From positions 24,050,852 to 24,114,851 of the forward strand of contig OY743171.1 of the NCBI GenBank assembly GCA_963555705.1: 64,000 nt of DNA. Direction: 5' to 3'. A model generated the notes under the pieces. That model made no database searches, had not been told where the DNA came from, and saw nothing but the letters and a program-made list of their open reading frames with translations. The DNA comes from Ligustrum vulgare. Taxonomy: Eukaryota > Streptophyta > Magnoliopsida > Lamiales > Oleaceae. The position numbers were made by a program, and so were the translations under genes. Positions 1 through 64,000 of the stretch are shown here, one piece after another. Within the stretch, counting starts at the first letter, position 1, and every line of letters starts with the position of its first letter.

Positions 1-104
1 GACTTTAGAACAAAATGGTTGCCCACAAAATAACCATGCAGGTCCTCATCCATGTACATTGACCCTCGAAATCCTGCAAGAGCTTCACAACTAGCAAAAT
101 CATC
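1..104 (-). other. possible partial exon at the window edge, unidentified
   Basis: On the minus strand an open stretch of about 35 residues (containing DDFASCEALAGFRG and, further on, MDEDLHGYFVGNHF) runs off the left edge. It is preceded by a plausible acceptor (TTCATAG). The composition looks protein-like, but I do not recognise the family and cannot see the rest. It lies beyond the 3' end of the FRS pseudogene and is in the same orientation. It could be an exon of a neighbouring gene or chance. Confidence 0.25.
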
Positions 105-1506
105 TATGAAGTTGCATACTCACCTACAATGCAAGAACTACTTGAGATAATGCCCAATAAATAAAAATCATGCAAGCCATGATTATGAATACACAACTAT
201 GCAATTTCCTTCAATAACATAAAGTTATAAATGCTTCATATTCAAGTATTGACAAAGATGAGCTCAAAACATTTTGATTGAAATCCTTTCTTTTCACTGG
301 GCCCTTGACCAATCTACTTTGCACTGGAAAGAGCTCTGCGCAATATCAAATCAATAATCTAATGGCTAATATGTCATCGACATAGTCGAATGGACTAGCC
401 TCCTGTGACCACCAGAGGTACATCTCCTATCGACCTCTATGATCACCCAAGAATCTCACACACGGTGTCAATAATCATAATACAACAGAAGTAGAGTCAA
501 GTGGTCTACCCTCCCATAACCCACCAAGGACTCCCCTATCTCTTCTTGTGTTCACCAAGAGGATGATATATTTGTTGATTATTGTTTCAGTAATTTCAAT
601 TTTACTAACAGTGCAATCTCGTTCCTTTAGTGGTATAGAACATTATTAATAAATTATTTTGACCGATCAAGAGTTGATTAGGTCATAATTAATTTATCAG
701 AGCTTCGTTTAATTGGGTCTGATCAGGTGTGGCTTTACTATAACAGAGTTATACAGGCTTATAACATGTTTTGGGTTATACAGAAGTGGGCATAAGTTAT
801 GGTACTAAGGTTGGTATGGTTTTAGAGTGTATATGGGTTATAAATAGTCTCATAAGCTATTTTTATAACCCTACAAATCATAGAGGCGGGATAGACTAAA
901 GTGTGAAGTGTGTGTTTTTTCCTTACATAGAAAGCCTTATTCCTAGTGTAACCTAGATCTAGAGATGTGACTAAAAACAAGCATAGATGCTATTAGAGAA
1001 CAACAAGGAAATTTTGAGGGTTTAAAGCTTTGGTGGAATTAAGAAAACAATTGATACAGATCATTGTAAAGCACGCTACAAAAGTAATCTTTTCAAAATT
1101 GTTATTTGGGCAGAATTGTTTAATCTAGTCAAATACATGAAACAAATGAATTTCTGTTGCAGTATAATTTGAATCACAAGGAAATAATTTTTGTGATCAG
1201 ACATTCCCATTTGTTTCTAACTGGAAGAATCCAAGTGGGGATAGAAGCGGACAGGGAACGAGGTAATAGTTGCAATACATTGGTGTAAGGAAACAAAGAT
1301 TCAACAAACTTGACAGTCACATAGATTTAAGCACTATTTGAACAAAAAACAAATTGAAATTAAAAATATACTTAACACAACGATCTTAGTTAGGAAAAAT
1401 AAAATTGAAATAAATTCAAGGAAAATGCAACTTAATGATAGTCATTATTGTCAAACCCTTAGAACTCCCCATAGTTATTGCTAGCAATGTTGGTGTATAT
1501 ATTATC
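105..1506. other. non-genic AT-rich stretch
   Basis: No open frame of useful length or recognisable domain. The part around 730-870 is a loose cluster of GGTTATA / TTATAAC words of the kind seen in decayed transposon ends, but no paired terminus or target duplication was found. Confidence 0.5.
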
Positions 1507-2113
1507 TCAATTATCATTCCATGAGTATTGTGGTTCACATGGCTCATCCACCAGTTGTGTCCTGATGACATGGATAAAAACATATTAAACATATGATGGG
1601 GAAAAAAATTAAAGCTTAGACATGATATCGTCTATCAACTCACCTTGGTTGTATAGTTGGACAAATTTTTCTATAATGTCCACTACGACCACATCCATGA
1701 CAATTTCTCCGTGATTGGGATATGGCTACCTCCTTCGATGACTTCAATCGCTTTCTGCACCCTATCATCCTAATCAGAGTAGGATCAACTACATGTTGGG
1801 TACTTTCTTTACTCTTGTTCTTCATCCTACTCATTCGCATATCATCACTGTCGTCGATGTCCTTAACATGTAATTTCAAGTCCCGAAACCCATCCATTAG
1901 AAGTGTGGTTCGAGCATGGTTAAGGCTCCCTCGTCGACCAACTCTGATGCAGTGCGAGATAGCAACCCGTGTCTTGAAATTAAAGAATGGCCAGTAGATG
2001 GATCGACAATTGGTTAAAAAATGGGAACTGCTTTTGCAGTCTGGGTCCATCCACTTACAATATAGTGGTCTGGCAACAACATAACCCATTTCTTGATCAT
2101 TAATGAAAGCATG

Positions 2114-3140
2114 TGATGAGAACCCGGGAGGGGGTCCTCGTCGTAACTCGCGAAATAACGCTTGGAAAGTTTCGAATCCAGGTTGGAACGGACGATAACA
2201 TTGCAACCCTGACCTCACGACGCAAGAACCAGGGGTATATTAAACTCGAGGCCCGTTATGATGCGGAAATAAGAATCACAAAGGGGAAACGCCACAAGGA
2301 ATGTCAAGATCCTTGATAAGTTCAATTGTTTTGAACGCCAAAAGATTTGAATCTTTATAAGTTCGTTGTTTAAAGGGAAAATCCTCACCTTTAGAGAGAG
2401 TAAAAACACTCAATAATTTTATTCATCAAAAGTCTTCTCTTTTTACATTGAATGGAAAAGCATATAAATAGGCAAAATAAAACCTAATAGCTAACTGACT
2501 CTGAATAGAATTCTAATTATGCTAAAATAGCTAAAATAACTAAAATAACCAAAATTACCAAAATAAACTAGAACTAAACAAAACCCTAGCTGCCTAATTA
2601 ATTCAAAACTACGGCGCCTAAGTTACGGCCGTGACTTATGAGTTTACGACCGTAAGTAAGCTACGGATTAAAAATTAAAAACATATGTTACGGCCGTGAC
2701 AATTTTATTTACGGCCGTAAGTGACATTCTAAACAAAATAATAAAAGTTACAAAACTCTGTTTACGGCCGTAAGTAAATGGATTACGGCCGTGAATACTT
2801 CCACTTCATTTACGGCCGTGAGATCATGCGTTACAGCCGTAATTGCCTTTTTGCCCAATTTCGTGATGTTGATGTTACGGCCGTAAAAATGGGTGTTACG
2901 GCCGTAAGTCAGATTCTGCCCAATTTTCTGATCCTTTGACATTAATTGATCTGATTTGAATCTTGACTCGAGCCCAACATGAAACTTGTTCATTTTCCTA
3001 TGTAGAATATTGTTGAATTGCCCCTATCTTGATTTCTCATTTTTGACGCCTTTTCCGGATCACATCATCCCCTCTTCTTTTAAGATGATTCATCCCGAAT
3101 CATAACATTGTTCTTAGAGCTTCTTTTCCGGATCACATCA
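2114..3140 (-). repeat. 3' LTR of the 2114-5939 element
   Basis: In element orientation it begins TGATGTGATCCGG and ends CTCATCA. Between 2610 and 2920 it contains about ten copies of the palindrome ACGGCCGT, usually within TTACGGCCGTAA or TTACGGCCGTGA. Some copies show single transitions (ACGACCGT, ACAGCCGT), consistent with CpG/CHG methylation decay. Confidence 0.93.
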
Positions 3141-3154
3141 TCCCCTCTTCCTTT
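3141..3154 (-). promoter_or_regulatory. polypurine tract
   Basis: Minus strand AAAGGAAGAGGGGA abuts the 3' LTR start (TGATGTG), the expected plus-strand primer of reverse transcription. Confidence 0.85.
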
Positions 3155-3489
3155 AAGATGATTCGTCCCGAATCATAAAAGTGTTCTTGGCTTGCTCACT
3201 TGGTTTATCCTCGAACCTTCTTCGTACAAGCAATGTTTGATCTTTGACGTTCTCCGAACCTGTTTGACTTCTTGTTTTGGCTTGAATTAATGATTTTCCC
3301 GTCAAGCTCACCCTGATTCGTACCATTCCCTCCTTCTTTAGGATGATTCGTCCTGAATCATGGTGTTGTTCTTGAAAAATCAAACTGTACCTCCTGGATC
3401 AAACGGAAAATTGTCGATTCCCTGACATGCATTCAATAAATGATGCTCCTCCAATTTGTAGACAAGAAGGTATTGAAACACGAGGGGAA

Positions 3490-4409
3490 TTAACCAAGGT
3501 TGATGTAAATCAAACTTTTATACACAATAAACCTGCAAGAAAGATTTAAAAAAATGGGGAGGGAAATGTTAGCATCTCCATGCACAAGGTATGGATCCTT
3601 GTACTCATGATACAAAACCTTCACAACTTTTTTTCCCACCACGAGGCTCTTCTCGTCGCCTCCTAAAGTCAATAAACTTTCTTGCTCATTCTCTTCTTTT
3701 CTCTCAACCACTTCTTCTAATTTTTCACATTCAACCACTTCTTCAATATTTTCATTGACAATTTCAACATTCAAATGTTGAACTTCTACCCCAACTTCCA
3801 ATTCATTCCTATCATTGTCAACAATGTTAATTTCAATCTCCTCTTCACAATTTTATTCTCTATTGCCTCTCCTAATTCTTCATGCTTTTGCTCATGCACC
3901 ACCTCAAGAATAATTTTATCGACATGATTAGGCACCTCCTCTTCTAACTCGTTCCTCAAGTCTCCCTCCTTCTTTTCAACATTCATATCCTGACACTCCA
4001 ATTTTAAATCCCCTCCAATCTCACTTTCACCCTGTTGTAATTTAGCTTCAGCCTCCCTTTCACTCTCCCTCTTTCTTAACTTAGCTTCTTTTCTAGCCTT
4101 CCGTTCATACATCATCCTTTCCTCATAAATTTCTATTCGGCTCTTCAAAAGCTCCCTCGCATTAATCTCTTCATCCCAATCAACTCCAATCCCAATCCTA
4201 GGTTTATGGTTACGCCTATATTCCCTTTCATGCCGTTGAGCAAGTTCTGCACTATGCATATCTAGTGAGTTCTTAACCTTCCCAAACTTCGCATCTAATC
4301 TCGCATCAAAATTCGCTTCCAATTTTGCAGCTAACTCCTCAAACCGTTTCTCCATCATGACAAGTAGAGAAGATTGATGGTTATCTAATGGAATAATAGT
4401 TTGATACAA
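3490..4409 (-). pseudogene. coiled-coil reading frame of the non-autonomous LTR element
   Basis: The minus strand encodes a highly charged, Glu/Lys/Arg-rich protein in two overlapping frames: 4409-3786 (207 codons) and, after a one-base shift near 3850, a second frame to 3490. The first part has heptad-like helix (MEKRFEELAAKLEANFDARL, then ERMMYERKARKEAKLRKRES). The second is acidic (VECEKLEEVVERKEENEQE). There is no CCHC knuckle and no pol motif. I do not recognise the family. Its place between PBS and PPT in an element lacking gag-pol suggests a gag-like or accessory protein. The frame break means the full-length product is not made from this copy. Codon bias is weak and the composition low-complexity, so it could be ancestral gag degenerated beyond recognition. 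Confidence 0.6.
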
Positions 4410-4899
4410 GGACTAATGAATTTTAATTTTGACTTGGAAGGCAAGGAATATCAAGAATTAAGGAAATTCAAGAAAGTGGTTCTTGAATTTTGACTAGAAA
4501 GGAAAGAATATCAAGAATTTTAATTTGACTTGGAAGGCAAGGAATTATCAAGAATTTAAGGAAATTCAAGAAAGTGGTCCTTGAATTTATGAGTGACTTT
4601 TTTTTTTTTTTTTTTTTTAATTATGATGAATTTTCGGAATTAATAAAAAAAAATTATTTTTTTTTAATAAAATCCGAAAATTTGACACGAACGCAACAAA
4701 ACAAACTGGACAAGATTTGGATAAGAGTCAAATAAAATAAACAAGATTTAATTTTTGATGGATTTTTGTATGGGTAATATAACGAAAAAGTTTTACTGAC
4801 ACGAAGAACAAGATATGGACGATTTTGTGTAAACTCTATGATAAAAACACAAAATCAAACTGGATAGAATAGAAAAACAAAACCTGAATCCAGAGTCCA

Positions 4900-4911
4900 G
4901 CTTTGATACCA
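4900..4911 (-). promoter_or_regulatory. primer-binding site, initiator tRNA-Met type
   Basis: Minus strand reads TGGTATCAAAGC, two bases inside the 5' LTR. It matches the usual plant LTR-element PBS TGGTATCAGAGC with one change. This sets the element's orientation. Confidence 0.88.
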
Positions 4912-4913
4912 TA

Positions 4914-5939
4914 TGATGAGAATCCGGGAGGGGGTCCTCGTCGTAGCTCGCGGAATAAAGCTTGGAAAGTTCCGAATCCAGGTTGGAACGGACGATAACA
5001 ATGCAACCTCGACCTCACGACGCAAGAACCAGGGGTATATTAAACCCGAGACCCGTTACGATGCGGAGATAAGAACCACAAAGGGGAATGCCACAAGGAA
5101 TGTCAAGATCCTTGATAAGTTCAATTGTTTTGAACGCCACAAGATTTGAATCTTGATAAGTTCGTTGTTTAAAGGGAAAATCATCACCTTTAGAGAGAGT
5201 AAAAATACTCAATAATTTTATTCATCAAAAGTCTTCTCTTTTTACATTGAATGGAAAAGCATATAAATAGGCAAAATAAAACCTAATAGCTAAATGACTC
5301 TGAATAGAATTCTAATTATGCTAAAATAGCTAAAATAACTAAAATTACCAAAATTACCAAAATAAACTAGAACTAAACAAAACCCTAGCTGCCTAATTAA
5401 TTCAAAACTACGGCGCCTAAGTTACGGTCGTGACTTATGAGTTTACGGCCGTAAGTAAGCTACGGATTAAAAATTAAAAACATATGTTACGGCCGTGACA
5501 ATTTTATTTACGGCCGTAAGTGACATTCTAAACAAAATAATAAAAGTTACAAAACTCTGTTTATGGCCGTAAGTAAATGGATTACGGCCGTGAATACTTC
5601 CACTTCATTTAAGGTCGTGAGATCATGCGTTACGGCCGTAATTGCCTTTCTGCCCAATTTCGTGATGTTGATGTTACGGCCGTAAAAATGGGTGTTACGG
5701 CCGTAAGTCAGCTTCTGCCCAATTTTCTGATCCTTTGACATTAATTGATCTGATTTGAATCTCGACTCGAGCCCAACATGAAACTTGTTCATTTTCCTAT
5801 GTAGAATATTGTTGAATTGCCCCTATCTTGATTTCTCATTTTTGACGCCTTTTCCGGATCACATCATCCCCTCTTCCTTTAAGATGATTCGTCCTGAATC
5901 ATAACATTGTTCTTAGAGCTTCTTTTTCGGATCACATCA
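4914..5939 (-). repeat. 5' LTR of the 2114-5939 element
   Basis: Direct repeat of 2114-3140 and the upstream LTR for minus-strand transcription. It carries the same run of ACGGCCGT palindromes (about 5425-5705), with partly different single-base changes from the other LTR (for example TACGGTCG near 5427 and AAGGTCG near 5612). Confidence 0.93.
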
Positions 5940-7729
5940 GCATGTGACGACATGGATATTATTCGAACTCAAATGTCCGACAATTGGATGTTATAATATC
6001 AGTCATCGTGTGGTGGAGAACCTCATGTTTTCAATCATACATTTTCCCAATCTTAAAAAATGCATGACGAAATATATTTTAAGATCCTTGTATGTTGATC
6101 TCTTTGAACAAAGACAGTAAGTACTCTATGAAAGCTCTGTCAAAAGTGTAGGAAAACTGTCTTTGTTTATATGCTGGCCATCTGAACTTCTATTGCAAAT
6201 GACGTTGTCATCCGAGGCTACTCGTCCAGGTCAGTGTGATTTGCAATTCACCATGTCGTTGGTGAGCCAGGGCATTGAAAACCTTGTGATGAAATCCATC
6301 AACGTATTTTTATTTTCCATGTATCTTTTGAAGAATGCATGATTTCTTTCTGATCTTTGACTACTAGACATCCCTACAAAAAAGATGTGTCTCACGTATG
6401 CTAGTATCCAACAAGTTCGTATTTGATACATATTGCACAGCGACTCGTTATCCCCTAGGGCAGTAGTCTCCATCACTTCTGACCAGCTACATTCCAACTC
6501 ATACATTGTCTCAAACTCCATAATGATATTTACCAAATTGTGGTACAATTCCTTATAAAGTATGGGACCCATCTTCTCTGAAAATTTGTTCAATATGTGC
6601 CACAAACATAATCTATGTAGTGTGTCGGGAAATACCTGATCGACCACTCTTGATATGGCACCATCTTGATCGGTGATAATCACGCTAGGACGTTGTTGTT
6701 TTAGCATGGCTTCCAAAAACTTCGAGAACAACCAAATGAAAAAATCATTTTTTTTCATCAATCAGTAAGCCACATCCAAATATGATAGTTTGACGATGGT
6801 GGTTGACACCAATAAATGGTGTGAACACCACTGAGTACTTGTTGGTATTATAATTCGTGTAAAACAAGACATGATTTCCAAAATAGACGTATGAGCTCTT
6901 GGAATCGAAATTTGCCCAAAAATACTCCATCCTCGTCGGTCTCGTATGCATATTAGAAACTCGGGTCCTTTCTTTTCTCCAGCTCGAAGTATTCTATCAA
7001 TGTTTTTGCATAATGTCCAATGTGTTCCCTTAGAAGGTCTCTTTGATGGTTCCTCATATCCCGCTCAATGAAACCATCGAAGATGGACCACTAGCATCTA
7101 TCTCCATAAGTCTGATTTGTTGCAAGTAGGAGTATTTTTCTGTGAAAATTGCTCCACAAGTGCTTTCTTTGTGGCCGAAACTTCGTGGTGCAAACGTAGT
7201 AGGTGAACCTTGCTCGGTGTGGAAAGTGAGTGATTATGCGCCTCGGATAAATGGCTTACAACCCAAGAATTTTGTGTTTCCTTCTTTAGAATAGTTAACT
7301 TGGCGGTGCAACCATAATGGGAGTCTCCGCCTCGTCTTTTTCCTGAACATGCCACTAAATTTTTGAATTTCATTTGGTATGTCTCATATTTTTGGCCTTT
7401 CTTGGAACAAACATATGACTTCCAGACAACTTCATTCGTTTGTGGATTCTTTTAGCTACTACCAATACATGAATTGAACCCAGCTAATTTTCCATACTCA
7501 TTATAAAAGTTATACACGTTGTCTAATGTTTCAAACCCTTTCCCAATTTTCGGAATCGCACCTACATTCACTTGCGGTACAAATACATTACCGCTCCCTT
7601 CCATTCCTAAAAAGATGTTGCTGAAAGAAAAATATTAAAATGAACTTGCAATGAAATAAATAAATTTGCTGGAGAAAATGTTGTTAGAGGGTGAAGTGGT
7701 TTGGTTGATATAATGGTTAAGAAGAGAAG

Positions 7730-8131
7730 AATTTATAGAAAAAAATACATCAAAAATGAGATTTGAATAGAAACGTCATATAATGAAAAACAAAGAAAAA
7801 AAAAAGTTGACATGAGAATTCAGCTGAAAAAGACATCAAAAGTCGAGAGAGAAAAATTGACATGACAATTCAACAGAAAAAGCTTCAAAAAAATTTTTGA
7901 AAAGAATTTATAGAAAAATACATCAAAAATCGAGATTTAAGATACAAGTCATGTAAGGAAAAAAAAGATTGACATGACAATTCAATTGAAAAAGATTCAA
8001 CAAAAAATTGTTGAAAATAATTTATAGAAAAATACATCAAAAGCTGAAATTAAAGTGACAAGTCGTGTAAAGAAAAAAAAAGTTAACATTACAATTCAGT
8101 AGAAAAAAGATTCAACAAAAAAATTGCTGAA
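7730..8131. repeat. tandem AT-rich repeat upstream of the FRS pseudogene (left part)
   Basis: About three and a half diverged copies of a unit of roughly 100-120 bp. Each contains TTGACATGACAATTCAA, a run of A, and TTTATAGAAAAATACATCAAAA. The array is interrupted at 8141 by the Mutator-like element and resumes at 20412. Confidence 0.75.
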
Positions 8132-8140
8132 AACAATTTA

Positions 8141-8185
8141 GGGTAATTATAATGACACCACCAAATTTTGTTAACCAAACCACAT
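8141..8185 (+). repeat. left terminal inverted repeat of the 12.3-kb MULE
   Basis: Pairs with 20367-20411 on the opposite strand with few mismatches. AT-rich sequence with further weak similarity continues inward. Confidence 0.88.
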
Positions 8186-8297
8186 TATATATATACACAT
8201 TTATTAAAATACAAATTTTATAAATACACCACATTCAATTTTACAAAAATAATCTTTAATAAATCAAATGGAAATAAAACCATATACCACAAATCAT

Positions 8298-8466
8298 CCA
8301 TGAGACCAATAGATTTTCTCTCTCTACAATTGAATACCGATTCATCTGGTTTTCTCTCCACCCAACGTCTTCCAAGCTCAGCTAAGACTAGTAGATTTTC
8401 TGTCTTTACAATTGAATACCAATTCATCTGGTTTTCTCTCCACTCGGCGTCTTCCAAGCTCAGCTG
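8298..8466. repeat. tandem duplication inside the MULE, about 85 bp unit
   Basis: The block AGATTTTCTCTCTCTACAAT ... TTCCAAGCTCAGCT is repeated once with a few substitutions. It lies upstream of the RNase H2A exon fragment and may be captured 5' sequence. No coding signal was seen on either strand. Confidence 0.7.
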
Positions 8467-8857
8467 TTGGTGCCTTCCCTGGTCGGATCTTTGCATATCT
8501 TTGTTGATCATTTCACATTTCCTCACACCCAGCTGCTCCAAGCTCTATTCGACTACTATTGCGTCTGTTTTCTTCTCTAACTTCCAGCAGCCCAAGTAAT
8601 CTTCTGCTTAGTTAGTTCCCTTTTTACTCTACCAACAACCCAATAATTTGCAAATTCAGAGAGGACTGCTTTATTTGCAATTTTGATTGTTTCCAAACTT
8701 AAGGTTCATGTCGTAAGAATTGCTCAAGTGTATCCCCTTCGAAAAGAAATTAACAAAAGCAACAACTAAATTTCCCCCAACCATATGCAGCCCTCTCGGA
8801 ATGAACTGAGCTAGGCCCTTATTTTGGCGAGAAGCAGAGACCAGAAGAGGAAATAGT

Positions 8858-8983
8858 ATGATGGGATTTGAGGCGGCACTGTCAAAATGGGCATCGAAGC
8901 CTTGCATAATCGGCATCGATGAAGCCGGTCATGGTCTTATTTTAGGTAGTAATCCCTTGACAAGAACAAAATCACCTCTTTAG
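8858..8983 (+). pseudogene. captured first exon of ribonuclease H2 subunit A
   Basis: ATG at 8858 opens 41 codons reading MMGFEAALSKWASKPCIIG, then IDEAGHGLILG, before diverging and stopping at 8981-8983. RNase H2A/RNase HII starts with a Trp-Ala-Ser-x-Pro-Cys segment followed by the G-I-D-E-A-G-R-G-P metal-binding motif. Here the catalytic Asp is kept but Arg is changed to His and the following Pro to Leu. In the host this subunit removes ribonucleotides from genomic DNA in the nucleus. Only the N-terminal segment is present, it lies inside a MULE, and nothing downstream continues the fold, so this is a transposon-captured fragment. Similarity ends near the point where an exon could end. Confidence 0.72.
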
Positions 8984-9375
8984 TGGAGATTTACATCTGA
9001 TTCTCCCCAAATTTTTTTTTAATTTTTTAATAGGAGCAATGGTTTAGGACGTATGTGCAAGCTCCTACCAGATAATTCTATCCCCAGACCACACTCAACT
9101 TTGCAGGTGAAAACTTTAAGCCATGTTTGATAGAAATGGATGCAATTTTTTTGCTTGTATTGTTCTTATTCAAATCTAGAGGTTGTGGTTGATTATCTCT
9201 GATTCATATTTCGTTAATTTGATGATTGCATCTATGTTTCCAAGAACTTCCCGAAATATACCAATTAGCAAAGAACTTCTCATACGGATATAGGGATTTA
9301 GTGGTTTCAAATGCTATGATATGTCGTTAATTTGATGATTTCGTATATATTTCATTGATTATTGGTATAGAGGCT
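8984..9375. other. MULE interior without coding signal
   Basis: AT-rich sequence between the RNase H2A fragment and the first solo LTR. It contains an imperfect repeat of CGTTAATTTGATGATT (near 9213 and 9325). Possibly captured intron; nothing else seen. Confidence 0.4.
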
Positions 9376-9578
9376 CGTAACGCCCCGAGTTCTAAAACAC
9401 TCTGAACGCCACGTCAACGTCTCATCTAACTTTTAAAATAACGATTTAGCGGAAGAATATTAAAATTTTCTCATAATTGACTACATTTAAATAAAACCAA
9501 ACAGTAAATAAAATTTAATAATTTGGAATTTCTTGAAATAACAATTGAAATCACTCATTATTTTCTAAATAAGAATCA

Positions 9579-9621
<43 letters not shown>

Positions 9622-10449
9622 TAGCATTCAAAAATTGAACATGAATAAAATAAATTTTCTAATATTTAATTATTACTGCCACCACGCCCATCATGGGCCT
9701 CCATCTCCGAGATCTGCAAAAGCTGTTAAAAATGGAATGAGCATTTCAAAAGAAATACACAGTAGACTCATCGCCAATAATTAATTTACAGAATAATTGA
9801 ACACATAATTATGCAACTAATACAGTGACCACATCATCATAATCATAAGCTCTTTAAAAATCATAGGGTGTAGGTAATCTCGTCTCATGCATTTAAACAT
9901 TTAAGTTATGCATAACCACATTCTGATTTTTATCTCATAAGAGATATTCTCTTTTCATGCAACAAAGCATTTAAATCACGTAAAATTCACATAACACATG
10001 CAATTACAATCTAAACTAATTAGCGGGGGCAAGTCTACCTTATTTCTCGAGTTTGTTGAACGGGAAAAACTTCAATCTTCTAAACGTCCAAACACCTCGT
10101 TTAGCCAATATATAAAATAAATATTTAAATAATATTTTGGAATTCAAATGTTTTAAAAACAAAAGAATTTTAAAAAAAATTAATAAATGTCTAGTGTTTA
10201 AATTGAAAATCAAACATAGTTGTGATTTGAAAAGAGTTTTGAGCAAAATAGATGATTTTGAAAACTATTGGACCGAATCATATGTTTAAAATATTTTGGG
10301 GACTAATTAATCATTTAAAAATTAGGGGGATTGAATATAAATGTTTTAAAATCAATGGACTGAAATAGAAAATTTTGGGGCTGAAATTAGAAGGGTTTTA
10401 AATCAACAGGGACCGAATCAAAAGATTTTAAAAGATGGGGGCTTAAGGG

Positions 10450-11310
10450 ACAATTTTTATAAAATCATATTCTAAAATTAAGAGAATCAATTTCTCTCAT
10501 TCTCCATCACGTTCGAAACAGAGGAGAAGAGAGGGTGAGATGGCAATCGGCGAGGGTGAGTCTACCGGTGAGTTCACCGGCGTTCGAAGGCAATGACGCC
10601 GCCGTCAAGGGGTGGCTACGACAGTGGGTGGAGGGGGCGGAGAAGAAGAGGAGGTGGCGAAGAAGAGGAGCTGAGTGATTTTGGAGTGATTTGGGGGTTG
10701 AAATTGAGACTTGGAGGTTTGAGTTCTTTGGTTTTCCGGCGACGAACTCCAACAACGAAGGTAATGGGTGGTTTCTTGGTTTTTGGGTTTGGTTTGGGTG
10801 AAGTTGATGAAAGATTGGAGGTAAGGTATTTGGGTAAATTGATTCTTGGCTTTGGGTGTTAATTGGGGATTTTGTACATGGGCAAGGGGCAGTTGTTGAT
10901 GAATTGGTGGGGTTCGAGATTGTGGCATGTTCTACAGTGAGGGTTCGAAATTCGATTCAATTGGAGGCTGATTTGTGCGTTGGACGATGGCTCTGGTTTG
11001 TAGATTGTGGTTCGATTGATGTAGATGATGGTGGTTTAACTTGTGGCAACCGGTTATGGATTGAACTGGGTGGTTTCGTTTAAGCCATGTTTCTTGTAGA
11101 GAAATTGAGGATTGGTGATGGCGGTGGAAGGGATGATGAAATAGGTTTCTGGTTATGGAGTTGTGTATGTGTGAATTGGTCAGTTGAAAAGGTTCGATCA
11201 ATTTTGGTGCATGAATTAGAATTGGGGAATATATATATATATATAAATTTGTATGGGAGGTGTTATAGTTGGAAAATAATATTGAAATATGGAAACTTTT
11301 GATTCTAAAA
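10450..11310. other. GC-rich promoter-like segment of the solo LTR
   Basis: The composition changes from AT-rich to G-rich (GGCGAGGGTGAG, GCCGCCGTCAAGG, then TGGGTGG repeats). Several overlapping open frames exist on both strands but none has a recognisable domain. The equivalent part of the related LTRs (28000-28300) is also GC-rich with Leu/Pro-coding shadows. I read it as LTR promoter sequence, not a gene. Confidence 0.5.
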
Positions 11311-11386
11311 TATGATTGTGAAAACTTGGGATACAAGAAATCGAGTGCGAGTAGAATACCTTTAAAAATAATTATTCAAAAGATAA

Positions 11387-12771
11387 GCCCCTGTTCTGTT
11401 TGCTGTTTTGAGGTCGTTTTCTGTTTTTATTTTCGAAAACGCTAAAAACGCGTTCTCTTTACCATTTTCGAAAACGCATTTTGGAAAACAAAAAAAAAAA
11501 ATTGTACACAAAACGGAAAACGCCCGAAACATCGTTTTGGGCGTTTTGTGTGTATTTCGACAAAAAATGTCCAAAACGCGGAAAACGCGTTTTGGGATTT
11601 TTTTTTTTTTTTTTTTTTTTTTATAGAATTATCTTAACTTAGAACTAAGCTTAATATAAAGTTTTTATTTTTTTATTATTTTTTTAGAATTATCCTAGTT
11701 TGGAACTAAGCCTAAATAAAGATTTTTTTTTTTTTTTTTTTTTTGAGAATTATTCTAACTTGGAACTAAGCTTAAATAAAGTTTTATTAAATTCAATATC
11801 AACATTACAAAAAAAAATTAAGTGAGAATTCTTATTATTATATTTCAAAAAATGCACCAAACTGCATGGAATCGAAATGTACCAAACACGCAAAACTCTA
11901 CTAAACAAAGCTAAATCTACCAAAAAAGAGCAAAATTTCACCAAGGTGCCTAATCTAATACCAAAAGCGCGATATGTACCAAATTGTGAGATGTTTCAAA
12001 TTGTGCCCAAGAAATTTACCAAAATGCGCAAATAGCTCTAAAATTTACGAAAACAATGCCAATTGTACTGTGCTAACCAAGATGTGTGAAATGTTAAAAA
12101 ATGCTTCAAAATGTACTAAAATACACTATATATACCAGAATTCACCAAAATATACAAAATGCATGATATCGACCAAAATGCGCAAATCGTACCAGTGTGC
12201 AAATGTACTAAAATACAAGAAAACAAACCAAGTTAAATGAAATTTATCAAAATGCACAAAAATCTACTAAAATTCTAGAAATGTACCACATGAGAATTGT
12301 AGCAGGCAAGACCTATGATTAATCCTAGAAATGTGCCTGAATCAAATGTGGACTGATTACTCCACAAGGTCAAGATGACTTTTAAATTTATTTTGTTTAA
12401 TCAAACTCTGTATGAGTAATTAGAGTTACATGTATTATGGAAGTAATTTGGACTTGAATATTATGTTATTAATTTCTTATAATATTTTTTTGGAGTTGAA
12501 CATTAATGACATTATTATTTGGTCCAAAAAAAAGTTAAACAATATAGATTGTTTAATATAATTCAGAAGCAAATTCATTGAAAATAGTATAAGTTGTATT
12601 CTGCAAAATTTCAAACAGAACGTGTTTTCCAGCTTTTTATTTTCAAAAACAGTTTTCAGAAATGACAAACAGAACACGTTTTCAGCAACATTGAAAATAA
12701 AAATAAAAACAGGAAATACAAAACATTTTCCAAAATGAAAATACAAAATAAAATACAAACAGAACGTCACC
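11387..12771. mobile_element. non-autonomous DNA transposon, copy 1 (possibly hAT-like)
   Basis: Left end GCCCCTGTTCTGTTTGCTGT and right end CAAACAGAACGTCACC share an inverted core GTTCTGTTTG / CAAACAGAAC. A second, shorter copy lies at 49489-50329. Both share a left arm rich in TTTTCGAAAACG, a centre with about three copies of GAATTATCCTAACTTGGAAC..AAGC, and a right arm rich in AAAACAGTTTTCAGAAATGA. No coding capacity. The target duplication is not clear, so the superfamily is uncertain. Confidence 0.65.
11860..12280. repeat. degenerate short-repeat expansion inside transposon copy 1
   Basis: Many variants of ACCAAAATGCGCAAAT / TGTACCAAATTGTGC-like words, about 20-25 bp apart, in the middle of copy 1. 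The sister copy at 49489 lacks this block, so it expanded after the copies separated or was lost from the other. Confidence 0.6.
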
Positions 12772-13134
12772 TAAGACTTGGATTAAAAATAAATTTGGAC
12801 AATAATAATATTGTACTTTGGAATTTTTAAACTTAAAATAATCCGAATTTAAAATAAATAATAATTTTTAACTTAAATCAAATTTTGGATTTGAACAATG
12901 TTTGAAAATATGAAATTTGGCTAGAAATCGAATGGAACTCAAATTATATTTTATTGGCTCGAAATAATTAATATAACTAGACGAACACGATCTAATTTTA
13001 AAAATAGGTGAAATTATAGCAACATGTTTTTGAGAAATTAAATATTTATTTTATAATCAACTGAAAAATTTCAAGTCGCTACAAGGCTTCCCTTTGTTAC
13101 AAACCAAACTTGCTTCCACATTCAAAGTTCTTCA

Positions 13135-13262
13135 CGGTCTATAGAAAAGCTCATCCCAGATATTAGATATAGTTTGCAATGATCAGTATTTTGTCTTCAC
13201 AATCTACAGAAAAGCTCATCTCAGATATTAGATATAGTTTGCAGTGATTAGTATTTTGTTAT
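13135..13262. repeat. about 64-bp tandem duplication in the MULE interior
   Basis: TCTATAGAAAAGCTCATCCC ... TGATCAGTATTTTGT is repeated with few changes at TCTACAGAAAAGCTCATCTC ... TGATTAGTATTTTGT. It lies in the 450-bp piece of MULE DNA between the two solo LTRs; no coding signal. Confidence 0.75.
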
Positions 13263-13545
13263 AATACATTACTGATTTTGGTGGTTATATGAAAGAAAAT
13301 CGAAATTACCACAAAAAGGCTTTTGAATATAGTCTGAATTAGTCAATCATTAATCTATCACCACCATAAAATGAGACACAACTTATTGAGAGCTTAGATA
13401 AATGGTCTCTTGTGTAGCAACATCCATACCAACCATATCTTTGAATGTCTATGTTCATGTTGTGCATGGATTCTCCCAACAAATCGCAATATCATCTCGA
13501 TGCTTGTACCAATTGCATGCCATAGGTGGAATTGGACAACTAGGC

Positions 13546-16190
13546 TGTAACCACTTTTTCGTTTTACGCTCATTCTTGAGTTTCACGTAATTTTATATTG
13601 GTACCATTATAAATTATGTAACTGATTATTATTGTTTTTCATATTTGACTTAATTTGCAGTGGAAGGACTTGGACGTCGTCACGATCAATGTACCAATTA
13701 AAATGTTGATAAATTGTTTGTGTACAATTCTATGTCTAATTGTTTGTTTTATTTGTTAAAATTGTTGATTTCTACTGGTATTAGGTGGTGAGTGACTTAG
13801 ATTTCATAAATTGAAGGTGGAAAAAGTTTGGTGACACTTCGGAAATTTTATTTGAGGGTCATGGACTTAAATTACCAATTTATGAGAGTTGAGGGACTAA
13901 ATTGAAAATTTCCAAATCTTAAACATTTACACCTAAATTCTCTCACTCTTATCTCTCTCTATCTCACGCCCCCTCTCACTCTCACTCTCTCGCTCTGTCT
14001 CGGTCCCTCCCTCTCGCCTCCGTCTCTCTCTCGACTTCTCCCTCTCCCTCAGTTTCTCGTCGGCGCACCACCGCCACCCCACCGGAGGTCCCTGCCCACT
14101 TCCGCGACCACCACCTTAACCACTATCACGGTAACCGCTCCTCCCTTACACCGCGCACCCACACACACAGACACACTGCGCACAAATTGTGATTTTACAC
14201 ACACCACACGACTACTATGTATTGATGGGTGTATATAAATTCAGTGTATGTAAGTACATGATGTTCCTCATGTTTTCAGATTTAGGCTTAGTTTGATTTC
14301 AAACTATACTGTTAAAATTGGAAATATGTAATATTATATATGTATATTTTGTATCATTTCAGATTGGATTATAGTCCAATTTCGAATTTGTTAATTGAGA
14401 TTTTGGTAATGAAAATAGATACACATGTGTGTATGTGTATGTGTATGTGTATGTACTGATGTGTATGTTATTTTTCCAGATTTTGATATATATAGAAGGA
14501 ATTTCATATTTTTTTTGAATCCTTGTAAAGTTTAATTGGGAATTTTAACTTTTGGGTTAAATGCTAATTTTTGGTTAATTTTAAAATTCAATTGAAATAT
14601 TTTTAGAAATTCAAATTTTATAATGATTAAAATGGTAAACTGATATTTTGTAAAGTTTGAGTTAAGTTAAATATTTTAATTTGAGTTTGAATTTAAAAGA
14701 TGAGAAACTTTCTAATTGAAACTTATCTCTTATTTTCGATTATGGTTTTATGTGTTTTGATTATTATGTAAAGTCACGTTTGGGTTAAATTGAAGTTTTA
14801 ATCTCGGTCAATGTTTGATTAGTATTAAAATGAATAACGAATGTGTTTGTTAATTAAAAGTTATACTTATTAATGAATGTGAACAATTAGGATATTTGGT
14901 ACATTGACGTCACGGGCATCCGAGACTTTTCCACTTGCAAATTCAGAAACGGTAAATTACTAAGGACTGCAAGTAAGTAAACTTCCCCTATTTTCATAGA
15001 AGTTAAATGTAAATGTGGAATGTGTAAATGACTGTTTGCAACTTACTTGATTTGATGAATTTCATTTACTTTATGAAAGTATATGTTATTATGAAGAATG
15101 TTCAAGCATGCACATTATCATGTCATTGCATCATCAAGCATGCATTGGCATCGGAATTGGGAAGTCAAATGTTTTTAAATGAAAGAAATGTGTCAAGGTG
15201 CAAGTTTGTTAAAAAGATTATGTATCCCAAGTTTTTAAGAAAGAATGGGTGTACTTCTAGTTCATGAAATATGCGAGTGGGAAATGGGGCGCAGGGGACC
15301 GGCGTACCCGAATTAAGTCGCTTTGCGACTGAATGTTCAACCGTTTTACGGTGGACTGTTAAACCGCTTTACTGTGGAATGAAGTGAATGAGCCGCTTTG
15401 CGGTGGAATGAAGTGAATGAGCCGCTTTGCTGTGGAAATGTGAAAGTTAATCAGGTTCCAAATAAGAATTGCCCAATGTTATCTGATTGACTAGAAGATA
15501 CACCAAGTGAGCTCACGATGGAAATGAAGTGAAAGTTTGAAAAGTTTGAATGTTCTGGAAAGTAAAGTAAATGGGGATACATATATGAAATTTTTAAAGC
15601 ATTCATGTCGTAAGCATGCATTTCATGCATAAAGTTTACTTACTGAGCTTTAGCTCACCCCAATCCCTCTCCAACATTTCAGGTGATGAAAGTTAGGTGA
15701 TCCGAGGAGAGCACTTGGCGGCTGACTCAGACAGTACCACGATTTATCATTTTAAATAGGGTTTGAATTGGAATTTCATAAATGTTTTAGTTATTTTTTA
15801 TTAGTTCATTCTTTTAATTGTTATTGGATTTAGTTCTTGATAAGTCATTTATCTCCTTAGTAGTTTATCAATCCTCCAATTAGTTAAATGGAGCTCATGG
15901 TTTAAATTTATATATGTTGAGGAGTTTGGGAATTGATGTTGAAGTTTAATTTTGGAATTGTGGTTGGATGTTGAATGTTGAATGAGTTGAGAATTTCATA
16001 TGTATTGTAGGTACGATGTCCCTCTACAGGTTGGTTATGTCCAAGTTATAGAGGAGAATCTATCGAAATTTTTGTAAAATCTTATAATAGAATATGAAAA
16101 GTTTAAATGTTTTAAACGATTTATTTCCGCATATAATGTGAATGGGAGCTAACACGCCTAGGTTTTAGATTTTAAACTTGGGGTGTTACA
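13546..16190 (+). mobile_element. second solo LTR inside the MULE
   Basis: Begins TGTAACCAC, ends GGGGTGTTACA, and is flanked by TAGGC at 13541-13545 and 16191-16195. It has the same organisation as the other gypsy-type LTRs here: a line of GAGGGACTAAATTGAAAATT-type words, a CT-rich then GC-rich block (13930-14170), a hairpin array (15317-15435), a short hairpin followed by CACCC and TTTCAG (15645-15684), and a GGGGYGTTACA end. Its sequence is otherwise largely different, so it is another family or subfamily. Confidence 0.88.
15317..15435 (+). repeat. hairpin array in solo LTR
   Basis: Five short inverted repeats in 120 bp with TTT-type loops: GTCGC-TTT-GCGAC (15317), ACCGT-TTT-ACGGT (15340), ACCGCTTTACTGT (15363, imperfect), CCGC-TTT-GCGG (15393) and CCGCTTTGCTGTGG (15422, imperfect). 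Stem sequence changes while pairing is kept in three of the five. Confidence 0.65.
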
Positions 16191-16301
16191 TAGGCCTCAA
16201 GTTAACATGGACCGGTGATAAATCATATTTACAATAGTATAAAAGCATAGGTCAATTAGCCAAAGAAGAAACTACTTGAATAAAGGGCAAGTTCAACTTG
16301 A

Positions 16302-18780
16302 CTATGTAAATGAGGATAAAAAAAATACCTGAACAAAATGATTGCCATTCACAAAACCAACTGAAATAATCTTATGACTTAATGGTATAGGAGATGGAAA
16401 GTGTAGTGGTAAAAATGTTAAACATTATTCAGACGATAGAAGGACGAGTGTGACCCCATATCGAGATGCTACCAAATGGCCCATATCAGGTATTGTCATC
16501 CATCAACCAAACGGGGCACCGATGTCAAAGTAATCTAAAATATATAATAACTCTTTCACCCGTTCATTGTAACCATATAATTTTACATAGAGATCACAAT
16601 TAGAGTTCAATTCAGATATAAGGTCACGTCAAATCTGACGCCATGCTTCTTCTCCCAATCCAAGTGAACTAGCCACAGCCCTAAAACCATAATGACCATC
16701 AAACTCAACATTAAAAATATTAAATATGCACTCCTTCACTCTGACGTAGAAACAAGTCAAATATTGATCAGGACCATACGACCGCGTGCATCAAACTTTA
16801 TACTTTCTCTTTTTTGGAACTTTGATGGAGATACCTATACTAGGAGAATGAATTTGATTGTTGGACTCAACAATTTCAAAATGCGAAGGATTCCTTTTGG
16901 TTGAAGTATCAACCATCGATGACGGTCGACCCTTAGTTTTACATTTTTCAATTGATGGCACTAAAGAAGTAGTCAAGGGTTCATACATTTCTCGTAACTT
17001 CATTTTAAACATTAATTTACCCACATCATCGCATGCATTAGAATAGCTTTGAATTTTCTCCAACTCAACCACAATATTCAACTCGTAAGAAGCCTTGTAT
17101 GATGGAACCAAAATGTCTAATTTCCTCTGATGAGAGTGAACAAATGACAAAGGAGTCAGCTGACTTGATAATAAGTATTCTGAGATTTCACATGCAGATG
17201 GCAAACTATGCATGGATCTAAGAGTGCAATGACTAGCACTTTTTTCAAAACCAATCTATTCTGCTTGCTTTGTCTCAATTGAAATAAAACTCATTGCAAT
17301 TTTTTGACACCAACCTCACAATTCTCTAAAAATGCTACGCTTGAAATTTTGTTGAACCAAGTTCATGCTTTGCTCGAACGAAGCCCTTATCTCAGTGAAT
17401 AATAATTCCAAAAGATAATGTATAAGTTTCCATAAAGTTTCAAAATCACATTGTGATGATCTGAGGCGTTTCTTTAATTTAGAATGCACACTCTCAACCC
17501 TGCATACACAAGTAATTTACTTGGCTTGCATACATATATAATATTTTATTCATCTAATCTATAAAGCAAAGAATATTTAAAATATCAAGAAATTAGCAAA
17601 CACATTACCTAATTTTCGTGACATTACCAAAGTGCATAATTTTATTTGTCCATACAGTAACGAATTTCTTCTTATACTTACTCAACCAAGATCTTTCAAC
17701 ATATTCAAGTGCCTTTGAAAATTTTCCAAATTTCAAAAAGAAAATTTTGGTCAAATTTTCATATATATATCATTCCAAGTAGAGGCAACAAGTTCACTCC
17801 AACTTCTACAGAAAGTATCCCAATCTTCTTTATGTTCAAAATACTTTTTTATATTAGCAGCAACATTTTTTGGTATGTGCCAAGTGCATAATAAATGTTT
17901 GACATTAGGAAAAATCCTTTCAATTGCTTGAATAAGTGCCATCTCCCTGTCTGTTACAATGACATGAGGCAGCACATTTCGATTCATCATTGTTTTCAAT
18001 TTTTCCGTTGTCCAAATATAATTTGCTTCACATTCAAATTCCATGAAAACAAAAGCAACTGGAAAACTCATTTAAGTGGAAGTAATCCTAACAATCTCAA
18101 AAAGAGGACGCCTGTACCTATTTGTCTTACAGGTACAATCCATGACAAGCACACATGGAAATGCAGGTAACATATCCACACATGTTGGATGTGCAAAGAA
18201 CAAATCTCTAACTTCATCGACTTCGTATCATACCTATGCCACTCGATATAATTATGTTCTCTTAACTTACCCATTAACTGTTGCATTTGAGTCTTTCCTG
18301 CCTTCTCAACCAATCGTTGTCTTGCACGAGCATGATAAATCGTCCTCATTGTGCTAACATTGTTTAGATCCCTGTCTTTTAAAGTCATCAATATATTCCT
18401 CAGCTTTACCAAGATTCTTGACATGTCTGCTAAAATCTTCTTCTCATCACTTGTTAATCTTCCCACGTAAGGATGTCCTTCCAAATACGCTGCAGGATGA
18501 TTATGTACTCCACATATTACCTTCACCATCCAATCATAATCATTCGCTAATTTAACACCACTTAGATCAAATAGACACTCACACATACGTGAGCCTACAT
18601 ATATCTTTTTCTTTAGCTCATGGTTAGGGTTACTTTTATATTTTCTATATTTTCCTCCATGCTCACATCTAAATCGTATTTGAGGCTTGTGTCCACATCT
18701 ACCAATCTCAGAATGATTCACAACAATAACCATCTCAAGCTGCTTCCCAGCTCATGAACCCAATTACATAATAAATCTTG
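16302..18780 (-). pseudogene. MULE transposase with C-terminal OTU-like domain, decayed
   Basis: Minus strand, N to C. The FAR1-like N-terminal region (about 18600-18780: WVHELGSSL, then RFRCEHGGKYRKYKS) is followed by GVHNHPAA and the KDRDLNNVSTMRTIY linker. The transposase core has the first catalytic Asp in MDCTCKTNRYRRPLFEIV (about 18110) and the second in VIVTDREMALIQAIERIFPN (about 17930), then LLCTWHIPKN. The linker GRPSSMVDTSTKRNPSHFE (about 16900) leads to an OTU-like cysteine-protease domain (about 16320-16720: DGHYGFRAVASSLGLGEEAW, MTIPDMGHLVASRYGVTLVL, GFVNGNHFVQV). The OTU consensus D-G-x-C-x-F-R-A has Tyr in place of the nucleophilic Cys, a TGT-to-TAT change. Stops (near 18070 and 16635) and several frameshifts inactivate it. 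It is the element's own transposase. Confidence 0.85.
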
Positions 18781-19301
18781 ACTATGGAATACCTGCATCA
18801 TCAATGCAAAATAACATGATATTGCATAACAGTAGTAAGAGTTGGATATTTATGATACATTTAAGCTTTGTAGTTAAATATACTTGGTCCTTGATAAAAT
18901 ATTGTGTATAATCAAATATATAGAGGTCCTCTTCATTAACCTGAAGTTTAAAGCAACAATTATATTGATGAAATAAGAGAAAAAATCGTAAAATCACACA
19001 TATAAAATGAACAGATCTCTAATCAAAGTTCATTACCTCTTGATGTGTTATAACATTATTTTCTTTTTCATTTACATGTTTTATATCACACTCTGAAGTC
19101 CACATTTTCTTTTTGGGATGACAAGCTTGACATTCATGTTTTCAGTACCAAAAATTCTTATTATTAGGGTAATCAAGACAAGTAAAATTAAATGAAGATG
19201 TTCCTAGGATATATAACTTAGAGATATTTAACCAAACGAAGGCTTAATTTGTTGTGTGTATACTTTATGTGGACTCACATATCATGTTCCTTTCAATGCA
19301 G
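18781..19301. other. MULE interior between transposase and captured kinase exons
   Basis: Probably the transposase 5' leader/intron region on the minus strand and captured intron of the kinase on the plus strand near the right side (polypyrimidine TTCCTTTCAATGCAG acceptor at 19287-19301). No other coding signal. Confidence 0.4.
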
Positions 19302-19800
19302 CAAGTTTTTGATAATATCATGAATAGGGACGTTCCCCGGCAAAAGGTAAATGAGGAAATTAGTACTAAAGCTTATGATTTGATGGACAAGTAAGTTTTA
19401 GGAAAATGAATTTGTAAAACTTATTGATTATCTTTAACTTAAGGTAGTCATTGTACCAGAAGGATGGTGTTTGTTTGGATTATGGATGGTGTATAGTGCG
19501 ATATAGGTACATGAGAGAGTCGACTCTCTCCATTGTGAAAGGGGGAAAATCAGCCATCCTTCTCTCCAATTATAAAATCTGAAAGCATCTATTTTGAAAT
19601 ATTTGTACTTGTCGATTACAATTTTTTTGACTTCTTTAATTTATGGTTTATGTGTTTATAAGGATGATTATAGTAGGTATTTATTCAAAACAATATTCGC
19701 ACTGACAAACTTCAGTGAGCTTGAATTAATATTTCTGCTGTCTTTTAGGTTGCTGACTGAAAATCCGGTTCAAAGATTGGGTGCAACTGGGGCTGGAGAG
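19302..19800 (+). pseudogene. captured exons of an IRE-type AGC protein kinase
   Basis: Two exons with proper splice sites. Exon A, 19302-19390 (acceptor GCAG, donor GTAAGT), reads QVFDNIMNRDVPRQKV, then NEEISTKAYDLMD. Exon B, 19749-19800 (acceptor TTTTAG, donor GTAACA), completes the split Lys codon and reads LLTENPVQRLGATGAGE. This is the C-lobe end of the kinase fold, with the L-L-x-x-N-P-x-x-R-L-G motif of AGC kinases. The residues around it fit the plant INCOMPLETE ROOT HAIR ELONGATION (IRE) group, which controls root-hair tip growth. Intron 19391-19748 is retained, so capture was from genomic DNA. A further short segment (NNFATLDQNK-like, about 19805-19836) may be the next exon fused without its intron. 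Only a fragment is present, so no active kinase is expected. Confidence 0.75.
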
Positions 19801-20366
19801 GTAACAACAATTTTGCTACACTTGATCAGAACAAGGTTCGAGATTGTAATAACAAATCAGATCACTAAAACAAGGCTCATGTGATGGCAGTTTTCATGAA
19901 TTTTTTGTTCAATTACAGTGTCTTCCCATTCTTATATCATTCACAAGGTATTGCTGGAGTCAATTATTGCAACTGCCGAAACTCCAATTGTGCATGTCAA
20001 TTTATTCAATCATTGGACTATGCCATACTCCTAACAATTGGTCGAGTCAGCTATGCATAAAAAAAGTCCAACATGCTAGAGGATATACATACCTTTGTAA
20101 CAGTTTGATAAATTTTCAGTTTTCCAATTGGGTTGTGTTTAAATGAATTACAGTCACTGTATCCATCCATCGAATCACTGTAAATGAGATTGGAAATTTC
20201 GAGAGGACTCCCACACACGAGACACAAATTTAATTACCACATCATTATATAAAAGTTAGGATTTTTGAAATTTGTGGTGTACATAAGAATGATAAATAGT
20301 ATAAATTAATATAATGTGATGGTTATTTAAGTCAAATTAATTATGATCAATTTAGTAAATATGAAA

Positions 20367-20411
20367 AATGTGGTGTGGTTAACTATTTTTGTGGTGTCAA
20401 TATAATTACCC
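20367..20411 (-). repeat. right terminal inverted repeat of the 12.3-kb MULE
   Basis: Inverted copy of 8141-8185, flanked outside by the 9-bp duplication AACAATTTA. Confidence 0.88.
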
Positions 20412-20590
20412 AACAATTTATAGAAAAATACATCAAAAATCTAAATGGAAGAGACAAGTCATGTAAGGAAAAAAATTGACATGACAATTCAACTGAAAAA
20501 ATTATAAACACAGATAAATAGACAACTCAGAAAAAAAAAAACTACAATACAAATGAGATTGACGAATTAAAAGAAAAAATAAATAAATTT
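20412..20590. repeat. same tandem repeat resuming after the Mutator-like element
   Basis: Continues TTTATAGAAAAATACATCAA then GACAAGTCATGTAAGG and TTGACATGACAATTCAAC, matching units at 7900-8130. The two halves were contiguous before the 12.3-kb insertion. Confidence 0.75.
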
Positions 20591-20639
20591 ATAAAAAGTT
20601 CAACAAAAGGAAAAAAAAATAATATGGGACTGTTGGATC

Positions 20640-21003
20640 AAAAGTGATTGTTTATAAACCATTTCATTTGATAATTTGTCTGAAAAGTCAATAATTTCGA
20701 TTAGTCAAAGATTTTCACTTGTCATTTTTTACTTTTTAAAAAAAATGGATCAAATGTTACAACATCATTATTTATAAATAATATTTATAAACGACCATTT
20801 ATAAACGAATGGAAAAAAAGAGGCATAGGAGATCAAAAGTGATTGTTTATAAACCGTCTTATTTGATAATTTTTCTGAAAAGTCAACAATTTCGGTTAAT
20901 GAAAGATTTTCGCTCATCATTTTTTACTTTTAAAAATATAGATAAAATGTTACAACATCGTTATTTATAAACAACCATTTATAAACGAATGGACAAAAGA
21001 GGC
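20640..21003. repeat. dispersed repeat with TTTATAAACG motifs, two tandem copies
   Basis: A unit of about 185 bp (GATCAAAAGTGATTGTTTAT ... TTATAAACGAATGG) occurs twice in tandem (about 20637-20815 and 20829-20992). Each unit has TTTATAAAC near both ends in partly inverted arrangement and a conserved core GTCAATAATTTCG..TAGTCAAAGATTTTC. Related copies lie at 22425-22610 and 48985-49200. No coding potential; a MITE-like family is likely. Confidence 0.65.
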
Positions 21004-22424
21004 TAAATCATGGGTAACAAAAACAAGCAAATATTTTAATTTGGAGTAGTCAGGTATAGACTCAAAAATATATTCATATGGAGAAGAAAAATTGAGGGTG
21101 GGGATTGGCATGCTGTTAATTGAGTAAATCGTTGTGACAAAAGCACAAGTCCACAGGAGTAGATGAATTAGAGAGTATTGCTAAAACTGTTTCAACAAAG
21201 AACCATAATTTATTTATTTATTTATGTTTTAGTTATGGAGTCATCGAGTATTAGATTTTGTATCACATGATGATATATACACCCAGTTGGACTCATTATT
21301 TATGTTCACCTTTTGGGTGAAGTTAATATCCCACGTTTTGAACTATATCATAATATCAAAATTAACTTTTTTCAAGTAAATATTAAAACTTTTGTTGAGT
21401 ATAATACCATAAAAATTATTATTATCATGCTTGATGTGGACGTAAATAATACCCTTAACAAAATTGAAATAATACATTGCACGAAATTGATTTAGACCGA
21501 ATTATTCCTTTACCATGTGAGGAATAAAAGGAATTTAATTGAAATATGTGATTTGGTTATAAGCTAATTTAATTATTACTGATGTATAGTAAAATTTTCA
21601 AATTAAAATTTAATAAATTACTTATTCTAATATAATGTATTTATCAATCCATATTTAAACAATATACCCTATCTATCTTAATACACAATCCCATTATCTT
21701 ATAATCCATAATCCTATAGGGTGGTATAGAAAGCATATTTTATTCCGAAATGTTCAAGGGTTTTCCATGATCTTCAACGAAAATTATACGTCATTCAATT
21801 TCGTTAAATTTAAATGCACGACTACTAACGCTGCATTTGGCAACTGAGGCGCAGTGATTTTTTTGTTTATTTGACATTTTTAATTTTTAATGTATCGGAG
21901 AGAGAAAATATGTTTAATTAAAAAGTGATATGAAAAATTGTGTAATTTATAAATTGTAATCATTAATACAAAAAAACTAAAATATATATATATATATATA
22001 TAGTTGCCGAACGCACCGTAAATATAAAAGGATGCAATCAACTCTTCAAAAAGATCACAGTCTGAATAAACACTTTATCATGTGGTTCAATATGCTTGAA
22101 AATGCATCGCAAACAATATTCTTCTCGACCTATATTTCGAGATTAGTATACTTCGTTTTGAAGACGATAAAGATCAATTTAAAATTAATTTTACAAGATA
22201 TATAATTTTGTGTTTGAGAAGTTTCCCTGCAGAAAGCAACAATGTCAGTGAAATGGGCAGCTTCTTGTGGCAAAAGAAGGGTGGAAGTAAAGCACACGCT
22301 GCGACACACACACACATACATACGTGGAGTACTATCCAAGTAATTACACATACTCAGAGCACGTGATTCAAACTAACGTTTCTTTTAGCATCTCTCTGGT
22401 TAAAAAAAATAAATAAAATAAATA
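21004..22424. other. AT-rich intergenic stretch
   Basis: No supported gene. A TA microsatellite lies at about 21980-22004. A 73-codon open frame on the minus strand (22351-22130) has no recognisable motif. Confidence 0.45.
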
Positions 22425-22612
22425 TTTATAAATTTTGTTTATAAACGATCACATCTCATTGATTCATTTATTTGAAAAATCGACAATTTCATCTGGTCAA
22501 AGTTTCTCATCTCCCATTTTTTACTTTTCAAAAAATAATGGACCAACTAAATTTTAATATATCGCTATTTATAAACAATATTTATATATAACTGTTTATA
22601 AACGATTTTCGT
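22425..22612. repeat. third copy of the TTTATAAACG dispersed repeat
   Basis: Contains GTTTATAAACGATC, the core ATCGACAATTTCATCTGGTC and the right-hand ATTTATAAACAATATTTATA ... GTTTATAAACGATTTTCG, matching 20640-20815 with about one quarter of positions changed by eye. Confidence 0.6.
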
Positions 22613-22974
22613 AGTGCTGCTAAAAATGAGCGTGATATCTAGACATATGACAAATCACTTATGGTTCATTTGATTGCAAAACATCAAATTTGGGTAAGGA
22701 GAAAATAAGTTTCAGGAAATTGAATTATCTAGAACTTATTTTTCTGGTAACTTACATGTGTTTGATTGGTTTACTTTTCAAACTAGTAAACGTTGAACTT
22801 TTATAATTTCTGCTATTTGATTGTCATTATTTTATAGGGAAATAGTTTACTTTTGAAGTTGTTAAGTCTCTGTTATTTAATACAATCATTACGCTTTATA
22901 AATCAATTAGTTTCACACTCGTATAATGTACAGACATATTTTATTGGCCTTTGTAATGGACTGAATGTAAGTAA

Positions 22975-23083
22975 CAATGTTGACAATTTTGACAATGTTG
23001 ATAACAATGTTGACAATTTTGACAATTTTGAAAATAGTAGCCTTTGGATGCAAAACGGTATGTAAATAACAATGTTGACAATT
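22975..23083. repeat. short-period minisatellite, 9/18-bp unit
   Basis: Repeats of AATGTTGACAATTTTGAC with partial units, ending in a lone AATGTTGACAATTTTTTC after an unrelated gap. Confidence 0.75.
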
Positions 23084-24549
23084 TTTTCAAAAGAGATTGA
23101 TATGTGACATACCAATGATAAACATTAGCTCGAAGGCCTCTGTACCGGTATCCTAGTAGATGCCCTTAATATCCAGTTTGTCTGCACATAACAAGACAAT
23201 AATCAGGAGATAAAAGCCACTTGGACATGAGAGTGCACTTAGATTAATAAGCCTTTGTTCGGATAAATGAAGTATGGTTTATAAACCAAATTCACCCAAA
23301 TCAATGCAATATCATCTTAGATTCCCTTTTTTGTTAGTAGATGTCTTTTCAATTGTAGTAGAAAAGCAAGATTCATGCCGGCTACTATGTTTAATATCTA
23401 CAATGGCCCTTCCAAGTTGGTCAAAATTCTTAGTTTATTGAAAAATCGAGGGTTTTATTGTCTCTGTTGCAAGGTGAGGGAATCTACCTTGCTACAGTAA
23501 GAATTAATTTTTGAAATTGGTGTTGTAATCTTCACGTTTATGAGTTCAAAAGGTTTATAAACTACATTTTTTTTTTTACCGAACAAGAGATAAGTCAAAT
23601 GAGACTACTATTTTTTGTTGCACCATATAAGTTCACGTCTATTTATCATCGAGAAACTCAAATTCCAGTTAAAAAGCTCAAGACGAACAGACAACATATG
23701 AGAATAATGCCATCTAATGTTAAAAAAAGGGACCTAAAATCATTAATAGTTTTCCATTTATTCCAATAATTCAATTAAATGAGAAATAGACTTCGGTGAT
23801 CACAATTTGTTCAAATTTGATAGATATGCAACATAGCAATGATAAACCTTTTTAGTAATAATTTTGGGAAGTTTCTTGACCTAATTTTTGGCTTTACAAG
23901 TACAGAATGTGGGCAATCAGCGAAGTGTCTCTATTTAGCTTTAGCATACATATTCATAACATCAAATTCATCAAGATAAAGATGCAATTTCAGTAAAAAT
24001 TGAAGAGAATATCAAGCTAGCAAGAATTCAAGACAAATTACATCAGGACTGAAGACTTAAGTCTAGAAATTGAAGATTCATACTTATTTGATTCATTCCT
24101 GTTCCGATTGATATTTTTTTTTTATTATTCTTCTTTTAATTTCATCAAAAGCATGCTAGGCTAAACAAATATTACGTTAAAATGAATCTCATTTTTTTTT
24201 TTCTAATTTTTAATTCAAAGACCAAGTAATTTAGTTAATTTTTATTTTTGATTATTCTGAAAGCTTTGTTTCATAATTTAATTGCATAGCCACCTATTAA
24301 ATAATTAGTTACTTATTGTAGTGGTGGAAAGCCCACATCAGGTTAGAACATTGCAAGATTAACATGCGAATATTAGATGTTAAGAATAACATGCGAATAT
24401 TAGATGTTAAGAATAACATGTATGACATTTTCAATCACCTAAATAATTATGTACTTAAATGCAATACTTTTAATCACGTCGATAATCGTGTAATTGAATG
24501 TGTTCTGTACATTCGAATTCGGAGAAATAGTATTGGGTCGTGTTTATAA
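23084..24549. other. AT-rich intergenic stretch
   Basis: No coding region recognised. A perfect 27-bp tandem pair (TGCGAATATTAGATGTTAAG plus AATAACA) sits at about 24365-24418. Confidence 0.45.
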
Positions 24550-24769
24550 TAGAATTAAGGGAAAATTACATGGAACCCTAGTATTAAAGATCACTTTGTA
24601 AAAATATAACTATGAGTTTTACATTTGTAAAAATCAGGTCTTAATTACTATTAACATTTATTAATAAATACCAAAAAAAATTATTAATCAAACCATAACG
24701 GCATAACTTACTCGGCTCTCTCTCTCTCTCTCCCCCCTACCACCCAGAGGCCAAATCAGTGTTCTAAAA

Positions 24770-24985
24770 AACGTAAAGCGTGACAAAGCGGCGAAGCTAA
24801 GCTTCAAGCTTAAGCGTGCCTAAGCGCAAAGAAGTTTAGCAATGCGCGAGCGAAGCGCGGTTAAAGTGTAAAGCGTGAGGAAGCGTGAAGGTCAAGTTTC
24901 AAGCTTAAGCGCTTAAGCGTGCCTAAGCGTAAGCGAAGTGTTAGCAACGACAAGGGGTAGCAACGACAAGGGATAGCAACGACGA
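24770..24985. repeat. AAGCG-rich repeat cluster and 17-bp triplet
   Basis: Dense AAGCG / CTTAAGCG / CTAAGCG words (about 20), including CTTAAGCGTGCCTAAGCG twice, and the self-complementary GCTTAAGCGCTTAAGC. This is followed by three copies of TAGCAACGACAAGGG-like units (about 24940-24985). Origin unknown; not coding. Confidence 0.6.
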
Positions 24986-25499
24986 GCAGTAAGATTGCCA
25001 CTGCAGCTACGATCTCCAGCGGTGAGATCGCTACTAGCGGTGTAGCTTTTAAATTTTTTCGGTAAATCTAAGGAAGCGGCGAGGCTTGTAAGTTTTGTCA
25101 GGCTAAACCAAGTTCTTATGGGTTAAAAAATCAGGTTCGGCTTTAACCTTTATTCAAATCGACGATGATTTTGGTGGATTTAGAATGTGGTAATGGTAAA
25201 TGACGGTGTTGACGGTGATATTTAGATATGATAATGGTGGAGGTTTATAGTGAGGCGGAGGCTATCGGCGTTGGATTTGAGAGTCAGGCTGTTTGTGGTA
25301 GATGGTGAATTGGTGATGATGGTGTTTCTGCAATTTTTTTTATTTTTGGCATCGCAGGCACACTGAAATTGGTTGTGTGGGGGGTTTTGTGGGTGTGGTG
25401 GCTAGGTTTTCGGCGTTGATCGATTACAGACAGTTAGGTGATGGGAGTGTCGACCAGCTTCGACAGTGGTTGTCTGGGAAAGGGGGTGGGGTTGGGGGT
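24986..25499. other. MULE interior, possibly captured non-coding DNA
   Basis: Higher GC and different in texture from the flanks (GGCGGAGGCTATCGGCGTT, GTGTCGACCAGCTTCGACAG), but with stops in all frames every few tens of codons. It could be captured host gene sequence too decayed to name. Confidence 0.35.
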
Positions 25500-26690
25500 G
25501 AGTGAATGCATGTAATCAATTGTGAGCGACTATGACCAATAGGTGACTGTTTGATTTGCGACTTTGTGTAACCTTTCTAGTACGTAACATGACTTGCTTA
25601 ATTTTATTTATATGTTAAAAAATTTATCGATAACAAATGTGACTAATTATATGAATGATTGTGATCAATTGTGAGTTTGTGTGACCATTGGACATTACTC
25701 ATTGAATAAATTTATATGTCATAAATGTGACTAGTTATTAAGTAATTGTGACCAAAATATTGATTAATTGTGATCAAGAAAACGAGTAAGTTGTAACTAA
25801 TTCAATAATATGCGACTAAAAATGTCTTATTGCGACTATATTTGTAATTGTGACCAAAATTTATGTTGATTGTGACTTGGTACGACTTGTAATGTTTACG
25901 GGATATGACCCGTTTAATTTAATACTTGGTTATAAAACTTAATTTTCGATTAAATTTGTAATTGTGATTTGAACTTTTACTTTGTGTGACCGAAATGTGA
26001 CTTTGCAAATAAAAAGGGATGGGGTAGGGTAGCGTTGCAGTGAAATTTGTGACTAAATTTGTAATTGTGACTTTATGTAACCAACTGTGGCTTTGTGGGT
26101 GGGGCGGAGTTGGGTGAGGTGAGGTGAGGTTTGGTGGGATGGGATGGGGTGAGGTGGAATTTGCGACTAAATTTGTAATTGTGATTGAAGTGTGACTTTA
26201 TGTGATCAACTATGACTTTGCAGGTAGGGTGGAGTAAATTTTGTAACTAAATTACTAATTGTAATCGAATTGCGACTTTGCTGGTAAGGTATGGTGGATG
26301 GGGTGGATTGGATTGTGGTTAATTTTGCAATTAAATTTGTAATTGTGACTGAAATGTGAGTTTGTGTGACCAGTTTTGACTTTGCGAGTCGGAGCGGGGC
26401 GGGCAAGGCGGGTGGGAGTGGGATGAAATTTGCAATAAATTTTTAATTGTGACCTAATTGTAATTTTATGTAACCAACTGTGACTTTGCGTGGTGGAGTG
26501 GGTGGATGGAGGGTTAAATTTGCAATTAAATTTATATATGTGATCGAATTATGACTTTGTGTGATCAATTGTGACTTTGTGAGTGGGTGAGGTGGGATGG
26601 GGTGGGGGTCGAGATGGGTAAGGTGGAGTGGGGTGGGGTGGGGGTCGAGATGGGTAAGGTGGAGTGGGGTGGGTGGGGTCACAGGTCGGG
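25500..26690 (+). repeat. G/T-rich minisatellite with strong strand asymmetry
   Basis: Diverged tandem units of roughly 90-130 bp, each with AATTTGTAATTGTGACT, TGTGTGACCAATTGTGACTT and a G-rich tail such as GGTGGGATGGGGTGGGGGTC. The plus strand is nearly free of C over hundreds of bases. Runs of G2-G5 could form quadruplexes. The LTR element at 26696 inserted at its right edge, and the tail of the array (TTAGGTGGGATGGAGTGGGG) resumes at 36760. Confidence 0.75.
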
Positions 26691-29009
26691 TTAGGTATAG
26701 CGACCCAGAATTTTTATGCAATAAATAATTATTTTAATATTTAGAAAATTGTGTCGCTACTATTTCATTTATTATTTTGAAATTAATGCCGCGACGGATT
26801 CGTCTAGCCAAGTCAAGAAATATCGAATTTGTTCGATTTTAAATTTAATATTCGAATTTCTAAAATTTTATTATTTTAATTATTTATTCAAAGTATTATT
26901 TTCAAAAAAATCTTTCTAAAATCCAAATTTTTCCCACATGTCTTCTTCTTTACACCAAGACAACAATTCTTTATACAAAAACATCATCATTTTTATACAA
27001 ATAAATATTACACCTAATTCTACACTATCATATTCTATAGTACCAACTCAATACATATTCTTCCCCATCACAACTCACGTTCCCCACCTTGTTTCCTTCT
27101 TAATTATTCTTTCCATCTCATTGTGTACAATCAACAAGCATCTCCACACATGAACAATTGGAACACCTCAAAAGCATCATCATTATCATCACTTACACTA
27201 CTCTTTCCAGCAAGGTAAAATGCTTTCTTCTCCTTTATCACCAACTCCACATACCACAATTTCGGACCCATCCATTTTCAGATTTCCACAATTCAATATA
27301 TATAAACATCATCATCATCACTACCACAATTATCAGTTGCAGCCCCAAACCATAACCACGAAACTTATGAATCATCAGCATCATCACCTCATTCCAACTG
27401 CAGTTCCTTTTCTGCAGCTAGACAACCAAGCATCATCAGTCCTCCTCCACCACCAGCAGCTCTAATGTCAAGCAACAATACTTCAATCCCCAATTTTTGC
27501 AATCACCATAACATCAAAACCACCTCAAACGCCCCACTGCCATTTCAGCCACTAGCAGCTCCACCATGACCGTCACCACAGTATCACCAAACTCATTATC
27601 ATCATCACCACCCACTTCGAAACCACCCAGCTGCACCACAACACCACCAAAATCAACCCCAACAGCCTACTGCCCAACATCTACCCTCGGTTTAGAACCA
27701 AATTCATCATCAATATCAGCACCATAGCCAATCACCAATTGAATCAGCGTCATCATCATCATCAACACCCTCTGCACTCATCGTCTGAGCCGCCCAACTA
27801 CCTCAAGTTCACCGCCGCATCACTACCCAACTCAAGAATCAAACCAACAGACCACCAACCATTCACAAACATATCCATGACTCCCAATCGAATCAATCAA
27901 CACCAATTGAACAGCCAACCAAACTCAGCTTTCCTCATCTGTACCACCACCGAGTTTCATTGAATCACCACCAATTTGCAATCAACCCAACATCCACGAA
28001 AACCAATAAATAGAAGAAGCCCAGTTACTTACCTCAATCGCCGCTCCCTTCGCCGGAATTTCAGACCCAAATCGCGACCTTCAAGCCTCGGTCTAGCCAC
28101 ATCTCGCATATAAACCGCACAAAAACCTAGTCTACCACCTCTCCCGCAGTTCGCCGCACCTGCGCCGGAGTATTCGCCGGCAATTCCGTCGGTCAGAGAC
28201 CATTTCTTTTCCTGATCGCCGAAATGTGCGTAGAGGTTGAGAGAGAGAGAATGGATCGCGAGAGAGTGAGTTGAGAGAGAGAAAAACAGATCTGATATAT
28301 TTAACTTTCCAGAATTTGCAAATCAGTCCCTGACATTTTAATTTGTTTCCATTCAGTCCTTTTAGTTTTAAAATCATCAATTTCAGCCCTTAAGTTTTAA
28401 ATGATTTTAATCAGCCCTTTCATTTTAAAATTCTGATCAATTCAGTCCCTGCTGAATTACTTTATTTGATTTTAAGCCCAAGTTTCAAAGATATTCACTT
28501 TAGTCCTTCAACTTTCAAAAGTATTCATTTTTGTCCCTCAACTTTCAAAACATCAATTTTAGTCCTCAAATTATAATTTATCATTTTGAACTATATATTC
28601 GATATACTAAAGTGACTTATTGGCTAAGACGAAGCGTACGGAGAATTTAAAGAAATTGAAGTCATTCCCGCTCAACTTTGCACTCGTCGGATTTGAGGTA
28701 GACTCGCACTTATTAATTGATTTAAATTATGATTTCAGATGAATGTCATGTGACTTGTGAAAGTCAATTTTTAAGAAAAGCAAGTATGTTTTTATGAAAG
28801 GTAAATATACCTTATGTTGTTATGAAAAGTAAGTATGTTTTTATGAAAAGAAAATATACTTTATGCTTTTACGAAAAGTAAGTATACCCTATGCTTCACG
28901 AAAATGTTTTTTTGGATCATTGCTATGAAATCAATCTACCAAGATTGTTTTGGGTCCCATATGATAAGTTATGATATGTTAAGGGGACCGGAGTTTTAGT
29001 AGCGCTACA

Positions 29010-29387
29010 CATAAGAATTCTTGCCACCTAAGTTCGGTAACATTCTTGTGTCTCCTATGTTTATGAGGATTTGCCACGAAGTTCGGTAAAATTCCTATCT
29101 TTCCATATGTTTATGAGGATTTACCACCTAAGTTCGGTAAAATTCCTGTCGCATATGTTTATGAGGATTTCGATCCTATCTTATGTTATGATGCAATTGA
29201 TCCCTATGAATTTCAGAAAATTATGCTTGGTATACTTACTACATAAGAATTCTTACCACCTAAGTTCGGTAAAATTCTTATGTTTATGAGGATTTCGATT
29301 TTATCCTATGTTATGATGAAAACTTACTGTTATTATGATTTTACTGCATAAGAATTCTTGCCACCTAAGTTCGGTAAAGTTCTTGTG
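29010..29387 (+). repeat. array of five hairpins in the LTR (5' copy)
   Basis: Five inverted repeats at 29010-29050, 29066-29096, 29116-29147, 29242-29282 and 29347-29387 share the loop ACCTAAGTTC (once ACGAAGTTC) between CC and GG. The best (29242) pairs CATAAGAATTCTTACC with GGTAAAATTCTTATG. The AGGATTT versions pair with AATTCCT, so stem bases change on both sides together, and other changes are G-U compatible. Confidence 0.75.
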
Positions 29388-29666
29388 TCTATTTATGTTT
29401 ATGAGGATTTCAATCATATCTTATGTTATGCTTTCAAAAGAAATTATGCTTGGCATAATTAAAATGTTTTTATAAGTATATGATTTTCAAAGAGCTATTT
29501 TCAAAGAGCCTATGATTTGCAAAATATGTCCCGTGCTGTAATGCAAAATATGAGTTTTATCAAGAGCAGTTTTATAAAGAAGCTCTATCAATGCCCGTTT
29601 TATAAAGAGCCGGGATTTATGTGTTTAATCATCTTATAAATTAAATTAATTTGCGATGAGTCTACT

Positions 29667-29690
29667 GAGTATTTCCCCCATGAAATACTC
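29667..29690 (+). promoter_or_regulatory. conserved LTR hairpin before the CACCC/TTTGCAG block
   Basis: GAGTATTTC-CCCCAT-GAAATACTC, a perfect 9-bp stem, is followed by ACCC and then TTTTGCAG. At the same relative place the solo LTR at 13546 has GAGCT-TT-AGCTC (15645-15656) before ACCCC and TTTCAG. The solo LTR at 9376 has, on its minus strand, GTGTATTTC-TTTT-GAAATGCTC (9739-9760). The second LTR copy has it at 36373-36396. Function unknown. Confidence 0.65.
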
Positions 29691-30056
29691 ACCCTACTTT
29701 TAACAGTTTTGCAGATTTCGGAGACGGTGGCGAGCGATGAATGATGGTGGCAATAATCGTTGAACGGTTGAAAGTTTGACGTTAATGATTTCCGTATTTT
29801 CCAAACAATCGAATAATTTAGAGAAGTTCATTTATTTGAGAAATTATGATATTGGCAATTTCTTTACAATATTAATGGTTCGATTTACTATTTCAAATGG
29901 TTTCATAAATGTTTTCAATTTTAGCGGCCATTACAGTTTATTTAATGTTGCCAAAAAATGAATTTCAATTATTTCTTCCGCAAAAATATTATTCGAAAAA
30001 TTTAGACAGAAAATGACGTAGTGAATCGGGTATACGGAACTCGGGGCGCTACAAGT

Positions 30057-30068
30057 TGGTATCAGAGC
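30057..30068 (+). promoter_or_regulatory. primer-binding site, initiator tRNA-Met
   Basis: TGGTATCAGAGC lies three bases after the 5' LTR, an exact match to the common plant PBS. Confidence 0.95.
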
Positions 30069-30885
30069 TAGTCTGCGTTTCTGTAGACTGGAAAAATTTT
30101 CAAAAAGAATTTTCAAGAAATATTTTCCATTATAAAATTTTATTGATGAAGATTGCCACTGCCATCATTCGTTCCACCAACTCCGAGGTAAAGAAGTTTA
30201 TAATATTTAAATTTATTTCAGTATTTCGAATACTCATTTTACTAATTTATGAGAAAGAATGAAGAGTATTTCGGATACTTATGATTTATGAGAAATAAGA
30301 ATGTATTTCTTCGAAAATAATGATGTTGTTATGCTTTGTCATAACTTATATGCTTTAATGTATGAGTATGAGAAATTTTTTAAAAGAAAACGAGTGTTGA
30401 GCATAATGGGAATAATATGATTTTATTGAGAATTAAGTAATGGATATTATGTTGAGTTAATTTATTATGCCTCTATGTTGAAGAGAAATTTATTATGAAG
30501 TTTGGCTTTGTGAATAAATTTTGGGAATATGATTTATGGCATATATTTATAAGTATGAGTAACTTTTGAGCCAATTAAGGTATGGAAGGAAGTGATATTG
30601 TGATATTGAAAAATATGATTTGAAACTGTTATGTTGAGGAATTATAAATTGAATTATGAGATATTTTGATGATATTGAAGTGTTGGAATCATTTTCAATA
30701 TTTTTAGATCGTTGTGATCAAATGTGGAGTTATTTATTATTGTGAGTTATGAAGTATGCTTATGGTTTGGATAAGTCCAAATTACAAGGGAGACTCTATC
30801 CAGAATTTTATCATTTGGAATTAAGAGCATAATATGATAAGCATCCACTAAAGGAATTAAGGTTAGACATGCAAGATCATTTACA
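30069..30885. other. internal leader of the cargo element, no gag
   Basis: AT-rich with scattered stops in all plus-strand frames. A short ATG frame at 30148 (MKIATAIIRSTNS) runs to a donor-like GGTAAAG but has no gag similarity. Confidence 0.5.
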
Positions 30886-31029
30886 TCACAAACGAGATTT
30901 AGTAGATGATAGCAGAGATTTTATTATTTTCTCATAAGGAGAACACACAAGAGTCACACTGGAAAGGAAATACATGAAACACACGAAAGCATAAGAGAAA
31001 AACATGGAAAGATCCTCAGAATGAGAGAT

Positions 31030-31230
31030 GTGTTTCCGGAGTAGCCGTATCCTACCACCTCTGATCTTTTGAGGAAATAAAGAAACCTTCAAAGAGGTGT
31101 GTTTCGAGAGTAAGAATACTCCGTAATCTACCACCTGGAATCTTTGAAGTACACACAAGATTTAAACATTAAGGAAATCCTAGTAAATGGAGGGGTGTCT
31201 CGAGAGTGAGAATACTCCGTACTCTACCCC
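31030..31230 (-). repeat. three-copy repeat with a short hairpin, downstream of the LOG gene
   Basis: Copies near 31030-31063, 31096-31135 and 31186-31228 share GTGTTTCGAGAGTAAGAATA then CTCCGTAATCTACCACC. Within them GAGTA-AGAA-TACTC (copy 2) and GAGTG-AGAA-TACTC (copy 3, G-U possible on the plus strand) form a small stem-loop. The array lies immediately 3' of the LOG stop codon on the minus strand, so it may be in its 3' UTR. Confidence 0.6.
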
Positions 31231-31245
31231 CACCTATTCTAAGAT

Positions 31246-31899
31246 TCAAAGAGTTAAATTTACATTAACCGGACTCCATTTTCGCTTGATTCCCCTTCCT
31301 TGCGACCAATCTATCTTAACCCCTGCTGGATCTTGTATTGAGATATATGACTGCAGCTTATCCAGTAGTTCATCAATAGTAGGAGCAGAAATAAGAAGCC
31401 TTCTGGAAAATGGAGAGATGAATCCCTGTTCCACAGCATAATCAAGAAAGGTTAACAAACCATCAAAGAAATTGTTAACATTCAGAAGCCCAATAGGCTT
31501 AGTATGGAGATCTAGTTGAGCCCACGAGGTAATGTTAAAAATTTCTTCTAAGGTACCAAAACCTCCGGGCAGGGCTATAAAGGCATCAGAACCATATAGC
31601 ATACAAGTTATGCGTTCATGGATGGATAAGGTTTGAACTTCATGCCCTCGTGTTTTTCCTGCAACATCTACCAAAGGGACAGGTATGACACCGATTACTT
31701 TTGATTTCTCTGCAAGAGCAGATTGGGAAACACAACCCATTAGACCACTGCTACCACCCCCATATACAAGAGTGATACCTTTTTCCCCCAGTTTCTTTCC
31801 AAGATCTACAGCCGCTTCTAGATAACCGAAGCCTTTCCCTACTTTTGATCCACAAAATACACAAATAGTTTTGATCTGTCGAAGTTTTGGTGCTTCCAT
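31246..31899 (-). CDS. LOG-family cytokinin riboside 5'-monophosphate phosphoribohydrolase, retrotransposon cargo
   Basis: The intact intronless gene encodes 217 residues, close to the 210-230 of plant LOG proteins. LOG enzymes hydrolyse cytokinin nucleotides to the active free base plus ribose 5-phosphate in cytosol and nucleus. Visible motifs: N-terminal ICVFCGS (12-18), the nucleotide-binding loop YGGGSSGLMG (46-55), HERITCM (94-100) with the conserved Arg96, and the signature PGGFGTLEE (111-119) with the catalytic Glu. WAQLDLHTKPIGLLN (126-140) and VEQGFISP (156-163) also match the family. The usual Arg-Lys pair after the His-x segment is Arg-Ile here, so activity needs testing. The C-terminal tail (190-217) is basic. 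ATG at 31899 is the first in frame after a TATA-like box. It lies antisense inside a young LTR element, upstream of nothing gag-pol-like, and shares its orientation with the neighbouring Cys-rich gene. Lack of introns suggests capture through RNA. Confidence 0.92.
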   Translation of the reverse strand: MEAPKLRQIKTICVFCGSKVGKGFGYLEAAVDLGKKLGEKGITLVYGGGSSGLMGCVSQSALAEKSKVIGVIPVPLVDVAGKTRGHEVQTLSIHERITCMLYGSDAFIALPGGFGTLEEIFNITSWAQLDLHTKPIGLLNVNNFFDGLLTFLDYAVEQGFISPFSRRLLISAPTIDELLDKLQSYISIQDPAGVKIDWSQGRGIKRKWSPVNVNLTL

Positions 31900-31973
31900 C
31901 TTTGATAGTAAAGAAGGGAAAACTTACGAAGAAGATGTGATTTTGGGATGCCTGAACTATGAAATATGTTTGG

Positions 31974-31983
31974 CTATTTAAAG
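31974..31983 (-). promoter_or_regulatory. TATA-like box of the LOG cargo gene
   Basis: Minus strand CTTTAAATAG, about 75 bp upstream of the ATG. It is embedded in the near-palindrome GGCTTTAAATAGCC and preceded by a long poly(T)/poly(A) tract (31987-32015). The same core occurs before the neighbouring gene. Confidence 0.55.
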
Positions 31984-31987
31984 CCGG

Positions 31988-32018
<31 letters not shown>

Positions 32019-32124
32019 ACTGTTTTTTGATTGATTCTGAAAAAGTAAAGATTTACTTTTGACAAAATCAGCCCACTTTTGAATATTTTTATCGTATCGA
32101 GGCTGTCACCTTTCGGCGATTTAA

Positions 32125-32219
32125 TATTTATTTCCAGCTTTATCAAACCTCGAGAAAGGAAAATATATTTATTTCCAGCTTTATCAAACCTCGAGAAAAG
32201 AAAAATATATTTTATTTCC
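32125..32219 (-). repeat. 41-bp tandem repeat in the promoter region of the LOG cargo gene
   Basis: Two full copies and a start of a third: TATTTATTTCCAGCTTTATC plus AAACCTCGAGAAAGGAAAA, starting near 32125, 32166 and 32208. It lies between the stop of the Cys-rich gene and the LOG TATA-like box and could be an upstream activating element. Confidence 0.7.
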
Positions 32220-32265
32220 AAAACGCGTGAAAGAAAGCAGCAAAATATTTTAAAAAAGATTTACC

Positions 32266-32817
32266 TTATATCATTGCTGAACTGCCAGAAGCCTCATTTT
32301 GTAAAACAGACTGGCAAACAGGATCTTTCGATATTATATTTTGGAGACTATAACGATTTTTGTCCTCGTTAAACTGAGCGTATAAGGAGAGAAGTTCACG
32401 TTGTACATAACCACTTGGGTGCGTCTCAAGAGTCAGTCGAATATCATCCAAAGACTCCTTACTCAGTCCACCCTTTATGAATTCGATTTTATCATCCCGA
32501 TTAGTAGAAGAATATCCTACTGATTTGCAACGTGTATTACAGTTCCAACGAGCACATTTGTAGCAACCACCCAGTCTTTTTGCTCTTCGTTTCTTTGCGA
32601 ACGTGCTTTTGCCTAAACCAGGCATATGTTTTGGAAATGTTGATGGTAATTCACCAGATAGTCGAACCTTTGCTTCTATCAACCAGCGAACATCTTCTGG
32701 AATATCATGAGCCATTAGCAACCTCAATCTTTCGAGCCTTATTTTATAGATCTTTCTCAGATCATTCATAGGAAGACTGGAATAATACTTGCGAATGTTA
32801 GAAAGAATGATATCCAT
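32266..32817 (-). CDS. small basic four-cysteine protein, retrotransposon cargo, resembling plant-virus Cys-rich nucleic-acid-binding proteins
   Basis: Intact intronless frame of 183 residues from ATG at 32817; the frame extends five codons upstream but without an ATG. N-terminal 1-65 is predicted helical and rich in Leu/Arg. At 66-84 a basic stretch GLGKSTFAKKRRAKRLGG leads straight into a compact cluster CYKCARWNCNTRC (Cys 85, 88, 93, 97), followed by an acidic, soluble C-terminus. The order Gly-x-Ser/Thr, Arg-rich patch ending R-R-A, then C-x2-C and two more Cys recalls the small Cys-rich nucleic-acid-binding proteins of carlaviruses, which act as silencing suppressors and symptom factors. 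That is resemblance by motif, not proof. The Cys spacing (2-4-3) and extra terminal regions differ. Alternatives are a captured host zinc-finger protein or an element-specific accessory protein. It lies 367 bp upstream of the LOG gene, same strand. Confidence 0.75.
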   Translation of the reverse strand: MDIILSNIRKYYSSLPMNDLRKIYKIRLERLRLLMAHDIPEDVRWLIEAKVRLSGELPSTFPKHMPGLGKSTFAKKRRAKRLGGCYKCARWNCNTRCKSVGYSSTNRDDKIEFIKGGLSKESLDDIRLTLETHPSGYVQRELLSLYAQFNEDKNRYSLQNIISKDPVCQSVLQNEASGSSAMI

Positions 32818-32849
32818 TGTTTGATGATTCAACCTCTTCTCAGCATGAA

Positions 32850-32860
32850 CTATTTAAAAG
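32850..32860 (-). promoter_or_regulatory. TATA-like box of the Cys-rich cargo gene
   Basis: Minus strand CTTTTAAATAG, about 33 bp upstream of the ATG, sharing CTATTTAAA (plus-strand view) with the LOG promoter. This implies a very short leader. An ATG at 32845 with a 5-codon frame would lie upstream of the expected start site. Confidence 0.5.
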
Positions 32861-33388
32861 CGTAAAGGATTTGAGTGAATCCGCGTGATGTTGTGACCAG
32901 CAAGAAAGCGCAGGATTATTTTAATGAAAAGAGGAGACAAGAAGTAATGCGCTGTTAAATTTTATCGATAAAGGAGATTTGATTGGAGATTTGGAATATT
33001 TTCTTGGATTATGGGTACTGATATTTTGTTATAATAATGATAATCATGGTATAGTGTGTTGATACGTGGAAAGTGAATTGGAGACCGTATCGAATTAGAG
33101 TTAATACGTATATACAAGTGAAAGAAATACTTTGCAGGAAATGTGGTGACATTTAAGTATAGAATCTTAGTTTTGGGAGATATTTGTTTTCTGAATTTTG
33201 GGTTACAAATATTGGAAAGATAAGTTGATAATATTATGTTGATATGTTTGGGTATATTACGTAGAGAAGATATTCAGGTAATTCTTTGATTATTTTTGGA
33301 ATTTTCGATGATAAGAAGAAGAGATTCTGATTAAGTATTCAGAAATTTTAAGATTAAGTAAGTTTAATTTCGAGGACGAAATTATTTT
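32861..33388. other. internal 3' part of the cargo element
   Basis: No gene. Upstream region of the Cys-rich gene on the minus strand. On the plus strand it ends with the pol-end-like TTTCGAGGACGAAATTATTT before the purine tract. Confidence 0.5.
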
Positions 33389-33401
33389 AAGGAGGTAAGA
33401 T
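33389..33401 (+). promoter_or_regulatory. polypurine-tract region before the 3' LTR
   Basis: AAGGAGGTAAGAT abuts the LTR; purine-rich but interrupted by two T. Confidence 0.7.
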
Positions 33402-36400
33402 TATAGCGACCCAGAATTTTTATGCAATAAATAATTATTTTAATATTTAGAAAATTGTGTCGCTACTATTTCATTTATTATTTTGAAATTAATGCCGCGA
33501 CGGATTCGTCTAGCCAAGTCAAGAAATATCGAATTTGTTCGATTTTAAATTTAATATTCGAATTTCTAAAATTTTATTATTTTAATTATTTATTCAAAGT
33601 ATTATTTTCAAAAAAATCTTTCTAAAATCCAAATTTTTCCCACATGTCTTCTTCTTTACACCAAGACAACAATTCTTTATACAAAAACATCATCATTTTT
33701 ATACAAATAAATATTACACCTAATTCTACACTATCATATTCTATAGTACCAACTCAATACATATTCTTCCCCATCACAACTCACGTTCCCCACCTTGTTT
33801 CCTTCTTAATTATTCTTTCCATCTCATTGTGTACAATCAACAAGCATCTCCACACATGAACAATTGGAACACCTCAAAAGCATCATCATTATCATCACTT
33901 ACACTACTCTTTCCAGCAAGGTAAAATGCTTTCTTCTCCTTTATCACCAACTCCACATACCACAATTTCGGACCCATCCATTTTCAGATTTCCACAATTC
34001 AATATATATAAACATCATCATCATCACTACCACAATTATCAGTTGCAGCCCCAAACCATAACCACGAAACTTATGAATCATCAGCATCATCACCTCATTC
34101 CAACTGCAGTTCCTTTTCTGCAGCTAGACAACCAAGCATCATCAGTCCTCCTCCACCACCAGTAGCTCTAATGTCAAGCAACAATACTTCAATCCCCAAT
34201 TTTTGCAATCACCATAACATCAAAACCACCTCAAACGCCCCACTGCCATTTCAGCCACTAGCAGCTCCACCATGACCGTCACCACAGTATCACCAAACTC
34301 ATTATCATCATCACCACCCACTTCGAAACCACCCAGCTGCACCACAACACCACCAAAATCAACCCCAACAGCCTACTGCCCAACATCTACCCTCGGTTTA
34401 GAACCAAATTCATCATCAATATCAGCACCATAGCCAATCACCAATTGAATCAGCGTCATCATCATCATCAACACCCTCTGCACTCATCGTCTGAGCCGCC
34501 CAACTACCTCAAGTTCACCGCCGCATCACTACCCAACTCAAGAATCAAACCAACAGACCACCAACCATTCACAAACATATCCATGACTCCCAATCGAATC
34601 AATCAACACCAATTGAACAGCCAACCAAACTCAGCTTTCCTCATCTGTACCACCACCGAGTTTCATTGAATCACCACCAATTTGCAATCAACCCAACATC
34701 CACGAAAACCAATAAATAGAAGAAGCCCAGTTACTTACCTCAATCGCCGCTCCCTTCGCCGGAATTTCAGACCCAAATCGCGACCTTCAAGCCTCGGTCT
34801 AGCCACATCTCGCATATAAACCGCACAAAAACCTAGTCTACCACCTCTCCCGCAGTTCGCCGCACCTGCGCCGGAGTATTCGCCGGCAATTCCGTCGGTC
34901 AGAGACCATTTCTTTTCCTGATCGCCGAAATGTGCGTAGAGGTTGAGAGAGAGAGAATGGATCGCGAGAGAGTGAGTTGAGAGAGAGAAAAACAGATCTG
35001 ATATATTTAACTTTCCAGAATTTGCAAATCAGTCCCTGACATTTTAATTTGTTTCCATTCAGTCCTTTTAGTTTTAAAATCATCAATTTCAGCCCTTAAG
35101 TTTTAAATGATTTTAATCAGCCCTTTCATTTTAAAATTCTGATCAATTCAGTCCCTGCTGAATTACTTTATTTGATTTTAAGCCCAAGTTTCAAAGATAT
35201 TCACTTTAGTCCTTCAACTTTCAAAAGTATTCATTTTAGTCCCTCAACTTTCAAAACATCAATTTTAGTCCTCAAATTATAATTTATCATTTTGAACTAT
35301 ATATTCGATATACTAAAGTGACTTATTGGCTAAGACGAAGCGTACGGAGAATTTAAAGAAATTGAAGTCATTCCCGCTCAACTTTGCACTCGTCGGATTT
35401 GAGGTAGACTCGCACTTATTAATTGATTTAAATTATGATTTCAGGTGAATGTCATGTGACTTGTGAAAGTCAATTTTTAAGAAAAGCAAGTATATTTTTA
35501 TGAAAGGTAAATATACCTTATGTTGTTATGAAAAGTAAGTATGTTTTTATGAAAAGAAAATATACTTTATACTTTTACGAAAAGTAAGTATACCCTATGC
35601 TTCACGAAAATGTTTTTTTGGATCATTGCTATGAAATCAATCTACCAAGATTGTTTTGGGTCCCATATGATAAGTTATGATATGTTAAGGGGACCGGAGT
35701 TTTAGTAGCGCTACACATAAGAATTCTTGCCACCTAAGTTCGGTAACATTCTTGTGTCTCCTATGTTTATGAGGATTTGCCACGAAGTTCGGTAAAATTC
35801 CTATCTTTCCATATGTTTATGAGGATTTACCACCTAAGTTCGGTAAAATTCCTGTCGCATATGTTTATGAGGATTTCGATCCTATCTTATGTTATGATGC
35901 AATTGATCCCTATGAATTTCAGAAAATTATGCTTGGTATACTTACTACATAAGAATTCTTACCACCTAAGTTCGGTAAAATTCTTATGTTTATGAGGATT
36001 TCGATTTTATCCTATGTTATGATGAAAACTTACTGTTATTATGATTTTACTGCATAAGAATTCTTGCCACCTAAGTTCGGTAAAGTTCTTGTGTCTATTT
36101 ATGTTTATGAGGATTTCAATCATATCTTATGTTATGCTTTCAAAAGAAATTATGCTTGGCATAATTAAAATGTTTTTATAAGTATATGATTTTCAAAGAG
36201 CTATTTTCAAAGAGCCTATGATTTGCAAAATATGTCCCGTGCTGTAATGCAAAATATGAGTTTTATCAAGAGCAGTTTTATAAAGAAGCTCTATCAATGC
36301 CCGTTTTATAAAGAGCCGGGATTTATGTGTTTAATCATCTTATAAATTAAATTAATTTGCGATGAGTCTACTGAGTATTTCCCCCATGAAATACTCACCC

Positions 36401-36759
36401 TACTTTTAACAGTTTTGCAGATTTCGGAGACGGTGGCGAGCGATGAATGATGGTGGCAATAATCGTTGAACGGTTGAAAGTTTGACGTTAATGATTTCCG
36501 TATTTTCCAAACAATCGAATAATTTAGAGAAGTTCATTTATTTGAGAAATTATGATATTGGCAATTTCTTTACAATATTAATGGTTCGATTTACTATTTC
36601 AAATGGTTTCATAAATGTTTTCAATTTTAGCGGCCATTACAGTTTATTTAATGTTGCCAAAAAATGAATTTCAATTATTTCTTCCGCAAAAATATTATTC
36701 GAAAAATTTAGACAGAAAATGACGTAGTGAATCGGGTATACGGAACTCGGGGCGCTACA
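33402..36759 (+). repeat. 3' LTR of the cargo-carrying element
   Basis: Near-identical to 26696-30053 at a constant offset of 6,706. Differences seen: CAGCAG/CAGTAG (27457 region), TTTTGTCC/TTTTAGTCC (28530 region), TTCAGATG/TTCAGGTG (28738 region), AGTATGTTT/AGTATATTT (28786 region) and TTATGCTTT/TTATACTTT (28862 region). Confidence 0.95.
35716..36093 (+). repeat. array of five hairpins in the LTR (3' copy)
   Basis: Same array in the 3' LTR, unchanged by eye. Confidence 0.75.
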
Positions 36760-37002
36760 TTAGGTGGGATGGAGTGGGGTGCAGGGGTGGAGACAAAAAC
36801 ATTAGGTGTTGGTGGTATTTGGGTAAAATTATAATACCTTTAATTTAAAATAAAATAGATAGTTATTTTTATATAATATTATATTTATATTATATTTATT
36901 TATTATAATTAACACCTGATTTTTAAAAAGAAATTTTAAGTTTATTTAAATTAAAAAGTGATAATTTTAAGTTTGTAGTTATGTACTTTTCCCTAGAATT
37001 AA

Positions 37003-37368
37003 CTTGTTTTGAGGAAATCATACATAAGGCCCAACTAGCTTAAATCTTGCTTAATTTTTGAGTTCAACACATTATCTCAATAACTCTGAAAATTTAACCA
37101 TTATTTCCTCCAAAGACGTAAATAAATAGCTTAAAAATTAAAATACTCAAATCAACCATTTTCCTTTCTTATATTTCACACATAAACCAATAATAAAACC
37201 CCTAACATTTAACTCATTCTAAAATAAATAATTTCTTGCTTACGTCTTAAAAAACTACAAGAGTGAAACTCAGGCTTGATACAAAATATTAGACAATTTT
37301 TTATAATTTTATCAATTACTGAAAAATCATTATCTTTTCTATAAAATTTATCAATTGTTTATATTAAT
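37003..37368. other. AT-rich intergenic stretch
   Basis: No gene or element end recognised between the second MULE and the CACTA remnant. Confidence 0.45.
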
Positions 37369-38700
37369 CACTAGTACTAAAATTGAGAGTATTAAAGGCA
37401 TTTAGAAGCGCACTAATTAACATTATTAGGGGTGAAAAACAAAGTTAAAATGTCCCTAAATGAAGGAGATGCTGATTAGTAAATGCCTCTATAAATGGCA
37501 CCCCTAAGAATAAATATGGACGAATTGAACATTAAAAACGTCCATAATATTATGTATGGCACTTAAGTAAATGTCCCAATCAAATTTAAAGCAATAGGGG
37601 CACTTATAAATGCCCCTATCATTAATTAAATCATAAATTAATATTAATTATAGAGACACATCTACGTGCCCCTAATATATTTAAATTTAATTTAATAAAT
37701 AATAAATTCATCACATATAATTTAATTTAAATATAAATGTTGAACATTCAATTGAATTAAATATTTTCGATGAAATAAAAATTGAAGAGTACATAAAATT
37801 TTTAATATCGAATATAGAAATTTTAATCAGATGTCAATCTGTCCCCAAGAGTACACAACAAAACATCACACTAAATGAAAAAAAAAAAAAAAAAAGTAGA
37901 TAAAAATTAATAATAAAGTCATTAATTAATAGCATCAAAATCTCTCCTAAAAGCATAACAAGGACAATATATGCTAACTATTATCATGTTGATTATTCCT
38001 TTGAACCAGATACGTAAATTGTTGTATGAAGTCTAGGTCATTGAGCATCCATGTGAACTCTCCACGGGGATAAGGTACCGATATGTATAAGGGAGGATGG
38101 TACGGTTGAGGATGGTAGGACTAGGATGATAAAGGATAATGATGAGGCAGAGGCTAGGGATAAGGTAGATGTTTATGAGAAGATGGATTATATTCAAAGT
38201 GTGAATGTTGCTGTAAGCGTGATTGATGCTGAGAGGAAGATCTTTGTTGGGTGGGTGATCGGTGTTGGGATGGAGGTTTGTTGTGACTCTGAATTCAAAG
38301 ATTGGTGCTGAGATGGTAACCGGTGTTGGGATGGAGAGCATGGTTGAGTCTGTTGTACCCAAGGTACCATGTTCGGTGTCACAGAGTCTCCATAACCACG
38401 AACTCTACCACTGTCTCAAAGTCCCTCTTTGTTACATAAGCTTGCAACCTGAGTTCTCGAGTTTCTTCACCATGGATAGCAACTAGTTGTGTTATCTCCT
38501 GCGATATCTTTACCTACAAAAATATATTTTAACTCTAAGTGTGTGCTAGATAGTAATGAGAAATAAAACAAGTTTCCTAAGAAAAATAAAAAATTACCCC
38601 CATTTGCTTAGATGCATCATCAATCCAACTTTTGTATTTGTCATTTCTCTTGTTAACCAAATTAAATGCCTCAATAGCGATCTAAACCAGAAAATATATT
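37369..38700 (-). mobile_element. CACTA (En/Spm-like) transposon remnant
   Basis: Begins CACTAGTACTAAAATT and is followed by subterminal words typical of CACTA elements (AGGGGCACTTATAAATGCCC near 37594; AATGCCTCTATAAATGGCAC near 37483) in direct and inverted orientation. On its minus strand are exons of a plant En/Spm-type transposase. The other terminus was not found; the LINE that follows may have inserted into it. Confidence 0.6.
38190..38690 (-). pseudogene. En/Spm-type plant transposase fragment (Transposase_24-like)
   Basis: The minus strand has an exon at about 38683-38598 (FNLVNKRNDKYKSWIDDASK, donor GTAATT) and the next exon from 38513 (acceptor TTTGTAG) reading VKISQEITQLVAIHGEETRE. 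After a frameshift, the Gly-Arg-Val-Arg-Gly-Tyr-Gly motif of this plant transposase family (SGRVRGYGDSVTP) is followed by a Pro/Gln/Ser-rich tail. It is truncated and out of frame. The family's products bind subterminal repeats of CACTA elements, and this copy is inactive. Confidence 0.6.
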
Positions 38701-39164
38701 TTTCATAGGCATTTCAATATGTAAAATATTAAATATACATATATAGTTATCTGTAAGTATGAATTATTGGAAGAGATAGAGTAAGAGACGAAGATATGTA
38801 CGTCTTTCAATACTTTGAATGCTTGGAGAACCCGAAGAGCCTAAGAAGAACATTTACTGTCATCATTTTTAGCTTTTCTTGAGGACCCACAATCTTTTTT
38901 AATTGATACATAGATCACTTTCCAGAATAAAAAATAAAAATACCTAAGGACACTGAGAGATCAAGAAGAAAGATTAAAACTTCACCTAAGGAAGCACTAT
39001 AGTACTATTCATTTTCGTCATTTTGTGGATTCTTCTACTCGATTTTATGGAAAAAAGGGAAGCAATCTTATTGAAGATAAATCGACCAATAGATTTTTAG
39101 TTAGAATATGCATCCTTCTAGCATTAAACAACAACATTAAAAATTCTACATTCATTCATTTTTT

Positions 39165-39650
39165 TATGATCGATTAAGTAAAATATCCAATGAATGGGGT
39201 TTCAAGTTGATGTTAAAGGTAACCAAAATATTTTCACTTTCTATTTCGATTCCATGACTGATCATCAAAGGGTTTTGACCGGTGGCCCGTGGCTATTTAA
39301 TAATCAGTTCTTAGTTCTTAAGACTCCTAGTGAGGCTGGAAATTTATCGAAAATGGACTTCGACACTACTGTCTTGTGGGTCCACCTTCTTAATCTACCT
39401 CTTGTGTGCCACACTAATTGTGCTCTCTGTGAGATTGGTAGTCTAATTGGTGAGGTTGTGGATGTAGATCGTGTGAACATTGTCCTGCGGGTTAGGGTCC
39501 TATTGGATGTCACTACCTTTGAAATAAGGGGTATTCGTATGCCTGGATTCAATGGGCAAGGAATTTGTGGTGCCACTACAATATGAGAGGCTGGTTGAAA
39601 TGTGCTCTGCTGCGGGGTCATGGGGCATCAAGTGAATGAATGCTTGTAGG
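39165..39650 (+). pseudogene. LINE ORF1 fragment (DUF4283-like, zinc-knuckle remnant)
   Basis: Reads NEWGFQVDVKGNQNIFTFYF, then LTGGPWLFNNQFLVLK, the DUF4283 pattern of plant LINE ORF1 proteins. VLWVHLLNLPL and IGEVVDVD follow, then a degraded knuckle (CCGVMGHQVNEC) after a stop at 39584-39586. ORF1 proteins bind LINE RNA. The N-terminus and an intact knuckle are missing and the frame is broken. Confidence 0.8.
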
Positions 39651-40394
39651 AAGGGGTGTATGAAGCTGGCATGGAAGTCTTAAAATATAATGAAAAAATA
39701 AAGGCTCGGGTAATTGGAGTAAGACACAAAAAACAATCCCTAAGGAAAACCAATGGGGATGGGGGCAGTTCTAGGACGAAAAGTAATGAAGGAGGAGCGT
39801 CAAAGGATCTATCATCTAGTGGAGTTAAGGTGCTTTGATAAGAAGTACACAACAGGCAAATGAGGATGACAATATATCAAAATCGATGGGAAGTAGTATA
39901 ATAAGAAGAACTTCCGTTAGTGAGGGAATTGCGGTAAGGTGCCTGCTTTCTCTAAGGGGAGTGAGGAAGTTGCAAAGGAGGAGGTAAATAGCTTTCAAGG
40001 GACGGTGAGGAAGAAGATGGGTAAGGAAGGTAATGAAGACAGTACTAAACAATCCTCTGAGGATAATTGCAGTGAGAAGAGCAACTTGAGCAGCCAGGCG
40101 AGAGGGAAATAGTGGAAAAAATAGCGAGAGGAATGCGGGGACTAGCCATATACTCACCGGGGAAGAGACTGCTATTGGGATGGACTGGGAGTACAAATAG
40201 TAAGGGGAAGGTAAGCCCTAGGAGTAAGAGAAAACTACCTTGTCCAGGAGAGGAAATGAGAGGTGTTAAAAGAGGAAGGGTGAAGGATGATCTTAAGGAT
40301 ATGGAGGTTGTGATGACCAATTATAAACTAGTGAGTCCTGTTAAGCAGGACCGCCGGACACCATATTATCCTCTTTACGGAGTTTTATCTGTAA

Positions 40395-42068
40395 TCATTC
40401 CCCTGGTATCGTCTTCTTTTCTGAGATGAGACTTTTTGGTGAGAAGGTAGCTTGTGTGAGGTATTCATTGGGATTCAGATCAAATGTTGTAGTCAATAGT
40501 AGAGATAGAAGTGGAGGTCTCATGTTGCTTTGGAATGATGAATGAGATGTACGGATTAGATCTTTTTCTAGAGGCCACATTGATGCGATCATTTGTAAAG
40601 GGGGACTGGGTCTTGGCATTTCACTAGATTTTATGGAAATCCTATCTCAAGTCTTAGAGAACAATCATGGAATTATTAAGGAGACTTAAGGGGGTGTATG
40701 ACCTTCCGTGGTTGTGCATTGGGGAGTGATTCTAGATCATCTCAACTTTGTCATCACTTTTGCAGTATGCTTGTTGATTGCAGATTAGTGGATCTGGGTT
40801 TCATTGGAGTTATGATTACATGGAACAATGGTAGATTGGGTGAAGCACATTTCCAAGCTCGGCTGGATAGGGCGGTTTGTAAAATGACTTGGTCTGATCT
40901 TTTCCCCTTGACGGAGGTTTTTAACCTTCCATTCTCGAGATCCGACCATAGACCCATCCTTTTAAAGATTAGTTGGCAACATATTGATAGAAGTAGAGTG
41001 GCACTTGTTAAACAAAAGCATTTTGAACCTCTTTGGATTTATGAAGAGGGGTACTTTGATGTTGCTGTGAATGTCCTTAGTGGGGTGATTGAATTTGGAG
41101 ATGGGGCAGACCCTTTTGTGCATATCAAAGAAACACTTAGTGGGTGCTTAGTTAACTTGACTGATTGGAGTAGGGCTAAACTTGGAAGTAGGAGGAATAT
41201 CCTTGCCGACTGCATGAATAGAAGAGACCAACTACTGAATGCAGACAATCCGGGCCTGGTCATGAATGAGGTTAAGGAATGGAGAAGGAGATTGCAAACA
41301 TTAATAGGTGAGATGAAAACTACTGGAGATAAAGAGCTCGAGAGGACTAGGTGAAGGGAGGGGATCGTAACACAAAAAAAATTCACACGAGGGCAACTGA
41401 GAGATGGAGGAAGAACCGCTATCGTTCGTTTAAGAGGGGAGGATGGAAACTGGATGGAGGATGAGGATCAACCTGTGAATCATATTAAGGGATTCTTCAA
41501 TACGTTCATCAAAAGCTCCAAACCATCAGAGGAGACCTTGGAGGCTGGGTTCATCATAGCCATAGGCATTTATCTACTAACGATACCCAATCCTTAGTGG
41601 AACCATTCACCAGGGATGATATCTCGGAAGCTCTGTTCAGCATTGGGTCACATAAAGCCCCGATTCTGATGGCTACCGAGCACTTTTCTTCCAGACCCAC
41701 TAAGAACTCCTCAAGCACCATGTCTCCACAACTTGCTTGAAAGTTCTCGATGAGGGCCACTTCATCCGTTTAATCAACCAGACAACTGTGGTGCTTATCC
41801 CTAAGAAATCTGGTTTGGAGTACATTTTTGACTTCCATCCTATATCCTTGTGCAGTGTTGTTTTCTAAATTATTCCTATATCCTTATTACTTTTGAGCTT
41901 TTGCATTCTTTGAGCAGGCGTAACAATAGCAACAAAGGATTCATGGCCCTTAAGCTTGACATGAGTAAAGCATATGATTGGATTGAAAGGAGTTTCATCA
42001 AAGCAATCGTGCAAAAAATGGACTTCCCATCCTTTTGGATTGCACGTATCGTGGACTGCATTTCTACC
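40395..42068 (+). pseudogene. LINE ORF2, endonuclease and first half of reverse transcriptase
   Basis: Endonuclease parts: RSGGLMLLWND, LVDLGFIGVMITWNNGR, then FQARLDRAV and the active-site segment SRSDHRPILL (near 40945). RT parts: TTVVLIPKKSG, FHPISLCSVV and LKLDMSKAYDWIERSF (about 41955), where the catalytic Asp of KLDMSKA is present. Stops (for example 40683, 41352) and frameshifts are frequent. The frame stops at IVDCIST where the gypsy element inserted. Confidence 0.85.
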
Positions 42069-43010
42069 TGATATGATCCGGACCAGGCATCGAAGGGCGA
42101 AATCGAGCCATCGGCAATATAACAATGATCTACGTGCAAAACGGATCAAGTTCTATGTTGGGGTCGAGCTAAGAAGAGGGACGGATCAAGCCGAGCCGAG
42201 AAAACGAAGTTATTTGGGCAGAAAATCCATTACGGCCGTAATGGAGGACCTTCAATGCCGTAACCCATATATTCACGGCCGTAAATCATGTTATCACGGC
42301 CGTAATCAATTATCGAAGAAAAAGGAGAATTTCAGTAGAACGAGGCTTACGGCCGTAAGCCTGGAAGTTACGGTCGTAACATTCAAAGCAGGGGAATTTC
42401 ACGTCCCTAAGAAATTCGTCACGGCCGTAACATATAACACAGTTTTGGATCAGAGAGGCATTTTACGGCCGTAAAAGAATTATTCACGACCGTAAATGAG
42501 TAGCGGCAAGATTTTTCGGATTTTCAATTATTTTATTTCCTTTTTTGATTTTTAGGTTATTTTCCTAATTTAGTGTTTTAGTTTAATTAGAATTCTATTT
42601 TGAGTAAATTAGAGGCTATGTTATTTTGCTTATTTATATTCTTTACCATGATTGTAAACAAAAAGTTTGAGATTTGAGATTAATAATATTTGAGAGAGGA
42701 TTCTCCAAATTGAAAGATTAAGTTTTTCCCTTTTATTTCGAACTTATCAAAGATCCGTTCTTTGTGGAGTTCACCCAACGAACTTATCAAGGAATTGACA
42801 ACCCTGTGGCGTTCACCAATCTTGGTTCTTCAATCCGCATCGTCATTAATTGCGTCGTGATTGTTGGGTCAAGGTCTTATCGTCAAACATATCTTTTAAT
42901 TTCCGTTTATTTCTTCGTTTTCTTGTTATTTTCGCGTCAAGTCTGATTTAGATCTTTCCTAGGTTTTAGTTGTCATTTTTCGACGAGATTCGTCGATTGG
43001 GATCGCCTCA
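42069..43010 (+). repeat. 5' LTR of the gag-only gypsy element
   Basis: About 942 bp. It holds roughly nine ACGGCCGT palindromes or near copies between 42230 and 42500 (for example CATTACGGCCGTAATGG and CTTACGGCCGTAAGC), the same feature as the LTRs at 2114 and 4914, and the related start TGATRTGATCCGG. Confidence 0.92.
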
Positions 43011-43012
43011 TC

Positions 43013-43024
43013 TGATATCAGAGC
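43013..43024 (+). promoter_or_regulatory. primer-binding site
   Basis: TGATATCAGAGC, two bases inside the LTR, one change from TGGTATCAGAGC. Confidence 0.85.
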
Positions 43025-43286
43025 TTGGATCTATTTCAGATTCTTGCGTTTATTAGATTTCTTGATTTTTTTCTTATCCTTCGCGTTCTTCGTGTCAGTC
43101 ATAAATTTTTTTCAGTTTGATTCATAAGAGTCAGTTCCAAAAATTCAAAAGTGTTTTTCTTCTTCATTTTTCGTCCAAATCCAATTCTCTTTTTTCTGCC
43201 ATACTCGTAGTCCAATTCTCTGGCAGATTAAAAAAAACACCGAAAATTCCCAAATATTCCGAATTTCCTTGTTCGTGTCTTAAAAA

Positions 43287-45297
43287 TGTCTGATAGAGAG
43301 GTTTCCACATCTTCATCTTCTATTGGAGACAGAAAAAAACTCGGGGTGTGAATAGAAGGAATGAACAGGGTAACAATGATATTGCAGCAATGAGGGCACG
43401 ATTTGAGAGGTTTATGGCTCAGATGGAGAATCGAGGTGCAGAACGTGAGCAAAGACCTCGGGATCAATCTCATGATGGTTCTCGGGTTAGGAGAGGTAAT
43501 AGGCGTCGGTTGGTATGGATGATGAGGACATGAGAAGTGAAAGTGGAAGTATATCTTTCGGAAGTATGCGAATGAGGGATAGAGGAGATAGGTATGAGAG
43601 GAGGCATGATAGGGAGCGTCGTGATGCTAGGAGGCATCGTGGGGGTAGAGATTTTGTTTATGATGACCTTGGGAAAATTAAAGTGAAGTACCATTGTTCC
43701 AGGGTAGGAGTGATCCGGAGGCATACTTGGATTGGGAAACCAAGGTTAAACGACTATTTGATTGTCACAATTATTCGGAGAAGAAGAAGATGAAATTAGT
43801 TGTGATTGAATTCACAGATTATGCCAATATTTGGTGGGATCAATTAGTGACGGGTAGGAGGAGGAACCTTGAGGAGCCGGTGGAGACTTGGGGTGAATTA
43901 AAAACGATAATGAGGAAGCGGTTTGTGCCGACTCATTATTATAGGGATATTTATCAGAGGCTGTAGGGTATGACTCAGGGATCGAGGAGTGTAGAGGATT
44001 ATCACAAGGATATGGAGGTGGCGATGATTCGAGCTAACGTGGTGGAGGATCGGGAAGCTACGATGGCTAGGTTTTTGAGTGGGCCGAATAGAGACATTGC
44101 CAATATCATTGAGCTGCAACATTATGTGGAGCTAGAGGATATGATGCATATGGCCATGAAGATGGAAAGGCAGCTAAGGCGAAAGGGGGCAGCAAGACAC
44201 TCACCATCTTATCCTACATCACAACCGAAGCAAGAACATCATGATGAACATAACCCAAAAGGGAAGGAGGAGCCTACAACGAAAGGTAAAAATATTTCTG
44301 AAACTACTCGGGATAGAAATATTAAGTGTTTTAAGTGCTTGGGAACGGGTCATATAGCATCCCAGTGTCCAAATAGGAAGCTAATGATCTTGCATGATAA
44401 TGGTGAAATTACTTCCGAGGATGAATTTAAAGGAATGCCTAAGTTAGTGAATGTTGGGGCTAGTAGTAGTAGTAGTGATGAGGAAGGGCTGACCTATGTT
44501 GTTAAAGATTCACTTGTTAATCGGCGTGTCCTTAGTACTAGGGTCAGGGTGGATGAAATTGGTGAGCAAAGGGATAATCTCTTCCATACTAAATTCTTAG
44601 TGGGTAAAAAGGTTTGTGGTATGGTGATTGACGGGGGAAGTTGTATTAATGTGGTTAGTAGTTAGTACAATGTTGGTTGAGAAATTGGGTTTGAGCTTGA
44701 TAAAACATCCGAACCCTTATAAATTGCAATGGCTGACCGAGTCGGGAGAAATTAAGGTAAATAAGCAGGCTAGGGTCAATTTTGCCATCAGGGGTTATAA
44801 GGATGAGGTGGTTTGTAACGTGGTACCTATGCATGTTGGCCATATTTTGTTGGGGAGACTCTGGCAACATGATAGGAGGGTAGTACACGATGGGTTTAAA
44901 AATCGATATTCTTTCGTGAATGGTGGAAAAAGGATCACTCTTGCTCCGCTATCACCTAAAGAGGTCTAAGAGTGTTGAGGCCACGACCTCAGAAAAAGGA
45001 GAGGGTGTGAAAATTGAAAATAAGAGAGTTGAGGCCACGACCTCAGAAAAAGGTGACCTTGAGAGTGAAAAGAAAAAGAAAAGAGAGTCCACTACAAAAA
45101 TGAGTTTATTTGCATTTTCTAACACATCCCTCCCCAGTTTTACGAAATCTGTTTTGCAGGGACATAAATCAAACCATAAACTTAAGGCCGGGAAGATATC
45201 CGTTGGCAAAAACGAGCAGGACAAAAGTCTAAAGGATCACACAAAACTTAAAAATGATCATCAAGCTCAGAAAAGCAGGAGGAGTTTGAAAAGTTGA
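43287..45297 (+). pseudogene. gypsy gag with truncated aspartic protease
   Basis: ATG near 43287 (MSDREVSTSSSSIGDRKK) starts a gag whose frame breaks several times (about 43345, 43510, 43700, 43964). Retrotrans_gag part: DPEAYLDWETKVKRLFDCHN, then WWDQLVTGRRR and WGELKTIMRKRFVP. CCHC knuckle: CFKCLGTGHIASQC (about 44328-44370). Protease-like start: GMVIDGGSCINVV (about 44620), then after a shift LVEKLGL and GHILLGRLWQHD. The frame passes LAPLSPKEV and stops at 44966-44968. A different frame with a duplicated EATTSEKG (44975-45060) runs to 45297. Gag would form particles; pol is absent here. The decay suggests it no longer makes gag. Confidence 0.85.
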
Positions 45298-45327
45298 CCA
45301 AAAATGGATTCGAGGTCGAATCCTTTT

Positions 45328-45341
45328 CAAGAGAGGGAGTA
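45328..45341 (+). promoter_or_regulatory. polypurine tract
   Basis: CAAGAGAGGGAGTA directly before the 3' LTR. Confidence 0.8.
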
Positions 45342-46272
45342 TGATATGATCCGGACCAGGAATCGAAGGGCAAAGTTGAGCCATCGGCAATATGATAATG
45401 ATCTACGTGCAAAACGGAGCAAGTTCCATGTTGGGGTCGAGCTGAGAAGAGGGACGGATCAAGCCCAGCCGAGAAAACAAAGTTATTTGGGCAGAAAATC
45501 CATTACGTCCGTAATGGAGGACCTTCACGGCCGTAACCCATATATTCACGGTCGTAAATCATGTTATCACGGCCGTAATCAATTATCGAAGAAAAAGGTG
45601 AATTTCAGCAGAACGAGGCTTACGACCGTAACATTCAAAGCAGGGGCATTTCACGGCCGTAAGAGATTAGTCACGGTCATAACTAATAACACAGTTTTGG
45701 ATCAGAGAGGCATTTACGGCCGTAAAAGAATTATTCATGGCCGTAAATGAGTAGCGGCCAGATTTTCCGGATTTTCAATTATTTTATTTCCTTTTTTGGT
45801 TTTTAGGTTATTTTCCTAATTTAGTGTTTTAGTTTAATTAGAATTCTATTTTGAGTAAATTAGAGGGTAGGTTATTTTTCTTATTTATATTCTTTACCAT
45901 GATTGTAAACAATCAGTTTGAGATTTGAGATTAATAATATTTGAGAGAGGATTCTCCAAATTGAAAGATTGAGTTTTTCCCTTTTATTTCGAACTTATCA
46001 AAGATCCGTTCTTTGTGGCGTTCACCCAACGAACTTATCAAGGAATTGACAACCCTTGTGGTATTCACCAATCTTGGTTCTTCAATCCGCATCGTCATTA
46101 ATTGCGTCATGATTGTTGGGTCAAGGTTTTACCGTCAAACATATCTTTTAATTTTCGTTTATTTCTTCGTGTTCTTGTTATTTTCGCGTCAAGTCTGATT
46201 TAGATCTTTCCTAGGTTTTAATTGTCGTTTTTCCGCGTTTTTCAACGAGATTCCCCGATTGGGATCGCGTCA
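45342..46272 (+). repeat. 3' LTR of the gag-only gypsy element
   Basis: About 931 bp, direct repeat of 42069-43010 with a short internal deletion in the palindrome array near 45625 and several C-to-T or G-to-A changes inside palindromes (TACGTCCGTAAT, CACGGTCGTAA). Confidence 0.92.
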
Positions 46273-46277
46273 CTACC

Positions 46278-48330
46278 TTAGAAATTTCCTTCTCCATCAA
46301 TGGCCAGATTAAAGGGAGAGTGATCCCTTCACGTGGATTAAGACAAGGATGCCCAATTTCTCCATAACTCCTCATTATGTGTGCTGAAGCATTATCTGCT
46401 CAAATCCAAACAACAGTGTCCCAGGGTAAGATGATGGGGAGGAAGTTTAAATGTGGAGGTTCACAAATCGGTCATCTTTTCTTTCCAGAACACTCTATTT
46501 TATTCTCCAGGACTGAGAATGAGGATGTAGAGGAACTGATGGCTATCATCCCGCATTATGGGGCGACATTAGGCCTACAGGTGAATCTGCAGAAAGTATC
46601 TTCTTCAGCCCAAATGTGTCTCCAGAGAGGCGCAATTCTATTGGTGCAATACTTGGACTTCAGCTCCTTAAACAACATGAAACCTATCTAGGCCTTCCCT
46701 CCATGTTGGGGAGAAACAAGAAGAAAACCTTTGCTGCTATTAAGGATAAGATTTGGAAGAAGGTTCAAAGTTGGCAGCACAACTTGTTCTCAGGTGCTAG
46801 CAGAGAAGTTATCCTTAGGCGGTCTTGCAAGCCATTCCCATATATGTTATGAGAGTCTTTAAGCTCCCTAACAACATGTGCAATGATATTTGTGGCATCC
46901 TTTCCAGATCTTGGTGGGGGGCTAAAGTGGAAAAGAAGAAACTCCACTGGATCAATTGGAGAATTATGTTCAAAAATAAAAAGAATGGTGGGATAAGGTT
47001 TCGGGATATTCCCACGTTTAACAAATGTTAGCTGGCTAATCAAGTATGGCGTATTCAAAATCCGGAGTCTCTCATAAGCCGAGTTTTGAAAAATAAGTAC
47101 TTCCCTAACTGCAACATTCTTGATGCTGAGGTTAAACAGGGATGCTCATATGTATGGTCGAGCCTAATTTGGGGACGGGAGGTGCTGGATAAGGGGTACC
47201 GCTAGAGGATTGGTGATGGTAAATAGGTGAGAATCTATTAAGATGCATGGTTAATGAATGAACTTGCAATGAAAGTCCTATCTCCCTGGAACCAGGGCCT
47301 TTATTTGGTGGCTGACCTTAAATCGGTTTGTGGAAGCTAGAACTCGAACATCATTGAATCTTCCTTCTGGCCTATCAACTCTAGCAGGATTTTTTCACTT
47401 CCCCCAAGTAGTTCCAATGTACAGGATACTTTCCAATGTACCGGATAAACTTATCTGGAACTACTCTAAGGACGGTCAATACTCAGGGAAAAGGGGATTT
47501 ACTTGCTTATGGATGAATGGCCGAATGAGGAAAACAGTAGTAGGTTGAATCCAAGTTCTCTGTGGGATAAATTATGGAAACTTGAAGTACTTCTTAGAGC
47601 AAAACATCTGGTCTAGAAGATCCTGAATAGAGCTATCCCGAAATCTGACAACTTTCGGTTAAGGCATATCTCTTGCCAGCTCATTTGCCTAAGGTGCGGT
47701 GGGTATGAATCCAACACCCAAATCTTTATCGATTGGTCCTGGTCGAAGGAACTCTAGAAACTCTTAGGAGTTTGGGATTTTTGGAAAGAGTTTCACATTG
47801 TTGGTCTGGATATTGAGTTTTGCGAGCTTTTGGTAAGTTTCCTTTTTAGTCACCTGGCTGCTGTTTTGGAAATTTTCGGTGTTGACCTCTGGTGTATCTG
47901 GAAATCAAGGAATGAAGTGATACATGGGGGGAAGGCTCGCCATGCTAAGTACACTAGATGGTATGTGGAGGCACTTATCCGTGATTTTAAAGATGCAAAT
48001 AGACATGCCATTACTAACAGAAGGGCGAAAGCCAAAGGTCAGACTATGTGGAAAGGCCATATCGCGAGAACGGACGAACTGGTCTTAGCAACAGATGTTG
48101 TAGTCAGAAAGGATGGTGGATACTTTGGTCTCCGTGGCTAGTTCAGAGATGAGACAGGTGTAGTGCATGCGGCCCTTGCTTGCCGTGTTCGTAGCTTTGG
48201 TGATGCGCAATTGGATGAAGCCTTAGCCATTAAAAAAGGTATCAACCTTGCCATTGAGAGACAGATTCCAATCAAGGCTGTAGAAAGTGATGCACTTTGA
48301 GTTATTCAAGGTTTGATCTCACACGATTGT
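46278..48330 (+). pseudogene. LINE ORF2, second half of reverse transcriptase to RNase H-like end
   Basis: Continues the RT with [20 protein letters not shown], then LRQGCPIS. The catalytic Y/F-A-D-D box is destroyed, reading FPEHSILFSR near 46487. Later come NGGIRFRDI (46984), a Cys/His segment with ISCQLICLRCGG (about 47668), VDLWCIWKSRNEVIHGG (about 47882), and an RNase H-like tail around 48120-48330. Many stops and shifts; inactive. Confidence 0.82.
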
Positions 48331-48578
48331 TGTGACCTGAACGCCGGCATCCTTGGTGATAACTGTGATCTTTTGATTCATAGTAGTTGATTCATAGTAG
48401 TTGCGGTTCGTGTTATTTTGTTCCTCGAGAGAGGAATTTGGTAACCCACAAGCTAGCACAATTTGTTATTTTTACTATTTGTAATCAACTATGGGATGAT
48501 TATATTTCACGGTTCATCTCCCCGAGTCTTTCGACTAGGGAGTGAACCTCTTCTTTCATTTGAATGCAAGTGCTCATT

Positions 48579-48597
48579 TAAAAAAAAAAAAAAAAAA
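48579..48597 (+). other. LINE 3' poly(A) tract
   Basis: Uninterrupted A run ending the LINE; unrelated AT-rich sequence follows. Confidence 0.85.
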
Positions 48598-48984
48598 CTC
48601 AGAAATAAGATTACTAATATCAAACTTGATGCAAGATCCAAAATATTATCGTTTACAACGTAAAGTAAATAATTTTTCATAATATACACTTAGGAAAACA
48701 GAGAAGGATGGAAAAGAGAGAATGGTTCAAAAGGATTTGGGAGGTTGAGAGTTGGAGAATCCAATAGACAATGTATTCAAAATTAAGACTCATCATATTT
48801 ATATAGGTGTTTTTTGTGTACAATGAAATTTCAAAGGACAATAGTATAATTGTTGTTATCACCAAATTATTATAATAAAATAATATTATTTATAAAGGAT
48901 AAATTAAGAATTATATATAATATAATTACAGTATTTTTAAACAAAAATATTTATTTCGTTAACGGACTTTTAGAAGTAGTATAA
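48598..48984. other. AT-rich stretch
   Basis: No gene or repeat recognised. Confidence 0.45.
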
Positions 48985-49200
48985 TTTTTTTAAAGGTCCA
49001 CATGATAATATATCATTGAACAATTTTTTTAACAGTCAACAATTTTGATCAATCAAAGTTTTCCACCCATCATTCTTGACTTTACAAAAAATGAACCAAT
49101 AAAATATTGATATGTCTCTATTTTTAAACAAAATTTATGGTAAAAAATTGTTTATAAATTTTATTTATAAACGATGATATATTAATATTTAATTGATCCA
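48985..49200. repeat. fourth copy of the TTTATAAACG dispersed repeat
   Basis: Contains AGTCAACAATTTTGATCAAT then CAAAGTTTTCCACCCATCAT and TTGTTTATAAATTTTATTTATAAACG, matching 20640-21003. Confidence 0.55.
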
Positions 49201-49488
49201 TTTTATTTAAAGTAAAAAAAATGATAAACAAGAATCTTGACTAACCAAAATTACTTTTCAAGAAAATAATTCAAATAGAGGTTGTCATGTGTTGTTTATA
49301 TAAAAAACTAAACGTTTACCAAAGCAAGGCTATTCTCTGTTGGGTATGATTGATATGTCAAGATTTTCTATGAAAAAAGAAAACATTTTCCATCTTTTAG
49401 CAACTTATTATAGGGTGTGATTTCAAAAAAAAAAAAAAAAAGGGTGTGATTTCAAAAAAATAAATACATAAATAAATAAAAAATTTTA

Positions 49489-50329
49489 GGCCCTGTTCTC
49501 TTTGCTATTTTGAGGTCGTTTTCTATTTTTATTTTCGAAAACGTTAAAAACGCGTTATCTTTACCATTTTCGAAAACGAAAAAAAAAAAATTGTACACAA
49601 AACGCAAAACGTCTAAAACCTCGTTTTGGACGTTTTTTGTGAATTTCGATAAAAAATATCCAAAAAACGAAAAACGCGTTTTGAGAATTTTTTTTTAAAG
49701 AAATTATCTTAACTTGGAAGTAAGCTTAATATAAAATTTTTTATTTTTTTATTATTTTTTTTAGAATTATCCTAACTTGGAACTAAGCCTAAATAAAGAT
49801 TTTTTTTTTATTTTTTATTTTTGAGAATTATCCTAACTTGAAATTAAGTTTAAATAAAATTTTATCGAATTTAATATCAACATAATAATAAAAAAATTAA
49901 GTGAGAATTCTTGTTGTTATATTTCAAAAAATACACTGATAAATGGACTATGGTGGTTTTGAAAGAAATTGCATTTTCTGGATTTTAATAGAACTAGAGC
50001 TTTCTCAAATCCCAAATCTGACCAAGCTGTGTTAATATAGACTCTTAATACTTACATTAGTGTGTTGCATGTAACCATGTATTCAACGTATTGAGAAAAG
50101 AAATTTGAGTTTGAGTCATTAGTATTCTGTAAGCAAATTAATTAAAAATAGTTTAAGTAGTATTCTGCAAAATTTCAAACAGAACATGTTTTTCACATTT
50201 TCATTTTCAAAAACAGTTTTCAGAAATGACAAACCAAACGCGTTTTCAGCAAATTTGAAAACAAAAATGAAAATAGAAAATACAAAACATTTTCGAAAAT
50301 GAAAGCGCAAAATAAAATACAAACAGAAT
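49489..50329. mobile_element. non-autonomous DNA transposon, copy 2
   Basis: Left GGCCCTGTTCTCTTTGC, right end near CAAACAGAATAAG. It shares both arms and the centre with 11387-12771 but lacks the 400-bp short-repeat expansion. No coding capacity. Confidence 0.62.
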
Positions 50330-50860
50330 AAGTGTTTGACAACAAAATTTGACATGGCAATGATTTTCCAAGCAATGCCATCCACTCGCCTTTTGCTTCA
50401 AAAAGATGGAAAATATTTGTTTTGATTTTTGGTAGGAAAATATTTGGCAATGTAAGGTGAAAAATGATTTTGCGTCACGATTGATCATTTTTATTGTTAT
50501 TAATTGATTTATTTTTTTTTTCAAAAAATAATATTATTATTATTATCAAGTATAAATATGTTAAAAATGAAAAAAAAAATTGAGGAAAATAATGTCAATC
50601 AAATAACAAAATTTGAAAAATTTTCTATATTTTTTCACCTAAAAAATTAACAAACACTCTCAAATGATTTTTCACGAAAATAATTTTCAAACAAATTTTT
50701 TTTTTTTTTGAAAAATATTTTCATTTTACCTATTTTTCACCAAGACAATCAAATCCACCTTTAGGTAATGTGTACACATCAAACATTACAAATAACAATT
50801 TTCACTACGTACGAATAACCAAAAATATCGGCGACTAGATTATACTACTACACGGAATCT
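50330..50860. other. region upstream of the kinesin gene
   Basis: AT-rich, no coding signal; must contain the kinesin promoter. I did not see a convincing mitosis-specific (AACGG-core) element. Confidence 0.4.
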
Positions 50861-51236
50861 CTTCCCGTCTCTAGGCAGTATCCGCTCTCTCTAACCATTG
50901 TCGTTGTATTCTGTTCACTACATTTCAAGCTCACATATCTACTTCCGGTCTCCCAAATCCACTGTAAGTGTACCTTCATAAGTACGCATAATTGCGATTT
51001 TTAATCGGCCTTCCTTTTTTATTTTTCTATGAATCATCTACTTTTTACTGCTTGAAAACAACATACATTGTGATTTTTCAGTTGTGTTTGTGGATTATTG
51101 CAATGTGTTGGTTGATTTAGGTTTTTTTTTTTTTTTTTTTTATAGAGATTTGAAGTTGAATGGGTTAATTTGATTTGTTGCATAGGAAAAGTTGAAACTT
51201 GGTTGTGAGATTTGAATCTGAGTGCTGTTATATTGA
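50861..51236 (+). other. likely 5' UTR of the kinesin gene, with an intron
   Basis: A CT-rich block (CTCTTCCCGTCTCTAGG, CCGCTCTCTCTAACC) typical of plant transcription starts is followed by a donor CCACTGTAAGT (about 50968). An acceptor lies shortly before the ATG (TTGCATAG at about 51186 or TTTATAG at about 51146). Inferred from sequence pattern only. Confidence 0.5.
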
Positions 51237-54200
51237 ATGGAGGCTTCACGACGAGGAGGGGGAATGGTACCGATATCACCGTCACAAACGCCGCGTTCTA
51301 GTGACAAAGCTGCGAGAGATCTGCGATCGGAGGGGAGTATGAGTGGAAAGCATGATAAGGATAAAGGGGTCAATGTGCAGGTCATTGTGCGATGCAGGTG
51401 AGTTAACTCATTGAGTTCTCTATGCTATAAGCGATTCGATGAAATCAAATTTTAGTGCTTATTGAATCTTCTGTTGTAGGCCATTGAGTGAGGACGAGAT
51501 GAGAATGCATACACCAGTAGTGATTTCATGCAACGATAACAGAAGAGAAGTTTGTGCTGTACAAAATATTGCTAATAAGCAGATCGATAGAAATTTCCTT
51601 TTTGATAAGGTCTTTTTACTATTTTTACTTTGTCAAGTTAACATACATGGGACAACAGCTCTTGCAATTTAATTTCCATTTTACAACTCAATTTATTTTT
51701 CTCGTTTCCATTCTCTTTTTCTTTCTTTTATTATGTGATCTGTTGAAGAAAAGAAAGTTATCGCTATTATGTTTAGGTCTTTGGTCCATCTTCCCAGCAA
51801 AAAGATTTATATGATCAGGCAGTCTGGCCCATAGTTTTTGAAGTTCTAGAGGGTTATAATTGTACCATTTTTGCATATGGACAAACTGGGACAGGAAAGA
51901 CTTACACGATGGAGGGTGGTTCGAGGAAAAAGGTTTGTTTTCTATTCTCTAGCCTCTAAAACATATTTGCTAAGTTTTTTAGTTTACTAGCATTTATAAC
52001 TTCATGTATGTTATTTGATTATTAATCTTATTAGAATGGGGAATTCCCAAGTGATGCTGGTGTCATTCCAAGAGCTGTTCGACAAATTTTTGATATCTTA
52101 GAAGCTCAAAATGCTGAGTATAGTATGAAAGTTACATTCCTAGAGCTGTACAATGAGGAAATAACGGATCTTCTGGCACCTGAAGAATGTCCAAAGTTCA
52201 TAGATGACAAATCAAAGAAACCAATAGCGTTAATGGAGGATGGAAAAGGTGGAGTTTTTGTTAGAGGTTTGGAAGAAGAGATTGTGACCACTGCGAATGA
52301 AATATATAAAATCTTGGAGAAAGGTTCAGCTAAAAGGCGAACGGCGGAAACCCTTCTTAATAAACAAAGCAGTCGTTCTCATTCTATATTTTCTATCACA
52401 ATTCATATCAAAGAGTTCACCCCAGAAGGAGAGGAGGTGATTAAATGTGGGAAGCTGAATCTTGTTGACCTTGCTGGCTCAGAAAATATTTCACGCTCGG
52501 GTGCTAGAGAGGTAAGAAGTTAATAATTTACAGTGCTAAGCTTTTGTACTCGTTATACTGTTTCCAAGGGTTAGGATGGGTGTGGAAACTTTTTGTTTAT
52601 GAGAATGAGATGTCATAAATAATTTCTCCAATGCAAGATGGTGTACTACTTGTACTGTTCCCATGGGGTGATATTGCACGTGAATGGACTTATTTTGTAG
52701 TAATATACTGGTAAACAAGAAATTTTGGAGGCTGTCAGGCATTACGAATTGCTTTTCCAAATCATGTTGTATACCTTCTTTACGCTTAAAGAAAATTGAT
52801 CTACTTTTGCAGGGAAGAGCAAGGGAAGCAGGTGAGATCAACAAGAGCTTGCTGACACTTGGTCGGGTCATAAATGCATTGGTTGAGCACTCTGGTCACA
52901 TACCATATAGGTATAGGTCCAATCAACTTCTCAATTATGTGTACAAATAGCCATACATTCTTCAGCGTAAATAAACTCTTACATCCAAAAACGTCACTTG
53001 AAATCTCAGAGACAGCAAATTAACAAGGTTGCTGAGAGATTCTCTTGGAGGGAAGACAAAGACATGTATAATTGCCACAATATCACCCTCCATTCACTGT
53101 TTGGAAGAGACACTCAGCACTTTAGATTATGCTCACCGTGCCAAAAACATAAAGAACAAACCAGAGGTCAGTGCTTTGATATTTTTGACAAAAAGAAAAA
53201 TGTTCTACAATTGTTGTTTCTTTACCTATTTATTGGATTGGACTAGTAGATAAAGTCAATTTTTATTTTATTTTTATCATTGCAGATTAATCAAAAGATG
53301 ATGAAATCTGCAATGATCAAGGATTTATACTCAGAAATTGACCGATTAAAGCAAGGTTGTTGATTGCTCCCTCTCCCTCTCCCTCTCCCTCTCTTTCTCT
53401 CTATGAGGTGTGAGTGAACTTTCCCTAGGTTCACTTAAAATAATGCAACCCAAAATCTTCATTCAAGTGCTATTCTTTACAATGATGTGTACCTTACAAC
53501 AATTTTATGTGCTTCAGAGGTATATGCTGCCAGAGAGAAGAATGGGATATATATACCAAGAGATCGCTATCTCCAAGAAGAGGCAGAGAAAAAGGTTTGA
53601 CATTAGGAACTTAGTCTAATGATGTTATAAAATTACTCAAAAGATTCAATTATGAAATTCGAAAGTTGTTATGTTTGTGCCCTTTCAGGCCATGTCTGAA
53701 AAGATTGAACATATGGAACTTGATTTAGAATTCAGGGACAAGGTATATTTAACATAAAAATATTGATTATTTGATATAATTTTCGTGGATACTAAAAAGA
53801 AATTTCATCCGTTAATAAATTGTTCTTTTGTAAGCAGCAACTGATGGAGATCCAAGAATTATACAACACTCAGCAGCAGTTGACTACTGAACTGAGTGAA
53901 AAACTTGAGAAGACCGAGGTGTGATAATTGAATGTTCACCTTATCCAAAATAAAAAGTTAATTACCATTTCCTTTGCCATTGAGGAATAATTATGCTACC
54001 TTTCTCTTCTTCATTCAGAAAAAGCTACAGGAAAATGAGAACGCATTGCTTGATCTTGAAGAAAGACACAGGCAGGCAAACGCAACAATAAAAGAGAAGG
54101 AATACCTAATATCCAATCTTCTTAACTCTGGTGGCCTCACTTTCCGTGCCTATTATTCTTCGACCTAGCATGATATATGACCTCTAATGTTGTTCCACTG

Positions 54201-57200
54201 AAATTTTCCAGAACTCCATCAGAGCATACTATCATAGCCAAAATAGATCAACAATATTACATTTTCTCCTGTTAAATTAATATTCAGATCAATAATAAGT
54301 AAATTTAAGGTTTTCCACACAAAACTTTGAGAATTACCAGTCTAAATAATATGAAATCTAATTATTTATCTATAAAACCTCCTGATAGAATATAGTCCTT
54401 GTTTGAGCCCCATTATTCACCAAAATGAGTTTTGGAGTAGCGCTTTTTTTTTTTTTTTTTTGGGAGAATGTGTGGTTAAAAAGTGGGGAAATTTTTTTGA
54501 TTTACGTGCAAATATTTTACCGATATAATATGTAGTTGAAAATGAGTTTGAGAATAATGGGGCTCAAACAAAGGCTTAAATTTTTTGAAAAGCTGTATTT
54601 CCACTAGGAATCTTGTTCATGGTCCATTTTATAACAAAGTATTGGAGAGAGTTAAAATATCCATCAGCTCTCTTTCTCCCAAATATCACTCAACTGGAAT
54701 TGTTAAACTTTGGAGATGAATCTAGATTACCTGGTTCTCATTGTAAATTTTGCTTGGGTCAGCTGACTTTTTGGGATGTTGTGTTTGTAACTGCTGTTAT
54801 GATTCATCTTATGTAATCGAAAGAGCATATTTGGGATTTTTTCATACTTATAAATTATAAAATGATAGAAATGAGTTGTAGATAAGTGGACAGTACTTGT
54901 GGATCCCTCAAAATGTGTGTATAAAAAGTGGTTTGCGTGTTAATAAACATGAGCTAAACATATGCAAAATATATAGCTTTTTCTGATTTTGCCACCATGC
55001 TTGAATAAAAGGACATCCATGGAATGGCTTTATGACCTTTTTTTTTTGTATGACTACCTTCTATCAGAGAAAGCACTCGTTGAACGGGCACTCGAGCTCA
55101 GAACAGAACTGGAGAATGCTACATCAGATGTCTCTAATCTGTTCACGAAGATTGGTTTGCACCCAAATTTTGGAATATCAAATATGCAATATTATTTTTG
55201 AAAGGAAAAAAAATTGAGCCTATGCTAACCTTATGTATGTATGGCTGATTTTTCAGAACGCAAGGACAAAATAGAAGATGGCAATAGAGTTCTTATACAG
55301 AATTTCCAATCCCAGTTGACCCAGCAGCTTGAAATCTTGCATAACACTGTGGCATCTTCGACTACACAACAAGAGCAACAACTCAAGGAAATGGAGGAAG
55401 ACATGCAGTCATTTGTATCCATAAAGACTGAGGTATATGATGTTAAACGGATAAAGCCTCTAGAGGCAGTATATGGTTAGTCAACACAATTTCTCATCTC
55501 GTATGCTTGTAGGTTGCTGAAGAGCTTCAAGGTCGACTATCAAAATTGAAAGCCATGTATGGTTCTGGCATCAAGGTTTTAAATGATTTAGCTGCAGAGC
55601 TTGGTGATAACTCTCAGTCAACTTTCGGTTGTCTGAATTCCGAAGTTTCTAAACATTCCTCGGCTTTAGAGGAGGTTTGAGTACATTGCAATCTCTGAGA
55701 AATTACTATAGGCCCCTGTTTGGTGAAGATTAAAATCAGATTTTCAGTAGATTTTGATAAAAGTTGATAAAATGTGTAGTTGAAAAGTTGTGGGTCCCAC
55801 GAAATTTGCGGTTGAGATTGATTGTTGACTTGAACTTAGATTAAAATCTAGGTTTTAATTTGTACCAAACATAAGCTAGACTTATTTTAAGAACATGTTT
55901 GATATTAGTTCATAAAATGCAGCTTTTAAGAGGAATTGCTTCAGAGGCTGATACTCTACTTCATCATCTTCAAAACAGTCTGCATAGTCAGGAGAATAAA
56001 CTAACAGCATATGCACTACAGCAACGTGAGGTTAGCATTTTCTTAAATAAAATGAAGATTGTTTTGATGCCAAGCATTTTCTTTGTTTTTAATTCTTAAG
56101 TTCAATAAAGAATATAATTGACATTTTGATATATTTTCTAGGCTCACACCAGAGCTGTTGCTACCACGAGATCAATTTCCCAAATTAATGTAAATTTCTT
56201 CAAGACTTTGGACATGCATGCTACAGAACTCGGCCAAATTGTGGAAGAGACGCAGGTGGTTAATGATGGTAAACTGTCCGAGCTCGAAAAGAAGTTTGAG
56301 GTGACTAAGCCCCTCATCTAAAACACCCTTGGTATTATTAAGCATACATGTTAAACTCATTGTGCATTGGTTGTCTCAATTTTCTATAGGAGTGTGCTGC
56401 TAATGAAGAAAGGCAAATCTTAGAAAAAGTGGCAGAGCTGCTTGCTGGTTCAAATGCCCGGAAGAAAAAGCTGGTACAAGCACCTGTATTACAATCATTT
56501 TATTTGATAATGATAATAAACCATGGCATCAAATTTGAGAAATTTAGATTAGAGTCGACATGCTATTTTAGCCAGCTGCTCAAGTAACTTGGCTTTAAAT
56601 TAGTCCTTTTAGATTAACCACATCTACTTATCAGTTATTACATATCTATAGCTATTTTCATTGATCCTCAAAGACGGTGCAGAGTAAATATTTCTTAATT
56701 TTCTAGTATACCCTTATTTAATATGCATTGTTATCAACAAATATGAAATCACCATTATTCTATGTAGGGTATATTAGGTAAAATATAAGTAAATCTATAG
56801 TTCTAATGTATATTAACCCCATGTTTGGTAGAGATTAAAATCAGATTTTTAGGAAATTTTGATAAAAGTTGATGAGGTGTATGATTCAAAATTTGTGGGA
56901 CTCATGAAATATATAGTTATAATTAATTGTTGACTTTGACTTTGATAAAAATTTGATTTTTTATAAAAAACAGACTATAATTATGTTTTCTTAATCTGTG
57001 TGAATATAAATTAGTTTATCTTTATCGGACAGAGGGAGTAATTATTTGTATACTCAGTAGTACAAAGACTACATTATTTATGATAAGGCTTTGAAATAGC
57101 TTCTTTCGTGTGAAATATTATCACAACATTCTTCTGTGAGTGGTTTCCACAAATCTTTGAACCCATGCTTGCTGATGAGAGTTAGTTTCAACCATTGAAG

Positions 57201-59561
57201 TTGCCTATATCATTATTCAACTATAATTATTTGCAGTTTTAGCTTCTACTGACATTTAAATTACGAAGTGTATTGATCGATAACAAAATCTTGAAGTATA
57301 TAATGGGGAAGTCTAAAAAACAGTAAAAAAGTTGTTAACGAGAACTTGTCAATGATTGTTTATGTTCTTTCCTTTCCTTGCTAGCTTCTACTAAGAATTC
57401 AGCATAATTTCTTATGGAACCCACAAGTGTTTGTCGTCAAGGAAGTATATGTTTTTATTTAGCCACTGTTTGATAAAGATTAAAATCAGATTTTTAGCGA
57501 ATTTTGATAAAAGTTGATGAGATATGTGATTAAAATAGTTGTGGGACCCATGAAATATATAGTTATGATTAATTGTTGACTTTTGATAAAAATTTAAAAT
57601 TTAATCAGAATCAAACAAGCTCTTAATCACTCTAGATTTTATGCTTCAAGTTTTTGTTTTGTCTAGTGATCATATCCTCGCAAGAGTGGTTTCACGTATT
57701 ATTTGTTACACGTTTCATTGTTTTGATTGTTTTGTATTTGTATTCTTCCCCTTTTTCTTGTTTTTCCCTAGGTTCAATGCGCAATAGATGGACTCCGTGA
57801 CAATGCAGCTAGTAGAACCAATAGGTTACAACAAGAGATGTCTGTTATGCAGGACACTGCTTGTTCAATTAAAGCTGAGTGGACAAATTACATGGAAAAG
57901 GCTGAATCTCATTATCTGGAGAACACGGCTTCCGTGGAAACTGGGAAAAAGGGTATGGAACAGGATCTCCAAAACTGGTGAGTGTACACTTCACTCTTGT
58001 TGCAAAGTGCATGTTTTTCTGTGCTTACAAAATTTACTCATAATTCAATAAGTAAATTTCAAAACAGCTTAGCAAACATGCTCTATATTTTCTTCACTAT
58101 CACTGTGCTGAATTAATTTTCAATTGGCCTCCTTTTGTGAATCAAAAATCAAATTGTGCAGTTTGGAAAAAGCAAAATTGGGTGTGCAACAGTGGTGCAA
58201 TGCGCAAGAGTCTTTGCTCAGTCTAGAGAAGAGCAATGTTGCTTCTGTTGACGAAATTGTTAGGTTAGTAATGCATTCCTTGCCGTATACTTCTAGTCAA
58301 GCTTGCAGTTTTTTAGTTTATTATAAATAAATATACTACATGCTACAGGGGAGGGACGGAGACAAGTCAAATCTTGCGTGCCAAATTTTCCTCTGCTATG
58401 TCATCTGCACTCGAAAATGCAGATACTGGAAGCAAGAATGTTCTCTTGTCTATTGAACGTAAGACATCAAACCTTTCAGATCGAATCTATAGGTATTATA
58501 TTTCACATATGTAATAGTGTTCTACTAAACAAATTCATGCAGGTTCACTTCAACTCGACCGCGAGTCATGTGAGAATATTAATTTAATGATTGATCCATG
58601 TTGTGGAAACCTGAGGGAACTGAAGAGCGGACACTACCACAAGACTGTAGAAATCACAGAAAATGCTGGAAAATGCCTTTTAGAAGAATACACGGTAAAA
58701 CTTCATCCGAGCCTTTTTTGCATCAAAAAGTTGTAAAAATATTGGAATGTGTGGGCCACAGGCCCCTAAAGCTTGGCCCCACAAACTGGGTATGCCTAAA
58801 GCATGTTGAGCGGCCTGACCCATTTGACACACCTACATGTGTGTTGCATCAAATTATAGATCATTATTGGATATGTAGGATGTTTGGCAAGGTGTGTATA
58901 AACATGGATGTTTTTGAAGGGGAGGTGGGGAGAGGGGTGTGTGTTTGTGAATGAGTGGTGAAGAAGTGGGTAATACTTGTGGTTCCTACTTAAAGTGTAG
59001 ATAAAAATGCTTTTGTAAAAGTTTTTTTTTGACCATGGTGTGTTACACCTAGTAACACTTGCGTGTTTATGAACAGGGTGTGATGAAGAAGTGTGTAATA
59101 TTTGTGAATCCTACTAAATATGTGGATAAAAAGTGCTTTCACCAAAATACACTTTTTAACCTTGGTGTTTATGAACCCCTAAAAACACCTTGCCAAACAT
59201 ACAGCTGCAAGAAACACACTTTCCCCTGTCAATAATAGCATCTGAAAAATTCATGCAACTACATATCTCTCCTCCGATGCAAACAGTTTGGCAATTCCAT
59301 GTGCAAAATTCTATTTTAAATTTTAAATCAACTCTTCATTGATAGGTGGATCAACCGTCATGTTCAACACCGAGGAAAAGAGAATTCAATTTTCCCAGCG
59401 TTTCTTCCATTGAAGAACTCAGAACCCCAAGTTTTGAGGAACTGCTCAAATCATTTTGGGATGCAAAATCATCAATGCAACTGAATGGAGACATAAAGCA
59501 TATTTTAGAGGCTGCCCATTCCTTGAGAGACCCACGAGCTCCCCTCACTGCTCTCAATTAA
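51237..59561 (+). CDS. kinesin-5 (BimC/KRP125-type) motor protein, 22 exons
   Basis: Bipolar plus-end-directed motor that slides antiparallel microtubules in spindle and phragmoplast. Exons: 51237-51397, 51480-51609, 51777-51932, 52035-52511, 52813-52910, 53010-53166, 53286-53355, 53518-53594, 53689-53742, 53838-53918, 54019-54130, 55068-55154, 55257-55432, 55513-55674, 55923-56030, 56142-56300, 56390-56473, 57772-57977, 58162-58263, 58349-58458, 58543-58694, 59346-59561. They total 3,135 nt, 1,044 residues, the usual plant kinesin-5 size, with one frame and GT-AG introns. Motor: P-loop GQTGTGKT (132-139), NKQSSRSHS (258-266), DLAGSE (294-299), neck [12 protein letters not shown] ending at 393. 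A long coiled coil follows. The C-terminal BimC box ([12 protein letters not shown] then SIEELRTP, from about 980) has a CDK-type Thr-Pro site. No defect seen. The exon 11 donor (GTGGCC) is weak. Confidence 0.95.
53364..53402. repeat. CTCCCT microsatellite in kinesin intron 7
   Basis: Tandem CTCCCT/CTCTCC run immediately 3' of exon 7. Confidence 0.85.
54397..54574. mobile_element. MITE in kinesin intron 11
   Basis: Terminal inverted repeats CCTTGTTTGAGCCCCATTAT and (reverse of the right end) CCTTTGTTTGAGCCCCATTA, about 22 bp, enclosing 130 bp of AT-rich non-coding DNA. Confidence 0.8.
55711..55873. mobile_element. MITE-like repeat A in kinesin intron 14
   Basis: CCCCTGTTTGGTGAAGATTA at left and TTGTACCAAACATAAGC at right give an imperfect inverted GTTTGGT/ACCAAAC end. 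The interior GATTTTGATAAAAGTTGATA and TTGTGGG..CCCA is shared with two further copies in intron 17. Confidence 0.68.
56817..56990. mobile_element. MITE-like repeat A, second copy, kinesin intron 17
   Basis: CCCCATGTTTGGTAGAGATT then GATTTTTAGGAAATTTTGAT and AAATATATAGTTATAATTAA match 55711-55873 and 57462-57622. Confidence 0.65.
57462..57622. mobile_element. MITE-like repeat A, third copy, kinesin intron 17
   Basis: GCCACTGTTTGATAAAGATT then GTTGTGGGACCCATGAAATA and AATCAGAATCAAACAAGC. It is closest to the copy at 56817, sharing ATATATAGTTATRATTAATT. Confidence 0.65.
58881..59199. mobile_element. MITE in kinesin intron 21
   Basis: TGTTTGGCAAGGTGT at left and its inverted match ACACCTTGCCAAACA at right. 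Inside are two related halves with TGGATAAAAAGTGC/GTAGATAAAAATGC and GTGTTTATGAAC words, suggesting an internal duplication. Confidence 0.78.
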
Positions 59562-60437
59562 TGCGAGTATATATATACACTATAAACACTTTCATATTAT
59601 TGAAATTAAATTTGTACATAATGTATGGTTTGTTGAATTACATTTGTTGATTGTTTTGAACATATTATCTCTATGGAGGTGTGAAGTATGGAACGTAGTA
59701 GGATATAGAAATCTGGTTTTCTTTTTGGGAATTAAAGAGTTTCAGTTCTTGGAAATTCTCTAGATAGAGGTAAAGAAAAGAACTAGCTGTCATTAGAGTG
59801 TTTGCAATAGGAGAATGTAATGAATGTTTTACTATTTTTAAATTTATTTTATTTTGTTTTGATATTCTATTAAACCCTCCGTCCGTGAGGATAGATAAGA
59901 TAAATTTATATTCTCTACGCTAGTAATTGCACTTGTGTGCGATCCACGGAAATATAATTTACAAATATTTATTGAATAAATTGTAAAAATATAATGTTCG
60001 ACGTAAATTCTACATTCATATATAATGAAAAATACACAGAAAAGTAAAACATAAAATTATGACTTGTATAATTCTTTTAACAGTTAATTATTCATTTTCT
60101 AGTTTTCTTAGTCTATTTAGACTAAGTAAGATATTGACATGTGACTGATTCTATACTTTATAATTTTGATTTGAAGACTAAAGTTAAGTTTAAGACTATT
60201 TGATTTTTAAAAGTTGAAATATTTGCACTTTTCAACTCATAAAATGAAATAATAGAAAATACAAATTTTAATTAAATTTTATTGAATGAACATTATAAAT
60301 ATAATTAATTTTATATATATATAAAAAACAAAAAAAAATTACCTATGCATCTCAATTTATAAATGGAGACTTAATTCACAAGATATAAAACTTTATCACT
60401 TATTCGTATAAATTTACTCTTCAAAAATAATTTTTTT
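59562..60437. other. kinesin 3' UTR and AT-rich intergenic DNA
   Basis: No further gene seen. The first 100 bp would be 3' UTR. Confidence 0.5.
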
Positions 60438-60600
60438 TGTTATGAAATAGAGAGAAGAAAATAAAGAGGCAAATAAACTTGTATTTCATTAAGAATTAGA
60501 GCCCCATATATATAGGGGAAGAAAGGGATATACAAAGTAATTATCCCTAGGGTTACAGGGGTATGAATGTCATTCACTAAATAGTATAATATTTATAACA
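60438..60600 (-). repeat. 3' LTR of the copia element, about 163 bp
   Basis: In element orientation begins TGTTATAAATATTATACT and ends TTTCATAACA, with TGTTAT...ATAACA inverted ends. The size is small for copia but within known range. The partner LTR is outside the window, so the boundary rests on the TG/CA ends and the adjacent purine tract. Confidence 0.75.
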
Positions 60601-60609
60601 CTCCCCCTT
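60601..60609 (-). promoter_or_regulatory. polypurine tract of the copia element
   Basis: Minus strand AAGGGGGAG directly before the LTR start TGTTAT. Confidence 0.8.
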
Positions 60610-60812
60610 GAATGACATATTACAAAATATCTGCCTCGTTAAAACTTTGTTTGATAAAAACCCAATGGGAAAAAAATCAAACGAAGGAAAAAGAGTACAG
60701 TTATTTTGGAGTATTACAATAAATGCTGCCTCGTCAAAACCTTGCCAAGAAAACCCAGTAGGACAAAACTTGGACAAAGGAAAAAGAGTACAGCTACTCC
60801 CCCAAATACTGA

Positions 60813-63800
60813 TCATTGTAAATCTTTGAGTCGACGCATTCCAATCTCATGAACCATTTTCTTGAATGTGGATGTTGGCAATGCCTTTGTAAATAAATCA
60901 GCTACATTGTTACTTGAGCGAATTTGTTGAACATCAATATCCCCAGTTTTCTGAAGCTCATGCGTGTAGAAGAATTTTGGAGAGATATACTTTGTTCTGT
61001 CTCCTTTGATGAAGCCTCCTTTGAGTTGTGTAATACAAGCTGCATTGTCTTCATACAAAATTGTTGGGCTGTCTCTAGTTGAAGTTAATCCGCATGATGC
61101 TTGGATATGATGGGTCATGTTCCTCAACCATACACATTCTCGACTTGCCTCGTGGATTGCAATAATTTTTTAATGATTTGAAGATGTTGCTGTCAAGGTT
61201 TGCTTCACGGATCTCCATGATATAGCTGTTCCTCCACGTGTAAACACATATCCTGTTTGCGATTTAGCTTTATGTGGACCAGAGAGATAACCTGCATCTG
61301 CATATCCCACTAAAGAAGATCCCAATTTTTGAGAATAAAATAATCCCATATCAATATTACCCTTTAGGTATCGAAAAATGTGTTTAACACCATTCCAATG
61401 TCTTTGAATTGGTGTAGAGCTATATCTTGCAAGGAGATTTACAGAAAAAGCTATGTTAGGTCGAGTACAATTTGCAAGATATGTTAGCGCTCCAATTGCA
61501 CTAAGATATGGTACTTCAGGACCAAGAATTTTTTCTCCATCTTCAGGTGGACGAAATGGATCTATTTTCACATCAAGTGATCGAACAACCATAGGGGATG
61601 CCAATGGATGTGCTTTGTCCATATAAAAACGATTTAAAACTTTTTCTGTATAAGAAGATTGATGAACAAATAATCCTTCTGGGAAATGTTCAATTTGCAA
61701 CCCAAGACAAAACTTAGTTTTTCCCAAATCTTTCATCTCAAATTCATTCTTTAAATAATCTGCAGTTTTATTGAGCTCTTCAGGAGTTCCAATCAGATTT
61801 AAATCATCCACATATACTGCAATAATTGCAAATCCATTATTTGTTTTCTTTATGAAAACACAGGGACAAAAGTCATCATTTTTATAATCCTCCTTCAACA
61901 AATATTCGCTAAGGCGATTATACCACATGCGTCCGGATAGTTTCAATCCATACAATGATCTTTGCAATTTAATAGAGAACATAGTTCTCGGGCATGTATT
62001 ATTTGCTTCTGGAATTTTGAGTCCTTCAGGGACTTTCATGTATATGTCACTATCAAGTGAACCATATAGATAGGCAGTTACTACATCCATAAGGCGCATA
62101 TCAAGCCTTTGTGAAACAGTCAAACTAATTAAGAATCTAAAAGTGATAGTATCCATTACGGGAGAATACGTTTCCTCATAATCAATTCCTGGTCTTTGAG
62201 AGAAACCTTGAGCTACAAGTCGAGCTTTGTATCTTGTAATCTCATTATTTTCATTCCTTTTCCTTACAAAAACCCATTTGTATCCTATAGGGATTACATT
62301 TTCAGGTGTTCGAATTACAGGTCCGAATACTTTTCGTTTCTCTAAGGAATTTAACTCCGCCTGTATTGCTTCTTTCCATTTTGGCCAATCATTTCTATGC
62401 TGACATTCTTTTACAGACAGTGGTTTAGGATCCTCATATTTCATTATTTCAAGAGCCACATTAAAGGCGAAAATGTCATCTATGACAATAGTATTCCTTT
62501 CCCATAGTTTATGAGATACTAAATAGTTTATTGAAATCTCATTATTTTCGGATACTTGTGGTTCTGCAGGAACCATATTCTCAATATCCGATTGATCAAT
62601 CTTTTCAAATACTACTTCTGCTGAAGTTTTTGGTTGGTTTTTCTCTTGTACTTTTCTTTTTCGAGGTACAAAGTCTTTAGCACCAACTGGTCGACCACGC
62701 TTCTGGCGTATTTGAGATTCATTTGCTACAGCAGATGTCCTTCAAGGACATCAATTTGTGCAGGGATATTTTCTGCTGGTATATGTGACTTTGTCACTTT
62801 TCTCGTGTCAACAAATACATCCGGTAATTGATTTGCAACTCTTTGCAAGTGAATGATTTTTCCAACTTCTTGCTCACATTGATTGCTGCGGGGATCAAAG
62901 TGAGACAAAGTTGTTTCATTCCATGAAATTTTACCATGTTTTTCAGGATGTAGTTTTGTTCCTCCCAAGGTTGGGAAAGTCATTTCGTCAAAATGACAAT
63001 CTACAAAACGTGTAGTGAATAGATCACCCGTTAAAGGTTCAAGATACCTTATTATTGATGGTGAATCAAAACCAACATAAATTCCAAGTCTTTGTTGGGG
63101 ACCCATTTTGGTACGTTGTGGGGGTGAAATTGGGACTTGGACGGCACAACCAAAAACTCGTAAGTGAGAAATATTAGGCTCATGACCAATTGCAAGTTGC
63201 AAAGGAGAATATTGATAATACGCAGTTGGTCTTAAACGAACCAAGGATGCAGCATGTAATATGGCATGACCCCAAACAGAAGTTGGAAGTTTTGTTTTCA
63301 TGAGTAATGGTCTAGCAATTAATTGTAGACGTTTGATAAACGACTCAGCTAATCCATTTTGTGTATGGACGTGAGCAACCGAATGTTCAACCTCAATTCC
63401 AATTGACATACAATAATCATTGAATGTCTGTGATCTAAACTCACCAGCATTATCAAGACGAATTTTCTTGATTGAATAATCAGGGAATTGAGCTCGTAAT
63501 TTTATAATTTGAGCAAGTAGTCTAGCAAAGGCTACGTTCCTAATGGAAAGTAGACAAACATGGGACCATCTAGTAGATGAATCAATTAAAACCATAAAAT
63601 ACCGAAATGGTCCACATGGTGGGCGTATTGGTCCACATATAATCTCCATGAATTCTTTCCAAGAAAGTTGGAGATTCAATATTGACTTTTGTAGTCGAAG
63701 GTCTAATGACCAACTTGCCTTGCGAACAAGCAGCACATGGATAATCATTAGGTAAAAGAATCTTTTGGTTCTTTAGAGGATGTCCATATGTGTTGTTAAT

Positions 63801-64000
63801 TATTCGGCGCATCATTATTGTACCTGGATGTCCAAGTCTATCATGCCAAAGTATAAAACTTTTTGGATCAACGAACTTCTGGTTCGTGATAATATTTGAT
63901 TCAATCATCTTTATAGATGTACAATACATGCCACGAGGGAGTGCCAGAAGTTTTTCTTTTATCTGCTTCTGGCCAAATATAAAAGAAGTTATGCAAAGAT
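60813..64000 (-). pseudogene. copia gag-pol polyprotein, integrase to RNase H, broken
   Basis: N to C on the minus strand. GAG-pre-integrase zinc region: LWHDRLGHPG, then PCAACSQGK (63929-63700). Integrase catalytic core with Asp in FMVLIDSSTRWSH, Asp in KIRLDNAGEF and Glu in QNGLAESFIKRL. The region is bracketed by a one-base shift near 63640. The link region has a frame change near 62576-62726. RT: YKWVFVRKRNENNEI, ARLVAQGFSQRPGIDYEETY, then AVYVDDLNLIG with the catalytic Asp-Asp (about 61800). RNase H: LVGYADAGYLSG, then SQTGYVFTRGG. A stop at 61167-61169 replaces the conserved Ala-Glu after TATSSNH, removing a catalytic Glu context. The tail ends MHEIG-like at about 60840 (MVHEIGMRRLKDLQ). 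The polyprotein would copy and integrate element RNA; this copy cannot. Confidence 0.93.

Follow-up and report, generated by a model that had tools for sequence, protein, structure and literature searches.

Antisense genes for a carlavirus NABP homologue and a diverged LOG-like protein in a gag-pol-less LTR retrotransposon family of Ligustrum vulgare

The window analyzed here, a stretch of 64,000 nucleotides from Ligustrum vulgare, contains an LTR retrotransposon at 26696-36759 in which paired LTRs, a target-site duplication (TSD), a primer-binding site (PBS) and a purine tract are all present (Table 1). A preliminary description of this DNA had placed the element at 30054-33401. An LTR element does lie there, but that span is its internal region alone, with the LTRs outside it. 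The TSD, the perfect primer site and the two intact, intronless minus-strand frames that it had reported were all recovered; the LTRs, described as exact, differ at 5 of 3358 positions. K80 between the two LTRs is 0.0015, which at commonly used substitution rates would place the insertion about 0.06-0.11 My ago. We take the PBS to be of the initiator-Met type.

Table 1. Features of the element and its flanks, in window positions
Feature	Position	Strand	Remarks
Target-site duplication, left copy	26691..26695		TTAGG
5' LTR	26696..30053	+	3358 bp; direct repeat of 33402-36759, 5 mismatches
Primer-binding site TGGTATCAGAGC	30057..30068	+	exact match; unchanged in 19/19 aligned rows
Repeated motif GAG.G.GT.TCGAGAGT.AGAATACTCCGTA.TCTACC	31094..31231		two copies, 88% alike; just beyond LOG stop
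LOG-like gene, 217 aa	31246..31899	-	PGGFGTLEE motif; C-terminal VNVNLTL
TATA-like CTTTAAATAG, putative promoter upstream of LOG-like gene	31974..31983	-	unchanged in 19/19 aligned rows
NABP gene, 183 aa	32266..32817	-	PF05515, PF01623; KKRRAKRL adjoining C-x2-C-x4-C-x3-C
TATA-like TTTTAAATAG, putative promoter upstream of NABP gene	32850..32859	-	unchanged in 19/19 aligned rows
Tail reading FNFEDEIILRR-stop and purine tract AAGGAGGTAAGAT	33366..33401	+	adjoins 3' LTR; purine tract ends at 33401
3' LTR	33402..36759	+	3358 bp
Target-site duplication, right copy	36760..36764		TTAGG

A search for further copies, proposed in the preliminary description, returned many near-identical ones from the same genome: at least 150 encoding a 100% identical NABP and at least 150 encoding a 100% identical LOG-like protein. 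All 150 of the NABP matches listed were identical and free of stops. Within single copies, the LTRs were 99.5-100% identical in 19 of the 20 copies chosen by their NABP gene. As the fetched copies were the best matches to an intact protein, broken copies are under-sampled; in one copy (L015) the LOG match was truncated (557 of 654). The element belongs to a non-autonomous family of LTR retrotransposons that is present in many copies and has been active recently.

No gag or pol was recognized by eye among frames of at least 60 aa in 29500-34000; the Pfam scan covered the LOG-like and NABP proteins of the element. The internal region measured 3.0-3.5 kb in 18 of the 20 fetched copies (the 18 with both boundaries found), and the complete loss of gag-pol claimed earlier is borne out in the family as sampled. 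Lacking gag and pol frames, the element is not an autonomous LTR retrotransposon. LARDs have long LTRs and no gag-pol, and are described as non-coding. With its long LTRs and short internal region (~3.3 kb) without gag-pol the element resembles a LARD, but its internal region, unlike that of a LARD, is coding and holds two genes under selection. The initiator-Met PBS is that of Chromovirus/Tekay elements, and is common to these and other lineages; the element itself has neither the reverse transcriptase nor the chromodomain integrase of Chromovirus/Tekay. The tail preceding the 3' LTR presumably resembles a chromovirus pol end. It was found, allowing up to two mismatches, in none of 20 chromodomain 3' ends read out of at least 150 chromodomain matches, and no gag-pol donor emerged from them; 19 of these 20 finished in the C-terminus of one other family, so that the comparison carries little weight.

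By its profile matches, the small Cys-rich protein is homologous to the nucleic-acid-binding proteins (NABPs) of carlaviruses. It scored 30.9 bits against PF05515 (Viral_NABP) and 26.8 bits against PF01623 (Carla_C4), with curated cut-offs of 23 and 20.9, respectively, and each profile was matched by 33 of 36 aligned NABP members. Like carlavirus NABP/CRP proteins (e.g. CVB p12), it carries a basic stretch adjoining a Cys cluster; unlike them, it is encoded by a plant retrotransposon and has a conserved C-terminal part (NREDKI...LETHPSG). Some members of the carlavirus family are reported to be silencing suppressors (PMC8742542, PMC7588395), and the earlier guess that the second protein is a suppressor gains backing from this homology. 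One carlavirus NABP is described as a nuclear activator and cytoplasmic suppressor under which small RNAs shift from 24 nt to 21 nt (PMC7588395). Viral contigs scanned with the NABP protein and with the NABP alignment yielded no relative, so the link to viruses rests on the profile matches; the C-terminal part likewise had no relative in the viral contigs scanned, and the PDB held none of NABP. The structure model was weak (mean pLDDT 63), and its viral fold matches, among which betaflexivirus suppressors ranked 1st, 2nd and 4th, were not significant.

Homologues of both proteins occur in other plants at 50-80% identity, and three Orobanche gene models join LOG and NABP domains. Plant contigs with NABP matches and those with LOG matches had eight equal sizes in common, more than expected by chance in a comparison of sizes only; three of the eight are shorter than 1,100 bp and likely partly due to chance, and the 1514-bp pair comes from different listed sources. 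Judged from these homologues, both genes are older than this element copy and are linked in other eudicots.

Both antisense genes are under purifying selection between copies. When each gene was scored in copies picked by means of the other, pN/pS was 0.057 for LOG and 0.18 for NABP. LOG had 18 synonymous and 9 nonsynonymous changes, against a neutral mean of 18.9 nonsynonymous changes, and NABP had 27 and 22, against a neutral mean of 35.4; only 1 (LOG) and 2 (NABP) of 20,000 neutral simulations were as low as observed. Across 19 aligned rows, none of the 654 LOG or 552 NABP coding columns was gapped, compared with 26-48% of noncoding columns. The proposal that the pair is selected cargo, for which a dN/dS comparison had been suggested, is thus upheld by a nonsynonymous deficit in both genes.

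The LOG-like protein matches PF03641 and contains PGGxGTxxE. Like AtLOG3 and AtLOG8, with which it shares 49% and 43% identity, it belongs to the LOG fold family and keeps the Arg and GTLEE; unlike them, it groups with its relatives in a clade separate from canonical LOGs, in a tree whose bootstrap had not settled and whose long branches meet at the root. This placement, which the preliminary description had called for, indicates that the gene is not a recent copy. A one-off, recently processed LOG was ruled out by the many near-identical copies together with the separate clade. Viral contigs scanned with LOG contained no relative.

A possible though rather unlikely reading is that an active LOG raises cytokinin locally, so that cells divide or enter a meristem-like state that lets the element move, and that NABP suppresses silencing. 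The Pfam match and the strong constraint on LOG are consistent with this, as is retention of active-site residues: among 120 relatives, the second Glu of GTLEE was present in 118 and the Arg in 112. The first suggestion that the element could raise cytokinin is nevertheless weakened. The Lys that follows this Arg in all 120 canonical LOGs was kept in only 8 of the 120 relatives, and in the window protein the Arg is kept while Lys is replaced by Ile, so the canonical pair is absent. PGGxGTLEE reads PGGYDTLNE in two of the three Orobanche fusion models. In addition, 92 of the 120 relatives (28 being without it) carry an EAR-like LxLxL within their last nine residues, compared with 0 of 120 canonical LOGs, and such an added tail calls for another role. 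In L. vulgare itself the C-terminus is VNLTL (in full VNVNLTL), not a strict EAR LxLxL. The loss of Lys in most relatives and the new tail suggest that the LOG-like protein may have been repurposed.

Our preferred reading, held tentatively and at a little less than an even chance, is a non-autonomous family whose antisense NABP and diverged LOG-like protein would jointly put cells into a state that permits retrotransposition, while an autonomous partner element would provide gag-pol. Each gene would be driven by a promoter of its own, a view suggested by the TATA-like stretches kept in all aligned rows. NABP would bind RNA and/or DNA and weaken host small-RNA silencing of element transcripts; by analogy with its carlavirus relative, it may also have nuclear effects on genes of the host. 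The LOG-like protein would be a repurposed phosphoribohydrolase; in most relatives the LxLxL tail, which follows basic residues, could bring in co-repressors of the TOPLESS type or help the protein into the nucleus. This reading allows for cytokinin release but does not imply it. Broken copies ought to be able to free-ride on a suppressor that acts in trans, and this proposal does not account for copy-by-copy selection. In a more elaborate version, which we regard as doubtful, the cargo would be an old lineage that joins two means of managing the host. One would be an anti-silencing protein that carlaviruses also have; the other would be a protein descended from LOG that an LxLxL tail has made into a nuclear recruiter of co-repressors, possibly linking the sensing of cytokinin nucleotides to transcriptional control. 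With this pair, an element without gag-pol would have been able to rise to be among the most abundant young families in the genome.

Strong constraint on both genes would also be expected if the pair served the plant, for example against viruses, with the element a mere carrier. We consider such a benefit to the host improbable, as many dispersed, near-identical, recent insertions fit selection at the level of the element better. It is highly improbable that function resides in the antisense RNA itself, with frames that are merely incidental; a regulatory role of antisense transcripts in LTR elements has been discussed as a possibility (PMC7264820), but selection here acts on amino acids, with nonsynonymous changes below neutral means in both genes. 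Equally improbable, and rejected, is that the frames are neutral passengers open merely through the youth of the insertions, which are indeed young, given the nonsynonymous deficit, the gap-free coding columns and the homologues in other plants.

Steinbauerova et al. are said to have described, in 2011, two Athila-like elements that carry LOGL4-like ORFs. A LOG (YgdH) extra domain is reported in Gypsy-type LTR elements of Citrus and Populus (PMC9289625, citing Steinbauerova et al. 2011), which thus likewise hold a LOG-family domain inside a plant LTR element. Their consensuses, as presented there, were built around reverse transcriptase, whereas the Ligustrum family has no gag-pol; the passages of that paper concerning these elements mention neither an NABP partner nor a test of selection nor an LxLxL tail (PMC9289625). 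Conserved antisense genes also occur in Grande, RIRE2, Retand and similar elements, likewise located just before the 3' LTR and presumed to be driven by their own promoters (PMC7264820, PMC11963269). According to the same sources, these ORFs encode TRP28, SMC-like or unknown proteins, and gag-pol is mostly kept (PMC7264820, PMC11963269). In contrast, the Ligustrum element pairs a virus-type NABP with a LOG-like protein and has no gag-pol.

The pair had been put forward as new. The LOG domain in plant LTR elements is known, being already in print (PMC9289625); we found no report of an NABP partner or of the LxLxL tail. What the antisense extra genes of plant LTR elements do, and where they come from, was called unknown in a 2020 review (PMC7264820). 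With a virus-protein relative for one such gene and amino-acid selection on both, a long-standing question becomes testable, namely whether a retrotransposon uses a virus-type suppressor against small RNAs. An accessory protein in common ties plant RNA viruses to retrotransposons, and the scaffold of a hormone enzyme may have been turned into a regulator. The finding points to a way in which mobile DNA might manage the host.

Outside the genes, the repeated motif falls within a noncoding stretch of low diversity across copies (0.0046 in 31104-31253).

The element under study belongs to a non-autonomous, recently moving LTR retrotransposon family that carries two antisense genes under selection, encoding a LOG-like protein and a carlavirus-type nucleic-acid-binding protein (NABP). 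The preliminary description had placed the element at 30054-33401; that span holds as the internal region, but the full element is larger. The primer site and the two long minus-strand frames were both recovered, the latter each with a Pfam family match. The LTRs, described as exact, differ at five positions, and their divergence gives an insertion age of approximately 0.06-0.11 million years under assumed substitution rates. By eye, no gag/pol-like frame was present among the frames listed in 29500-34000.

Features of the element and of the surrounding window
Feature	Position	Strand	Remarks
Full element	26696-36759
LTRs	26696-30053; 33402-36759		direct repeat pair, 3358 bp each
LTR differences	27457, 28532, 28739, 28788, 28865
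TTAGG	both element ends		flanking repeat
Primer site	30057		TGGTATCAGAGC
Purine tract	just before 3' LTR
LOG-like gene	31246-31899	-	217 aa
NABP gene	32266-32817	-	183 aa
A-run	31987-32016		upstream of LOG-like gene; 5 to ~40 A between copies
Repeated motif	31094-31135; 31190-31231		beyond LOG stop; surrounding noncoding stretch unusually low in between-copy diversity
LTR-like pair	42069-46248		89-96% alike by block
PBS-like site	43013		TGATATCAGAGC, within this pair
Zinc-knuckle gag-like frame	43970-44665		within this pair
TTCGAGGTCGAA stretch	45309		ahead of second repeat of this pair
Direct repeats	2104-2580; 4904-5379		91-97% alike
PBS-like site	4900-4911	-	TGGTATCAAAGC
RVT_2 frame	61170-62576	-	Copia-type fragment
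Integrase/SH3-like frame	62726-63748	-	Copia-type fragment
Kinesin-like frame	52125-52523		middle of motor domain (PF00225, E 8.3e-37)
Related stretches	11378-11804 with 49480-49882; 12567-12764 with 50131-50328		~38 kb apart, order kept, 74-91% by block

We searched the host genome (1.385 Gb, 51 contigs) with both proteins. The NABP and LOG queries returned 8795 first-look and 9447 candidates, respectively; for each, the best 150 were scored, a lower bound (at least 150) rather than a copy number. All 150 were listed as 100% identical without stops (NABP over 183 aa), those for LOG exclusively on contigs C1-C4, although one fetched LOG copy (L042) carried a nonsynonymous difference despite this listing. 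From each set of 150 places we fetched 20, those for NABP hand-picked across chromosomes. Within-copy LTR pairs, 99.5-100% identical in the best block, were found in 19 of the 20 NABP-chosen copies; none was seen in L015, whose LOG match spanned only 557 of 654 bases. The internal region measured 3.0-3.5 kb in 18 of these 20 copies, with L015 and L017 left out because one boundary was not found. LOG DNA in the 19 full-length copies was 98.6-99.7% identical to the window, and NABP DNA 98.9-100%, a figure biased by the choice of copies through NABP itself. Between copies the LTRs agreed far less: blocks >300 bp were mostly 78%-98.7% identical to the window LTR, with 63% in a single block. Copies L009-L028 had near-identical internal genes and LTRs often alignable to 26696-30053 only in the 3' half, as if one internal module had been joined to LTRs with differing 5' halves. 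Serial NABP copies at 6.5-6.9 kb spacing (C2:76948056, 76954588, 76961119; C5:20669350, 20676231, 20683112; C8:22921778, 22928360, 22934943) are as expected for arrays where neighbours share one LTR.

Selection on each gene was measured in copies chosen by the other, the reverse pairings being left out because they are biased by copy choice. LOG was full length in 19 of 20 NABP-chosen copies and the window, and NABP in all 20 LOG-chosen copies, none with stops; because all copies were picked for their top match to an unbroken protein, broken ones are under-sampled in these counts. For LOG, pooled pS was 0.0326 and pN 0.0019 (ratio 0.057), with 18 synonymous and 9 nonsynonymous changes versus a neutral mean of 18.9 nonsynonymous, a value as low arising in 1 of 20,000 simulations that assume independent changes. 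NABP (pS 0.0569, pN 0.0102, ratio 0.18) had 27 synonymous and 22 nonsynonymous changes versus a neutral mean of 35.4 (2 of 20,000 as low). Across 19 rows (window plus 18 copies), gap columns numbered 0/654 in LOG and 0/552 in NABP, and occupied 26% of the spacer, 32% of the 5' part and 48% of the 3' part of the noncoding sequence. TATA-like stretches upstream of both genes were invariant in 19/19 rows.

The NABP-LOG pair is older, linked cargo that was not created in the window insertion, as evidenced by Orobanche fusion models and an excess of common contig sizes. Three Orobanche gene models (P0017, P0018 and P0022) contain both domains in one predicted protein. When contigs were paired by equal size, 105 NABP and 64 LOG matches had 8 sizes <100 kb in common versus 2.5 expected (51/20,000 as many), and 5 at >=1500 bp versus 0.48 expected (0/20,000).

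The 183-aa protein exceeded the curated cut-offs of Viral_NABP (PF05515, E 3.4e-07) and Carla_C4 (PF01623, E 5.1e-06), each of which matched 33 of 36 aligned members at E<=0.001 (the window protein and 35 of 120 listed homologues). Of the 404 candidates in its protein search, 352 reached E<=0.01; hosts named among the 120 listed were Orobanche, Striga, Populus, Acer and Xanthoceras. Scans of viral contigs revealed no relatives, and the structure model was weak, with non-significant viral fold matches. Carlavirus CRP/NABP is reported to determine pathogenicity and to suppress silencing (PMC8742542). By homology, the element's NABP may dampen silencing of element RNA.

The 217-aa protein matched PF03641 (E 1.3e-33) and shared 49% identity with AtLOG3 and 43% with AtLOG8. 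In a 43-row tree, 24 rows of this protein's type and 17 canonical rows, including a gymnosperm among the latter, fell into two distinct groups (98/93, with the bootstrap still unsettled). We aligned the best 120 LOG matches, termed TE-type by match rank and not by a seen element, with 120 canonical matches. PDB 5zbj and 5zbk differ at the second Glu of GTLEE. This residue was kept in 118/120 TE-type rows and Arg in 112/120; PGGYDTLNE replaces the usual motif in two of the three Orobanche fusion models. Release of cytokinin by the LOG-like protein is a less probable rival reading. The motifs suggest a repurposed protein with a putative regulatory tail in most relatives. Lys following the Arg occurred in 8/120 TE-type versus 120/120 canonical rows, and LxLxL within the final nine residues in 92/120 versus 0/120, with two or more basic residues out of four ahead of it in 86 of those 92. 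Such a tail (e.g. KRKLDLTLRL) resembles the TOPLESS-recruiting EAR motif. In the host genome the tail reads VNVNLTL and so departs from strict LxLxL.

Athila-like elements with LOGL4 similarity were reportedly described by Steinbauerova et al. 2011. LTR elements with antisense ORFs are a known kind, and the gene content here is unusual among them, since no published element with NABP, with the NABP-LOG pair, or with an EAR-tailed LOG was found in open-licence PMC literature. Plant LTR elements are well known to carry extra ORFs in antisense (PMC7264820, PMC11963269). LTR consensuses from Citrus and Populus have been published with a YgdH/LOG domain, citing Steinbauerova et al. 2011 (PMC9289625), and a link to RNA silencing has been proposed for other extra ORFs in sunflower Tekay elements (PMC11728184).

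Elsewhere in the window, the direct repeats beginning at 2104 are probably another LTR pair, and the kinesin-like frame may be a host-gene exon. The related stretches ~38 kb apart appear as from a dispersed repeat or an old duplication.
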